This document shows positions 1 through 64,000 of a stretch of DNA of 64,000 nt, one piece after another. The stretch comes from Aquilaria yunnanensis (Eukaryota > Streptophyta > Magnoliopsida > Malvales > Thymelaeaceae), in NCBI GenBank assembly GCA_039654915.1, contig CM077600.1, positions 39,974,492 through 40,038,491 of the forward strand. Direction: 5' to 3'. The position numbers and the translations under genes are program-made. The notes beneath the pieces were generated by a model. It was not told the origin of the DNA. It saw nothing but the letters and a program-made list of their open reading frames with translations, and did not search any database. Positions within the stretch are counted from its first letter, which is position 1; every line of letters begins with the position of its first letter.

Positions 1-470
1 CCTTAAAACCCCGATGATGAAAATTGATTGTTTTCGAGGCAAAGGTTCCATCCTTAAAACCCCGATGATGAAAATTGATTATTTTCGAAGCAAAGGTTCC
101 ATCCTTAAAACCCCGATGATGAAAATTGATTATTTTCGAGGCACAGGTTCCATCCTTAAAACCCCGATAATGAAAATTGATTGTTTTCGAGGCAAAGGTT
201 CCATCCTTAAAACCCCGATGATGAAAATTGATTATTTTCGAGGCAAAGGGTCCATCCTTAAAACCCCGATAATGAAAATTGATTGTTTTCGAGGCAAAGG
301 TTCCATCCTTAAAACCCCGATGATGAAAATTGATTATTTTCGAAGCAAAGGTTCCATCCTTAAAACCCCGATGATGAAAATTGATTATTTTTTAGGCGAA
401 GGTTCCATCCTTAAAATCCCGATGATGAAAATTGATTTTGAGGCTAAGGAGCTTTCCTTAGGACCTCGAG
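1..470. repeat. 51-bp satellite array, copy A
   Basis: About nine tandem units of 51 bp, each containing GGTTCCATCCTTAAAACCCC followed by GATGATGAAAATTGATT and TTTTCGAGGC. Because 51 is a multiple of three the array stays open in several frames and yields 17-residue repeat peptides on both strands, which I do not regard as coding. It sits just 3' of the LOG-like gene in the element's direction, and the same satellite occurs at 37171-38255 in copy B. Confidence 0.92.
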
Positions 471-1019
471 CGAAATTTATATGAAAGCAATTGAAATTGG
501 AATAATTTTCTTCGAAAGTGTGAATTTTCATAATTGGCGAGCGCAAAGAATTAGGCTTCGATAAAACGAGTGAATCTTGATGATGACAATAACACTGACA
601 AATTATGTAAATGGAACGGATGTTTGGAATCAATATTCAAGGTTCATCTAATATTTTCTTCAGTAAATATAGATTCCCTTGTGAGATATGTCATCCGAAT
701 AAGGTTAAAGCTTAACTACCCCAAAATGTTATGCCTAGTAGACCTAATAGGATGCGTCTCAAGAGTAACAAAAATTACTCTTTACTCAGCCATTCCAACC
801 TAAAGGCATTGTCCTATGGTTTTAATATCAGCATGGACGAAACTATATTATAAAAAAAGAAATTCCCTGAAAAGAAAAACTGAAACGCGAAAGAAAATGC
901 TGATAATAAAACTAAAGGACAAGAAAAACGGATCAGATCGCTTCTTTCTTCCACAATACTTCAACAAGGTGAGTAGAGGACCATTATGGGAGTGAACTGG
1001 TCGGGAAAGACTGTCGTGT
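471..1019. other. Spacer between LOG-like gene and satellite, no gene seen
   Basis: Single-copy element sequence downstream of the LOG-like stop codon. It is nearly identical to 38256-38790 in copy B. A 77-codon antisense frame at 570-803 is also open in B, but it has no recognisable domain and the two copies are simply very similar. Confidence 0.6.
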
Positions 1020-1700
1020 TCAGTCTATCTGAATCATTGCTGGATCTGGTTCAGGAACAAAAGCTTGTATTTTATCTAGCAATTCTTCAGCAGTTGTTGC
1101 GGATATTATAATTCGCCGTGCCACTCTTGATATGAAATTCTTCTGCATAGCATAATCCATAAAAGCTATCAGACCTGTAAAGAAATTGTTAACATTCAAA
1201 AGCCCAATGGGTTTCTTATGCAAATTAAGTTGGGCCATGGAAGCAATTTGAAAGACTTCTCCCAATGTGCCAAAACCACCTGGTAGAGCGATAAAAGCAT
1301 CAGCATTTAAAAGCATTTGTAACACACGCTCTTGCAAATTTTTAACCACTAATTCTTCTCCAATCGTGCCCCCAGAAATAAATTTCAGAGGTCCAGGGAT
1401 AATACCCAGAACTTAACTTCCTCCTAGAGATGCTGCTGATGCTACACCTCCCATTAATCCGACACTACCTCCTCCATAAACTAAATGTATTTTTCGCTCA
1501 GCTAATACTCTTCCCAAATGGTTGGCTGCTTTTAAATACTCTTCATCTTTTCCAGGAAAAGCCATAGAAAATACACAAATACTTCGGGATTTACGAGTTG
1601 GGGTTTTCTCAATTCCTATCCTTACCCTTGTGAGAAAAGAGGATATATTTATAGAGATGAAGAGATAAGGCAATAATTTTATTTTCAAGAATGGATTCAT
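1020..1700 (-). pseudogene. LOG-like cytokinin riboside 5'-monophosphate phosphoribohydrolase, captured copy A, two nonsense codons
   Basis: LOG enzymes release active free-base cytokinin from its nucleotide in a single cytosolic step. This copy keeps the family marks [11 protein letters not shown] and, unlike copy B, an intact PGGFGTLGE matching the consensus PGGxGTxxE. It is broken twice relative to copy B: GGA-AGT-CAA became GGA-AGT-TAA at about 1411-1413, splitting the frame into 1700-1413 and 1349-1020, and a Trp TGG became TGA near the C-terminus, ending the protein at IQID. Both are C-to-T type transitions. The methionine that probably starts the LOG domain in copy B is Ile here. There are no introns, whereas plant LOG genes normally have several, so this is a retrocopy. 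It lies downstream of three NABP-like genes on the same strand. Confidence 0.85.
1644..1653 (-). promoter_or_regulatory. TATA-like box upstream of LOG-like gene (copy A)
   Basis: Minus strand reads TATAAATATA, about 30 nt before the probable LOG-domain start. The same box is at 39451-39460 in copy B. It lies inside the N-terminal extension of the longest reading frame, which argues that the extension is really promoter and 5' UTR. Confidence 0.5.
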
Positions 1701-1709
1701 TATTGCCAG

Positions 1710-2100
1710 CTATTCACAGTAGTCACGAGTATGACTTTGGTCAGGTATGGGTACACTATCGTTAAAAGAGGAGGAAAATTTTCAAAATAGCTGCTAGCAT
1801 GTACAGTAGTCACTACTGTAGCTTACGTCAGGAGTAGGTACGTGATTGTTGGAAGAGAAGGAAAATTTTAAAAAGTGGCAGCTATATACAGTAATCATAA
1901 CTGTATCTCATGTCAGGAGTGGGTACATTATTGGGAAGATAATTTCAAAAGCGACAGCTAGCATGTACAGTAATCGTGACTTTGGTTCACGTTAGGAGTG
2001 AATACATTATTACCAAAAGGGGAGGAAAATTTCAAAAGCGACAGCTAGCACGTAGAGTAATCGTGACTTTGATCCTCGTCTTCCACTGGCTTTGCGTCCA
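1710..2100. repeat. ~87-bp tandem repeats between NABP3 and LOG (copy A)
   Basis: About four units built round a GACAGCTAGCA[CT]GTA core, CAGTAATCGTGACT and GGAGGAAAATTTCAAAAGCG. They lie upstream of the LOG TATA box in the element's direction and resemble the intergenic sequence in front of NABP2 and NABP3, so they look like an amplified promoter module. Enhancer activity is inference. Confidence 0.75.
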
Positions 2101-2119
2101 GTAATGGCTTTAATGCTTT

Positions 2120-2668
2120 CTATGAATCGGTGATTTGCATCTCATCTAGCTTTCTCACAAACTGGCAAACATGGTCGTTTAGGGTCAGATTCCCAAGACT
2201 GTAACGATCTCGTTCTTTTTAGAAAATTATCCATAATCCAACAACCTCAAATTGCACTATTCCGCAAGAATGCGCTTCAAGAACCTCTCGAATATCTTCT
2301 AGAGATTCCTTACGCAAGCCATTCTTAATGAATCTTATTCTATCATTACGATTTCTGGTGATCACTCCTGGAGAACGACATTTATTGCCGCAAATCCACC
2401 ATCCACAATTATGACAAACGCCTAGCCTCTTTGCTCTTCTTTTTTTGGCATAAGCGCTTTTACCAAAGCCGGGCATACGGGGAGAGAACGCTTCTGGAAC
2501 TTCACCAGCTGAACGAACCTTAGCTTCAATTAACCACCGCACATTATCAGGAATGCCTTTGTGCATAAATACTCTGAATCGTTCACATCTAGCTTGATAA
2601 ATCTTTTTAAGAACATTTATTGGGAAGGAAGGAAAATACTTTTGTAGGGAGGAAAGAGAAGACTCCAT
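2120..2668 (-). pseudogene. NABP3: betaflexivirus-NABP-like zinc-finger protein, truncated by a stop (copy A)
   Basis: Third cassette of the triplet. The full frame is 182 codons, but a CAA to TAA change at 2219-2221 stops it after residue 149; copy B has Gln there and reads through to the usual end. The zinc finger (CHNCGWWICGNKC, C-x2-C-x4-C-x3-C) and the preceding basic AKKRRAKR are upstream of the stop and intact, so a shortened protein retaining the finger could still be made. Start is the ATG of MESSL, matching the homologous ATG in NABP1 and NABP2. What it does is unknown; nucleic-acid binding is inferred from the finger and basic stretch. Confidence 0.8.
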
Positions 2669-2735
2669 TGATGAAAGAGGTATTTAAGAGAAGAAAGAAA
2701 TTAGTGATTGTAGGAAACAGAAATAACTAACATAT

Positions 2736-2785
2736 ATTTATAGTGATAAAAGGGATAATGCGTTAATTACACTTGCAGAAGCAAG
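2736..2785 (-). promoter_or_regulatory. TATA box and shared upstream module of NABP3 (copy A)
   Basis: Minus strand carries TATAAATATATG, preceded by a block related to ACACGTTATCCCTTTTCATC found at the same place before NABP2 (3562-3605) and in copies B and C. The TATA is about 70 nt before the ATG, with a pyrimidine-rich leader between. Confidence 0.6.
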
Positions 2786-2892
2786 TACATTATTGTCAAA
2801 AGAAAAGACAAATGACAGCTTATATGTACAGCAATCATGACTGTGGCTCTCATCTTCCCCTGATTTATGTCCAGTAATGGCTTCAATGCCTT

Positions 2893-3441
2893 CTATAAGT
2901 CGGGGATTTGCTTCCCATCCAGTTTTCTTACAAACTGACAAACAGGATCGTTTAAAGTCACATTTCCAAGACTGTAACGGTTTCGTTCTTTATGGTAAGT
3001 CCTCCATAAACCGATAATTTCACCTTGCACTTTTCCACAAGAATGCGTTTCAAGAGTCTCTCGGATATCTTCCAGAGATTCCTTACGCAGGCCATTCTTA
3101 ATGAATTTTCTTTTATCTTCACGATTTATGGAGATGTATCCTAAAGAGCGACATTTAGTAATACAATTCCATCGCCCACATTTATAACACACGCCTAGTC
3201 TCTTTGCTCTTCGCCTTTTGGCATAACGGCTTTTACCTAAACCGGGCATGCGGGGCATAAATGCATCTGGAACTTCACCTGCCAAACGGACCTTAGCTTC
3301 AATTATCCACTGCACATTATCGGGAATGCCTTTGCGTGTAAAAACTCTGATTCTTTCACATCTAGCAAGGTAGATCTTTTTAAGAACTTTTATTGGAAGG
3401 GAAGGAAAGTATTTTTGCAGTGTAGAAAGAGTAGAATCCAT
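2893..3441 (-). CDS. NABP2: betaflexivirus-NABP-like C4 zinc-finger protein, intact (copy A)
   Basis: 182 codons, open. Residues 1-60 form a short domain that includes YFPSLPIKVLKKIY; then GLGKSRYAKRRRAKRLGVC, a basic stretch running into the finger CYKCGRWNCITKC (C-x2-C-x4-C-x3-C), followed by REDKRKFIKNGLRKESL. The order of a short LP-containing N-domain, a G-[KR]-S-x-[YF]-A-[KR]-[KR]-R-R-A-[KR] basic motif and a Cys finger is what I recognise in nucleic-acid-binding proteins of carla-, viti- and trichoviruses, some of which suppress RNA silencing. It is clearly diverged from NABP1 yet keeps length and finger, which suggests selection. Origin by capture from an RNA virus is inference; an unknown plant family is the alternative. 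Confidence 0.75.
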   Translation of the reverse strand: MDSTLSTLQKYFPSLPIKVLKKIYLARCERIRVFTRKGIPDNVQWIIEAKVRLAGEVPDAFMPRMPGLGKSRYAKRRRAKRLGVCYKCGRWNCITKCRSLGYISINREDKRKFIKNGLRKESLEDIRETLETHSCGKVQGEIIGLWRTYHKERNRYSLGNVTLNDPVCQFVRKLDGKQIPDL

Positions 3442-3561
3442 TGATGAGAGAAGAATTTGAGAGAAGAGGGAAATGAATAAGTTATTGTAAGAGACTGGAA
3501 TAACCGAATTTAGAAGTCACGGGGTATCTTATTCGCTGCTTAATCAGAAGGAAGAACACGC

Positions 3562-3605
3562 ATTTATACTGATGAAAAGGGATAACGTGTCAATTACACT
3601 TAGGG
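3562..3605 (-). promoter_or_regulatory. TATA box and shared upstream module of NABP2 (copy A)
   Basis: Minus strand reads TATAAATGCGTG, with TTGACACGTTATCCCTTTTC just upstream (an ACGT core and a GATA-type TTATCC). The same module is at 41402-41445 in B and at the very end of the window in C. Confidence 0.65.
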
Positions 3606-3730
3606 GAGCGTGTACATCTGTCAAAAGAAAATGCAAACTTTTCCAAATATAACAAACTGTATGTACAGTAATTGTGACTGTGGCTCACATCTTCCACTGG
3701 TTTTTCGTCCAGTAACGGCATTAACGGCTT

Positions 3731-4279
3731 CTATGAGTCGAGGATTTGCTTCCCATCCAGTTTTCTTACAAGCTGGCAAACAGGGTCATTTACAGTCAGA
3801 TTCCCGGGACTGTAACGGTTTCGTTCTTCATGAAAAATGCTCCACAAACCAAGTAGTTCACGTTGCACAGATCCACAAGAATGCGTCTCAAGAGTCAATT
3901 GGATATCATCCAACGAGTCTTTACTCAGGCCATTCTTAATGAATCGTATTTTATCTTCTCGATTATCAGAGATCATCCCTAAAGAACGACATTTAGTATT
4001 ACAAGTCCACCGTCCACATTTATGGCAGACTTGTAACCTTTTCGCTCTTCGCTTTTTGGCATAAGAGCTTTTGCCTATACCAGGCATGTGAGACACAAAT
4101 GCCTCTGGGATTTCACCTGCCAGACGAACCTTGGCTTCGATTAACCACCGCACATTTTCAGGGATTCCTTTGTGCATCAGAACTCTTAATCGTTTACAGC
4201 AAACTTGGTAGATCTTTTTGAGGATGTTCATTGGGAGAGAAGGGAAATACTTTCGCAAGGCGGAAAAAGTAGGATCCAT
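3731..4279 (-). CDS. NABP1: betaflexivirus-NABP-like C4 zinc-finger protein, intact (copy A)
   Basis: 182 residues. N-domain 1-60 with YFPSLPMNILKKIY; GIGKSSYAKKRRAKR at 67-81; zinc finger Cys85, Cys88, Cys93, Cys97 (CHKCGRWTCNTKC); then SDNREDKIRFIKNGL and a helix-prone C-terminal third ending NDPVCQLVRKLDGKQ. It is the cassette nearest gag in the coding direction, about 3.6 kb downstream of it, and is followed by NABP2 on the same strand after 289 bp. A predicted small basic zinc-finger protein, likely binding RNA or DNA in cytoplasm or nucleus. The viral-NABP resemblance is by motif layout, not by a search. Start chosen at the ATG shared with copy C; the leader TTTTCTTTTACTTCC just before it is pyrimidine-rich. 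Confidence 0.78.
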   Translation of the reverse strand: MDPTFSALRKYFPSLPMNILKKIYQVCCKRLRVLMHKGIPENVRWLIEAKVRLAGEIPEAFVSHMPGIGKSSYAKKRRAKRLQVCHKCGRWTCNTKCRSLGMISDNREDKIRFIKNGLSKDSLDDIQLTLETHSCGSVQRELLGLWSIFHEERNRYSPGNLTVNDPVCQLVRKLDGKQILDS

Positions 4280-4289
4280 TTTCTAGGAG

Positions 4290-4860
4290 GAAGTAAAAGA
4301 AAGAAGGGGTGAAGGAATCAGTTATTATGGGCAACTGAGAGAACCGACTTGAGAGTCACGGAGTACCGTATCCGCCGTTTAACCGGAAAAGTAGATCCTA
4401 CTTCATTTTGATAGATATTTTTTTTTATCCGTTGATCCAGTCCTCGATTATTGAATCCATTGTCCGCTTTTGACAAAGTTTCAACGACAATATTTCTTGA
4501 TGTCTGCCTTATCTTTGACCACAGCTATCTCTTATCTTGGATGCTGCTAAGCTGGCATCAATCCTGTCCTTCCAGGTGTAGCCTCGATTTTTGAATCAAT
4601 TGCCAAGCTTTTGACAATATTGTCTACTTTATATATTTTTTTTTATATCTGCCTTATCCTTGGCTATAGCTATCTCTTATCTTGGATACTACTAACTGGC
4701 GTCAATCCTATCCTTCCAGGCGTAGCCTCGATTATTGAATCGGTAGCCAAGCTTTTGACAATATTGTCTACTTTATCCTTGAATTCCTGATGCGGGTTGG
4801 TCCCGCATATTAGCTGTGTATCCAGTGATAGATTGGTAAGAGCTGATGACATTGAGATCT
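4290..4860. repeat. NABP1 upstream region and ~145-bp tandem repeats (copy A)
   Basis: Next to NABP1 is a unique block with GAGTCACGGAGTACCGTATC, also in B and C. Beyond it are two to three units with AGCTATCTCTTATCTTGGAT, TCAATCCTATCCTTCCAGG and TTTTGACAATATTGTCTACT. Copy B has more units (42340-42930) and copy C about two (62790-63110), so unit number changes between insertions. Confidence 0.85.
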
Positions 4861-5600
4861 AAGCTTATACTGCTGTAACTGTGCTGTGAATGTGATTCCC
4901 GTTTGGTCCTTGTTATGTAAAGGCTATGTATGCATGATATGAAATGCATGAATGCAAAGCATGTGTAATTGATGGTTCTTTTTTATTTTTATTTTTATTT
5001 TATTTTTTTATTTTTTATTTTTGGTGAATCTAGTTCTTCATGTCTTTGCTTTACTGGATCTTCTTTATGATTGCCTTCTTGGACTATCATTGAATCTCTT
5101 TATGCTTTCCAGCTTTTGTTCACTGCCTCAAAAGCCCAACTCTTTTCAAAATCCTCTTTCTTTGACTTGTTCTTTGAATTTTGGCCTCAATTTCTTTAAG
5201 GTTGGCCCGCCTCATAATTTATATCTCTTTCGAATACTCATCCTTTGTCATGGATTTGATACCATCAAAGGCTTTACTTTCAATGTCTGCTTTGCCCATT
5301 TTCTTGTGGCCATGCCGACACTTGTTTACCCCCATGTTACAGTCCGAATGATTGCTTTTCCTTAGACTCAGGTTCTGATCCATAAGACTTGCCCCCTTGT
5401 CTATTGAGCTTCTTTCTTGGCAGTACTTTTCTTGCGCTTAGTAGAGACTACTTTGCCCCCTTGATTATGGTGTTTATGTGGAAAGAGATATTATCTCGCC
5501 TTTGATTTAACAGAAGGTTGAGGATTTCTAGACCTTTGTGATGGCACTTGATGGTAAATTTCTCTTACAAGAACCACATCTTATTAAAGAAAGACTCAAG
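4861..5600. other. Element spacer, no gene seen
   Basis: Low-complexity A/T run at 4976-5020, then unique sequence also present in B (43020-43700) and C (61960-62640). Reading frames here are broken differently between copies and show no domain. Confidence 0.5.
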
Positions 5601-5792
5601 CTATCTCTTTACTTTTAAGTCTACATACATTAATGAATAATGGTTTGGCCTTAAAGAAAAACTTTCATCAATTTGCGAAGCTTGACAAAGTAATTTACGG
5701 TCTTTGTTTTTAATTAAAATATCCTGCCATTCTTCCATTTCCAACTCGAAGACATAAACTGTGCAAGGCAATAAGGTAGAAACATGATTCAC
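5601..5792 (-). other. Conserved 63-codon open frame without ATG (copy A)
   Basis: The frame begins at GTG (V/M-NHV), and includes TVYVFELEMEEWQDILIKN and IDESFSLRPNHYSLM. It is open with only scattered substitutions in copies B (43707-43898) and C (61758-61949). An in-frame TAA lies a few codons upstream. I do not recognise the family. It may be a relic exon of captured coding DNA or simply chance. Confidence 0.35.
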
Positions 5793-6245
5793 AATAATAG
5801 CCTTTTAACTGAATGAGGATGATATCGAGAGGTAAATGTTAGGTGTGAGGAAAGTTAAGTTTGAATGTTTTTTTTTTGTGGCAGTCTTTTAGCTGAATGA
5901 GAATAATATTAAGAGGTAAATATTAGGTCTAAGTAAAGTTAAGTTTGAGTGGTGTGAAAGAAGGGTATTTTAATACTACTCGTGAGCAGTATTAAATAAG
6001 GTAGAAACATGATTCACAATGATAGTCTTTTAACTGAATGAGGATGTTAGGTCTAAGGAAAGTTAAATTTAAGTGGTGTGAAAGAATGGTCTTTTAATAC
6101 TACTCGTGAGCAGTATTAAATAAGGTAGAAACAAGTTTCACAATGATAGTCTTTTAGCTGAATGAGGATGATAAGTCTGAGGAAAGTTAAGTTTAAGTGG
6201 TTTGAAAGAAGGGTCTTTTAATACTACTCGTGAGCAAATTTGATT
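5793..6245. repeat. ~120-bp tandem repeats with TACTACTCGTGAGCAGTA (copy A)
   Basis: Three to four imperfect units. Each contains CTTTTAATACTACTCGTGAG, AAGGTAGAAACATGATTCAC and TCTTTTAACTGAATGAGGAT. The same block lies at 43900-44345 in B and is shorter in C (61560-61770). Confidence 0.85.
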
Positions 6246-7100
6246 ATGATGAAAAACTCAATAGTGATGACCTCAAACTTGCCACTCTTTCCAGAAAGTT
6301 AAACCTCATCTGTTGCCCCCCAACTATCGTGGTCTTTATGTATGCTTGGCTTGAAAGTTGCTTTTGTGTTCTAAACCGCCTTTGCAGGTTTTCAGTCTAG
6401 AATCCATAGCTCACTTTTTTTCTTTCTTTTTTTTTTTTTCTAGTTTGAGCCCTTTTTCCTCTTTTTTTTTTTTTGTTTTTTTTTTGTGTGAGCTATGGTG
6501 ATAACATACTTGATAACTCTCTTGAAGTGAGATGACTCAAGTGGCCTTGCTTGCTCGTGCTTGTTCTCAGTTCTTTTTGGTTTTGAATTTTCCCTTGTTG
6601 GCTTTTTGGTGGAAGGGATGAACTTTTTCCTTTTCGGAGTTTTTGTTACAGAGAACCGAGATCATAACCTTCTTGAAATGAGATGATTCAAGTGGCCTTA
6701 CTTGCTTGTGTTTGCTCTCAGTCTCTCTTTTTTTGGTTTTGAATTTTCCCTTGTTGGCTTTTTGATGGAAGGGATGAACTTTTTCCTTTTTTTTTTTTGG
6801 AGTTTGTGTTATGGAGAACCGAGATCATAGCCTTCTTGAAGTGAGATGACTCAAGTGGCTTTATTTGCTTCTCAGTCTCTCTTTTTTTTTGGATTTTTTT
6901 TCTTGTTTGGATTTTCTCTTTAATGGCTTTTGATGGAAGGGAGGAACTTCTTTCCTTTGTTGGAATTTGTGTTGTGGAAAACTGAGAATTTTTTTTTGTA
7001 TTGAGCATTTGTGAGAATTGGGAGGCCACTGAAGTCATTTAATATGAGAGCTAACTTCTTTGGAAGTTAATCCCGGACTCCTTGCAAGGATGTTGATAAC
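6246..7100. repeat. ~160-bp tandem repeats plus long T-rich tracts (copy A)
   Basis: T-rich runs at 6416-6490, then three units each carrying CTTGAAGTGAGATGACTCAA and TTTTGAATTTTCCCTTGTTG. Copy B has fewer units (44640-44830) and C about one (61070-61290). The lysine-rich frames here are translations of the repeat and not credible genes. Confidence 0.75.
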
Positions 7101-7214
7101 CACTGTGAATTCTTTTTTAGGGTTAAGGTGCAACATATGAAATCCTTCTTACTAGATTTGGCAGCACTTTCAAGATCATTACTATCAAATTTTCCTTAAC
7201 TTTTTATTTTCACC

Positions 7215-7570
7215 CACGAGTAGTATCATTTAGAAAGCAAAGTATGATAGCAATAATGGATAGTATAATAGAAAGGAGTGAGAGATGGATGTAAAAACAG
7301 AATTTTTGGTAAGAAGTGATAGAATGTGTAGGTGTAATAATTGAATTTTTGGTAAAAATTGGTACAATATGTAGATGTAATAATGGAATTAAAAAGTGGT
7401 ATAATGTACACGTAACATCTTTTTGTTAGAGAACAAAAAGAATTATCAGTTGTCAAAAAGTAAAGTGTGATGGCAATAATAGATAGTATAATGGCAAAGA
7501 GTGTAAAAATGGAAAGTAGTAGAATGCACGCATTACATCTTTTTGTTGTACCAGAAAGAATACCAGGTGT
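7215..7570. repeat. ~45-bp minisatellite with GGTAGAATGTGTAGGTGTAA core (copy A)
   Basis: Imperfect tandem units between gag and the cargo: GGAATTTTTGGTAAGAAG and related cores, then ACATCTTTTTGTTAGAGAAC twice. Orthologous blocks are 45045-45385 in B and 60555-60915 in C. Confidence 0.75.
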
Positions 7571-7908
7571 CCATCTAACAAAGACTACACCCTAGATTCT
7601 GGACTAAATCTAGGAGATTTTTACTATTAGATTACTTTTGCAAGCTTTCAAAGATACAAGTTTATTCAAAGGATTCCCTGTCATTCGAAAATGTATGCGG
7701 ACTGTTAGGTCAGATCTGACTTGGAGCCCTTCCAAAATCAATGTAATTCCAGCTCAAAATCTTCACTTTCAATTACCAATCACATCGGGCCTAGCAGCTT
7801 GACCTCGGTTTTGTTTGATTTGTAGAGGAATGGCCTTGGGACTTGACGGCTTAAGAGTAGGTTTTGAGATTGGTATAGCATTGACTTCTTGTTCTTTAAT
7901 GATCACAT
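7571..7908 (-). other. 3' non-coding flank of gag with frame-shifted Gag tail (copy A)
   Basis: 7800-7908 is homologous to the last ~45 codons of the copy C gag but out of frame here, because about 10 bp (TCAGATAAAG in C) are missing just before 7909. The rest, up to 7571, is element sequence common to all three copies, without a gene. Confidence 0.7.
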
Positions 7909-9660
7909 TCACATCATCATAAAAACGATAAGTTGGGATGAGTCTATGAGTCTTTGCAGATTCTTACGGAATTCTGAGCATTCTTGGATAGAATGACTCT
8001 TACTGTCATGAAAGTTGCACCATTCCTCATCTTCAACTTCTTCATGTCCAAAAGAAGGCTTTCCCATGATAATCCCTTCTTTCACAAGGCATGAATATAC
8101 ATGCTTAAGAGGGGTTATGATATCATTGACTGACTTTTTCATCAGCCGGTGTTCTTCTATCATATTGACTGGTTTTTCTTGATGAGGCGGCAATGGATTG
8201 TGAGTGACGTTGGGTTCATCGGAAAAGTCCAACCACTTTGATTCGATTAATTGTTGGACTATACGTTTCAATGCTGTGCAATTTTCCAAGCCATGGCCTG
8301 GAACGCCTTCATGATATGGGCAAGTTATGTTGGGGTCATACCACGTTGGATATGGGGGTCCAAATGGATTTGTAGGAATTGGACGGATAAGTTGACTTTC
8401 TATGAGTTTTGGATACAACTCAATGTAAGTCATGGGAATTGGTGCAAAAACTTCTTTTGGTTTTTGTGTGGGTACTGGAGGAGTCGGAACAGGTGGCCGT
8501 AACTGATTAGGCCTGTTGAGAGGATAATTGTTGGGCCTATTGGGAGGATAATCATTAGGCTTATTGGAAGGATAATCATTGGGCATATTGGGAGGATAGT
8601 CATTGGGCCTATTGGTAGGATAATAATTGGGCCTTTTGGCAGAATAGGAGAGGCGAGGACCGGTAGCCACAGTACCTACGAGGGGAATCCCTCTTTCGCG
8701 TCCTATTTGTTGTATTTCTTCATCTTTTGTTCTGGATGGTCCTCCTCTTTTCATAGGATCACTAAAGGACTCAGCAATCTTCCCAGTCCTAATCCCATGC
8801 TCGATCCTTTCTCCAGACATGACAACATCGGAGAAATTAGTTGCCGAATTGCCAATGAGTTTGTCATAATATGGGTATTTCAGTGTCTGGACAAACAAAG
8901 TGACCATTTCTTTTTCTGTCATGGGTGGCTGAACTTGTGCAGCTAAGTCCCTCCACCGTTGGGCATATTCCTTGAAAGTTTCTGGCTTTTTCTTCTCCAT
9001 GTTTTGGAGAGTTTGGCGATCCGGAGCCAAGTCCATAACATGTTTATAGTTGCCGATGAAGGCCTGAGCAAGGTCATTCCAAGTTTTGATGTTTCTTGGT
9101 CCTTGACTTAGATACCACTGCAATGCTGATTTTGTGAGACTTTCCTGAAAAAGTGCAATCCACACCTTTTCATCTTTTGTGAGTGGTTGTAGTCTCCTTA
9201 GGAACAGTGTGATGTGAGTGATGGGATCACTCGTTCCATCGTATTTTACAAAATCCAGTACTTTAAAGTCCGAAGGGATTATGACGTCTGACACTAAGCA
9301 GAGGTCATCCACTGAGAGAGATCCGAATATATTACCTCCTTCAATGGCTCGCAGTCTCTTCTCTATTGTTTCGAGTTTTTGAGATTCTCCTTCTTCCTTT
9401 GGTGGTGTCTTCTTCTCTTCATACACAGTGTCTTGTTTCAGGTGAACATTAGCAGACTGTCCTGGTTCCTGAAACAGGTTTTCTTGGACTGAGACTCGTT
9501 GTGGGGTGAATCTCGGAGTATAAGTGGGATCTTGTGCTTCTTTGATGGGAACTTGAGTTGCTTTCCCTTTGATTATTTCCATCAATTGTCTCATTTGTTC
9601 TGCCATACTTTCAATCTTGGACTCTATATCTATGAGACGTCCTTCAGTTTGTTCTGCCAT
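7909..9660 (-). CDS. gag: Gag polyprotein of Ty3/gypsy type, C-terminus frameshifted (copy A)
   Basis: 583 residues; forms the cytoplasmic particle that packages element RNA. Residues 1-32 and 90-106 are charged and coiled-coil-like. The retrotransposon Gag core is about 135-265 (KYDGTSDPITHITLFLRRL, then ALQWYLSQGPRNIKTWNDL). Residues 343-387 are six short tandem repeats of the type RPNDYPPN. Two Cys/His knuckles follow: Cys447-His450-His456-Cys461 (CPYHEGVPGHGLENC) and Cys548-His551-His556-Cys561. The frame ends FMMM because a ~10-bp deletion removes about 50 residues present in copy C. No protease follows; the reading frame in C stops at PDVIGN and then non-coding repeats begin. Start at MAEQTEG is shared by all copies. 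Confidence 0.88.
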   Translation of the reverse strand: MAEQTEGRLIDIESKIESMAEQMRQLMEIIKGKATQVPIKEAQDPTYTPRFTPQRVSVQENLFQEPGQSANVHLKQDTVYEEKKTPPKEEGESQKLETIEKRLRAIEGGNIFGSLSVDDLCLVSDVIIPSDFKVLDFVKYDGTSDPITHITLFLRRLQPLTKDEKVWIALFQESLTKSALQWYLSQGPRNIKTWNDLAQAFIGNYKHVMDLAPDRQTLQNMEKKKPETFKEYAQRWRDLAAQVQPPMTEKEMVTLFVQTLKYPYYDKLIGNSATNFSDVVMSGERIEHGIRTGKIAESFSDPMKRGGPSRTKDEEIQQIGRERGIPLVGTVATGPRLSYSAKRPNYYPTNRPNDYPPNMPNDYPSNKPNDYPPNRPNNYPLNRPNQLRPPVPTPPVPTQKPKEVFAPIPMTYIELYPKLIESQLIRPIPTNPFGPPYPTWYDPNITCPYHEGVPGHGLENCTALKRIVQQLIESKWLDFSDEPNVTHNPLPPHQEKPVNMIEEHRLMKKSVNDIITPLKHVYSCLVKEGIIMGKPSFGHEEVEDEEWCNFHDSKSHSIQECSEFRKNLQRLIDSSQLIVFMMM

Positions 9661-9719
9661 TAGTCTTGTTTGGAGCCGAGTTGAATATCGGTGTTGAGGT
9701 CCAATTTTACCTTTTTAAA

Positions 9720-10150
9720 GGAATATTTATTTTATTAGATTCTATGCGTATATGATTGATGTGATGGATGCATGCAATGAGATTATGTTTTTATCAAAAT
9801 TTATATGCACGTGATTGATGTAATGGAATGCATGCAATGAGATTATTTTTATCAGATTTTATATGCGTGTGATTGATGTAATGGATGCATGCAATATAAA
9901 GTGAGATTATGTTTTTATCAGACTTTATATGCACGTGATTAATGTAATGAAATGCATGGAATGAGATTATTTTTATCAGATTTTATATGCATGTGATTAA
10001 TGTAATGGAATGCATGCAATGAGATTATTTTTATCAGATTTTATATGCGTGTGATTGATGTAATGGAATGCATGCAATGAGATTATTTTTATCATACTTT
10101 ATATGCACGTGATTAATGTAATGGAATGCATGCAATGAGTGAGTTTGCTT
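9720..10150. repeat. ~56-bp tandem repeats in leader (copy A)
   Basis: About seven units containing TGATTGATGTAATGGATGCA, TGCAATGAGATTATTTTTAT and CAGATTTTATATGC between the primer-binding side and gag. Copy B keeps about one unit (45961-46030) and C about three (58190-58380). Confidence 0.85.
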
Positions 10151-10485
10151 ATCCATTATCGTAGAACTTCAAAACTTTTAGTTGTCATTATAAAGACAAA
10201 AAAGTTAGCATAATTTGATGCGTGGTTTTGATGCATGAAGAATAATTGCACAAGAAAGATAAGGTTATTAATAAGTTAAATAGCAATTAACAACTCATGA
10301 AGTATTATGGATAAACAAGTTAAAACCATACGAAGAAAAGTGTAGAGTAACAACACAGCATAACAAGGATATGCTTATGGTGTTGGTAAAAATGGTAGAA
10401 ATTCTATGGTTAGTTCTACGGTTAAGTGGGGAGTTCTATATGCATAAGGTGGCTTATCAAAAAGGCAAGGGATAGTTCCCGAATC

Positions 10486-10508
10486 CCGTCACTAAATCAT
10501 AGTGACGG
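10486..10508 (-). promoter_or_regulatory. Leader stem-loop (copy A), candidate packaging or dimerisation signal
   Basis: Perfect 9-bp stem CCGTCACTA / TAGTGACGG with a 5-nt loop. It is present unchanged in B (46390-46412) and C (57828-57850), between primer-binding site and gag. Packaging function is inferred only from position. Confidence 0.45.
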
Positions 10509-10530
10509 CCCGATTCCTTACCCTCTAGGG

Positions 10531-10731
10531 TTAATGTAAGGAATTGATTAATTCGAGTCGTAGCTTTTCGTGGGCCCATGCAGAGACTAACCGTCTCAGA
10601 AGGCAATACACTACTTTGCTACTTTGAAACCGGTGAAGGCTTGGAGACCGTGGCCTCACAAGGACAGCAACACCAATTCCGCTTAGAAAGAATCGTGTTT
10701 GATTTAAGGAAGCTCGGGTATAGAGCTTCAT
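10531..10731 (-). CDS. Conserved 66-codon leader ORF (copy A)
   Basis: Starts MKLYTRASLNQTRFFLSGIG and ends LRLELINSLH, beginning roughly 110-130 nt after the primer-binding site. It is open in all three copies (46435-46635 in B, 57605-57805 in C) with one or two substitutions. The copies are young, so openness alone is weak support. It may be an upstream ORF controlling gag translation; no domain is recognised. Confidence 0.3.
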   Translation of the reverse strand: MKLYTRASLNQTRFFLSGIGVAVLVRPRSPSLHRFQSSKVVYCLLRRLVSAWAHEKLRLELINSLH

Positions 10732-10842
10732 ATTGTGAATGCATTATGCATGTTTAGAATAAGTAAATATAACATATAAATCCACATAATAAGCAAAGTA
10801 AATCAAAACAAATCAACTTTAGGCTCGACTCACTAACGTGGA

Positions 10843-10861
10843 GTCCCCAGTGGAGTCGCTA
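10843..10861 (-). other. Primer-binding site (copy A)
   Basis: Minus strand TAGCGACTCCACTGGGGAC, three bases from the 5' LTR end. Copies B and C read TGGCGACTCC[GA]CTGGGGAC, with the TGG expected opposite a tRNA CCA end; here TGG is TAG. The tRNA was not identified. Confidence 0.75.
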
Positions 10862-12049
10862 AGCTGTGGCAACGTCGGATTTTCGGGAGTCGCCACCAAT
10901 CTGTTTACCTAGGTCGATTGGTCACCTTAAATATTGGTCTGCGAGAGTTCGGGGGTTCGGGAGTACGGTTACGTGAAAACAACTTTGTTAAAACGCCAAA
11001 AAATTGGCACCTTAGTTGATTTTAATTTTGTTTCGCTTTGCTTTTAAATAAATTTCAGTTAATTTTCAATCTAGAATTTTTAACTGAATTAATTGGATGT
11101 GGATTTTTGGTAATTAATTTATATAGAATTTTATACTTCCGAACCATGGACTCTGCCGAGTCATTTGGACACAGAAGATTTTTATTCCGAACTATGGACT
11201 CTGCCGAGTCATTTGGACACGGAATTTGGTGAAATTTAAACAATTTAATCCATATTGTAAATATGGATTTTTTATTTTAATGGAAGTAATTGTTATTTTA
11301 ATTACTATTTTTGTAAGTCTTTTAAAATTTTAGATTTTTTGTTAATGATCTTTAAAAGATCTTTCTTATTTCTTTTTATATTTTATTATTCTTTTCCTTC
11401 TTTCTTTATCTTTCTTTTTGATTTTATCTTTCTTTTAGTTTTATTTTTCCTTTCTTTTCTTTCTTTTCTTTTCTTTTCTTTTTCTTTTCTTTCTTTCTTT
11501 TCTTTTTTTATCTTTTCTTTTTCTTTTCTTTCTTTTCTTTCTTTCTTTTCTTTCTTTCTTATCTTTCTTATCTTTTTCTTATCTTTCTTTTCTTTTCTTT
11601 TTCTTGTCTTTCTTATCTTTTTCTTATCTTGTTTTAGTTTTCTTTTTGTTTTCTTGTTTAATGAAAAATATTTATTATTTTAGTGGATTTAAAAGTTATA
11701 TTTTAAATAAATCAGTAAAATATAAAGTCTTAATTTTCATGTATTTTTTTTTAAACATGTTTTATTTTTATTTTTTTATTATTTTTACTGGATAAAAATA
11801 ACTATTAAAATTAATTTTAACTTTTTGTTATCTTTAAAGAATTAAAAACATGTATATAAAAATAAAAATAATTGGATTTTTTTAAAAATGATTTTTATTA
11901 GCCTTAATAATTAATTACAAAATAATCTTCTTTTAATTTTCATTTATTTATTAATTAGTAAAGGGTAAAGGTGAATTAAATAAAAAATTATATAAAGAAA
12001 AAAAAAATTAATAATAATAAAGTGGGGCTTTTTGGCCATCCACTTTAAA

Positions 12050-12480
12050 AATAATAATAAATGTTAGCAAAGTTAATTAAATTAATTGTTAAACAACAAT
12101 AATAAAAAGTTAGTCAAGTTAATTAAATTAATTAATTAACAACAATAATAAAAAGTTAGCCAAGTTAATTAAATTAATTAATTATCAACAATAATAAAAA
12201 GTTAGCCAAATTAATTAAATTAATTAATTAACAACAATAATAAAAAGTTAGCCAAATTAATTAAATTAATTAACAACAATAAATAAAAAGTTAGCCAAAT
12301 TAATTAAATTAATTAACAACAATAAATAAAAAGTTAGCCAAATTAATTAAATTAATTAATTAACAACAATAATAAAAAGCTAGCCAAGTTAATTAAATTA
12401 ATTAATTAACAACAATAATAAAAGTTAGCCAAGTTAATTAAATTAATTAATTAACAAAAATAAATAAAAAGTTAATTAAT
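12050..12480. repeat. ~55-bp AT-rich tandem repeats inside LTR A
   Basis: About eight units carrying AATAATAAAAAGTTAGCCAA and TTAATTAAATTAATTAATTA. Copy C has a shorter, degenerate version (55555-55750). Confidence 0.85.
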
Positions 12481-12940
12481 TGTTAACAACAATTATAAAA
12501 GTTAGTAATAATGCAAAAATTAAAAGGTTAGTAACAATAATAGTATTAAAAGTTAGTTGTTAGTAAGTTAATAACAACAATAAAAAAAGGGGTTAGTAAT
12601 AAACAAATAATAAACAAACAAGTAAAAATTAAAAGGGTTAGTAATTAATTCTGCAAGAATAAAATACAAAGTTAGTGACCAAAGTGAAAGAAATTGAAAA
12701 GATGAAGGATTAAATGAGAGTTGTACCCTTGATTTTAAATTCTGAATTCTGAGAAATGGAAACAGAGGGCGCGCGACGGGGGGGAAGAAGATGGCTTAAT
12801 CGTCAAAATGAAAAGTTTTGAGATTTTCTGAGGAAAGGAAGGAGAGCTAGGGACTAAGGCTGTAATTTTTTCTATTTTAAAAACGGAGCTCTAAGCTTTT
12901 CTTTCTATTTTTCTCTGTATTCAGCACAAAATTTGGGGGG

Positions 12941-12950
12941 CTATTTATAG
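12941..12950 (-). promoter_or_regulatory. LTR promoter TATA box (copy A)
   Basis: Minus strand CTATAAATAG in the context CCTCTATAAATAGCCCCCC, matching CCTCTATAAATAGTCCCCC in copy C (55160-55178). It would start element transcription about 30 nt downstream and divide U3 from R. Confidence 0.65.
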
Positions 12951-13463
12951 AGGAAGTTTAGCTGAACTATTGATGGATAAATTAATAAAAAATTTCAAAC
13001 TTATCTCTTAAATTGGTAAAATGACAATTTTAGTCCTTTATGTCTCTCAGCCTCTGGATAAGTTCCTGAAGCTTCTGATTTTGACAATTTTGTCGTTTTC
13101 TGTCAATTTGAGCCAAAAACGTCGGCAGGCTCAAAATTTTATGTGACAAACTACCAAATGCTCCTGAAACTTTCAGAATTTGTCAATTTTGCCTGAAACT
13201 TCTCAATTTTGTTATTTTTATCTCAAACTTTTTAATTTTGTCATTTTTATGGAGTTTTCTTTTTTTCTTTCAAACATACACATATACACACATATATCAA
13301 ATCTTCACAAAACAAAACAAAAAAAATATATTTTAAACTAATTAAAAAAAATTTTAGTAATAATAATAACAATAATAATAATAATACATTTTTTTATTTA
13401 ATTTTTTTATTTAATTTTTTTTTTAAAATTATTTTAATGGCCGGACGAAATTGGGTGTCAACA

Positions 13464-14284
13464 GGTGCACTTGAGAGCTATCTGCGTTGTCACCCTTGGA
13501 GCCCAAGCTGCCACCGTCCCTGTTTCGTCGTCCCATTCTCGATGGAAAATACACCTCCCTCGTCGACCCTATGTTAACAAAGGCAAGTAGACATGCTTTC
13601 TGTACTTTTTGGTCTATATTGGTTTTAGCCCTCAATATTTTTTTTACCTACTTTTATCCTAATTTTATTTTCAAGCAAAAAGTTTAATCATAGGTACAAA
13701 TGTAAAGATTAAATTTAAAACACACATTCATATTTTTTTTTTGTTTTTAAATGAATCCCTAATGTTTTTTCAGGTACACATATGTGTACGTATGTCTGAC
13801 ACTATTTATATAGATTTTTAGCTTTTTACATTGAGTTTATACATACCTAATATCTAATTTGTACATATCTCCAATTTTTATTTTATTTACAAAAATGTAA
13901 ATCTCATACATTTTCTTGAATATATCTACAATATATCTCTAATCTTATTTGTACATATGTGGAACATTTTTTGTACATATATATTACTCACTTTATACAT
14001 GGAGTTTCATACATATCGGTCATCCATTTGTACATTTTAAATTTTGATAAGAAACAGGATTTGACACGTTCACACCTATTTTTTATTGGATGTTGAACCT
14101 ATAATATATCTATGATATCATTTGTACATATGTTACATATTATTTTTACATATCTCTTACTTTCTTTGTATATCATCTTTGTACATATCTAGTTTCTAAT
14201 TTGAACATATCTTCAGTTTAAAGAGAACACGAGATTTGATATATGTTCACACACATCTCCAATTTTATGCTATGAAAGGCATCA
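13464..14284. other. Flank of copy A, no confident gene
   Basis: The first ~130 bp (13464-13595) are GC-richer and open in several frames, for instance one starting MSPLEPKLPPSLF, ending near AAAGGCAAGT. It could be an exon scrap cut by the element, but I cannot name a family. The rest is AT-rich, with repeated GTACATAT motifs. Confidence 0.4.
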
Positions 14285-14640
14285 ATTTTTTTTTTTTTTG
14301 CCAAATGAAGATTTTATTAACCACAGACGAAAGGCAGTTCAAATACAGAGTCCTTAGCCAGAAGAAGAAGTAAGGAAGATAAGGGAATTGTTGTCCAATA
14401 AATATTTCTCATCTCCTTTTGGCAAATTTTGGCAAGATGGTTTTCACAACCATTTGCACTTCTATCTATTTTCCTAAAAGGAGCAATCCTGAAAACAAGA
14501 AGAAAGGTCCTGGATTTCCTCCACAAGAGTATTATTGGTGTCAAAATTTGTGGTTTACAACTAAAAAATAAGCTTTTTTTATAGGCTAAAACTAGGGTAA
14601 AAACTAAGCCAAATTCGCATAGAAAACCTAAGTTCAAAAG
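14285..14640 (-). mobile_element. 3' end of a LINE (non-LTR) element with RNase H tail
   Basis: On the minus strand an RNase H-like C-terminus can be read (KIDRSANGCENHLAK, then YWTTIPLSSLLLLLAKDSV), as in plant L1-type ORF2 tails. It is followed by a stop, TTAATAAAATCTTCATTTGG and a run of A (14285-14300). It is a 5'-truncated relic with no start of its own. Confidence 0.65.
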
Positions 14641-14696
14641 AATTACCCTCTACTTCCTTTTACAGTATCCAACAATTACAATGGATATAATACATA

Positions 14697-15925
14697 TATG
14701 TCTAATTAGACATAGGATAGATTTTACATTTTACTCCTTATTATTGTAAAAAATTTCTGACAATAGGACACTCTAAACCCCACTCCTCCACGAGAACCAC
14801 CACGATAAAAGTGGCAGCCGAAGAAGGCAAAGCTAGGATTGACGACCGGAGAAGCGGAGGACAAGGGATATGAGAGGAAGATCAGTCATGAGAATTAGCA
14901 ATCTGAAGCGAGGCAGCGATGATACCAGGCGTGACAGCGCGATTCGAGATAAGGCGGCGTGATCTAAAGCGAGACGACAAGATCGATTAGAGGCAAGGAG
15001 AGGTGAGGCTTTGATGTGGCATGTCGAGGAGAGGTGAGGTGAGCAGCGAGGCGATGGACGGCGATGAGAGGCGTGGTGAGGCTAGGTGTGGAGGAAGGGC
15101 GAGCTATAAGGGTAGGGGGTTGTGGAGGGAAGGTTGCGGCATGGAGGGAGGCCGGGCTGTGCGGTAGGGGCTGTGGATGGAGGGTTGCGACAGAAGCAGA
15201 TTTGGGACCAGTGACCAAAGGAGCAACCGTGGCGGCAAAGAACCAAGACTAGGTGAGATGTGAAGGCTGTGGAAGACATTTTGTAATTTTTCTTTATACA
15301 CTCTCACACACGACACTTTAAATGGTTATTTAGACATTTTTTTATTAGTTCATTTACATTTTTATTATAACGGAAATAAATTATTTACATATTGCTTCAG
15401 ACAATTTATAACTTTTCTTTAGATACTTTTACACATTCATTCAGATACTTTTTTATTGTCTCAAATAGTTATTTTGAAGAGAATAAATTGTTTATGTATT
15501 GGTTCAGACACTTTTAAATATTTATTTAGACACTATTCGGTATCCATTTGGATATTTTTCATTGTTTCGTACATTTTTCTTATTTTTCTGATAATAATAA
15601 ATTATTTTTAAATTACTACAAACACTTTCAAATACTGCATTAGATATTTTTACATATTTTTTAGACACATTTGTTTATTACTTTAGACACTTTTACAACA
15701 ATGCATATTCTCACAGTGGCGATGCGATTCAGAGGAATTACGATGATAGTGAGATCTTAACATCTAACAATCGTCAACATCGCCACCGAAGGAGTCAATA
15801 GTAACAAACTAGAGTTTTTGTAGAGAAAAATATTTTAATTAAGAGTATTTTTGTCAATTTTTCTGATAATTTATGTCTTATATATTGAAGATCAAGAGTT
15901 GGGTTAGTATGTCTAATTAGACATA
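14697..15925. mobile_element. Candidate ~1.2-kb insertion bounded by identical 18-bp palindromes
   Basis: TATGTCTAATTAGACATA occurs at 14697-14714 and again at 15908-15925. Between them is a segment with a GC-rich core (14760-15250) unlike its AT-rich surroundings. Just inside, GTAAAAAATTTCTGACAATA and the reverse complement of the other end (GAAAAATTGACAAAAATAC) are weakly similar, as degraded terminal inverted repeats would be. No transposase is seen; the frames in the GC-rich core are not convincing genes. Confidence 0.4.
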
Positions 15926-16400
15926 AGTACATAATAAAATAACTATCCAACAATAACTTTTAAAACCTTAATTTAAACTTAATGGTAAATATGTTCTAGT
16001 AATTTTAAAATTTTTTATATTTCTTTCATAATTATTTGACCTTTAAAAAAATATTAATATGCATTTTATAGAGAGAAAAATGCATTTACAGAGAGAAAAA
16101 ATAATAATTTATAATATCTATTAACTGTAAAAAAGTTAGATAAATTAAAATTACTAAAAAATAACTATCATGACTATTATACAGTTTAAATTAGGATTTT
16201 AAAAATTATTATTAAATAATATAAAATAACTAAGAGTAAATATTAGTGGGTAATTGTAAGTTTCCCTTTAGCTAAATGCTCTTTTATGGTCAAATTGTTT
16301 TTCGTTTTGTATTTTAGGAACTGATTAATAAACATTAGTGTTCAAAATAAACATTAGTGTTCAAAATAGGGACGCGATTGCACAACCGAAATATGGGGAG
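15926..16400. other. AT-rich intergenic sequence
   Basis: No gene, repeat array or RNA gene seen; it leads into the probable 5' UTR of the mTERF gene. Confidence 0.6.
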
Positions 16401-17466
16401 AGAATCAATCTCTAATTTTGCGGCCATTGTCATTTTTCTAGTTAAGCCTCGAGTCATCGACAACAGTAGTAGATCCCGGCACCTCTGGCGCGCATATTCG
16501 GTGTCTGCTTCCCTCCTTCCGCTCCTTACTACCACACCGCTCTGGGCTTACTCGGTGACTAGCGATTTACCTTCTACTCTACTCTACTGGTAATTTTGTG
16601 ATATCAACTACCTGGCCTATTTTTTGTTTGTGGGTGAATATGCTCAATTTGTTTGGCGGTGGTGATTGTGGCTGCTCTGAATCGTCGGTGGTTTTCTGTT
16701 GATTATGGATCCCTTTTGGTACATTCCATCTCGTAGAATAAGTAATTTCTACAAAAAATAAAAATAAAAATAAAAATGGAACGATTCTAATTATGTTTCG
16801 AGTTAGAGACTTAATTTATTTCCTTTAGGTAGATTTCTTTGGCTCAGAGCTGGGTTACAGCGAGAGATTTGTGCTTGGGTCTATTATACCTGTTTGTGTT
16901 CAGGTCCCAGTAGAACATTCTAACATTCATTTGTGTTCATTGTGAATTAACCTTGGTTGCGGGAGCACTGATCTCTGATTGGAAGTGTCCTCTGATCTAA
17001 CCCTACCAATTGAAATTATTTTCACGACGTTATAATTGGAAACAGTTGAACAAGGCACATCTTCTGTCTGTAATGGTATCTTTGGTGGAGGAGAACGTAA
17101 TGGTCTTCCAACAAACGTGTGTGAGATAGAGGTGATAAGTACTTCTACTAAGTGGCTTGTTTTCTTGGTTTCATATGTTTGAACAGAATGTAGTGGCTGT
17201 GCCGCTTCTGATCCTTCTTAGTCCATCCAACAGTTATTGAGTTCTGTTAATACCATCCACTGAGCACATGTATATAGCAGCTGACCCCTGCCCCCCTAAC
17301 TAGTTGCGTCAAGTCTTCATTGATTGATTGAACTTATATGTATCTCTTGCCTTTTTTTTTTTTCCCAAATTGCTTAGTGTTTGTTAGCCAGTCTTCTTAT
17401 TTCTAGAAAGAAGTTATGCTTCTTATTGATGTGCTCTTGTCTAATTAAATCTATTGGAAAATTTAG
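16400..17466 (+). other. Probable 5' UTR exon and first intron of the mTERF gene
   Basis: A GC-richer stretch ends TACTCTACTCTACTG|GTAATTTT at about 16590, a good donor. An acceptor AAATTTAG at 17466 precedes the first coding exon. The transcription start cannot be fixed from sequence. Confidence 0.45.
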
Positions 17467-17468
17467 GA

Positions 17469-18885
17469 ATGCTGCGGAACTCATCATTGTCTAGTCTGTT
17501 GTCATTTGAATCTCAAAAGTACTGCTACTCTGCTGTAAGTATAGATTCTCAGCCAAATCGATTTATATTTGAAAATCAAGATTATTTAGGTTTGGTTAAA
17601 TGTTACATTTCTGATAAGCACATGTGACGATAGTAGTGCAATTCATTACTTCAAATGCTTGAAACATAGTATTTTAATGATTGTTAGAGCTTACTGTGTA
17701 TGCAAGGATCATGTGCACAATGGTAATACAAGCAGGAACAGTTCCTTAACAATCAGTAATTTGTTCCATCCACTGTATACAAACGAGTTTTTTCAATCAT
17801 TTAGTCTATCAATCAATCAATCAACCAACTAGGCCTTAACCCCACGTAGTTGGAGTTGTTGATATGAATCCGTGTCTTCAATCTGCTCAGTTGGAAACAA
17901 GTTCCTCAGTAAGCTCCAAAAGAGAGGTATTTCTTTACTATTTCTACCCAAGCAAGATTAGGTCTATCTTATCTTTACGTCTTTTTTCCTTCTATATCTA
18001 GCTTATCACTCTTATGCAGTTAATAGCCCCCCCCCCCCAAGAAAAGTAAATATATTAAATCACCAAGGGTTTGTTAAGTGCTAATGCCGATACTAACAGG
18101 AAAGAGTTGAAGTATCCATTGACTCCTATAATAGCAAGGAAGCAAGTGCCCATACTAAGTCATGATACTAATGTTAATGAAATATCATTAAGTCCTGAAT
18201 CATAATGAGTATACCAAAGTCCTTAAGTGCTTGCAGTCCATGAGATGGACGTGCACACAAGCATGCGTCCTGATTTTGAAATCTATATTTTCCCATGCAG
18301 CCTGTTCTTGGAGCAGCTGCCCCAAGTGTCTTGCAATGCAGTATTACATTTTCCAGTGGTGGTTTTTCACATAATGTCAGCAGAGGAATTTCAACATTTC
18401 ATGGGTCTCCTAAGAAATGGATGATTGGTTCAACTGTACATATTGAAGATGTAGCATTAGATGATGAAGGTCAAAAGTCATGGGAAGCATGTCGGCAAGC
18501 TTTATCTGCATTTGGTTTCAGCATTGAAGAGGAAGACAATATACTTGGAAAAGCATTTGGGCACATTCCTTCCCCATATTGGAGTGAGGAACGTAAGAAG
18601 GAGACACCAAGACTTGAAAATCTAAATGCAACACTGGATTATCTCAGGAGATTGGGTCTGTCCGATGGTGATCTTTGCAAATTGCTCAAAAAATTTCCTG
18701 AAGTGCTTGGATGTAGCCTTGAAGACGAATTAACAAAAAATGTACAGGAATTGGCGAAGGAGTGGGGAATAGAAGGCAAAACTCTGACAAAGCTTCTGCT
18801 TCGAAATCCAAAAGTGCTGGGTTACAATGTTGACTGCAAGGGAGACTGTATGGCAAAGTGTACAAGGTGCTGGGTTCGGTTCTAG
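17469..18885 (+). CDS. mTERF-domain protein (organellar transcription termination factor family), three coding exons
   Basis: Proposed join 17469-17534, 17891-17926, 18301-18885, all phase 0, giving 228 residues. Exon 1 starts MLRNSSLSSLLSF, serine- and leucine-rich like a transit peptide, and ends at GCT|GTAAGT. Exon 2 is 12 codons between CTGCTCAG and GAG|GTATTT. Exon 3 follows CCCATGCAG. The body holds mTERF helical repeats: LDYLRRLGLSDGDLCKLLKK then FPEVLGCSLEDEL, and WGIEGKTLTKLLLRNPKVLG. The C-terminus is CKGDCMAKCTRCWVRF. Plant mTERF proteins bind organellar nucleic acids and affect chloroplast or mitochondrial transcription and splicing. It is short for the family, with only two or three clear repeats, so a specific orthologue cannot be given. 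The two small exons are less certain than exon 3. Confidence 0.75.
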
Positions 18886-20145
18886 CTGCATCTTTTACGT
18901 TTCCCTTTCCTTCTGTTTCTTTATCCTCACATAGAAAGGGAGCTTGTGCTGATACGTCTATACCTACATTCTATTAGCATTTGAATTTGTAAGTCAACAG
19001 GACTAGTTCGTACCAGTATGGAATTGCGTATAGTCTTTCTATTATCTTGATGATATGATACCAGGTCTTGCAATATCTGGATTTGGAAACAATACGTCTG
19101 GCTTGGCTACACACACACACACACGCACACACATTCACATATATATAGACACGCACACATATATTTCTCTTATACACATACTCGCGCACGAATTCACAGA
19201 AAGGTGGGGAAAACATATGGGGAAAACATATGTGGTCCAAGGTTATTAAATGGAAATTCTACCTGGAATCATCTTTTTCCTTTTACAATTGTAAAGTCAT
19301 ACAATTATTAATTTGATTATATTTAAAATATATGAAAAAAATTGTAGCCATCTAAATTATCTTTAGAAAATTATGTTTCAAAACATTTTCACTTACTAAT
19401 AGTGTAGTATGACAAAGAAAGTATGGTTACATAAACATACAACATGAAAAAAAAAAAAAAAACTTCTGTATTTCATAGGTCCATACATGTTAATTATCTA
19501 GTATGCCATATAGAATCATTAGGACCAATAATACTATCAATATTATAGTCTTCACTGTCGCTATCTTCATTCTATTCTCTTGTTATTCCATCATTTGAAG
19601 AACAAAATAAAAAATAAATAGATGGAAAATATACAAAATGAGAAACTATTAGAAAATATATTTTAGAAAAATACAAGAAATACTATACTCCAATTTCTTT
19701 TCAGAAAAAAAAAACACAAACAACAGACAAATGGAGTCACTGGAAAATTTACAGTGAAAAAAAATAGACAAGCGAGATAGGGACCTAAAAAAAATGTTTC
19801 TGGGGTTTGGTGATCTATCCTGTTACAAGATCGAGGGTTTTGTGGAGCTTATTATTTGTAAACCATTCATTTCAAAGGTATGTCCAATTCTACAAATATT
19901 AAAAATCATCATTTCTAATTTTAGTAGTAGTTATCCCCTCTTGGCATTATAGCTACAGAATCATTGGTCTAGCTCGAAAACAGGACAAATTGTGCAGGGA
20001 AATTTTATTGTCCACAGGATTAAGAACGTGAACACGCCTTAAATATGGGAGGATTTTGGCAAATACCATGCCAAAATGGTGAAAAGCAGACAACAAATAA
20101 ATTAAAGAAAAAAAAACCCAAAAAAAAGGAGCTTGTTTGTTGAAG
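18886..20145. other. Intergenic, mTERF 3' side to GASA 1
   Basis: A CA/TA-rich microsatellite lies at 19092-19190 (ACACACACAC and ATATATA runs). The remainder is AT-rich without a gene. The 3' UTR of the mTERF gene and the promoter of GASA gene 1 must lie here, but I see no decisive signal. Confidence 0.55.
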
Positions 20146-20638
20146 ATGGCAAACATCAAATGGACACTTGCATTATCTGTTCTTTGTTTCATCCTAATAT
20201 CAGAGGCATGCCATTGAATTAAAATTCTTGAAAATCTGTTTGTTAGCATTACTTATCTGATAAAGTTGCTAACAGTTTCACTTGCAACTTTTTCTGCTTA
20301 TAGGTTGGAATGACTATGGTTGAAGCTCAAAGGCCAGGTAAGAGACAACGATATTATCAAGATGAATCATATTAATTATGTTACATTTGTTAAGATCGGG
20401 AGCTTCAATTAAATTAACCAGCAACTTTTGCATTAATGCGATACACACAGACTGCGGGCCTAAGTGTGTCAGAAGGTGCAGCAAATCATGGAAGCCAAAC
20501 ATGTGCCATAAGACGTGCAATGTCTGTTGCCAGAGGTGCAACGATGGTTGCGTGCCCCCTGGCCCGACTGCTAATAGGGATGTCTGCCCTTGCTACGCGA
20601 AGATGAAGACCCACGGCAATAGATTCAAGTGTCCTTAA
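20146..20638 (+). CDS. GASA/snakin-family secreted cysteine-rich peptide, gene 1
   Basis: Proposed join 20146-20205, 20304-20337, 20451-20638 (93 residues). Exon 1 encodes a signal peptide (MANIKWTLALSVLCFILISE). Exon 2 is 34 nt with MVEAQRP. Exon 3 holds the GASA domain with all 12 cysteines: C-x3-C-x3-C-x8-C-x3-C-x2-CC-x2-C-x3-C, then DVCPCYAKMKTHGNRFKCP at the C-terminus. GASA peptides are gibberellin-regulated, secreted and disulfide-bonded, with growth and antimicrobial roles. Intron 2 is ordinary GT-AG. Intron 1 has no GT at the phase-consistent site; CAGAG|GCATGC implies a GC-AG intron. Exon sizes and phases match GASA gene 2 at 50404-51004 (same 34-nt second exon), so the two are old tandem duplicates now separated by transposons. 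Confidence 0.85.
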
Positions 20639-21969
20639 ACTCAAACCATACTTCTCTTTAATGCTCTATTCTCCACTACCTCCACATATATATATATATA
20701 ATAGTTGGCTCCGCGGTGAAGACCAAAATTAACTGGTATATTGGAAGCATAAAATTTATTAAAATACAATAAAAAGAGTGAGAAAACATTGTAGGGATAG
20801 TTGCAACTATTTGTGCATGAAATTAAATAGTAGCAGATCTTGGTTATCAGTTATCCTTATCTCTACATTTCACTCAAAATTATATTTTCTTTTTATTTCA
20901 ATCTCTTACATAAATTAATATTTAATTCAGAATAAATAATAATATCATATAGATTTCAAATAAGTCAACAAGTTCATCACCTTTATTTCTGTATTTGATT
21001 ATATGCATGCTTTCATCATAAATTAACATGAAAAGCCATACACCAGACTAGGAAAGCAAATTTTGGGAAAATCATCCTTTACTGCCTTTATTAATTTAAC
21101 GAAGTGAAAGAAGTCTGTGCATTACGCCGGTTCATTCCATATTAATATAATGTTAATATAATAAATAATGACCATTGACCATGAAAAAATTTTCCATAAA
21201 AATTAAGTAATTGGGATTTCAGTGACTAATATAATGTTAATATAATAAAATTTGAGGACCAATAGGGAAAAGGATAGGATCTCAGTGACTAATAGTAGCG
21301 TTTAACCGAAAAGAAAAGGAATTAAAAAAAAAAAAAAAGAATAAGAAGCAAGAATCGAGAGTAAAACGCCAAAGGAAGATCTGGGGACTAAGAAAGCGAA
21401 CACAAAGATTAAAAGCACCAAGGATTTAACCACCGACTTAATACAAAAAGAGACAAAAAAGTGATATTAGCCAAAGTTGGAGCAGCACAGATCATGCCAA
21501 AAATAGACAAATCATGATGACTAATTTTTTTTGGAAGATAGAAATAATACAGAAAAGTTAATAAATAAGACAAGAAATGAGATTTTAGTGATAAAAAGTA
21601 ATGTTTAATGACTAACAAAAAAAAAAAAAAAAGAAAAGCAATGGAGAAAGTTCTACTGATCAAGAGGAGAAATGGAAAGATTTCATGTATTGAGGCTTCC
21701 ATATCCAAAATTAGGCAAACTATAGTTACTAAAGTTTTATTTAAGAAAATAACAATAAAGAAAATAACAAAAAGAGTTTGAAAACCAAGAGAGGAATTGT
21801 ATTGATTTTAGGTGTTAACGTTTTAATGATTAACTTAAAAAAGGTAATACAAAAATAGAAATGGAAAAGATAGAAAATTAAAAAATAGTAAATAAAAAAA
21901 CAAAGCAACAAAGATTCAGGGGTGATCGGTTTATTTGGTTTAAACTGAACCAAATTAGTCGTTTTATTC
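20639..21969. other. Intergenic, no gene seen
   Basis: AT-rich with poly-A/T runs (21321-21340, 21618-21635) and repeated TTAATATAATAAA words at 21140-21250. Frames here are low-complexity Phe/Leu translations. Confidence 0.6.
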
Positions 21970-22556
21970 CAATGGCAGATCCAGGAATTTTACAAAGGGG
22001 GTCTAATTACATATATAAATATTTAATACTTCTTTCATTTTGCATTAGTTAGTCTTTTACCTTTTCTAATCAAAGTTTGACTTGAATATATTCATATTAA
22101 TATATATTAAAAAAAATTTAAAAACTTTTAGAAACTATAATTTTTAAAGTTTAATTTTCCTATAAAAATTTTATATTTTTTTATAAATTTTGAAATAAAT
22201 AAATTTATAAATTAATTTTTGTGTCATTTGTGTGAATTTTTCTATATGTTTAAATAGAAAAAATAGTGGAAAAAAATTTTGAACATCAAAGTGGAAAAAT
22301 ATATAAAAGTTTAGGGGTAAAATTAGACTTTTGTACTTAGAAAATCGTTTGTAATGAGAGGTAGAGGCTGACCCCTTTTTTGCTTTTTTAAAGGTAAGAA
22401 ATGCTTATTTGTGTATCCCATTAGATCTTATAAAAATTAAGAGGGTCCATTAAACAAATTAAAGGGTTTAATTACTAAATTATATATCTATTACTAACAA
22501 TTTTATAAAAAAGGGGGCTCATGGACCCCCATATTAGACAAATGAACCCGCCATTG
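21970..22556. mobile_element. Candidate ~590-bp terminal-inverted-repeat element
   Basis: The left end CCAATGGCAGATCCAGGA and the reverse complement of the right end, CCAATGGCGGGTTCATTT, share nine leading bases and then similarity, and both are followed by a GGGGG run. The interior is AT-rich and non-coding. Target duplication was not resolved, so this is tentative. Confidence 0.35.
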
Positions 22557-23290
22557 GTTTATTCATTTTTTCAATTTTAGATGAAAAAAAAAACTAAATA
22601 GACCAAATTAACCTTTAAAACTAAACTTAAAACGAACCGAACTATTTTGGTTCAAATCGAAAAAATGAGAGTGGGATTTTATGAGAAAAGGAATGAAAGA
22701 AAGACATTGCTTTTCTTTCCAAATTCCATTTAATATAAAAAATTTATTGTCCATGGAAAGAAATAAAACAAAAATCTAAGCTAATTTGGTTGGTTTGTAG
22801 CTTTATTGTCTATGAAAAAAATTGAAAAAAAAATTATAATTATAAAAATTTCGGTTAATTCAATTACCAAATTAACCGATATCTAAAACTGAAACCGAAC
22901 TGAAACTGAAATTTTGTTATTTGGTTTCATCCAAAATCGAACTAAATTACTGAATTGACTGAACCAAATTCTTAAATTATTTCAGTTTTTCAGTTTTTTT
23001 TTAATTAAATACTGATAACCCCTAACAAAGAAAATGTGGCAAGGAGCAAACAGAAATAAAATGAAATTGGGAAAATAGCAACACATGTCATTGGAAAAGT
23101 GATCACTTTTCCAAACGCAGTCGAGTTTAAAAATAGAAAGTGATCACATTTCATAAAAGGCAATCTTCCCAGGAAATGTGATGATTACTATTTATGAATA
23201 GTGAAATTTTACTATTGGCTGAACATTGACACCTTTCACGGTATTTATGATATATTAATAATTAGTACTTTCACTTTGAATATTTTCTAT

Positions 23291-23333
<43 letters not shown>
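22557..23333. other. Intergenic with (TA)n microsatellite
   Basis: A TA tract of about 17 units ends at 23330. The remainder is AT-rich and shows no coding signal. Confidence 0.6.
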
Positions 23334-23334
<1 letters not shown>

Positions 23335-24450
23335 AATTCTAGCGTAGGTCTCTTAATTTAAATTTGTGTTCCATTTTAGTCACATAACTCCATTTTGTTC
23401 TAGTAAGCTTCTTTAACTTATGTAAGTTGTTTTATTGGAATCCTTTCCGTCATTTGGCCGATAACTTTAATAGAATTTTGGTGAAATTGACAACTTCAGT
23501 CCTTAGTTTTTTTTCATCTTGCTGCTAGTATCTTAGACTTTGTTCATCCTACTTCTAGCATCCTAAAAGTTATAAATCTAACACATCAACCACCTTCTTC
23601 ACCTCACTTGTCATTTTTCTTATTCTTCCAGCCCTTTCATCATCTCCTTCACAAAAGCTCCTATTCTTTACAATTTTCCCTACGAAAAAGACAATCTTTT
23701 TCAATTTTAACAATTGGTCTCTCTGTGTACCAATCAGTTCTATGTATCAATTGATTTTCTCTCGGTTTAATCATCTTCCTATTCTTCCCCTTTTCACAAG
23801 TCCTAGCTTGCTCGATCTACCAATAATCTCTCCCTCTTATTCCTTATACAACTCCGTGGATCCGAGTAGGTGATAGTGCGCTGTCATCATTGAAATAAAC
23901 AGGTCAAAGCCAAGGAGATCAAAGCGGCTCGATGGCGAGAATCATCAGCAAATCTAACACAGTTCGCTTTCGATCTGACGGAGTTCATGTTCAACCAAGA
24001 CTTGCAGCAGAGAAAATCTGACCGATTTGCTCCTAGATGCCTTGAATCCAATAGAGTTCGCTTATTGGAACCCAGCGAAGAAGAAAGGACGAGAAGCTGT
24101 ATTGTAATTTGTTTTTCGTTTTGAATTCAATTTGTTGATTTATTTTGTAGATTTTTTGCATTGGATTGAAATATCTTATTGAATTTGGGCAAATTTAGAG
24201 TGAACGAGGGGAAGATGATGGTTGACATGTTAGATCCACAAGTTTTAATCTACTGAGAGCATGATGATGAAAATTTAAGGATTGGAGTTGTAACTTTTCA
24301 CCAAGATTTAGTCAAAGTTAATAGCTCCAAAGATGAAAACGACTCTAATAGGACGTGCTACATGAGCTAAAGGAACTTGCTGGGACAAAATAAAATTACA
24401 TGACTCGGATAGAACATGAATTCAAGTTCAAGGACTTATGGTGGAATTCA
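23334..24450. mobile_element. Mutator-like element with ~190-bp terminal inverted repeats, possible Pack-MULE
   Basis: 23338-23530 and the reverse complement of 24235-24447 align over most of their length; for example AACTTTAATAGAATTTTGGT on the left matches AACTTTGACTAAATCTTGGT on the right. Long inverted termini without a transposase are typical of non-autonomous MULEs. The interior (about 23640-24120) is less AT-rich and contains exon-like sequence with an ATG frame MARIISKSNTVRFRSDGVHV that soon stops, as in Pack-MULEs carrying gene fragments. The donor gene was not identified. The 9-bp target duplication could not be fixed because the left flank is a TA microsatellite. Confidence 0.6.
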
Positions 24451-25717
24451 CTAAAAAACTTTAGAGAAAAAAGGGGTTTAGCAACACCTCAAGCTTGGGC
24501 ATGGTTGGATAAAGTTTGGCTTATGCTTAAGCTAGGTAAGCTCAATAAAATAGAATTAGAAAGGAACTAGATTGTGACCTACACTTCATTATACAAAGAT
24601 GTAATTTTTTAATGGTGATTATTATATAGAGGAAAACATACTAAAAAAGTTATGAATTCAAAAATAAGCTATGATCAATTCAAAAGAGCTAAAAAATTTT
24701 TAAATAATTGAATGGTGTTAATAACAGATTTTGATAAATAGAAAATATACGACATAAGATCAATATAATGAATTAGGAATATCAAGAGAAATCAAGCCTT
24801 AAATGTCATGCATGAAAGTTGAAGGACCTAAAACACAAAAATCAAAAGTTTAGAACAAAGTGGTAAAATACTCACTTTCAAAATTTGAGGACCAGAAGAC
24901 ATCACCATAGACAAATAGAGGATAAATTGTGCACTTTACCCTTTTTCTACGAAATAAAAACTTGCTCAAAGTAAAGCAATTTTAGATTTAAAAAAAAAAA
25001 ACAGCCCAAGTAAAAAAGAACCCCTTAAAAAAAGCAATTTGGAAAAAAAATAAGTCCAAAAACACACACAAAAACTGTAGCACGAGCAACACTGTTGATA
25101 AGCATAGTGCCACCCCTTAGGTAATTAGTATATATAATTAGTATATAGTCCGTATTTTGTTGTAGTTTGATTAATGAAAATATAAATTTTTCATATTGAT
25201 TAGATTTATTGGGGGAAAATGCTAAAATAAAGGTATGAATGATTAAATCAAAACTAAGTTACACTGATAAATTGCAAGGTTTTACAAATTGAAATTGTTT
25301 TCAAGTTATTGGTGATTAATTTTTGATAAATAGAAGACATATGCATAAGACTGAGGTAGTGTTTTGGTATTTTAGCACAAATTGAGTTCTTGATTGTAAC
25401 TCATGTGAGTTCAAGGGATAAAAACATAAAAAAAATAAAAAATAAATAAGACGTCTTTGGTGCTTATTGGGTAGTACCAGTAGTGGCAAAAAAAAAACTA
25501 ATTTCAAAATTTGAAGACCAATTGATGTCATCACATAGAAATGAGGACTATTTTGTAGTTTTCTCTTTTTCTAGTTTTGGATGTCTTACTAGACTAGCAA
25601 GAAAAAAAAAAGAAAAAGACTGAGGTTAGCAAGAGATAATGAACGGTAATAAACCTTGTAGCTTTAGTTATATATAGTTGGTATGTTTTGAAACCCAGGA
25701 GAGGAAGGGTTTTTTAC
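24451..25717. other. Intergenic, no gene seen
   Basis: AT-rich sequence with many A runs. No frame shows a recognisable domain. Confidence 0.6.
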
Positions 25718-26091
25718 TTTTTTTTTTCTTCAAACAGCAGAAGAAGATTTATATTAATACGCAATGAAATTTACAAGTATACTTTCAGTTCTAGCAAGAT
25801 GCTAGACCAATTTTTAACAAGTAAATCTTGCTCTATTGCCCACCCATCTCATCTACTCTTCCTGTTTTACAGCCAATTTTTTATGGCTAATCCCGGATTA
25901 TTGACCCACGCAAACCAATTACAATTCAGTTTGGTCCACCTATTAATTAGATACTCATAAAAATGAGCCTGTATTTTCTACAGCAAACCATTGTCACCAA
26001 ACTGAGTCTTTTAGAACACAACAGTATTTCTCCTGTTCCAGAGTACCCAGATGCCAATAAGAATCACTGCTTCTAGTCCTTTCACTTCTTC
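25718..26091 (-). mobile_element. LINE remnant, 3' part, interrupted by the Copia insertion
   Basis: Minus-strand translation across 25985-26091 gives KGLEAVILIGIWVLWNRRN, the W-x2-W-x2-RN signature found near the end of plant L1-type ORF2. It degenerates further 3' and ends near an A-rich tail around 25715-25732. The other half lies at 30854-31000, and the frame joins in phase once one TCTTC target copy is removed. Confidence 0.65.
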
Positions 26092-26267
26092 TGTTAAAGG
26101 AAAGAATCACACAAGTCAACAGTGATCTTTCCTCCAAATCCTGCCAACGTTAACTTACCTATTCTCCATGTGATTCCTTTGCTTAATCTTAGGCATTTAT
26201 TGTAATAAGACTATATATAAAGTACTGTAATTTTGTTCCAGTAAGTAATGAAAATGGTTTAACTTTA
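26092..26267 (+). repeat. 5' LTR of Copia element
   Basis: Begins TGTTAAAGGAAAG and ends AACTTTA, so TG...TA rather than the usual TG...CA. It contains TATATAAAG (about 26210-26220) as a likely TATA box. Confidence 0.9.
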
Positions 26268-26279
26268 TGGTATCAGAGC
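26268..26279 (+). other. Copia primer-binding site
   Basis: TGGTATCAGAGC directly follows the LTR, the standard plant copia sequence complementary to initiator methionine tRNA. Confidence 0.92.
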
Positions 26280-26297
26280 ATTGGATACAAACATAGC

Positions 26298-29200
26298 GTG
26301 AAACTCAGCCAAACCAACCAAAGCTTCATGGCTGAAAATCAAAGACTCGTGGAACACGGCAAGTCCTCAAATCCATCCAAATCCCCAGAACAATGGGAAA
26401 ATCCTAATCACCCATTGTTTCTACACCATTGGGACCAACCTGGGGCGATGCTCGTATCTCAGCCACTGGCAGAAGATAATTACATGACATGGGCACAATC
26501 TATGAGCATGGCCCTGATGATCAAAAACAAGAAAGGATTTGTTGATGGATCCATCAAGAGGCCAACTGATGGAATAGAAGAACAGCAACAATGGGATCGA
26601 TGCAACATGTTAGTTAAAACCTGGTTACTGGGATCTATGTCAAAAGAGATCTCAAGTAGTGTCATCCATTGCAAGGATGCCAAAGGTATGTGGATTGAAT
26701 TGCAAGAACGATTTTCCCACACTAACACTGTCCAATTGTTTCACATAGAAAGTGCGATCCATGATTGTGTGCAAGGAACAAGTTCTATCACGACATTCTT
26801 CACCAAACTAAAAAGCCTCTGGGACGAGAGAGATGCGCTGTGCGAAATCCCTCCTTGCACCTGTGAAACAGCCAGAGAAATTAAAGCATACATGGAAAAT
26901 CAGAAAACCATGAAGTTTCTAATGGGACTTAACGATAACTATGCCACCGTGCGCAGCAATGTAGTGGCGATAGATCCACTTCCAAGTGCAAACAAGGCAT
27001 ACTCGATGGCACTACATCATGAAAAACAAGCAGAAGTATCAAGCGGAAAGGTATCGACACAACCTGAGGCAACCGCCTTCATTGTGAAGAAAACAAGCCG
27101 GGACTTGGAATCTGGAGAAAACAAGTACAGGTGTGAAAAATGTAATAGAACTAATCACACCACAAAGGATTGCAGGGCACATCTCAAGTGCACCTTTTGT
27201 AACGGCAAAGGACACACTTACGACTACTGCCGCAAAAGGAAGGCTGCTGAAGGAGGAGCAAAAGAACGAAACCAAGTTGGCTTTCTGGGCAACAAAAGAG
27301 AAGCTGCGATGAGCTTTCCATTCACACACGAGGAATGCCAGCAGCTTATGAACCTACTGAGTAAAAGGACGACTACCACAGCAAACCAAGTCGGTAACAT
27401 CCTCAACTGTGACGAACTCTCAGGTAAAACCTTTATTTTTGGGAAAGAAAGCACATGGATATTAGACAGTGGTGCCAGTGATCACATAGTCTGCAACCCT
27501 TCACTTCTCACATCATCAAAACCTGTTAATAATCACTTGGTTAAACTACCAGATGGCACTTCGGCCAAGGTCACTCACATTGGCAACGTAGTCTTCTCTC
27601 CTCATTTTGTCCTCCACAAAGTCTTGTGTGTACCTCATTTTTATTTGAACTTGATATCAATTAGCAAATTGGCATCTGATTCGCTTTATGTCACCACATT
27701 TCTCAAACAAATTTGTGTCATACAGGACCTACAGTCGGGGAAGACGATTGGGACGGGAACTGAGAGGGAGGGACTCTACTGTCTCAATCAAGTCCAAAGA
27801 AGGGCATGCAACGTTGTAACCAACACGTCAGAGCACCTTTGGCACCAACGACTTGGCCACCCGTCCAGCAAAATTCTTCCTTTGTTTCAAATTTCTACAA
27901 ATAAAGATTGTGATGCAAGCAAGTGTCCCATTTGCCCTATGGCCAAACAAACAAGGGCATCATTTCCCATAAGTACTACTTTGAGTGAGTCTCCTTTCGA
28001 TCTAATACATGTTGATATTTGGGGAGGTTATCATGAACCTTCACTTTCTGGTGCACAATATTTCCTCACAATCGTTGATGACCACACTAGGGGCACTTGG
28101 GTCTATTTGATGAAACACAAATCAGAAGCACGAAATCTCTTGATAAATTTCATTCAAATGATTGAAAACCAATTTGATAAAAGAGTCAAGATCGTGCGTA
28201 GTGATAATGACCCTGAATTTAAAACTGAACATTTTTACTCATCAAAGGGGATCATTCACCAAACAAGTTGTGTCAACACACCACAACAAAATGGTGTTGT
28301 TGAGTGCAAACATAGACACTTACTAAATGTTGCCCGAGCAATTCTTTTTCAAGCTCACTTACCTAAAAGATTTTGGGGGGAGGCTATACTTACTTCAGCC
28401 TATCTTATTAATCGGACACCAACACCACTTCTCCAAGGAAAAACACCTTTTGAAAAATTATTTAATCAAGTACCAAGTTACTCTCATTTACGAGTTTTTG
28501 GGTGCTTATGTTTTGCATCAACCCATCCCCACAAACCCACCAAGTTCGATCCACGTTCCACAAAGTGTGTCTTCCTCGGGTATCCCCACGGCAAGAAAGG
28601 ATATTGCGTTTTTGACTTAAACCAACAAAAAAATTTTGTCTCAAGAGATGTCTTGTTTTTTGAGGACACTTTCCCACTCAAATCTATGTCCAGTACAACA
28701 CCACAACCAACAACACCTATCTCTCCACCACAAATGCAACCACCACAGACGAACATTAAACTCATAAACACACCACCCCTCACTAGCACCCACAACCTTA
28801 CCGATGACCTCGATGGTACCTCTACTGGGAACTCACACACGCCAGACCCACCTCCAGACACACCTGAACCCCTGCCGCCAACAGCCTCTACCAACTCCCC
28901 CCCTTCCAGCACCTCACCACCATCACCACCTCGTCGGTCCACTCGACCAACAAAGCCACCAACCTTTTTACACGACTTCCATATTGAGACAGCCCTCCCA
29001 TGCAGGCCTGCTCCCACATCTTCCTCGAATGTGGTCTCCGCTCCAGGTACTGCCCATCCTTTATCTCATGTCTTGTCTTATAATCGTCTTTCCTCTGAAC
29101 ATCGAGCTTTTACCACTAACCTCTCCATCCAGAGAGAACCTACTTTTTTCTTTTCAGGCCGTCCGACACCCACAATGGAGAGAAGCCATGCACAGAGAAA

Positions 29201-30711
29201 TACACGCTCTACAGGCAAATCACACGTGGAGTTTAGTTGAACTACCTCCTACCAAACGAGCCATCGGCTGTAAATGGGTTTACAAGCTCAAGCTCCACCC
29301 AGATGGAACAATTGAGCGCTATAAAGCCCGACTTGTCGCCAAAGGTTACAGCCAAATTGAAGGAACTGATTATCGAGAAACCTTTGCACCAGTTGCCAAG
29401 TTAACAACAGTACGGGTATTGCTCAGTCTAGCGGCTGTACAAGATTGGCACTTACACCAATTAGATATCAATAATGTTTTTCTTAACGGAGACCTCTCTG
29501 AGGAAGTATACATGGAACTCCCTCCTGGATTCGGACGAAAGGGGGAGACTAGAGTATGCAAGCTACATAAATCCATTTATGGCTTAAAACAAGCCTCGCG
29601 ACAGTGGTTCATCAAGCTCTCCACAACTCTCAAAACAGCTGGCTTCCACCAATCGCGTTCAGACTACTCATTATTCGTCCGAACCTGTTCAGGTAAATTC
29701 ACAGCATTATTGGTTTATGTGGATGACATAATATTGGCAGGAAACAATCTGGAGGACCTCATCGGCGTAAAAAGGTTCCTCTCAAACCAGTTCAAACTGA
29801 AAGACATGGGGCAACTTAAATATTTTCTGGGAATAAAGGTGGCGAGGTAGAAACAAGGCATTTCATTATGCCAGCGGAAATATGCCTTGGAAATTCTTGA
29901 AGATACAGGTTTTCTTGGCGCCAAAGCCTCACGTTCTCCAGTTGATCAAAACCTCACGCTCACACAAATGGATGGAAACCTATTAGAAGATCCGTCTCAA
30001 TATCGAAGGTTGGTAGAGCGGCTCATATACCTTACCATTACAAGACCAGACTTAGTATATGTTATCCATACATTAAGCCAATTCATGGACAAACCCAGGC
30101 AACCACACCTTGAAGCTGCACATAGAGTCTTGAGATACATCAAGCAAGCACCAGGACAAGGCATCCTTTTACCATCTACAGGACCAATGGAATTAAGGGC
30201 ATATTGTGATGCTGATTGGGCACGTTGCAAGGACACAAGGAGATCAGTGACTGGATACTACATTTTCCTTGGGCACGCACCAATCTCCTGGAAAACAAAG
30301 AAGCAAACCACAGTAGCTCGCTCAAGCGCCGAGGCGGAGTATAGAGCCATGGCTACAACGTGTTGTGAGATAACTTGGCTACGAAACATATTAAAGGACT
30401 TAAAGGTAAGCCACACACAGCCAGTCAAGTTATTTTGCAATAACCAAGCGGCGATACACATAGCCTCAAACCCAGTATTTCACGAACGGACGAAGCATAT
30501 AGAAATAGATTGTCATGTTGTGCGAGAAAAGGTACAAGGAGGGGAGATTAAAACAGAGCATGTCCGAACCAAAGACCAGCCAACAGACTTGTTCACCAAT
30601 CCACTAGGTTCATCACAGTTTGAAGCATTACTTAGCAAGTTGGGTGTAATCAACATACACACCAACTTGAGGGGGAGTGTTAAAGGAAAGAATCACACAA
30701 GTCAACAATGA
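26298..30711 (+). pseudogene. gag-pol: Copia gag-pol polyprotein, one frameshift and one stop
   Basis: Frame one, 26298-29240: Gag N-domain (PLFLHHWDQPGAMLVSQPL), two CCHC knuckles (CEKCNRTNHTTKDC and CTFCNGKGHTYDYC, near residues 278 and 298), protease WILDSGASDHI near residue 388, GAG-pre-integrase HLWHQRLGH, and integrase with its D-D-E triad (VDIWG, RSDND, GVVECKH). A frame change occurs near 29150 in a T-rich stretch. The second frame, to 30711, has reverse transcriptase with [11 protein letters not shown] and RNase H ([18 protein letters not shown]). TAG at 29848-29850 interrupts it between VAR and KQGIS. Start at 26298 or at 26328 (MAENQRL). It is non-functional as it stands unless the lesions are bypassed. 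Confidence 0.92.
30667..30677 (+). other. Copia polypurine tract
   Basis: TTGAGGGGGAG lies immediately before the 3' LTR. Confidence 0.85.
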
Positions 30712-30853
30712 TCTTTCCTCCAAATCCTGCCAACGTTAACTTACCTATTCTCCATGTGATTCCTTTGCTTAATCTTAGGCATTTATTGTAATAAGACTAT
30801 GTATAAAGTACTATAATTTTGTTCCAGTAAGTAATGAAAATGGTTTAACTTTA
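30678..30853 (+). repeat. 3' LTR of Copia element
   Basis: Same 176-bp length as the 5' LTR, with substitutions such as GTCAACAATG for GTCAACAGTG and TATGTATAAAG for TATATATAAAG. It is followed by the TCTTC duplication. Confidence 0.9.
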
Positions 30854-31100
30854 TCTTCTTTGCTCAAATCATGCAAAGGCAAATTCTCCACTAAGCCAGC
30901 AATACTTACCAGACGCGGATTCTGAATTTGCCAACATTTGAAGATCTGTCTTCACTCACACCCCTTCCACATGTATGTTGGAGAGTAAGTAAGCGTGAAG
31001 AACTTTATCTGGTGCTCTTAAAAAAAAACTTGTAATTTTAAAAATTGAAAGATGTAAGTAGGTGCAATTATGACCTGACTTGAGGTAAAAAACCTTAGTT
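30854..31100 (-). mobile_element. LINE remnant, upstream part, on the other side of the Copia insertion
   Basis: The minus-strand frame reads CWQIQNPRLVSIAGLV and LPLHDLSKE up to the insertion point and continues in phase with VKGLEAVILIG at 26091. This resembles the region between RT and RNase H of plant L1 ORF2. It degrades beyond about 31000. Confidence 0.6.
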
Positions 31101-32518
31101 TCTTTTAGGTTATTTGTGCAAGATGTCCAGTATCTAGTGGCCATATTAGAACTTCGACTAATTAATTAGCTACCATCATGTCATGTCAAATTTTATTTGC
31201 TAGGGAAGATGACAATCTCATTTCCGATTCATATCATAAATGTTTGGCACCGTGTTTGTTCAACAAAGAGGCAATCATATGCTTTGAAATATGAGAGACG
31301 TTAGTACAACCATGACCTAGTTTTATGTGTGTTAGTGTATGTGTAAAATTTAAGCCTAATAAATATTGGCTTGATTTGAAAACTTCAAATTGACATCTCT
31401 TTTTCTTTTTAAATTAGGTAATGACAAATCTCAATAAAGTCGAGACATCCTTATATTCGTTGGACGTAATAAATAGTTTGAAATAACATAATATAAGGAG
31501 CCTTGGTGAGGTCGGAAAGCAAAAAGGAAGACTACAACTATTTATAGTTGGTACAAGTTAAAATTTATGTAGAATTGATAGGTAGAGGTTACCCAATAGT
31601 AAGTTTACTAAAAAATTTTATTAGTAATAAAAACATGTGATTATTATTAAGAGTTCTGAGGTTAAATTAATTCCCAATTTCCCCTCACCTCTCTCTCCAG
31701 TATATTCGAAAAATAAAAATAAAAATAAAAATATTATAAAATTTTTAAATATTTAAATTGTAGTTGTAGGTTAACTTTGTTCTTATTGATTCATAGACTA
31801 CATACGTGCACTAATTAATAAGTTACATCAGGCGCAGCGCCACTTAGTATCAAATAGGTGCAATTGCTCTTAGTTAATTTTGGAAAAACTACACATTTTA
31901 GGTATAAACTTATGATAATTGAGTATTTTGACTACATAATTCTTTAAAATATGTACCTATTTACTCCTATTATCTTTAATATATATAGTCCTTACCCCAT
32001 TAAAAAAAATTTCTAGGTCCACCCCTCAGTTATATCGTATAATTGAATCCTGGAATGTACCCCTGAGTTACTGTGAAATGATGACTAAAAAAATAGGCCA
32101 AGTAGAAACGAAGGTTATTAAGACTGGACTTAATATTGACAACATAACACAACAATGACTAATTATTGTTGGCATAAATTAAGGTTAATTAATTGGTTGG
32201 AAGGATCGAGAATATATTAATTATATTTGCACGAATCTAAAGCCAAAGCTGGGGAAATACAAAACGAATGACAGGTAAGATCCTGGCAGCGACAATGTTA
32301 GTGTGATAATAAAAGCATGAAGCGCATGACAATTGACAACTTATATGGTCCTCATCACTTGCGAGTTGCGAGCAAATGACGATCACATACATGTCTAAAT
32401 TTTTCATTAACTTACAAGATATATATAGCTAGACCTAAGATAAGCGAGGCCACAATTTTAAGTTAAAAAAAGGCAAACTTCATTTCAAAAGTATAAAAAA
32501 TTTAGAGGGCCACAGCCA

Positions 32519-32553
<35 letters not shown>
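31101..32553. other. Intergenic, ending in an (AAT)n tract
   Basis: AT-rich without a gene. 32519-32553 is about 12 units of AAT, into which copy B inserted (the AATAA duplication lies at 32549-32553 and 49548-49552). Confidence 0.65.
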
Positions 32554-32555
<2 letters not shown>

Positions 32556-35326
32556 TGGCAACGTCGGGTTTTCGGGAGTCGCCACCAATCAGTTTTCTTA
32601 GGTCGATTGGTCACCTTATAATTGGTCTGCGAGAGTTCGGGGATCGGGAGTGCGGTTACGCTAAAACAATATTGTTATAGCGCCCAAAATTGGCACCTTA
32701 GTTGATTTTAATTTTGTTTTGCTTTGCTTTTAAATAAATTTCAGTTAATTTTCAATCTAGAATTTTTAACTGAATTAATCGGATGTGGATTTTTGGTAAT
32801 TAATTTGTATAGAATTTTATACTTCCGAACCATGGACTCTGCCGAGTCATTTGGACACGGAAGATTTGATTCCGAACCATGGACTCTGCCGAGTCACCCG
32901 GACACGGAATTTGACGAAATTTTAAATAACTTAATCCATATCGTAAATATGAATTTTTATCTTTGTGTTTATTTATATTCAATTAAAAAAAAGTTTATAT
33001 TTTCCAAACCGTAGATCCTGCCGGATCATCCGGATATGGAAATTAATAAAATTTAATTTAATTATTAAATTTTTATAGCATCAATATTTTAAAGTCTACG
33101 GTTAACTAAAATAATTTGATCCATAATTTCTAAAATTTAGAGCAATTCTTTAGATAAAATTTTTTTATTGATATTAAAAAAAATTAGAGTTTAATAAGAG
33201 ATTAAAAATTTTAATAAATTATTATTTTTTTATAACGAAGAAAATATGTATAAGTTCAAAGCACATATATTTCTTTTTAATAATATAACGTAAAAGAAAA
33301 ATCCAACTCAAAATTAAAATAAAAAATTTTATTACTTATAATAAAAAATTATTTTAATGCTAGATTTATATAATTAAATTCCTGCAATAACATATGGTTC
33401 ACGTAAAGGTAGAGTGAGCAAAACAAACAAATAAGAAAATAAAAATAAAATAAAATAAAAAAAATAATATATTAATAGACCAGACATAGTGCAGCAAGAT
33501 AATTAGTTACCAAAATTGGTTAATCACAATTTGTCCCATAATAATTAGATAAAATTACATTTTTACCCTCATATTTCAGAAATATAAACTTTACCTCTTT
33601 GCTTTTTAAGACAACTGATAGTAACTTTTTTAAAATTTTAATTTTAATGTTACGGTAGCTATATTTTTTAATTTCAATCAATTTTTAGTTAAGGGACATT
33701 TCAAATTATTAATTTTTTAATATGAAAACTACAGTATTATTGTTTATGTCAATTAACCAAAAATACCACAAAGATTGAAATTAACTGAAAATAGATAATA
33801 CAATCTAAATTAAAATTTTAGAGGTTGTTATCAAAATGTATTAAAAAGATTTAGCGGCAAACTATATATTTTTAAAATAAGAGGGGAGAAAATGTAATTT
33901 TACATAAAACCTTAAGAATAAATTGTAATTACTGCAATAAAATATGTACAAGAACGAAAAAAAAAAATTATATAGATATTTACAATTATAGCCTTATCAA
34001 TATTTAGTTACTAAAAATCACATATGGAAAGATTTCACCACGCAGTTCTTTTGATGTATAAGTATATTGCAATGTACGTATGTAGATGGTCCATATTAGT
34101 ATACAAGTATGTATGTTTCACAACAATATAAATATTTATTTATTTATTTATTTTGATATTCTGAATCATCCAAGTTTATAAAGAGAGATATTTTTTTTAT
34201 TTATATCAATGCTGATATCATTCCAGTCATGCATTAAAACCATATAAAAATAATTCCGATTATTAGAGGATCGAAACAAACCAAGGATAAACAAAGAAAG
34301 GGCAAACAATAAATATAAACAAAAAAAAACCTTGCTGTCCATGCTTAATCTGCAAAGAAAACAACGATAGTGACTTGGATGGATAAAATAAGAAAGATCA
34401 AGGATTAAACGAGGGTTTTACCCAAAAATAAATTTTGACTTCGGTCAACAAAAAAACGAAAACGCGTAAACGCGTCTGTGTTTTTTTTTCAGTCGTCTTC
34501 GTCTTCAACTTCGTTTCTGGGTTCGAATCCTCCGGCGTCGGGCGGCGTGGCGAGCTGGCTGGTGAGCGACGCGACGGCAAGGAGGGGGAAGACGGCGAGG
34601 CGGCGTGACGGTGAGGCGAGGAGACGGTGGTGTATCGGCAGGGGCTGGAGCGACGTCGGAGGGAGGGCTAGGCACGGTGGCTTGAGCGGCTGGACAAAGG
34701 AAGGAGGTGTGCATGATGGACTCGGAGCGACGCGACGGTGAGAGGTCGCGATGGAAGCGGGCGGCCAGAGATGGAGGCCTGGGTTTGAGAGGAGAGAGAG
34801 AGAGCCGAGAGCTGGGAGTCCGAGGGAGAGGAGAGAGAGCGAGGGCTGAGAGAGATAGAGGGAGTGGGAGAGCTCGTGATTCTTGAGAGAGAGAGAGGCC
34901 GGGAGCTGGGAGAGTTGAGGCGAGAGAGAGGTGAAGAGGAAGAGTAAGGGAGAGCTTCTGTTGGTGGTGAGAGAGCTAGATTCAAGGCCAGGGGAGAGAG
35001 GAGAGAGGGGTTAGCTTTTTTTTTGTGTATCCCAGAGAGTGAGATCGAGAGCAGATAAGAAGGGGGGAGAGAAGATTCTGGAGAGGGCGAGAAGAGAGAG
35101 ACGTGTGGGAGTGAAAGAAGATTTTTTTTTTTTTTTAATTACATACATATAGATATTTATATATTATTTTTAACTAACCTTAAAATGTCCCCATAAGCTA
35201 TTTAATAATATTAATTAATTAATTAACAATAATAATTAATTTAATTAATTAATCTCTTTTTTTTTTATAAATTAATAATTTTATTTACTTTATTTTTTAA
35301 GAGTCGGACGAAATTGAGTGTCAACA
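32554..35326 (-). repeat. 3' LTR of copy B (2773 bp)
   Basis: TG...CA ends on the minus strand, beginning TGTTGACACTCAATTTCGTC and ending GTTGCCACA. The outer ~450 bp on the GCCACA side, including motifs with GGACTCTGCCGAGTC (32830-32900), match copies A and C. The interior (about 33060-35290) is unrelated to theirs and includes a GC-rich, CT-repeat leader-like block (34480-35125). Confidence 0.93.
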
Positions 35327-35340
35327 GCTGCCCCCCTTTG
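35327..35340 (-). other. Polypurine tract of copy B
   Basis: Minus strand CAAAGGGGGGCAGC abuts the 3' LTR and would prime plus-strand DNA synthesis. A 10-bp inverted repeat CTTTGCATGC / GCATGCAAAG (35336-35370) overlaps it. Confidence 0.8.
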
Positions 35341-35434
35341 CATGCTTCATGGGACATGATGCATGCAAAGTTGTTATCAAATTTCGTCCGACTTAGCTAG
35401 GCATTGAGAACCTTCTCGCCGCCTAAATCATGTG

Positions 35435-37170
35435 GTTAAGGAAAATTTTTTTAGAGCCTCTGCGATAAGAACTCTCTCCTATCGTTGAAGGGAAAATTTG
35501 ATTGAATGAGGTTAAGGGTCCTACCTTAGAATCTCGACGATAGGAACTCTCCTATCGTTTGAAGGAAAATTGATGATTTTGAGGTTAAGGGTCCTACCTT
35601 AGAACCTCGACGATAGGAACTCTCCTATCGTTTGAAGTAAAATTGATTGTTTTGAGGTTAAGGGTCCTACCTGAGAACCTCGACGATAGGAACTCTCCTA
35701 TCGTTTGAAGGAAAATTGATGATTTTGAGGTTAAGGGTCCTACCTTAGAACCTCGACGATAGGAACTCTCCTATCGTTTGAAGGAAAATTGATGATTTTG
35801 AGGTTAAGGGCCCTACCTTAGAACCTTGACGATAGGAACTCTCCTATCGTTTGAAGGAAAATTGATTGTTTTGAGGTTAAGGGTCCTACCTTAGAACCTC
35901 GACGATAGGAACTCTCCTATCGTTTGAAGGAAAATTGATTGTTTTGAGGTTAAGGGTCCTACCTTAGAACCTCGACGATAGGAACTCTCCTATCATTTGA
36001 AGGAAAAATTGATGATTTTGAGGTTAAGGGTCCTACCTTAGAACCTCGACGATAGGAACTCTCCTATCGTTTGAAGGAAAATTGATGATTTTGAGGTTAA
36101 GGGTCCTACCTTAGAACCTCGACGACAGGAACTCTCCTATCGTTTGAAGGAAAATTGTTTGAATGAGGTTAAGGGTCCTACCTTAGAACCTCGACGATAG
36201 GAACTCTCCTATCGTTTGAAGGAAAATTGATGATTTTGAGGTTAAGGGCCCTACCTTAGAACCTTGACGATAGGAACTCTCCTATCGTTTGAAGGAAAAT
36301 TGATTGTTTTGAGGTTAAGGGTCCTACCTTAGAACCTCGACGATAGGAACTCTCCTATCGTTTGAATGAAAATTGTTTGAATGAGGTTAAGGGTCCTACC
36401 TTAGAACCTCGACGATAGGAACTCTCCTATCGTTTGAAGGAAAATTGATGATTTTGAGGTTAAGGGCCCTACCTTAGAACCTCGACGATAGGAACTCTCC
36501 TATCGTTTGAAGGAAAATTGATTGTTTTGAGGTTAAGGGTCCTACCTTAGAACCTCGACGATAGGAACTCTCCTATCGTTTGAAGGAAAAATTGATGATT
36601 TTGAGGTTAAGGGTCCTACCTTAGAACCTCGACGATAGGAACTCTCCTATCGTTTGAAGGAAAATTGATGATTTTGAGGTTAAGGGTCCTACCTTAGAAC
36701 CTCGACGACAGGAACTCTCCTATCGTTTGAAGGAAAATTGTTTGAATGAGGTTAAGGGTCCTACCTTAGAACCTCGACGATAGGAACTCTCCTATCGTTT
36801 GAAGGAAAATTGATGATTTTAAGGTTAAGGGCCCTACCTTAGAACCTCGACGATAGGAACTCTCCTATCGTTTGAAGGAAAATTGATGATTTTGAGGTTA
36901 AGGGTCCTACCTTAGAACCTCGACGATAGGAACTCTCCTATCGTTTGAAGGAAAATTGTTTGAATGAGGTTAAGGGTCCTGCCTTAGAACCTCGACGATA
37001 GGAACTCTCCTATCGTTTGAAGGAAAATTGATGATTTTGAGGTTAAGGGTCCTACCTTAGAACCTCGACGATAGGAACTCTCCTATCGTTTGAAGGAAAA
37101 TTGATTGTTTTGAGGTTAAGGGTCCTACCTTAGAACCTCAACGATAGGAACTCTCCTATCGTTTGAAGGA
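35435..37170. repeat. 73-bp satellite, each unit with an 8-bp hairpin
   Basis: About two dozen tandem units carrying GAGGTTAAGGGTCCTACC, TTAGAACCTCGACGATAGGA and TCCTATCGTTTGAAGG. CGATAGGA-ACTC-TCCTATCG forms a perfect stem-loop in nearly every unit (a few have one mismatch, e.g. GACAGGA). It lies in the element's 3' region, between the other satellite and the polypurine tract. Confidence 0.93.
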
Positions 37171-38255
37171 AAATTGATGGATGTCGAGGTAAAGGTTCCA
37201 TCCTTAAAACCTCGAATTGATTGATTGATCTCGAGGCAAAGGTTCCATCCTTAAAACCTCGGATTGATTGATTGATTTCGAGGCAAAGGTTCCATCCTTA
37301 AAACCCCGATGATGAAAATTGATTTTGAGGCAAAGGTTTCATCCTTAAAACCTCAGATTGATTGATTGATGTCGAGGCAAAGGTTCCATCCTTAAAACCT
37401 CGGATTGATAATTGATCTCGAGGCAAAGGTTCCATCCTTAAAACCCCGGATTGATTGATTGATCTCGAGGCAAAGGTTCTATTCTTAAAACCTCGGATTG
37501 ATTGATTGATTTCGAGGTAAAGGTTTCATCCTTAAAACCTCGAATTGATTGATTGGTCTCGAGACAAAGGTTCCATCCTTAAAACCTCGGATTGATTGAT
37601 TGATTTCGAGGCAAAGGTTCCATCCTTAAAACCTCGAATTGATTGATTGGTCTCGAGGCAAAGGTTCCATCCTTAAAACCTCGGATTGATTGATTGATTT
37701 CGAGGCAAAGGTTCCATCCTTAAAACCTCGGATTGAAAATTGATTGTTTTCGAGGCAAAGGTTCCATCCTTAAAACCCCGATGAAAATTGATTGTTTTCG
37801 AGGCAAAGGTTCCATCCTTAAAACCCCGATGATGAAAATTGATTATTTTTGAGGCAAAGGTTCCATCCTTAAAACCCCGATGGTGAAAATTGATTATTTT
37901 CGAGGCAAAGGTTCCATCCTTAAAACCCCGATGATGAAAATTGATTGTTCTTCGAGGCAAAGGTTCCATCCTTAAAACCCCGATGATGAAAATTGATTGT
38001 TTTCGAGGCAAAGGTTCCATCCTTAAAACCCCGATGATGAAAATTGATTATTTTCGAGGCAAAGGTTCCATCCTTAAAACCCCGATGGTGAAAATTGATT
38101 ATTTTCGAGGCAAAGGTTCCATCCTTAAAACCCCGATGAAAATTGATTGTTTTCGAGGCAAAGGTTCCATCCTTAAAACCTCGATGATGAAAATTGATTT
38201 TTTTCGAGGCAAAGGTTCCATCCTTAAAACCCCGATGATGAAAATTGATTATGAT
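37171..38255. repeat. 47-51-bp satellite array, copy B
   Basis: About 22 units sharing GGCAAAGGTTCCATCCTTAA. Those near 37200-37730 use a GATTGATTGATT spacer (47 bp), while 37740-38255 use GATGATGAAAATTGATT (51 bp), the type seen at 1-470 in copy A. Confidence 0.92.
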
Positions 38256-38790
38256 TGTGGAGAAAAACTCTTTCCTCCTTTTTAAGTACCTCAGACAATC
38301 GAAGTTGAAATGTTCTATTCGGAAGTGTGAATTTTCATAATAGGTGAGTGCAGAAATTTATACTTCGATAAGATGAGTGAATCTTGATGATGACAATAAC
38401 ACTAACAAATTATGTAGAGGGAACGGATGTTTGGAATCAATATCCAAGGTTCATATAATATTTTCTTCAGTAAATATAGATTCCCTTGTGAGATATGTCA
38501 TCCGAATAAGGTTAAAACTTAACTACCCCAAAATGTTATGCCTAGTAGACCTAATAGGATGCGTCTCAAGAGTAAAAAAAATTACTCTTTACTCAGCCAT
38601 TCCATCCTAAAGGCGTTGTCCTATGGTTTTAATATCAGCATGGACGAAGCTATATTATAAAAAAAGAAATTCCCTGAAAAGAAAAACTGAAACGCGAAAG
38701 AAAATGCTGATAATAAAACTAAAGGACAAGAAAAACGGATCAGATCGCTTCTTTCTTCCACAATACTTCAAAAGGGTGAGTAGAGGACCA
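38256..38790. other. Spacer between satellite and LOG (copy B)
   Basis: Orthologous to 471-1019 of copy A. No gene seen. Confidence 0.6.
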
Positions 38791-39507
38791 TTATGGGAGT
38801 GAACTGGTCGGGAAAGACTGTCGTGTCCAGTCTATCTGAATCATTGCTGGATCTGGTTCAGGAACAAAAGCTTGTATTTTATCTAGCAATTCTTCAGCAG
38901 TTGTTGCGGATATTATGATTCGCCGTGCCACTCTTGATATGAAATTCTTCTGCATAGCATAATCCATAAAAGCTATCAGACCTGTAAAGAAATTGTTAAT
39001 ATTCAATAGCCCAATAGGTTTCTTATGCAAATTAAGTTGGGCCATGGAAGCGATTTGGAAGATTTCTCCTAATGTATCAAAACCGCCGGGTAAAGCGATG
39101 AAAGCATCAGCATTTAAAAGCATTTGTAGCACACGTTCTTGAAGATTTTTGACCACTAGCTCCTCTCCGATCGTGCCCCCAGAAATAAACTTCAAAGGTC
39201 CAGGGATGATGCCCAAAACTTGACTTCCTCCTAAAGATGCTGCTGATGCTACACCTCCCATTAATCCGACACTACCTCCTCCATAAACTAAATGTATTTT
39301 TCGCTCAGCTAATACTCTACCCAAATGGTTGGATGCCTTTAAATACTCTTCATCTTTTCCAGGAAAAGCCCCAGAAAATACACAAATACTTCGGGATTTA
39401 CGAGTTGGGGTTTTCTCCATTCCTATCCTTATCCTTGTGAGAAAAGAGGATATATTTATAGAAATGAAGAGATAAGGTAATAATTTTATTTTCAAGAGTG
39501 GATACAT
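38791..39507 (-). CDS. LOG-like cytokinin riboside 5'-monophosphate phosphoribohydrolase, intronless, full frame (copy B)
   Basis: Longest frame 238 residues; the LOG domain probably starts at Met30 (39420), after which length fits the ~200-aa plant enzyme. A Rossmann-type fold with [11 protein letters not shown] (75-85), GTIGEELVVKNLQERVLQML (Arg125 at the conserved arginine position) and the signature at 140-148, which reads PGGFDTLGE: the conserved second-half Gly is Asp144. Glu148 is kept. Family enzymes cleave cytokinin nucleotides to free bases in the cytosol; the G to D change may impair this copy. The C-terminal EPDPAMIQIDW is typical of a divergent plant LOG clade, so the donor was a plant gene. 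Absence of introns indicates cDNA capture. A TATA box lies 31-40 nt before Met30. Confidence 0.88.
   Translation of the reverse strand: MYPLLKIKLLPYLFISINISSFLTRIRIGMEKTPTRKSRSICVFSGAFPGKDEEYLKASNHLGRVLAERKIHLVYGGGSVGLMGGVASAASLGGSQVLGIIPGPLKFISGGTIGEELVVKNLQERVLQMLLNADAFIALPGGFDTLGEIFQIASMAQLNLHKKPIGLLNINNFFTGLIAFMDYAMQKNFISRVARRIIISATTAEELLDKIQAFVPEPDPAMIQIDWTRQSFPTSSLP
39451..39460 (-). promoter_or_regulatory. TATA-like box of LOG (copy B)
   Basis: Minus strand TATAAATATA upstream of Met30, downstream of the 87-bp repeats. Confidence 0.5.
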
Positions 39508-39514
39508 TATTGCC

Positions 39515-39965
39515 AGCTATACACAGTAGTCACGAGTATGACTCTGGTCAGGTATGGGTACACTATCGTTAAAAGAGGAGGAAAATTTTCAAAATAGCTG
39601 CTAGCATGTACAGTAGTCACTACTGTAGCTTACGTCAGGAGTAGGTACGTGATTGTTGGAAGGGAAGGAAAATTTCAAAAGTGGCAGCTATATACAGTAG
39701 TCCGTGTCAGGAGTGGGTACATTATTGCCAAAGGGGAGGAAAATTTCAAAAGCGACAGCTAGCACGTACAGTAATCGTAACTATGGCTCATGTCAGGAGT
39801 GGATACATTATCGCTGAAAGGGGAGGAAAATTTCAAAAGCGACAGCTAGTACGTACAGTAATCGTGACTTTGGTTCACGTCAGGAGTGGATACATTATTA
39901 CCAAAAGGGGAGGAAAATTTCAAAAGCGACAGCTAGCACGTACAGTAATCGTGACTTTGATCCTC
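39515..39965. repeat. ~87-bp tandem repeats upstream of LOG (copy B)
   Basis: Five units with GACAGCTAGCACGTACAGTA, ATCGTGACTTTGGTTCACGT and GGGGAGGAAAATTTC. They lie between NABP3 and the LOG TATA box and resemble the region in front of NABP2 (63860-63960 in C). Candidate amplified upstream regulatory module. Confidence 0.78.
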
Positions 39966-40007
39966 GTCTTCCACTGGCTTTGCGTCCAGTAATGGCTTCA
40001 ATGCTTT

Positions 40008-40556
40008 CTATGAATCGGTGATTTGCATCTCATCTAGCTTTCTCACAAACTGGCAAACAGGGTCGTTTAGGGTCAGATTCCCAAGACTGTAACGATCTCG
40101 TTCTTTTTGGAAAATTATCCATAATCCAACAACCTCAAATTGCACTATTCCGCAAGAATGCGCTTCAAGAACCTCTCGAATATCTTCTAGAGATTCCTTA
40201 CGCAAGCCATTCTTAATGAATCTTATTCTATCATTACGATTTCTGGTGATCACTCCTGGAGCACGACATTTATTGCCGCAAATCCACCATCCACAATTAT
40301 GACAAACGCCTAGCCTCTTTGCTCTTCTTTTTTTGGCATAAGCGCTTTTACCAAAGCCGGGCATACGGGGAAAGAACGCTTCGGGAACTTCACCAGCTGA
40401 ACGAACCTTAGCTTCAATTAGCCACCGCACATTATCAGGAATGCCTTTGTGCATAAATACTCTGAATCGTTCACATCTATCTTGATAAATCTTTTTAAGA
40501 ACATTTATTGGGAAGGAAGGAAAATACTTTCGTAGGGCGGAAAGAGATGACTCCAT
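40008..40556 (-). CDS. NABP3: betaflexivirus-NABP-like C4 zinc-finger protein, intact (copy B)
   Basis: 182 residues from the MESSLSALRKYF start; an in-frame ATG five codons upstream (40571) is less likely because NABP1 and NABP2 start at the homologous downstream ATG. GKSAYAKKRRAKRLGVC runs into finger CHNCGWWICGNKC, then NRNDRIRFIKNGLRKESLED. It is the only full-length NABP3 in the window. Its central ~200 bp are almost identical to NABP2 of the same element (41080-41275), which points to recent gene conversion. Function is predicted nucleic-acid binding only. Confidence 0.75.
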   Translation of the reverse strand: MESSLSALRKYFPSFPINVLKKIYQDRCERFRVFMHKGIPDNVRWLIEAKVRSAGEVPEAFFPRMPGFGKSAYAKKRRAKRLGVCHNCGWWICGNKCRAPGVITRNRNDRIRFIKNGLRKESLEDIREVLEAHSCGIVQFEVVGLWIIFQKERDRYSLGNLTLNDPVCQFVRKLDEMQITDS

Positions 40557-40615
40557 TGATAAAGGAGGCAAAGAAAGAAATTAGTGATTGTAGGAAACGA
40601 AAATAACTAACACAT

Positions 40616-40660
40616 ATTTATAGTGATGAAAGGGATAATGTGTTAATTACACTTACAAAA
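40616..40660 (-). promoter_or_regulatory. TATA box and shared upstream module of NABP3 (copy B)
   Basis: Minus strand CACTATAAATATGTG preceded by ACATTATCCCTTTCATC, the module also found before NABP2. Confidence 0.65.
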
Positions 40661-40772
40661 GCAAGTACATTATTGTCAAAAGAAAAGACAAATGACAGCT
40701 TATATGTACAGCAATCATGACTGTGGCTCTCATTTTCCACTAGTTTATGTCTAGTAACGGCTTCAATGCCTT

Positions 40773-41321
40773 CTATAAGTCGGGGATTTGCTTCCCATCC
40801 AGTTTTCTCACAAACTGGCAAACAGGGTCATTAAAAGTTAGATTTCCAAGACTGTAACGATCCTGTTCTTTACGGAAAGTCCACCATAAATTCATAATTT
40901 CCCATTGCACTATTTCACAAGAATGTGTTTCAAAAGTTAATAGGATATCATCCAAAGATTCCTTACGCAGGCCATTCTTGATGAATTTTCTTTTATCTTC
41001 ATGATTTCTGGAGATGTATCCTAAAAAGCGACATTTAGTATTACAATTCCATCGTCCACATTTATGACAGACACCTAGCCTCTTTGCTCTTCGCTTTTTG
41101 GCATAAGCGCTTTTACCAAAGCCGGGCATACGGGGAAAGAACGCTTCTGGAACTTCACCAGCTGAACGAACCTTAGCTTCAATTAGCCACCGCACATTAT
41201 CAGGAATGCCTTTGTGCATAAATACTCTGAATCGTTCACATCTAGCTTGATAAATCTTTTTAAGAACATTTATTGGAAGGGAAGGAAAGTATTTTCGCAG
41301 TGCAGAAAGAGTAGAATCCAT
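40773..41321 (-). CDS. NABP2: betaflexivirus-NABP-like C4 zinc-finger protein, intact (copy B)
   Basis: 182 residues. Same layout as the other paralogues: YFPSLPINVLKKIY, GKSAYAKKRRAKRLGVC, finger CHKCGRWNCNTKC, KFIKNGLRKESLDD. Residues about 17-86 are nearly those of NABP3 in this element and unlike NABP2 of copy A, while both ends stay NABP2-like, so this gene is a mosaic. The 3' end overlaps a second frame (40618-40821) that begins PVCEKTGWEANPRLIE and is also open behind other paralogues. Predicted small basic nucleic-acid-binding protein; virus origin inferred. Confidence 0.75.
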   Translation of the reverse strand: MDSTLSALRKYFPSLPINVLKKIYQARCERFRVFMHKGIPDNVRWLIEAKVRSAGEVPEAFFPRMPGFGKSAYAKKRRAKRLGVCHKCGRWNCNTKCRFLGYISRNHEDKRKFIKNGLRKESLDDILLTFETHSCEIVQWEIMNLWWTFRKEQDRYSLGNLTFNDPVCQFVRKLDGKQIPDL

Positions 41322-41401
41322 TGATGAGAGAAGAATTTGAGAGAAGAGGGAAATTAATCAGTTATTGTAGGAGACTGGAATAACCGACTGGAAGAACATG
41401 C

Positions 41402-41445
41402 ATTTATAGCGATGAAATGGATAACGTGTCGATTACACTTACGGG
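41402..41445 (-). promoter_or_regulatory. TATA box and shared upstream module of NABP2 (copy B)
   Basis: Minus strand GCTATAAATGCATG, with TCGACACGTTATCCATTTC immediately upstream. Confidence 0.65.
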
Positions 41446-41567
41446 AGCAAATACGTTATTAAAAGAAAAATGGAAAATTTTAAATATGATAAATTGTATG
41501 TACAGTGATTGTGACTGTGGCTCACATCTTCCACTGGTTTTACGTCCAGTAATGGGATTAACGGCTT

Positions 41568-42116
41568 CTATGAGTCGAGGATTTGCTTCCCATCCAGTTT
41601 TCTTACAAGCTGGCAAATAGGGTCGTTTAACGTCAGATTCCCGGGACTGTATCGTTCTCGTTCTTCATGAAAAATGCTCCATAAATCGAGAAGTTCACGT
41701 TGCACGGATCCACAAGAATGCGTCTCAAGAGTCAATTGGATATCATCCAATGAGTCCTTACTCAGGCCATTCTTAATGAATCGTATTTTATCTTCTCGAT
41801 TATCAGAGATCATCCCTAAAGAACGACATTTAGTATTACAGGTCCAGCGTCCGCATTTATAACAGACGCCTAGTCTCCTCGCTCTTCGCTTTTTGGCATA
41901 AGAGCTTTTGCCTACACCAGGCATGTGAGACACAAATGCCTCTGGGATTTCACCTGCCAGACGAACCTTAGCTTCAATTAACTACCGCACATCTTCAGGG
42001 ATTCATTTATGCATCAGAGCTCTTAATCGTTCACAGCGAACTTGGTAGATCTTTTTGAGGATGTTCATTGGGAGAGAAGGAAAATATTTTCGCAAGGCAG
42101 AAAAAGTAGGATCCAT
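41568..42116 (-). pseudogene. NABP1, disrupted by two stops (copy B)
   Basis: Homologous over its full length to NABP1 of A (3731-4279) and C (63283-63831). Codons 38 (GGA to TGA) and 45 (TGG to TAG) are stops, so only a late ATG at 41933 could give a 121-residue product; that would keep the basic region and the finger CYKCGRWTCNTKC. Confidence 0.82.
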
Positions 42117-42229
42117 TTTCTAGGAGAAAGTAAAAGAAATGAGGGAGGAAAGGATCAGTTATTATGGGCAACTGAGAGAACCGACTTGAGAGTCACGGAG
42201 TACCGTATCCGCCACTTAACCGGAAAAGT

Positions 42230-42935
42230 GGATCCTACTTTATTTTGATGTGAATGATATTTCTTATCTTTGATATTCCATCCAGCTGACGTCGATCGAG
42301 TCCTTGATTATTGAATCTTTTGTCCGCTTTTGACAAAGTTTCAACGACAATATTTCTTGATGTCTGCCTTATCTTTGACCACAGCTATCTCTTATCTTGG
42401 ATGCTGCTAAGCTGGCATCAATCCTGTCCTACCAGGTGTAGCCTCGATTATTGAATCAATTGCCAGGCTTTTGACAATATTGTCTATTTTATATATATAT
42501 ATTTTTTGATATCTGCCTTATCCTTGGCTATAGCTATCTCTTATCTTGGATACTACTAGCTGACGTCAATCCTGTCCTTCCAGGTGTAGTCTCGATTATT
42601 AAATCGATTGCCAGGCTTTTGACAATATTGTCTACTTTATATTTTTTTTATATCTGGCTTATCCTTGGCTATAGCTATCTCTTATCTTGGATACTACTAG
42701 CTGGCGTCAATCCTATCCTTCCAGGTGTATCCTCGATTATTAAATCGATTGCCAGGCTTTTGACAATATTGTCTACTTTATATTTTTTTTTTATATATGG
42801 CTTATCCTTGGCTATAGCTATCTCTTATCTTGGATACTACTAGCTGGCGTCAATCCTATCCTTCCAGGTGTATCCTCGATTATTGAATCGGTAGCCAAGC
42901 TTTTAACAATATTGTCTACCTTATCCTTGAATTCC
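42230..42935. repeat. ~145-bp tandem repeats (copy B, four or more units)
   Basis: Units with CTATAGCTATCTCTTATC, TTGGATACTACTAGCTGG and TTTTGACAATATTGTCTACT. Neighbouring units are almost identical, showing recent expansion relative to copies A and C. Confidence 0.88.
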
Positions 42936-43700
42936 TGATGCGGGTTGGTCCCGCGTATTAGCTGTGTATCCAGTGATAGACTGGTAAGAGCTGATGTCAT
43001 TGAGATCTCAGTTTATATTGCTGCAACGATGCCGTAGATGTGCTTCCCATTCGATCCCTGTTATGTAAAAGCCATGTATGTGTGATGTGAAATGCATGGA
43101 TGCAGATCATGCGTAACTAATTGTTTTTTTTTTTATATGGATCTAGTTCTTCATGTCTTTGCTTTATTAGATCCTCTTTGTGATTGCCTTCTTGGACTAT
43201 TATTGAATCTCTTTATGCTTCTCAGCTCTTGTTCGCTGCCTCAAAAGTCCAACTCTTTTCAAAGTCCGCTTTCTTTGACTTGTTCTTGAATTTTGGCCTC
43301 AATTTCTTTAATGTTCACTCGCCTCATACTTTATATCTCTTCAAATACTCATCCCTTGTCATGGATTTCATACTATCAAAGGCTTAACTTTCAATGTTTC
43401 ATTGTCCCTTTTCTTGTGGCCGTGTCGACACTTGTTTACCCCCATGTTACAGTCCGAATGATTGCTCTTCCTTAGACTCAGGTTCTGATCCATAAGACTT
43501 GCCCCCTTGTCTATTGAGCTTCTTTGTTGGCAGTACTCCTCTTACGCTTCGTAGAGACTACTTTGCCCCCCTGAATATGGTATTTATGTGGATAAAAGGT
43601 ATCACCTCGCCTTTAACAGAAGGTCGAGCATTTCTAGACCTTTGTGATGGCACTTGATCGTAAATTTCTCTTACAAGAATCATATCTTATTAAAGAAAGA
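42936..43700. other. Element spacer, no gene seen (copy B)
   Basis: Orthologous to 4861-5600 in copy A, without a consistent reading frame. Confidence 0.5.
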
Positions 43701-43706
43701 CTCAAG

Positions 43707-43898
43707 CTATCTCCTCACTTTTAAGTCTACATACATTAATGAATAATGGTTTGGCCTTAAAGAAAAACTTTCATCAATTTGCAAAGCTTGACAAAGTAAT
43801 TTACGGTCTTTGTTTTCAATTAAAATATCCTGCCATTCTTCCCTTTCCAACTCGAAGACATAAACTGTGCAAGGCAATAAGGTATAAACATGATTCGC
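43707..43898 (-). other. Conserved open frame without ATG (copy B)
   Basis: Orthologue of 5601-5792. The codon that is GTG in A and C is GCG here, yet the frame (WQDILIENKDRKLLC) stays open to the same stop region. Confidence 0.35.
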
Positions 43899-43899
43899 A

Positions 43900-44345
43900 A
43901 GGATAGCCTTTTAGCTGAATGAGGATGATATCGAGAGGTAACTGTTAGGCGTGAGGAAAATTAAGTTTGAATGTTTTTTTTTTTTTGTAGCAGTCTTTTA
44001 GCTGAATGAGAATAATATTAAGAGGTAAATATTAGGTCTGAGTAAAGTTAAGTTTGAGTGGTATGAAAGAAAGGTATTTTAATACTACTCGTGAGTAGTA
44101 TTAAATAAGGTAGAAACATGATTCACAATGATAGTCTTTTAACTGAATGAGGATGTTAGGTCTGAGGAAAGTTAAATTTAAGTGGTGTGAAAGAAGGTCT
44201 TTTAATACTACTCGTGAGCAGTATTAAATAAGGTAGAAACATATTTGACAATGATAGTCTTTTAACTGAATGAGGATGATAAGTCTGAGAAAAGTTAAGT
44301 TTAAGTGGTTTGAAAGAAGGGTCTTTTAATACTACTCGTGAGCAA
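43900..44345. repeat. ~120-bp tandem repeats (copy B)
   Basis: Same family as 5793-6245, with AATACTACTCGTGAGCAGTA in each unit. Confidence 0.85.
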
Positions 44346-45040
44346 ATTTGATTATGGTGAAAAACTCAATAGTGATGACCTCAAACTTGCCACTCTTTCC
44401 AGAAAGTTAAACCTCATCTGTTGCCCCCCAACTATCGTGGTCTTTATGTATGCTTGGCTTGAGGGTTGCTTTTGTCTTCTAAACCGCCTTTGCAGGTTTT
44501 CAGTCTAGAATCCATAGCTCACTTTTTTGTTTTCTTTCTTTTGCTCTAACTTGAGCCCTTTTTCTTTTTTTTTTCTTTTTTTTTTTTCTTTGTTTCCTTT
44601 TTTTGTTTTTTTTTTGTTTTTTTTTTTTTGTGTGAGCTATGATGATGGCATACTTGATAACTCTCTTGAAGTGAGATGACTTAAGTGACCTTGCATGCTC
44701 GTGCTTGTTCTCAGTCTCTTTTTGGTTTTGAATTTTCCCTTGTTGCTTTTTTTTTTTTATGGAAGGGATGAACTTCTCTTCTTTTTGGAGTTTGTGTTGC
44801 GGAGAACAGAGAACCTTTTCTTATGTTGAGCATTAAGAAGGGTTTGGGAGGTCATTAAAGCCATTTAATATGAGAGCTACCTTCTTTGGAAGCTAACTCA
44901 GACTTCTTGCAAGGATGTCGATAACCACTGTGAATTCTTTTTTAGGGTTGAGGTGCAACATTTGAAATCCTTCTTACTAGATTTGGTAGCACTTTGAAGA
45001 TCATTACTATCAAATCTCCTTTAACTTTTATTTTCACCCA
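44346..45040. other. T-rich tract and single unit of the ~160-bp repeat (copy B)
   Basis: A T-rich run at 44520-44635 is followed by one to two CTTGAAGTGAGATGAC units. No gene. Confidence 0.6.
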
Positions 45041-45044
45041 CGAG

Positions 45045-45385
45045 TAGTATTGTTTACAAAGTAAAGTATGATAGCAATAATGGATAGTATAATGGAAAGG
45101 AGTGAGAGATAGATGTAAAAACGGAATTTTTGGTAAGAAGTGGTAGAATGTGTAGGTGTAATAATTGAATTTTTGGTAAAAATTGGTAGAATGTGTAGAA
45201 GTAATAATGGGATTAAAAAGTGGTAGAATGCACACGCAACATCTTTTTGTTAGAGAACAAAAAGAATTACCGGTTGTCAAAAAGTAAAGTGTGATGGCTA
45301 TAATGGATAGTATAATAGCAAAGAGTGTAAAAATGGAAAGTAGTAGAATGCACGCATCACATCTTTTTGTTGTACCAGAAAAAGA
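45045..45385. repeat. Minisatellite with GGTAGAATGTGTAG core (copy B)
   Basis: Orthologue of 7215-7570. Confidence 0.75.
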
Positions 45386-45609
45386 ATAGCAGGTGTCCAT
45401 TTAACAAAGACTACACCCTAGATTCTGGACTAAATCTAGGAGATTTTTACTATTAGATTACTTTTGCAAGCTTTCAAAGATGCAAGCTTAGTAAAAGGAT
45501 TCCCTGTTATTCAAAAGTGTGTGCGAACTGTTAGATCGGATCTGACTTAGAGTCCTTCCAAAATCAATGTAATTCCAGCTCAAAATCTTCACTTTCAATT
45601 ACCAATCAC

Positions 45610-45901
45610 ATCATGGCCTAGGAATTTAAACTCGACCAACTATTGGACCTTGAGTTTCAGTGCCACACAATTTTCAATTACATTTGGGATTTGGGTCACA
45701 CCAACTTGGAAGAGAAGGTCACTTGGCCTTTGCTACTATTGATATAGATGATAGCAGAATGCCTTCTTCAGCAAAGACTGTGATTAACTTTCCTTCAAAA
45801 ATGAATTTCATTTTTTGGTGTAATGAGGAGGGAATTGCTTCGGCCATATTTTCTATCTTGGACTCTATATCTATGAGACGTCCTTCGGTTTGTTCTGCCA
45901 T
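45610..45901 (-). pseudogene. gag: Internally deleted gag with a scrap of downstream gag-protease coding (copy B)
   Basis: Starts like the other gags (MAEQTEGRLIDIESKIENMA), then after about 20 residues jumps to IPSSLHQKMKFIFEGKLITV, followed by EEGILLSSI. That second part matches nothing in the gags of A or C but looks like the plant gypsy gag-protease region downstream of the catalytic site. After a stop and frame slip the sequence rejoins the common 3' end near GATGTGATTGGTAATTGA. Copy B thus retains different ancestral gag-pol sequence and lost pol by a different deletion. It makes no functional Gag. Confidence 0.7.
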
Positions 45902-46389
45902 TAGTCTTGTTTGGAGCCGAGTTGAATATCGGTGTTGAGATCCAATTTTACCCCTTTAAAGTAAGATTCATTTTATTAACTTCTACGTGTATGTGATTGA
46001 TGCAATGGATGCATGCATGCAATGAGTGAGTTTGATTATCCATTATCATGGAACTTAAGACTTCTAGTTGTCATTATAAAGACCAAAAAGTTAGCATAAT
46101 TTGATGCGTGGTTTTAATGCATGAAGAATAATTGCACAGAACGGAAGTATAACAAAAGAAAAATAAGGTTATTAACAAGTTAAATAGTAATTAACAATTC
46201 ATGAAGTATTATGGATAAACAAGTTAAAACCATACGAAGAAAAGTGTATAGTAACAACACAGCATAATAAGGATATGCTTATGGTGTTGGTAAAAATGGT
46301 AGAAATTCTATGGTCAGTTCTATGGTTAAGTGGGGAGTTCTATATGCATAAGGTGGCTTATCAAAAAGGCAAGGGATAGTTCCCGAATC

Positions 46390-46412
46390 CCGTCACTAAA
46401 TCATAGTGACGG
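46390..46412 (-). promoter_or_regulatory. Leader stem-loop (copy B)
   Basis: CCGTCACTA / TAGTGACGG stem identical to copies A and C. Confidence 0.45.
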
Positions 46413-46434
46413 CCCGATTCCTTACCCTCTAGGG

Positions 46435-46635
46435 TTAATGTAAGGAATGGATTAATTCGAGTCGTAGCTTTTCGTGGGCCCATGCAGAGACTAACCGTCT
46501 CAGAAGGCAATACACTACTTTGCTACTTTGAAACCGGTGAAGGCTTGGAGACCATGGCCTCACAAGGACAGCAACACCAATTCCGCTTAGAAAGAATCGT
46601 GTTTGATTTAAGGAAGCTCGGGTATAGAGTTTCAT
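46435..46635 (-). CDS. Conserved 66-codon leader ORF (copy B)
   Basis: Nearly identical to 10531-10731 (LRLELIHSLH at the end). Unknown function; may act as an upstream ORF. Confidence 0.3.
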   Translation of the reverse strand: MKLYTRASLNQTRFFLSGIGVAVLVRPWSPSLHRFQSSKVVYCLLRRLVSAWAHEKLRLELIHSLH

Positions 46636-46749
46636 TTTGTGAATGCATTATGCATGTTTATTTAAGTAAATATAATATATAAATCCACATAATAGTAAAG
46701 CAGAGTAAATCAAAACAAATCAACTTTAGGCTCGACTCACTAACCAGGG

Positions 46750-46768
46750 TCCCCAGCGGAGTCGCCAA
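46750..46768 (-). other. Primer-binding site (copy B)
   Basis: Minus strand TGGCGACTCCGCTGGGGAC, two bases from the 5' LTR end at 46771. Confidence 0.82.
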
Positions 46769-46770
46769 GC

Positions 46771-49547
46771 TGTGGCAACGTCGGGTTTTCGGGAGTCGCC
46801 ACCAATCAGTTTTCTTAGGTCGATTGGTCACCTTATAATTGGTCTGCGAGAGTTCGGGGATCGGGAGTGCGGTTACGCTAAAACAATATTGTTATAGCGC
46901 CCAAAATTGGCACCTTAGTTGATTTTAATTTTGTTTTGCTTTGCTTTTAAATAAATTTCAGTTAATTTTCAATCTAGAATTTTTAACTGAATTAATCGGA
47001 TGTGGATTTTTGGTAATTAATTTGTATAGAATTTTATACTTCCGAACCATGGACTCTGCCGAGTCATTTGGACACGGAAGATTTGATTCCGAACCATGGA
47101 CTCTGCCGAGTCACCCGGACACGGAATTTGACGAAATTTTAAATAACTTAATCCATATCGTAAATATGAATTTTTATCTTTGTGTTTATTTATATTCAAT
47201 TAAAAAAAAGTTTATATTTTCCAAACCGTAGATCCTGCCGGATCATCCGGATATGGAAATTAATAAAATTTAATTTAATTATTAAATTTTTATAGCATCA
47301 ATATTTTAAAGTCTACGGTTAACTAAAATAATTTGATCCATAATTTCTAAAATTTAGAGCAATTCTTTAGATAAAATTTTTTTATTGATATTAAAAAAAA
47401 TTAGAGTTTAATAAGAGATTAAAAATTTTAATAAATTATTATTTTTTTATAACGAAGAAAATATGTATAAGTTCAAAGCACATATATTTCTTTTTAATAA
47501 TATAACGTAAAAGAAAAATCCAACTCAAAATTAAAATAAAAAATTTTATTACTTATAATAAAAAATTATTTTAATGCTAGATTTATATAATTAAATTCCT
47601 GCAATAACATATGGTTCACGTAAAGGTAGAGTGAGCAAAACAAACAAATAAGAAAATAAAAATAAAATAAAATAAAAAAAATAATATATTAATAGACCAG
47701 ACATAGTGCAGCAAGATAATTAGTTACCAAAATTGGTTAATCACAATTTGTCCCATAATAATTAGATAAAATTACATTTTTACCCTCATATTTCAGAAAT
47801 ATAAACTTTACCTCTTTGCTTTTTAAGACAACTGATAGTAACTTTTTTAAAATTTTAATTTTAATGTTACGGTAGCTATATTTTTTAATTTCAATCAATT
47901 TTTAGTTAAGGGACATTTCAAATTATTAATTTTTTAATATGAAAACTACAGTATTATTGTTTATGTCAATTAACCAAAAATACCACAAAGATTGAAATTA
48001 ACTGAAAATAGATAATACAATCTAAATTAAAATTTTAGAGGTTGTTATCAAAATGTATTAAAAAGATTTAGCGGCAAACTATATATTTTTAAAATAAGAG
48101 GGGAGAAAATGTAATTTTACATAAAACCTTAAGAATAAATTGTAATTACTGCAATAAAATATGTACAAGAACGAAAAAAAAAAAATTATATAGATATTTA
48201 CAATTATAGCCTTATCAATATTTAGTTACTAAAAATCACATATGGAAAGATTTCACCACGCAGTTCTTTTGATGTATAAGTATATTGCAATGTACGTATG
48301 TAGATGGTCCATATTAGTATACAAGTATGTATGTTTCACAACAATATAAATATTTATTTATTTATTTATTTTGATATTCTGAATCATCCAAGTTTATAAA
48401 GAGAGATATTTTTTTTATTTATATCAATGCTGATATCATTCCAGTCATGCATTAAAACCATATAAAAATAATTCCGATTATTAGAGGATCGAAACAAACC
48501 AAGGATAAACAAAGAAAGGGCAAACAATAAATATAAACAAAAAAAAACCTTGCTGTCCATGCTTAATCTGCAAAGAAAACAACGATAGTGACTTGGATGG
48601 ATAAAATAAGAAAGATCAAGGATTAAACGAGGGTTTTACCCAAAAATAAATTTTGACTTCGGTCAACAAAAAAACGAAAACGCGTAAACGCGTCTGTGTT
48701 TTTTTTTCAGTCGTCTTCGTCTTCAACTTCGTTTCTGGGTTCGAATCCTCCGGCGTCGGGCGGCGTGGCGAGCTGGCTGGTGAGCGACGCGACGGCGAGG
48801 AGGGGGAAGACGGCGAGGCGGCGTGACGGTGAGGCGAGGAGACGGTGGTGTATCGGCAGGGGCTGGAGCGACGTCGGAGGGAGGGCTAGGCACGGTGGCT
48901 TGAGCGGCTGGACAAAGGAAGGAGGTGTGCACGATGGACTCGGAGCGACGCGACGGTGAGAGGTCGCGATGGAAGCGGGCGGCCAGAGATGGAGGCCTGG
49001 GTTTGAGAGGAGAGAGAGAGAGCCGAGAGCTGGGAGTCCGAGGGAGAGGAGAGAGAGCGAGGGCTGAGAGAGATAGAGGGAGTGGGAGAGCTCGTGATTC
49101 TTGAGAGAGAGAGAGGCCGGGAGCTGGGAGAGTTGAGGCGAGAGAGAGGTGAAGAGGAAGAGTAAGGGAGAGCTTCTGTTGGTGGTGAGAGAGCTAGATT
49201 CAAGGCCAGGGGAGAGAGGAGAGAGGGGTTAGCTTTTTTTTTGTGTATCCCAGAGAGTGAGATCGAGAGCAGATAAGAAGGGGGGAGAGAAGATTCTGGA
49301 GAGGGCGAGAAGAGAGAGACGTGTGGGAGTGAAAGAAGATTTTTTTTTTTTTTTTTTTAATTACATACATATAGATATTTATATATTATTTTTAACTAAC
49401 CTTAAAATGTCCCCATAAGCTATTTAATAATATTAATTAATTAATTAACAATAATAATTAATTTAATTAATTAATCTCTTTTTTTTTATAAATTAATAAT
49501 TTTATTTACTTTATTTTTTAAGAGTCGGACGAAATTGAGTGTCAACA
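46771..49547 (-). repeat. 5' LTR of copy B (2777 bp)
   Basis: Essentially identical to 32554-35326. The four-base length difference is in homopolymers (A run near 48174, T runs near 49340 and 49480). Confidence 0.93.
49374..49388 (-). promoter_or_regulatory. LTR promoter TATA-like box and CT-rich leader (copy B)
   Basis: Minus strand AATATATAAATAT is followed, in transcription order, by a T/C-rich stretch and the CT-repeat block 49350-48990, resembling the pyrimidine-rich leader of an ordinary plant gene. It replaces the CTATAAATAG promoter used by A and C. Confidence 0.45.
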
Positions 49548-50403
49548 AATAATAATAATAATTTTATCTTTATATATATAATTTATAAGAATTTTGGAGG
49601 CACCCCTAGCTCCTATTAGCTCTGCCCCTGGAAACAAGCAATTGTTGAGCTAGCCAGCAACTAAACAGGCAATTTAACATCGTTCCGTACTATTTATGTA
49701 TATGATATATACATATATATAATTAAAGACGGGTAATTCATTTTTTTTTTTTGGGTTTCTAATTTTAATTTGTAAATAAATTTTATATGCCCTGAAATTT
49801 AATTACTATTTATTTAAAAGCCGCCTGTTCTTTATTTTACTAATTTATGTGATTTAGTTACTGTCTTAGTTACTGCTGGGTCATCCAAATTAATTCAGTT
49901 AAAACCTTGGTGTAGAATATATAGTAATACTTCCTTTGTCTTAAATTTTTTGCTCTATTTAATCTTTTAACTTAAATTTGACTCAAATTTATTTATATTA
50001 TTATTTGATAAAAAAATTTAAAAAATTATATATAAAACCAATAATTGTAGTAGAATCTAAATATATATATTTTTTTAAAATAAATAATAACATAAATAAA
50101 TTTAAATTAAATTAATTTTAAAAACTGAAATGTAACAAAAAATTTCACATGGAGGTAGTATTTATCACTAGTGGCCGAATGCGTATTAACATTAGTAGCA
50201 AAGAATTTGGCACGAATGTTATTCTACTGTACGTATGTGTCTATATATATATATATATATCAATCACACACCTCTGCAACTCTTAATTTGTTGCCCATTA
50301 CCTGCAATGACAACTACTTCTTAAATTCTCCAGCTTCGTAATCCTCACTATCCTCTGCAACTCTTAATTTGTTGCATATCTGAAGACACATATATAAACC
50401 AAC
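49548..50403. other. Flank of copy B and promoter region of GASA gene 2
   Basis: Begins with the AATAA duplication and AAT repeats. A TA-rich stretch at 50241-50260 may serve as TATA. CCTCTGCAACTCTTAATTTG occurs twice (about 50271 and 50353) in the probable 5' UTR. Confidence 0.5.
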
Positions 50404-50717
50404 ATGGCTTGCATCAAATTCAAAACAAAACTCCTGCTGCTGCTAATCCTCTCCCTTTTCATATTATATGAGGTGCTTAATATTAACTCAGTCACCCCTT
50501 CCCTTTTTTCTTAATTTCTTTTAATTCCATTCAATTTATTAATTTCCCGTATTAATTTTATTAAATTATAGCTACCCATGTTTTATTATTATTAATTTTT
50601 TTTTTTTTTGTGAATTTTCAGCTGGAGATGCATAATGTTGAAGCACAGACAATAGGTTGGCGAACTCTTGATCGAGTATTTTCAAAGAATATAAATTAAT
50701 TATCCCATATGCAGCTA

Positions 50718-50768
<51 letters not shown>

Positions 50769-51004
50769 TATTTGAGTAAAACTCTATCTAATGCTGGTGG
50801 ACTTCCATGCATGAGCTAGCAGACTGTGCAGGGAAGTGCAACTACAGATGCAGCAAGGCGTCGAGGCATAAGATTTGCATAAGGGCCTGCAACACCTGCT
50901 GCCACCGCTGCAACTGCGTCCCTCCAGGCACCTCTGGCAACCGCGACGTCTGCCCTTGCTATGCCAACATGACCACCCACCACGGCCGCCTCAAGTGCCC
51001 TTAA
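50404..51004 (+). CDS. GASA/snakin-family secreted cysteine-rich peptide, gene 2
   Basis: Proposed join 50404-50472, 50622-50655, 50823-51004 (94 residues). Exon 1 is a signal peptide, MACIKFKTKLLLLLILSLF onward. Exon 2 (34 nt) encodes LEMHNVEAQTI. Exon 3 has the 12-cysteine GASA domain ending RDVCPCYANMTTHHGRLKCP. Introns are GT-AG, with donors GAG|GTGCTT and ATAG|GTTGGC and acceptors TTTTCAG and GCTAGCAG. Intron 2 contains a long TA microsatellite (50718-50764). The third exon is GC-rich relative to gene 1. Expected to be secreted to the apoplast and gibberellin-responsive as in the family. Its duplicate lies 30 kb upstream at 20146-20638. Confidence 0.88.
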
Positions 51005-51559
51005 TTAATTCCTACCCACCATGTATGACCTCTGTATAGGCTGCCTTGTGTTATCATATGGACGCATATATTCTCTGAGTGAAGATAAATAAGACTTATG
51101 CCTAAGTGACTACTATACATCTTTTTCTTTGTTTGTTTGTTTTTTTTCCTCCCGCTAGCTGTTTACTTTTCCTCCGTTCATCGTTCAAGAACAGAATATA
51201 TTTGATCACTTTGTGCACCTTTACTTATGTGCATTTGGATCTGGTTATGTTGCCAGAAACTACAAATCCACACTAGTCACGGGATATTGCAAATTTTGGT
51301 ATACGAAAGGAAAATATATGTTAATCGAGACACATTAATTAAAATCCGCAAAACCTATGGTTTGATATATACTGTACTAATTGGGAATAAAAACATGTTT
51401 GAAAGACTATGATAATAATCAAACTGTAGTGGGCAGGGTTAAAAATACAGCATGTCTTTGGTATAGCTAGTGGTGCTGGTAATATAAATGCAAGAATTTG
51501 ATGGTGCATGCCCTCATTTAGTGAATCACTTCAAGCTAAATTAATGTGGATAAGGTTCT
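51005..51559. other. 3' flank of GASA gene 2, no further gene
   Basis: 3' UTR and intergenic sequence; AAGATAAATAAGAC near 51080 may be a polyadenylation region. Confidence 0.5.
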
Positions 51560-52450
51560 TATCAAAAGAGTAGGAACATGGTATAGGAGCTGGAGGTCTC
51601 ATTAAAGATCATCTTGGTAAGGTTTTAGTAGCATTCAACAGGAACTTGAGCTTAACTCATACTCTAACTATTGAAACCTGCGCGCGGCGGGAAGGACTTG
51701 ATTAAGCTTGTCCACCAAGTTGCACTTAATTTGTTTTAACTTAAGTTAATTGACTTTAAAATGCTTTATTTTTATTTTTACATCTTTTTTACTTGAAAAT
51801 AATTTTAATTAAAATCCAATATTATGTAACTACAATAATCCATTAAAAATATAATTTTTGTAATTTTACTAAATTTTTATGAATTTTTCTAGTTTAATAC
51901 ATTAAAAAAGAAAAATTCATAAAAATTTAATAATATCATAAAAATTTACTTTCAAATAGATTATTACATCTACATAATATTAATTTTAAAATTAAATTGG
52001 TTTTAGAAAAAAAAATATAAAAGTAAAAATAAGTCAGTCCATTTAAGTTAAAACAAATTGATTCTTAAATACCTACTAGCTCTCAATGCAAAAAAAAAAA
52101 AAAAAGAGAGAGAGAGAGAGAGATGGATTCACAAATTATTGTTAATATGGTGAATTCATCTCTATTGAATTGTGTTAGACTAACTTTGAAGTGCATGTCA
52201 TTAAAGGTTCAAATGCAGATTAATAACATCCAGCATATTTTCAAGGAGGGGAACTAAGTTTGAGCAACAGATGTTTTGGCCAAGTGGGGGTTTATCTGTG
52301 GCCTACGTAAATCCGCAAATAGTTTCGACACAAATGCTAGTTTTCTCCCTAGGATTGATGGCAGCAGTATTATATGTGTAGACTGTCAAAACTTTTTCCG
52401 TTGTCTCTCCATTAATAATATTCTTTTGTTTGGTTGTGATGGTATTTTGT
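51560..52450 (+). mobile_element. LINE RNase H remnant split by an AT-rich insertion
   Basis: GAGGLIKDHLGKVLVAFNRN is readable at about 51588-51650 and DSQIIVNMVNSSLLNC, then HIFKEGN and DVLAKWG, at about 52124-52290: the beginning and end of an RNase H domain of plant L1 type. They are separated by about 420 bp (51700-52115) of unrelated AT-rich sequence ending in A and GA runs. Confidence 0.55.
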
Positions 52451-52464
52451 GAGCATGTTTTTTC

Positions 52465-53138
52465 TGTTGGAATTTAGTTATAAATAATGATTACTAAATT
52501 CTATAGACGCACTAAGATATACTTGTTTTACTACTGCTTGGTGTAATCACATCATATGTTAGTATACATGTACACCTTGACACATGGGATGATTATTTAA
52601 TAACTACCCCATAACTACTCATATTATGAAGGGATATGACCTTTAAATGAAAAGATATGTCTATCCCAACATATATGACCCTTGGGGAGGTAGTTATGCA
52701 CCATAACTACACTGGTTAATGAAATAACATGACTTTTAGTGAAGGGTCATGTTTTAGGCGAATTTAACAATCTTTAGAAGGTGGTTATGACCTTGATTTA
52801 AGGAGACACAACTCTTAGAAGAGTTGTGACTCTATGGCCGAACCAACACATCTTTTCTAAGGGTAGTTATTGCCTTATTTTAAGGGAAGAAGTTATGGGT
52901 GGATAAAGGCACCTTTTGACAAAGTAGTACAACATTTTATGAAGAGTTGTAACTCTTTTATGAAGGGTTATGACCCTTCATAAGTGCCAATTCATTCTCT
53001 ATAAATAGAGAGCAATAGAATTGTGCAAGGTGAAGTTGTGAACACAATTTCTGGAGGCTCTACTTATTCTATTTCGTCATACACGCTTCTCTATCACAAT
53101 AAAGAGAATTATGGTAGAGTATTGGGTGTGAACCAACA
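52465..53138 (+). mobile_element. Candidate solo LTR (674 bp)
   Basis: Ends are inverted TGTTGG...CCAACA. It has a TATA box CTATAAATAGAG at 53000-53011 and AATAAAG near 53099, spaced as in a plant LTR, plus internal imperfect repeats of a GTTATGACC[CT]T type. No matching target duplication was seen, so the ends may be off. Confidence 0.45.
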
Positions 53139-53185
53139 TATTTAATTACTTTTATTTCTAAGTTAATTAAATATCTGATCTTAAG

Positions 53186-54668
53186 TGTGGCAACGTCGGG
53201 TTTTCTGGAGTCGCCATCAATCGGTTTTTTCTTAGGTCGATTGGTCACCTAAAATATAGTCTGCGAGAGTTCGGGGATCGGGAATACGGTTACGCTAAAA
53301 CAATATTGTTAAAACGCCCAAAATTGGCACATTAGTTGATTTTAATTTTGTTTTACTTTGCTTTTAGAAAATATTCAGTTAATTTTCAAACTAGAAATTT
53401 TAACTAAATTAATCGGATGTGAATTTTTGGTAATTAATTTGTATAAAATTTTATACTTCCAAACCATGGACTCTGCCGAGTCATTTGGACACGGAAGATT
53501 TGATTCCGAACCATGGACTCTGCCGAGTCACCCGGACATGGAATTTGACTAAATTTTAAATAATTTAATCCATATCGTAAATATTGATTTCTACCTTTAT
53601 ATTTATTTAATTTGTTTAGTTAAAAAAAGGTTGATATTTTTCAAACCGTAGATCCTGACGGATCATCCGGATATGGAAGTTAATTTAATTTATAGTTAAT
53701 TATTTAATTCTTATTTTTATTAATTATTAGTTTAATTACTAATTCATAATTCTTTTTGTTTATGAAATTTTTAGATTTATTAATAATCTAAAAATTTTAT
53801 TTTTTTATATTTTATATTTTCTTTTCTTTTCTTTTCTTTCTTTTCCTTCCTTTCTTTTCTTTCTTATATTTTTTTTCTTTCTTTTTTTTTTTATTTTTCT
53901 TTTCTTTCTTATCTTTCTTTTCTTTTTCTTATCTTTCTTTTTTTTTTTTTTGAATTTTTTTTCTTGTTTAATGAAGGATATTTATTATTTAAATAATTAC
54001 TCAATTTATAAAAGAATTCAAAAGTAATTAATTTTTTAATAAGAAAGTTAATTAATTAATCTTGAGATTTATTTTATGTTTTAAAAAAATAAATTAATCA
54101 AGAAAGATTTATATTTGTTCTTTTTTATTTAATAAAAGAAATTATTTAATCAAGATCTTTAATAAAGAAACCAAAAAAAAATGTATATTTTAAAAATAAA
54201 AGAAAAGACTTAATATTTTATTTGATAAAAGGTGAATCAAAAATCAATTATTCAATCAAAATTTTATTTATTTAATAAAGGAATACAAAAAATTTATATA
54301 TATAAAAAAGTTTTAATATTTTATTTTTTTTATTTTGTTTTGATAAAGGATTAACCAAAAGTAATTATTTAAATAAGAAAACCAAAACATTTATATGTAT
54401 ATTTTAAATAAAAAAGAAAAGTCTTGATATTTATTTAATTTGTTTTGAATAAAAGATTAACTAAAAAGTAATTATTTTAATTAAAATTTTATGTATAAAA
54501 AAATTTATATGTATATTTTAAAAATAAAAAAAATCTTAATAAAGAATTAACCAAAAGTGATTATTTAAGAAAAGAAACTAAGAATTTTATGTATATAAAA
54601 GTCTTGATATTTATTTGTTTTGTTTTTTATAGAAACTTAACCAAAAGTGATTATTTAAGAAAAGAAAC
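53186..54668 (-). repeat. Truncated LTR of the A/C family in inverted orientation
   Basis: Begins TGTGGCAACGTCGGG, matching the GCCACA end of the other LTRs, and includes motifs with GGACTCTGCCGAGTC (53465-53530) and a TTTCT tract (53821-53960). It stops inside ~115-bp AT-rich repeats, where copy C begins. No primer-binding site adjoins 53186, so it is a 3' or solo LTR, most likely interrupted by copy C. Confidence 0.8.
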
Positions 54669-57468
54669 TGTTGACACCCAATTTCGTCCGACCATAAAAA
54701 ATTTTTTTAAAAGAAATTAAATAAAAGAAATTAAAAAATTATTATTTTTATTATTATTATTATTACTAAAAATTTTAATTAGTTTAAAATACATTTTTGT
54801 TTTGTGAAGATTTGATTTAAAATGATATATGTGTGTATTTGAAAGAAAAAAAGAAAACTCCAAAAAAAATGGCAAAATTTAAAAGTTTGAGGTAAAAATG
54901 ACAAAATTAAGAAGTTTCAGGCAAAATTGACAAATTCTGAAAGTTCCAGGAGCATTTAGTAGTTTGTCACATAAAATTTTGAGCCTGCCGACGTTTCTGG
55001 CCCAAATTGACAGAAAACGACAAAATTGTCAAAATCAGAAGCTTCAGGAACTTATCCAGAGGCTGAGAGACGTAAAGGACTAAAATTGTCATTTTACCAA
55101 TTTAAGAGATAAGTTTGAAATTTTTTATTAATTTATTCATCAACATTTCAGCTAAACTTCCTCTATAAATAGTCCCCCAAATTTTGTGCTGAACACAGAA
55201 AAAAATAGAGGAAAAGCTTAGAGCTCCGTTTTAGGAAAAGAAAAAATTACAGCTAAAAGTCCCTGGCTCTCCTCCCTTTTCCCAGAAAAGCCTAAAACTT
55301 CCATCTGTTTACATAAACACCATCTTCTTCCTCTTTCTGCCAATTTTTTTCCCATACCCCGTCGCCGTTTCCAGTTTTTTTTTTTTTTTCGCGTTTTTCG
55401 TCCCAGGAAATTCAAAAATTTTAACTTTCAGGTAAAACTCATCTTTAGTCCTTTATCTTTTCAATTTCTTTCTCTTTGGTTACTAACCTTTTATTTTGTT
55501 CTTGCAGAAAGAAAAAAACTAATTACTAACTCTTTTAATCTTTATTTGTTTATTTATTATTTATTGTTGTTATTATTGCTAACTTTTTATTCTTGTTATT
55601 ATTGTTACTAACTTACTAACCTTACTAACCTTTTATTATTGTTATAATTGTTACTAACTTACTAACTTACTAACCTTTTATTTTTATTATTGTTATTAAC
55701 AACTAACTTTACTAACTTTGCTAATTTTTATTATTGTTGCTATTATTATTGTGTTATTAAAGTGGATGGCTAAAAAACCCCACTTTATTATTATTAATTG
55801 TCTATTTTTTTTTTTGTGATTAAATTTATTTCACTTTTAATTTTTTATAAAATAATAATAATAATAAAAAGAAAGAAGAATTTTATGTATAATTATTAAG
55901 GCTAATAAAAATCATTTTTAGAAAAAGCTAATTATCTTTTATTATTTTGGAATACAAGTTTTTTATTATTTAACTTTTTATTCCTTTTATTAAAATTAAA
56001 TAAACATAAGTAAATAATCACAAAACAAAAAATAAAAAAATACAAATCATTTCTTTTTAAATATATCTTTACAAGTAGCAATAATTAAAATTTAATAAAA
56101 ACAATAATAAAAATCCAATAAAATTATGATTAAGTTTAATAATTAATTAAATAATTAAAAATTAAAATTTAATAAAAATTAAACTCCATGTCCAAATGAT
56201 CCGCCAGGATCTAATGGTTTGGAGAATTAAATTTTTTTTTAAAAAAATATAAAATATAAAATTAATTTTAATAGTTATTTTTTTTATTCAGTAAAAATAA
56301 TAAAAATTAAAATAAAATCTTTCTTTAATAAAAGAAGCATATGAAAAATCAAAACTTTTCTTTTATGTTTAAAATATACATATAAATTTTTGGTTTTCTT
56401 TATTAAATAAATAAAATATTAATTAAATAATTACTTTTGGTTAATCTTTTATTCAAAATAAATTATATAAATATCAAGACTTTTTCTTTTATTTTTAATA
56501 TACATATAAATCCTTAGTTTTTTTTAATAAAATCTTGATTAAATAATTACTCTTTGATTATTCTTTTATCAAATAAATAGAATAAACATAAAATAAATGT
56601 CAACTCTTTAATTTCTTTAAAGATTTTTTATATTAAATATTTAAAAATTACTTTTTGATTCTTTTATAAATTGAGTAATTATTTAAATAATAAATATCTT
56701 TCATTAAACAAATAATCTTTCAAAACAAAACTAAAAGAAAAAAAAAGTAAAATAAAAGAAAAGAAAAGAAAGAAAAGAAAAGAAAGAAAAGAAAGAAAAG
56801 TAAAAGAAAGAAAAGAAGAACAAGCAAAAGAATAAACAAAAATTGAAAAATAAGAAAAACAAAAGAAAAATATAAAATATAAAAAAAAAAAAGGGAAATG
56901 AATAAATTTTTTTTAGTCAACATTAAAAGATCCTTAACAATTAATTTCATAATTAAATAATTAACAAATAAATTAAATTAATTTCCATATCCGGATGATC
57001 CGGCAGGATCTACGGTTTGGAAAATATCAAACTTTCAAAATAAATAAATTAAATAAAAAGATAAAAATCCAAATTTTTACGATATGGATTAAAATTTTGT
57101 CAAATTCCGTGTCCGGGTGACTCGGCAGAGTCCATGGTTCGGAGTTAAATCTTCCGTGTCCGGGTGACTCGGCAGAGTCCATGGTTCAGAAGTATCAAAT
57201 TTTATCCGAACTAATTACCAAAAATCCACATCCAATTAAATAATTTCAATTGAAATTTATGTGTTGAAAATTAACTGAATTTTTTTTAAAAGCAAAGCAA
57301 AAACAAAAAATTAAAATCAAATAAGGTGCCAATTTTGGGCGCTATAACAAAGTTGTTTTAGCGTAACCGTACTCCCGATCCCCTAACTCTCGCAGACCAA
57401 TTTTAAGGTGACCAATCGACCTAAGAAAATTGATTGGTGGCGACTCCAAAAACCCGCACGTTGCCACA
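54669..57468 (+). repeat. 5' LTR of copy C (2800 bp)
   Basis: TGTTGACACCC...GTTGCCACA. It has a TATA box at 55163-55172 (CTATAAATAG), a possible small intron (CAG|GTAAAACT at about 55430, TTCTTGCAG at about 55507), GAAAA-rich tract 56740-56875, and the motifs with GACTCGGCAGAGTCC (57118-57185). Same type as LTR A. Confidence 0.9.
55163..55172 (+). promoter_or_regulatory. LTR promoter TATA box (copy C)
   Basis: CTATAAATAG in CCTCTATAAATAGTCCCCC, matching copy A. Confidence 0.65.
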
Positions 57469-57471
57469 GCT

Positions 57472-57490
57472 TGGCGACTCCACTGGGGAC
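57472..57490 (+). other. Primer-binding site (copy C)
   Basis: TGGCGACTCCACTGGGGAC, three bases after the LTR. Primer tRNA not identified. Confidence 0.85.
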
Positions 57491-57604
57491 TCCACGTTAG
57501 TGAGTCGAGCCTAAAGTTGATTTGTTTTGATTTACTTTGATTTACTATTATGTGGATTTATGTATTATATTTACTTAAGTAAACATGCATAATGCATTCA
57601 CAAA

Positions 57605-57805
57605 ATGAAGCTCTATACCCGAGCTTCCTTAAATCAAACACGATTCTTTCTAAGCGAAATTGGTGTTGCTGTCCTTGTGAGGCCACGGTCTCCAAGCCTT
57701 CACCGGTTTCAAAGTAGCAAAGTAGTGTATTGCCTTCTGAGACGGTTAGTCTCTGCATGGGCCCACGAAAAGCTACGACTCGAATTAATCCATTCCTTAC
57801 ATTAA
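57605..57805 (+). CDS. Conserved 66-codon leader ORF (copy C)
   Basis: MKLYTRASLNQTRFFLSEIG start; 115 nt after the primer-binding site and ~645 nt before gag. See the copies at 10531 and 46435. Confidence 0.3.
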   Translation: MKLYTRASLNQTRFFLSEIGVAVLVRPRSPSLHRFQSSKVVYCLLRRLVSAWAHEKLRLELIHSLH

Positions 57806-57827
57806 CCCTAGAGGGTAAGGAATCGGG

Positions 57828-57850
57828 CCGTCACTATGATTTAGTGACGG
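57828..57850 (+). promoter_or_regulatory. Leader stem-loop (copy C)
   Basis: CCGTCACTA-TGATT-TAGTGACGG, conserved in all copies. Confidence 0.45.
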
Positions 57851-58189
57851 GATTCGGGAACTATCCCTTGCCTTTTTGATAAGCCACCTTATGCATATAG
57901 AACTCCCCACTTGACCATAGAACTGACCATAGAATTTCTACCATTTTACCAACGCCATAAACATATCCTTGTTATGCTGTGTTGTTACTCTACACTTTTC
58001 TTCGTATGGTTTTAACTTGTTTATCCATAATACTTCATGAGTTGTTAATTTCTATTTAACTTATTAATAACCTTATCTTTCTTGTGCAATTATTCTTCAT
58101 GCATCAAAACCACGCATCAAATTATGCTAACTTTTTGGTCTTTATAATGACAACTAAAAGTTTTGAAGTTTCACAATAGTTGATAATCA

Positions 58190-58380
58190 AGCTCACTCAT
58201 TGCATACATCCATTACATCAATCACGTTCATATAAAGTCTGATAAAAACATAATCTCACTTTATATTGCATGCATCCATTACATCAATCACGTGCATACA
58301 AAGTCTGATAAAAACATAATCTCACATTGCATGCATGCATTCATTGCATCAATCACATACATGTAGAGTCTAATAAAATA
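58190..58380. repeat. Leader ~56-bp repeats (copy C, about three units)
   Basis: Units with TTGCATGCATCCATTACATC and AATCACGTGCATA, the family at 9720-10150. Confidence 0.8.
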
Positions 58381-58449
58381 AATCTTACTTTAAAAAGGGG
58401 TAAAATTGGACCTCAACGCCGATATCCAACTCAGCTCCAAACAAGATTA

Positions 58450-60354
58450 ATGGCAGAACAAGCCGAAGGACGTCTCATGGAGATGGAGTCCAAGATTGAA
58501 AGTATGGAAGAACAAATGAGACAATTGATGGAAATAATCAAAGGGAAAGCAACTCAAGTTCCCATCAAAGAAGTACAAGATCCCACTTATCCTCCGGGAT
58601 TCACCCCACAACGAGTCTCAGTCCAAGAAAACCTGTTTCAGGAACCAGGACAGTCTGCTAGTGTTCACCTGAAACAAGACACTGTGTATGAAGAGAAGAA
58701 GACACCACCAAAGGAAGAAGGAGAATCTCAAAAACTCGAAACTATAGAGAAGAGACTGCGAGCCATTGAAGGAGGTAATATATTCGGATCTCTCTCAGTG
58801 GATGACCTCTGTTTAGTGCCAGACGTCGTAATCCCTTGGGACTTTAAGGTGCCAGATTTCGTGAAATACGATGGAACGAGTGATCCCATCACTCACATCA
58901 CATTGTTTATAAGGAGACTACAACCACTCACAAAAGATGAAAATGTGTGGATTGCACTTTTTTAGGAAAGCCTCACAAAATCAGCATTACAGTGGTATCT
59001 AAGTCAAGGTCCAAGAAACATTAAAACTTGGAATGACCTTGCTCAGGCCTTCATCGTCAATTATAAACACGTTATGGACTTGGCTCCAGATCGCCAAACT
59101 CTCCAAAACATGGAGAAGAAAAAGCCAGAAACTTTCAAGGAATATGCCCAACGGTGGAGGGACTTAGCTGCACAAGTTCAGCCACCCATGACAGAAAAAG
59201 AAATGGTCACTTTGTTTGTCCAGACACTGAAATACCCATATTATGACAAACTCATTGGCAATTCGGCAACTAATTTCTCCGATGTTGTCATGTCTGGAGA
59301 AAGGATCGAGCATGGGATTAGGACTGGGAAGATTGCTGAGTCCTTTAGTGATCCTATGAAAAGAGGAGGACCATCCAGAACAAAAGATGAAGAAGTACAA
59401 CAAATAGGACGCGAAAGAGGGATTCCCCTCATAGGTACTGTGGCTACCGGTCCTCGCCTATCCTATTCTGCCAAAAGGCCCAATTATTATCCTACCAATA
59501 GGCCCAATGACTATCCTCCCAATATGCCCAATGATTATCCTTCCAATAGGCCTAATGATTATCCTCCCAATAGGCCCAACAATTATCCTCTCAATAGGCC
59601 TAATCAGTTACGGCCACCTGTTCCGACTCCTCTAGTACCCACACGAAGACCAAAAGAAGTTTTTGCACCAATTCCCATGACTTACACTGAGTTGTATCCA
59701 AAACTCATTGAAAGTCAACTTATCCGTCCAATTCCTACAAATCCATTTGGACCCCCATATCCAACGTGGTATGACCCCAACATAACTTACCCATATCATG
59801 ATGGCGTTCCAGGCCATGACTTGGAAAATTGCACAGCATTGAAACGTATAGTCCAACAATTAATCGAATCAAAGTGGTTGAACTTTTCCGATGAACCGAA
59901 CGTCACTCACAATCCATTGCCGCCTCATCAAGAAAAACCAGTCAATATGATAAAAGAACACCGGCTGATGAAAAAGTCAGTCAATGATATCATAACCCCT
60001 CTTAAGCATGTATATTCATGCCTTGTGAAAGAAGGGATTATCATGGGAAAGCCTTCTTTTGGACATGAAGAAGTTGAAGATGAGGAATGGTGCAACTTTC
60101 ATGACAGTAAGAGTCATTTTATCCAAGAATGCTCAGAATTTTGTAAGAATCTGCAAAGACTCATAGACTCATCCCAACTTATCATTTTTATGTCAGATAA
60201 AGATGATGATGTGAATGTGATCATTAAAGAACAAGAAGTCAATGTTATACCAATCTCAAAACCTACTCTTAAGCCGTCAAGTCCCGAGGCCATTCCTCTA
60301 CAAATCAAACAAAACCGAGGTCAAGCTGCTAGGCCTGATGTGATTGGTAATTGA
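58450..60354 (+). pseudogene. gag: Gag polyprotein with one in-frame stop (copy C)
   Basis: Starts MAEQAEGRLMEMESK; the frame is open upstream to 58327, but this ATG matches the start in A and B. TAG at 58963-58965 replaces the CAG of copy A (WIALFQESL), separating a 172-residue head from the Gag core remainder, RPNxYP repeats and two Cys/His knuckles (the first has Tyr for Cys: TYPYHDGVPGHDLENC). It has the full Gag C-terminus lost in A, ending ARPDVIGN, with a clean stop and no protease after it. Confidence 0.88.
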
Positions 60355-60554
60355 AAGTGAAGATTTTGAGCTGGAATTACATTGATTTTGGAAGAGCTCC
60401 AAGTCAGATCTGACCTAACAGTCCGCACACATTTTCGAATGACAGGGAATCCTTTGAATAAACTTGTATCTTTGAAAGCTTGCAAAAGTAATCTAATAGT
60501 AAAAATCTCCTAGATTTAGTCCAGAATCTAGGGTGTAGTCTTTGTTAGATGGAC

Positions 60555-60915
60555 ACCTGGTATTCTTTTTCTGGTACAACAAAAAGATGTAATGCGTGCA
60601 TTCTACTACTTTCCATTTTTACACTCTTTGCCATTATACTATCCATTATTGCTATCACACTTTACTTTTCGACAACAGGTAATTCTTTTTGTTCTCTAAC
60701 AAAAAGATGTTGCGTGTGCATTCTACCACTTTTTAATCCCATTATTACTTCTACACATTCTACCAATTTTTACCAAAAATTCAATTATTACAGCTACACA
60801 TTCTACCACTTCTTACCAAAAATTCCATTTTTTTATATCCATCTTTCACTCCTTTCCATTATACTATCCATTATTGCTATCACACTTTACTTTGAAAACG
60901 ATATTACTCGTGGGT
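60555..60915. repeat. Minisatellite with CATTCTACCA core (copy C)
   Basis: Reverse complement of the 7215-7570 block. The Thr/Tyr-rich frame here (60549-60917) is a translation of the repeat. Confidence 0.75.
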
Positions 60916-61059
60916 GAAAATAAAAAGTTAATGGAAATTTGATAGTAGTGATCTTGAAAGTGCTACCAAATCTAGTAAGAAGGATTTCAAATGTTGCACC
61001 TCAACCCTAAAAAAGAATTCACAGTGAGAAGTCTGAGTTAGCTTCCAAAAAAGGTAGCT

Positions 61060-61390
61060 CTTATATTAAATGGCTTCAATGGCCTCCCAAACTCTTCTTA
61101 ATGCTCAACACAAGAAAAGGTTCTCGCTTCTCTGCAACACAAACTCCAAAAAGAAAGAGAAGTTCATCCCTCCCATCAAAAGGCAACAAGGGAAAATTCA
61201 AAACCAAAAAGGACTGAGAACAAGCACGAGCAAGCAAGGCCACTTGAGTCATCTCACTTCAAGAGAGTTATCAAATATGTTATCACCATAGCTCACAAAA
61301 AAAAAAGGGAAATAAAAAAAAAAGAAAAGAAAAGAAACGAAGCTCAAGTTAGAGCCAAAGAAAGAAAAAAGAAAAAAATTGAGTTATGGA
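61060..61390. repeat. Single unit of ~160-bp repeat and A-rich tract (copy C)
   Basis: Contains CAAGGGAAAATTCAAAACCA and TTGAGTCATCTCACTTCAAG once, whereas copy A has three units. Confidence 0.65.
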
Positions 61391-61559
61391 TTCTAGACTG
61401 AAAACCTGCAAAGGCGGTTTAGAAGATAAAAGCAACCCTCAAGACAAGCGTACATAAAGATTACGACAGTTGGAGGGCAACAGATGAGGTCCAACTTTCT
61501 AGAAAACGTGGCAAGTTTGAGGTCATCACTATTAAATTTTTTACCATAATCAGATCTGC

Positions 61560-61949
61560 TCACGAGTAGTATTAAAAGACCCTTCTTTCACACCACTCAA
61601 ACTTAACTTTACTCAGATCTAATATTTACCTCTTAATATCATTCTCATTCAGCTAAAAGATAGCAACAAAACAAAAAAAAAACATTCAAACTTAATTTTC
61701 CTCACGCCTAACAGTTACCTCTCGATATCATCCTCATTCAGCTAAAAGGCTATCCTTGTGAATCATGTTTATACCTTATTGCCTTGCACAGTTTATGTCT
61801 TCGAGTTGGAAAGGGAAGAATGGCAGGATATTTTAATTAAAAACAAAGACCGTAAATTACTTTGTCAAGCTTTGCAAATTGATGAAAGTTTTTCTTTAAG
61901 GCCAAACCATTATTCATTAATGTGTGTAGACTTAAAAGTAAGGATATAG
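61560..61949 (+). other. Shortened ~120-bp repeat block and conserved open frame (copy C)
   Basis: One TCACGAGTAGTATTAAAAGA unit, then the open frame 61758-61949 that begins at GTG (NHVYTLLPCTVYVFELERE), the orthologue of 5601-5792. Confidence 0.4.
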
Positions 61950-61959
61950 CTTGAGTCTT

Positions 61960-62546
61960 TCTTTAATAAGATGTGGTTCTTGTAAGAAAAATTTATGATC
62001 AAGTGTCATCACAAAGGTCTAGAAATGCTCGACCTTCTGTTAAATTAAAGGGGAGATGATACATTTTATCCACAGAAATACCATATTCAGGGGAGCAAAG
62101 TAGTCTCTACGAAGCGTAAGAGGAGTACTGCCAACAAAAAAGTTCAATAGACAAGGGGGCAAGTCTTATGAATCAAAACATGAGTTCAAGGAAGAGCAAT
62201 CATTCAGATTATAACATGGGGATAAGTAAGTGTCGGCACGGTCACAAGAAAATGGGCAAAGCAGACATTGAAAGTAAAGCCTTTGATGATATCAAATCCA
62301 TGACAATGGATGAGTACCCGAAAGAGATATAAATTATGAGGCGGGCCAACTTTAAAGAAATTGAGGCCAAAATTCAAGAACAAGTCAAAGAAAGGGGATT
62401 TTGAAAAGAGTTGGGCTTTTGAGACAGTGAACAAAAGCTGGAAAGCATAAAGAGATTCAATGATAGTCCAAGAAGGCAATTATAAAGAGGATCCAGTAAA
62501 GCAAAGATATGAAGAACTAGATCAATCCAAAAAATAAAAATAAAAA

Positions 62547-62578
<32 letters not shown>

Positions 62579-62785
62579 AGAACCATCAATTACACATGCT
62601 TTGCATTCATGCATTTCACATCATGCATGCATGACTTTTACATGATAGGAATCAAATGGGAAACACATCCACCGCACCGTTACAGCAGTATAAGCTGAGA
62701 TCTCAATAACATCAGCTCTTACCAATCTATCACTGGATACACAACTAATATGCGGGACCAACCCGCATCAGGAATTCAAGGATAA
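61960..62785. other. Element spacer (copy C), no gene seen
   Basis: Orthologous to 4861-5600 of copy A in reverse, including an A-rich run at 62530-62580. Confidence 0.5.
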
Positions 62786-62789
62786 GGTA

Positions 62790-63115
62790 GACAATATGTC
62801 AAAAGCCTGGAAATCGATTCAATAATCGAGACTACACTTGGAAGGACAGGATTGACGTCAGTTAGTAGTATCCAAGATAAGAGATAGCTATAGCCATGGA
62901 TAAGGCAGATATCAAAAAATATAAAGTAGAGAATATTGTCAAAAGCCTGGCAATTGATTCAATATCGAGGCTACACCTGGAAGGACAGGATTGATGCCAG
63001 CTTAGCAGCATCCAAGATAAGAGATAGTCAAAGATAAGGCAGACATCAAGAAATATTGTCGTTGAAAATTTGTCAAAAGCGGACAATGGATTTAATAATC
63101 GAGGACTGGATCGAC
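62790..63115. repeat. ~145-bp repeats (copy C, about two units)
   Basis: Contains ATCCAAGATAAGAGATAGCT and AATATTGTCAAAAGCCTGG. Directly upstream of the NABP1 promoter region. Confidence 0.8.
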
Positions 63116-63282
63116 GTCAGCTCGATGGAATATAAAAAATATCTATCACATCAAAATGAAGTAGGATCCACTTTTCCGGTTAAGCGGCGAATACGGTACT
63201 CCGTGACTCTCAAGTCGATTTTCTCAGTTACCCATAATAACTGATTCTTTCCTCTCTTCTTTCTTTTACTTCCCTCTAGAAA
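63105..63282 (+). promoter_or_regulatory. NABP1 upstream region (copy C)
   Basis: Contains GATCGACGTCAGCTC (an ACGT/TGACG-type motif), GGAATATAAAAAATATC as a possible TATA (63129-63145), then TTCCGGTTAAGCGGCGAATA and ACTCCGTGACTC, and a pyrimidine-rich leader ending CTAGAAA before the ATG. The CTTTTACTTCCCTCTAG tail also resembles a splice acceptor. Confidence 0.4.
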
Positions 63283-63831
63283 ATGGATCCTACTCTTTCT
63301 GTCTTACGAAAATATTTTCCTTCTCTCCCAATGAACATTCTCAAAAAGATCTACCAAGTTCGCTGTGAACGATTAAGAGTTCTGATGCACAAAGGAATCC
63401 CTGAAGATGTGCGGTGGTTAATCGAAGCCAAGGTTCGTCTGGCAGGTGAAATCACAGAGGCATTTGTGTCTCACATGCCTGGTATAGGCAAAAGCTTTTA
63501 TGCCAAAAAGCGAAGAGCGAAAAGGTTACAAGTCTGCCATAAATATGGACGGTGGACTTGTAATACTAAATGTCGTTCTTTAGGGATGATCTCTGATAAT
63601 CGAGAAGATAAAATACGATTCATTAAGAATGGCCTGAGTAAGGACTCGTTGGATGATATCCAATTGACTCTTGAGACGCATTCTTGTGGATCTGTGCAAC
63701 GTGAACTTCTTGGTTTATGGAGCATTTTTCATGAAGAACGAAACCGTTACAGTCCCGGGAATCTGACTGTAAATGACCCTGTTTGCCAGCTTGTAACAAA
63801 ACTGGATGGGAAGCAAATCCTCGACTCATAG
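63283..63831 (+). CDS. NABP1: betaflexivirus-NABP-like zinc-finger protein, one zinc ligand lost (copy C)
   Basis: 182 residues, open, about nine substitutions from NABP1 of copy A. The basic stretch AKKRRAKRLQVC is kept, but the second zinc Cys is Tyr88 (CHKYGRWTCNTKC), so metal binding is doubtful. Lies about 2.9 kb downstream of gag on the same strand. A second frame overlapping its last 45 nt and running downstream reads KTGWEANPRLIEAVNAVTG. If the window continued, NABP2 would follow from the TATA at 63994. Confidence 0.76.
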   Translation: MDPTLSVLRKYFPSLPMNILKKIYQVRCERLRVLMHKGIPEDVRWLIEAKVRLAGEITEAFVSHMPGIGKSFYAKKRRAKRLQVCHKYGRWTCNTKCRSLGMISDNREDKIRFIKNGLSKDSLDDIQLTLETHSCGSVQRELLGLWSIFHEERNRYSPGNLTVNDPVCQLVTKLDGKQILDS

Positions 63832-63954
63832 AAGCCGTTAATGCCGTTACTGGACGTAAAACCAGTGGAAGATGTGAGCCACAGTCACAATTACTGTACA
63901 TACAGCTTGTTATATTTGGAAAAGTTTACATTTTCTTTTGACAGATGTACATGC

Positions 63955-64000
63955 TCCCCTAAGTGTAATCGACACGTTATCCCTTTTCATCACTATAAAT
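63955..64000 (+). promoter_or_regulatory. Shared upstream module and TATA box of the next cassette (NABP2, copy C)
   Basis: ATCGACACGTTATCCCTTTT followed by CATCACTATAAAT, cut by the window end. Identical in layout to the NABP2 promoters of A and B. Confidence 0.6.

What the first reader, a model, noticed from the sequence alone, without database searches (positions are those of the whole stretch)
32554..49547. An LTR retrotransposon that carries a cytokinin-activation gene and a triplicated virus-like zinc-finger gene family
Copy B is bounded by 2.77-kb near-identical LTRs and AATAA target duplications, with primer-binding site and polypurine tract in place. Between gag and the polypurine tract, where pol should be, are NABP1, NABP2, NABP3 and an intronless LOG-like gene, all on the element's coding strand. 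Copies A and C show the same order, so the cargo moves as part of the element. Gene capture by plant LTR elements is known, but a multi-gene cargo pairing a hormone-activating enzyme with a putative viral nucleic-acid-binding family is, as far as I know, undescribed. Working hypothesis: the element manipulates host cells (cytokinin, silencing), as a virus or gall-forming pathogen would.
Basis: partly seen in the sequence, partly recalled or inferred. Interest (0 to 1): 0.96.

Follow-up and report, generated by a model that had tools for sequence, protein, structure and literature searches.

The report
Retrotransposon family with hormone-activating gene
A family of plant jumping genes, whose 3'-end junction occurs 2,296 times exactly in this genome, encodes behind its own polymerase a gene of the cytokinin-activating enzyme family and several zinc-finger proteins that resemble silencing suppressors of plant viruses, and these genes likely serve the element's own spread rather than being captured freight.

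Summary
The structure is real, but it is a fragment of something larger. Copy B is a young LTR retrotransposon (LTRs 99.71% identical) carrying three NABP genes and a LOG gene. In the host assembly (842 Mb, unnamed plant) 10 of 10 sampled NABP loci carry NABP units plus LOG; 6 of 10 also have gag-protease and a 1,144-residue RT-RNaseH-aRNaseH-integrase region upstream. The parent is a roughly 25-kb Tat-lineage, Ogre-like Ty3/gypsy element with sense-strand accessory genes NABP(3-5)-LOG between pol and the 3' LTR. The genome holds 2,296 exact polypurine-tract/LTR junctions. In the same five pol-bearing loci LOG has dN/dS 0.03 and pol 0.25, so LOG looks useful to the element. NABP matches flexivirus cysteine-rich protein families. 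It also follows integrase in a second, Athila-like lineage: 65% identical there, although the integrase regions are 32% identical. In other plants 99 of 120 listed LOG relatives end in an LxLxL (EAR-like) tail, absent in the copies sampled here. LOG-type domains in LTR elements are already in print; NABP arrays, the NABP+LOG pairing and the tail were not found in print. Hormone and silencing functions are predicted, not shown.

The parts
46771..49547 (-). copy B, 5' LTR
   Evidence: 99.71% identical to 32554-35326 over 2,778 columns; begins TGTTGACA and ends GCCACA on the minus strand
46749..46767 (-). copy B, primer-binding-like site (TGGCGACTCCGCTGGGGAC)
   Evidence: 3 bases inside the 5' LTR; near-identical sites behind the 5' LTR in 4 of 4 other loci read. 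The matching tRNA was not identified
45749..45955 (-). copy B, remnants of gag-protease (two pieces, 39 and 34 residues)
   Evidence: tblastn with the gag-protease frame of L009
41568..42117 (-). copy B, NABP1 (open only over 41568-41933)
40773..41321 (-). copy B, NABP2 (182 aa)
   Evidence: PF05515 26.3 bits, PF01623 25 bits; 150 of 150 scored genome places 97-100% identical
40008..40559 (-). copy B, NABP3
   Evidence: PF05515 26.8 bits, PF01623 22.1 bits
38791..39420 (-). copy B, LOG gene (209 aa from its second ATG; 238-aa frame to 39507)
   Evidence: PF03641 1.3e-28, TIGR00730 above cut-off; nearest solved structure by sequence At2g37210, 2.3e-50; Gly to Asp in the PGGxGT motif
35451..38250 (.). 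copy B, tandem-repeat arrays between LOG and the polypurine tract (73-, 47- and 51-bp units)
35327..35339 (-). copy B, polypurine tract (AAAGGGGGGCAGC)
   Evidence: the 27-mer PPT/LTR junction occurs 2,296 times exactly in the genome
32554..35326 (-). copy B, 3' LTR
3731..4279 (-). copy A, NABP1
2893..3441 (-). copy A, NABP1b
   Evidence: 98.5% identical to NABP1b of L019
2120..2668 (-). copy A, NABP3 region (149-aa ORF from 2219)
984..1613 (-). copy A, LOG region, 94% identical to B; longest listed ORF 109 aa
7807..9714 (-). copy A, gag (matches residues 1-641 of the L009 gag-protease frame); no pol match in the window
   Evidence: PF03732; tblastn
58396..60276 (+). copy C, gag (matches residues 1-625 of the L009 frame, in two ORFs)
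63283..63831 (+). copy C, NABP1

Best explanation
Copy B is a pol-less member of a family of very large Tat-lineage, Ogre-like Ty3/gypsy LTR retrotransposons that carry, between pol and the 3' LTR, a tandem set of virus-like zinc-finger genes (NABP) and a gene of the LONELY GUY (LOG) family, and these most likely act as the element's own accessory genes, LOG predicted to release active cytokinin and NABP predicted to bind nucleic acid and blunt host silencing. Shown here: gene order and strand, LTR bounds, high copy number, pol-bearing and pol-less forms, low dN/dS in LOG and NABP, the NABP match to flexivirus cysteine-rich protein families, and a related NABP behind integrase in a second retrotransposon lineage. 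Inferred: pol-less copies arose by deletion and are mobilised by proteins of pol-bearing relatives; NABP and LOG are made from spliced, subgenomic or internally started RNAs; LOG converts cytokinin riboside monophosphates to free cytokinin in the cell where a copy is active, which in a meristem favours division and so passage of new insertions to gametes; NABP enters the nucleus by its basic patch and protects or regulates element RNA.
For: 10 of 10 sampled loci carry NABP units then LOG on one strand. In 6 of 10 a 1,144-residue pol region and the gag-protease frame lie upstream, with RVT_1, RNaseH, RVT_3 (second RNaseH), H2C2 and rve, and a G-patch in gag-protease. 25 of 26 pol ends, 10 of 11 LOG and 10 of 10 NABP2 places listed on C1 up to 22.48 Mb have a same-strand PPT/LTR junction downstream; random positions average 0.2-0.7. 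LTR pairs 99.36-99.94% identical in 4 of 4 loci with both in hand, 5-bp duplications in 3 of 4. dN/dS: LOG 0.03 and pol 0.25 in the same five loci; LOG 0.09 over ten copies, pol 0.26 over six; NABP 0.15-0.40 over 21 pairs. The LOG motif PGGFGTLGE is in 10 of 10 sampled copies; in a 25-sequence alignment the motif Glu is invariant and the upstream Arg is 90% or more conserved. PF05515 in 73 and PF01623 in 72 of 83 NABP sequences. In the viral fold search 11 of the 12 best-ranked matches are silencing suppressors or nucleic-acid-binding proteins of plant flexiviruses, the twelfth unnamed. For such proteins silencing suppression, and for that of chrysanthemum virus B a transcription-factor role with hyperplasia, are reported (PMC12172455, passages).
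Against: No expression, enzyme or silencing data. NCBIfam's LOG equivalog model scores 93.2 against a cut-off of 300. Copy B itself has Asp in the PGGxGT motif, and LOG is interrupted or cut in 3 of 10 sampled loci. The EAR-like tail common elsewhere is missing in this family. NABP fold matches are not significant (E 0.18 or worse, TM 0.33 or less by query), the model is moderate (mean pLDDT 70.8), and no solved structure matches meaningfully. dN/dS pairs are not independent, and LOG and pol have different dS in the same loci, so their histories differ.
Confidence: 0.5

Rival explanations
1. The genes are accessory but LOG no longer serves cytokinin: it is a stable nuclear adaptor, which in most plants would bind TOPLESS-type corepressors through its basic LxLxL tail, and NABP is an RNA chaperone or regulator of the element's own transcripts, like retroviral accessory proteins.
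For: 99 of 120 listed LOG relatives end in LxLxL, 93 of them after a basic patch, against 0.65% in shuffles and 0 of 120 mTERF proteins. NABP has a conserved basic patch beside C-x2-C (103 of 120).
Against: The catalytic motif is kept: PGGxGTxxE in 107 of 120 listed relatives and 10 of 10 sampled copies here. In this genome 9 of 10 sampled copies have another C-terminus and the tenth frame stops short of it, so the tail cannot be essential. EAR function is recalled knowledge, not tested.
Confidence: 0.27
2. Passive capture: LOG and NABP are hitchhiking host or viral sequences amplified by chance with a successful element.
For: Gene capture by plant LTR elements is known (PMC7264820, parts 1-2 of 3). 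Some copies have lost the frame (3 of 10 LOG).
Against: LOG dN/dS 0.03-0.09, NABP 0.15-0.40; relatives of both genes are spread over many plants; a related NABP sits behind integrase in another lineage.
Confidence: 0.13
3. One reading: pol-less copies are a distinct cargo lineage in which NABP and LOG replaced pol and which lives by manipulating the host.
For: Copies A, B and C and two sampled loci (L011, L015) lack pol, and B, L011 and L015 have near-identical LTRs. Copy B's LTR aligns only at its ends with the four other LTRs compared, so pol-less forms may include a lineage of their own.
Against: Pol-bearing copies carry the same genes downstream of pol, so nothing replaced pol; deletion is simpler.
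Confidence: 0.1

Closest known systems
Ogre / Tat-lineage Ty3/gypsy elements (PMC6317226, passages)
   Same: second RNaseH between RNaseH and integrase; gag-protease and RT-RNaseH-INT in two ORFs with a short gap (173-190 bp in two loci read; average 274 bp in the paper); large size and extra ORFs
   Different: extra ORFs are sense-strand NABP units and LOG; the paper reports a plant mobile domain in 57% of Ogre elements
LTR elements with a LOG/YgdH domain in Citrus and Populus (PMC9289625, section 12, which cites Steinbauerova 2011; from recall, that paper's abstract names two Athila-like elements with LOGL4 similarity)
   Same: LOG-type gene inside plant Ty3/gypsy elements
   Different: the passages and section read mention no NABP, no NABP array and no LxLxL tail; here the lineage is Tat and the copy number and constraint are measured
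Retand elements with antisense TRP28 ORFs (PMC11963269, abstract, passages and section 11 part 1)
   Same: long pol-3'LTR region, tandem repeats, accessory ORFs with predicted nucleic-acid binding
   Different: accessory genes here are in sense orientation; no TRP28 match among the six accessory-region ORFs scanned
Cysteine-rich proteins / NABPs of carla- and other flexiviruses (PMC12172455 and PMC9650830, passages)
   Same: Pfam PF01623/PF05515, basic patch followed by a Cys-rich finger
   Different: 182 aa in retrotransposon tandem arrays; C-x2-C-x4-C-x3-C in 104 of 120, which differs from the viral spacing as I recall it
TR-GAG / LARD non-autonomous LTR elements (recalled)
   Same: copies A and C keep gag without pol; B keeps neither
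   Different: they keep accessory genes

Membership tests
LTR retrotransposon | paired LTRs, PBS, PPT, target-site duplication | tested here: met
   LTR pairs in B and 4 other loci; PBS-like site and PPT; 5-bp duplications in 3 of those 4 loci, ambiguous in B
Tat lineage of Ty3/gypsy | additional RNaseH (aRH) between RNaseH and integrase | tested here: met
   PF13456 RVT_3 at residues 574-692 (L009) and 582-692 (L019) between RNaseH and integrase; window copies lack pol and are assigned through these relatives
Ogre clade | gag-protease and RT-RNaseH-INT in two ORFs separated by a short, intron-like region | tested here: met
   gaps of 173 and 190 bp in L009 and L019; splicing itself not tested
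Ogre clade | tRNA type of the PBS and placement in an RT-RH-INT tree | not tested
   no reference set or tRNA match was run
Retand clade | antisense TRP28 ORF between pol and 3' LTR | tested here: not met
   no TRP28 match at E 0.1 in 6 accessory-region ORFs (4 of L020, 2 of the window); ORFs under 100 aa not scanned
LOG phosphoribohydrolase family | LOG fold family match and PGGxGTxxE motif | tested here: met
   PF03641, TIGR00730 above cut-off; motif in 10 of 10 sampled copies, altered in copy B
LOG phosphoribohydrolase family | NCBIfam equivalog NF058542 cut-off | tested here: not met
   93.2 bits against 300
LOG phosphoribohydrolase family | enzyme activity on cytokinin riboside 5'-monophosphates | not testable with these tools
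   needs protein
Flexivirus cysteine-rich protein / NABP family | Pfam PF05515 or PF01623 above cut-off | tested here: met
   5 of 5 window NABPs scanned; at E 0.001, 73 and 72 of 83 in alignment A3
Flexivirus cysteine-rich protein / NABP family | same fold | tested here: inconclusive
   11 of 12 best-ranked viral matches are of this kind but none has E below 0.18
Flexivirus cysteine-rich protein / NABP family | nucleic-acid binding, silencing suppression | not testable with these tools
   needs assays

The most novel reading that the evidence does not exclude
Two distinct plant retrotransposon lineages share a portable, virus-like accessory kit, a flexivirus-type silencing suppressor array plus a cytokinin-activating enzyme, which lets an active copy escape silencing and push its own cell to divide, so that the cell lineage carrying new insertions is favoured on its way from meristem to gamete: hormone-driven cell-lineage drive by a retrotransposon.
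Probability: 0.2. Interest if true: 0.95.

Novelty: new variant of a known kind. Interest (0 to 1): 0.72.

Why it matters
Accessory genes of plant LTR retrotransposons are mostly of unknown function. Here two of them belong to families with known biochemistry, in a family with over two thousand 3'-end junctions, and one (LOG) has a lower dN/dS than the element's own polymerase. That makes a direct test possible of whether a retrotransposon steers plant hormone levels and silencing, and of whether plant RNA viruses and retrotransposons have exchanged a suppressor gene.

Tried and rejected
Rejected: cargo in place of pol (pol-bearing copies found); a conserved host locus with chance LTRs around it; a Retand-type antisense TRP28 ORF (ORFs of 100 aa or more only).

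Led nowhere: NABP scan of viral contigs, 0 relatives among 151 pattern matches. First NABP model, pLDDT 54.9, replaced by a deeper alignment; its PDB fold search gave three matches at E 7.7 or worse. A genome count for a LOG 30-mer did not complete. In one search the NABP1 query was cut out of frame, so its NABP1 rows mean nothing and are not used; a regular expression for the catalytic Arg was too loose and is not used. No tree of LOG against host LOG genes was made, because the 120 listed hits hold too few certain host genes. A remnant of the LxLxL tail was sought by eye in copy B's DNA without result. P0115 (Citrus) carries both Pfam labels in the database listing, but my own scan gave only PF18306, below its cut-off.

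Paper searches behind 'not found in print'. Only open-licence full texts are held; Steinbauerova 2011 was not seen, only cited by others and recalled.

Odds changed little.


Full report
What was checked. Copy B is an LTR retrotransposon on the minus strand. Its LTRs (32554-35326, 46771-49547) are 99.71% identical over 2,778 columns. The primer-binding-like site and the polypurine tract sit where they should. The AATAA flanks lie in an (AAT)n repeat and are weak evidence alone. LOG and NABP are real matches: PF03641 at 1.3e-28 and TIGR00730 above cut-off for LOG; PF05515 and PF01623 between 1.5e-4 and 2.6e-6, above cut-off, for five NABP proteins. Copy B has lost gag as well as pol.

What it belongs to. 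The window lies at C8:39974492-40038491 of an 842-Mb assembly of 345 contigs. A NABP2 search scored 150 of 8,603 first-look candidates; all 150 were 97-100% identical and 149 had no stop. A LOG search scored 150 of 3,662; all were 98-100% identical, 148 matched over residues 1-209 and two over 2-209, none with a stop. Both lists are the best-scoring ones and so lean towards intact copies; the candidate numbers are not verified copies. Ten NABP2 loci, chosen by me from the 150 to cover top and lower ranks on six contigs, were fetched as separate halves. All 10 carry NABP units followed by LOG on the same strand. In 6 of 10 a pol region of 1,144 residues lies upstream, without internal stop in 4 and with one stop in 2, coding for RT, RNaseH, a second RNaseH and integrase, behind a gag-protease frame with a G-patch domain. 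Two of 10 lack pol (L011, L015), one has part of pol beside an inverted NABP-LOG duplication (L017), one has only a distant pol (L023). LOG is open end to end in 7 of 10. The motif PGGFGTLGE is in 10 of 10. NABP units number 3 to 5 in the loci without inverted duplication.

Bounds. Of four loci with both LTRs in hand, two pol-bearing and two pol-less, LTR pairs are 99.36-99.94% identical over the aligned parts. Three have 5-bp duplications; one pol-bearing locus has none. The other pol-bearing locus spans about 25.1 kb with an LTR of about 3.9 kb. The exact PPT/LTR 27-mer occurs 1,149 + 1,147 times, reversed control 0. The pol-end 30-mer with one mismatch allowed occurs 378 + 345 times, control 0, so roughly a third of the family ends keep that part of pol. 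On C1 up to 22.48 Mb, where the listing of exact PPT junctions is complete, 25 of 26 listed pol ends, 10 of 11 listed LOG places and 10 of 10 listed NABP2 places have a same-strand junction downstream (6.3-10.9, 3.0-4.1 and 3.9-7.0 kb); random positions give means of 0.7, 0.2 and 0.2.

Selection. Over 45 pairs of ten LOG copies (nine sampled copies and B; L026 left out because its frame is cut), 199 nonsynonymous and 644 synonymous differences give dN/dS 0.09; over 15 pairs of six pol copies it is 0.26. In the same five pol-bearing loci LOG gives 0.03 (14 and 116 differences over 10 pairs) and pol 0.25 (144 and 152). Seven open LOG copies alone give 0.10. NABP copies and paralogues give 0.15-0.40 over 21 pairs. 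Pairs are not independent, and synonymous divergence differs between LOG and pol in the same loci, so the two regions have partly separate histories. Still, this is hard to square with passive freight.

Elsewhere. NABP relatives (160 at E 0.001, 120 listed) come from plants where a name is given: Populus, Xanthoceras, Acer, Rhamnella, Orobanche, Citrus. LOG relatives (1,069, 120 listed) include many copies from Reevesia and Populus; whether each lies in an element was not seen. A Citrus gene model, P0115, reads NABP into a LOG-like stretch. P0085 from Rhamnella joins an integrase tail to NABP. L029, a 3.3-kb contig filed under a bacterial MAG and most likely plant contamination, has integrase, no RVT_3 match in the 495 residues present, and then NABP. 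Its integrase tail is 70% identical to P0085 and its integrase region 32% identical to that of this family, while its NABP is 65% identical to NABP2. I call that lineage Athila-like from the missing second RNaseH and from motifs recalled. Either the module moved between lineages or NABP is held far more tightly than integrase. L029 ends before any LOG, so NABP+LOG together in that lineage is not shown.

The LOG tail. 99 of 120 listed LOG relatives end in LxLxL, 93 with a basic patch before it; shuffling gives 0.65% and 120 mTERF proteins give 0. This is the form of an EAR repression motif (recalled). In this genome 9 of 10 sampled copies end otherwise and the tenth frame stops short.

Mechanism. 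Most likely these are accessory genes: LOG predicted to raise free cytokinin in cells where the element is active, NABP predicted to act in the nucleus or on RNA against silencing. For flexivirus cysteine-rich proteins silencing suppression and, for that of chrysanthemum virus B, a transcription-factor role with hyperplasia are reported (PMC12172455, passages). The steps from sequence to hormone, silencing and transmission are inferred.

Novelty. LOG-type domains in plant LTR elements are in print (PMC9289625, section 12). For NABP in LTR elements, NABP with LOG, and the LxLxL tail, my searches found nothing; the library holds open-licence papers only. Hence a new variant of a known kind.

Noticed in passing
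26298-30711 (+): A Ty1/copia-like gag-pol in several overlapping ORFs, judged by eye from the ORF translations; not scanned.
   Followed up: no
18295-18885 (+): An mTERF-like host gene or exon (PF02536, 4.1e-9); nearest database relatives are 68% identical, so the host has no close relative among the listed proteins.
   Followed up: partly
53183-54304: A further LTR-like stretch, 78% identical to 57472-56375 in inverted orientation and about 90% identical to the start of copy B's LTRs; possibly a solo or cut LTR.
   Followed up: no
L029: A contig in a MAG labelled Candidatus Nomurabacteria reads as a plant Ty3/gypsy element with integrase then NABP; probably contamination of the MAG.
   Followed up: yes
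L017: The NABP-LOG segment is present as an inverted duplication, with two array copies facing each other.
   Followed up: no
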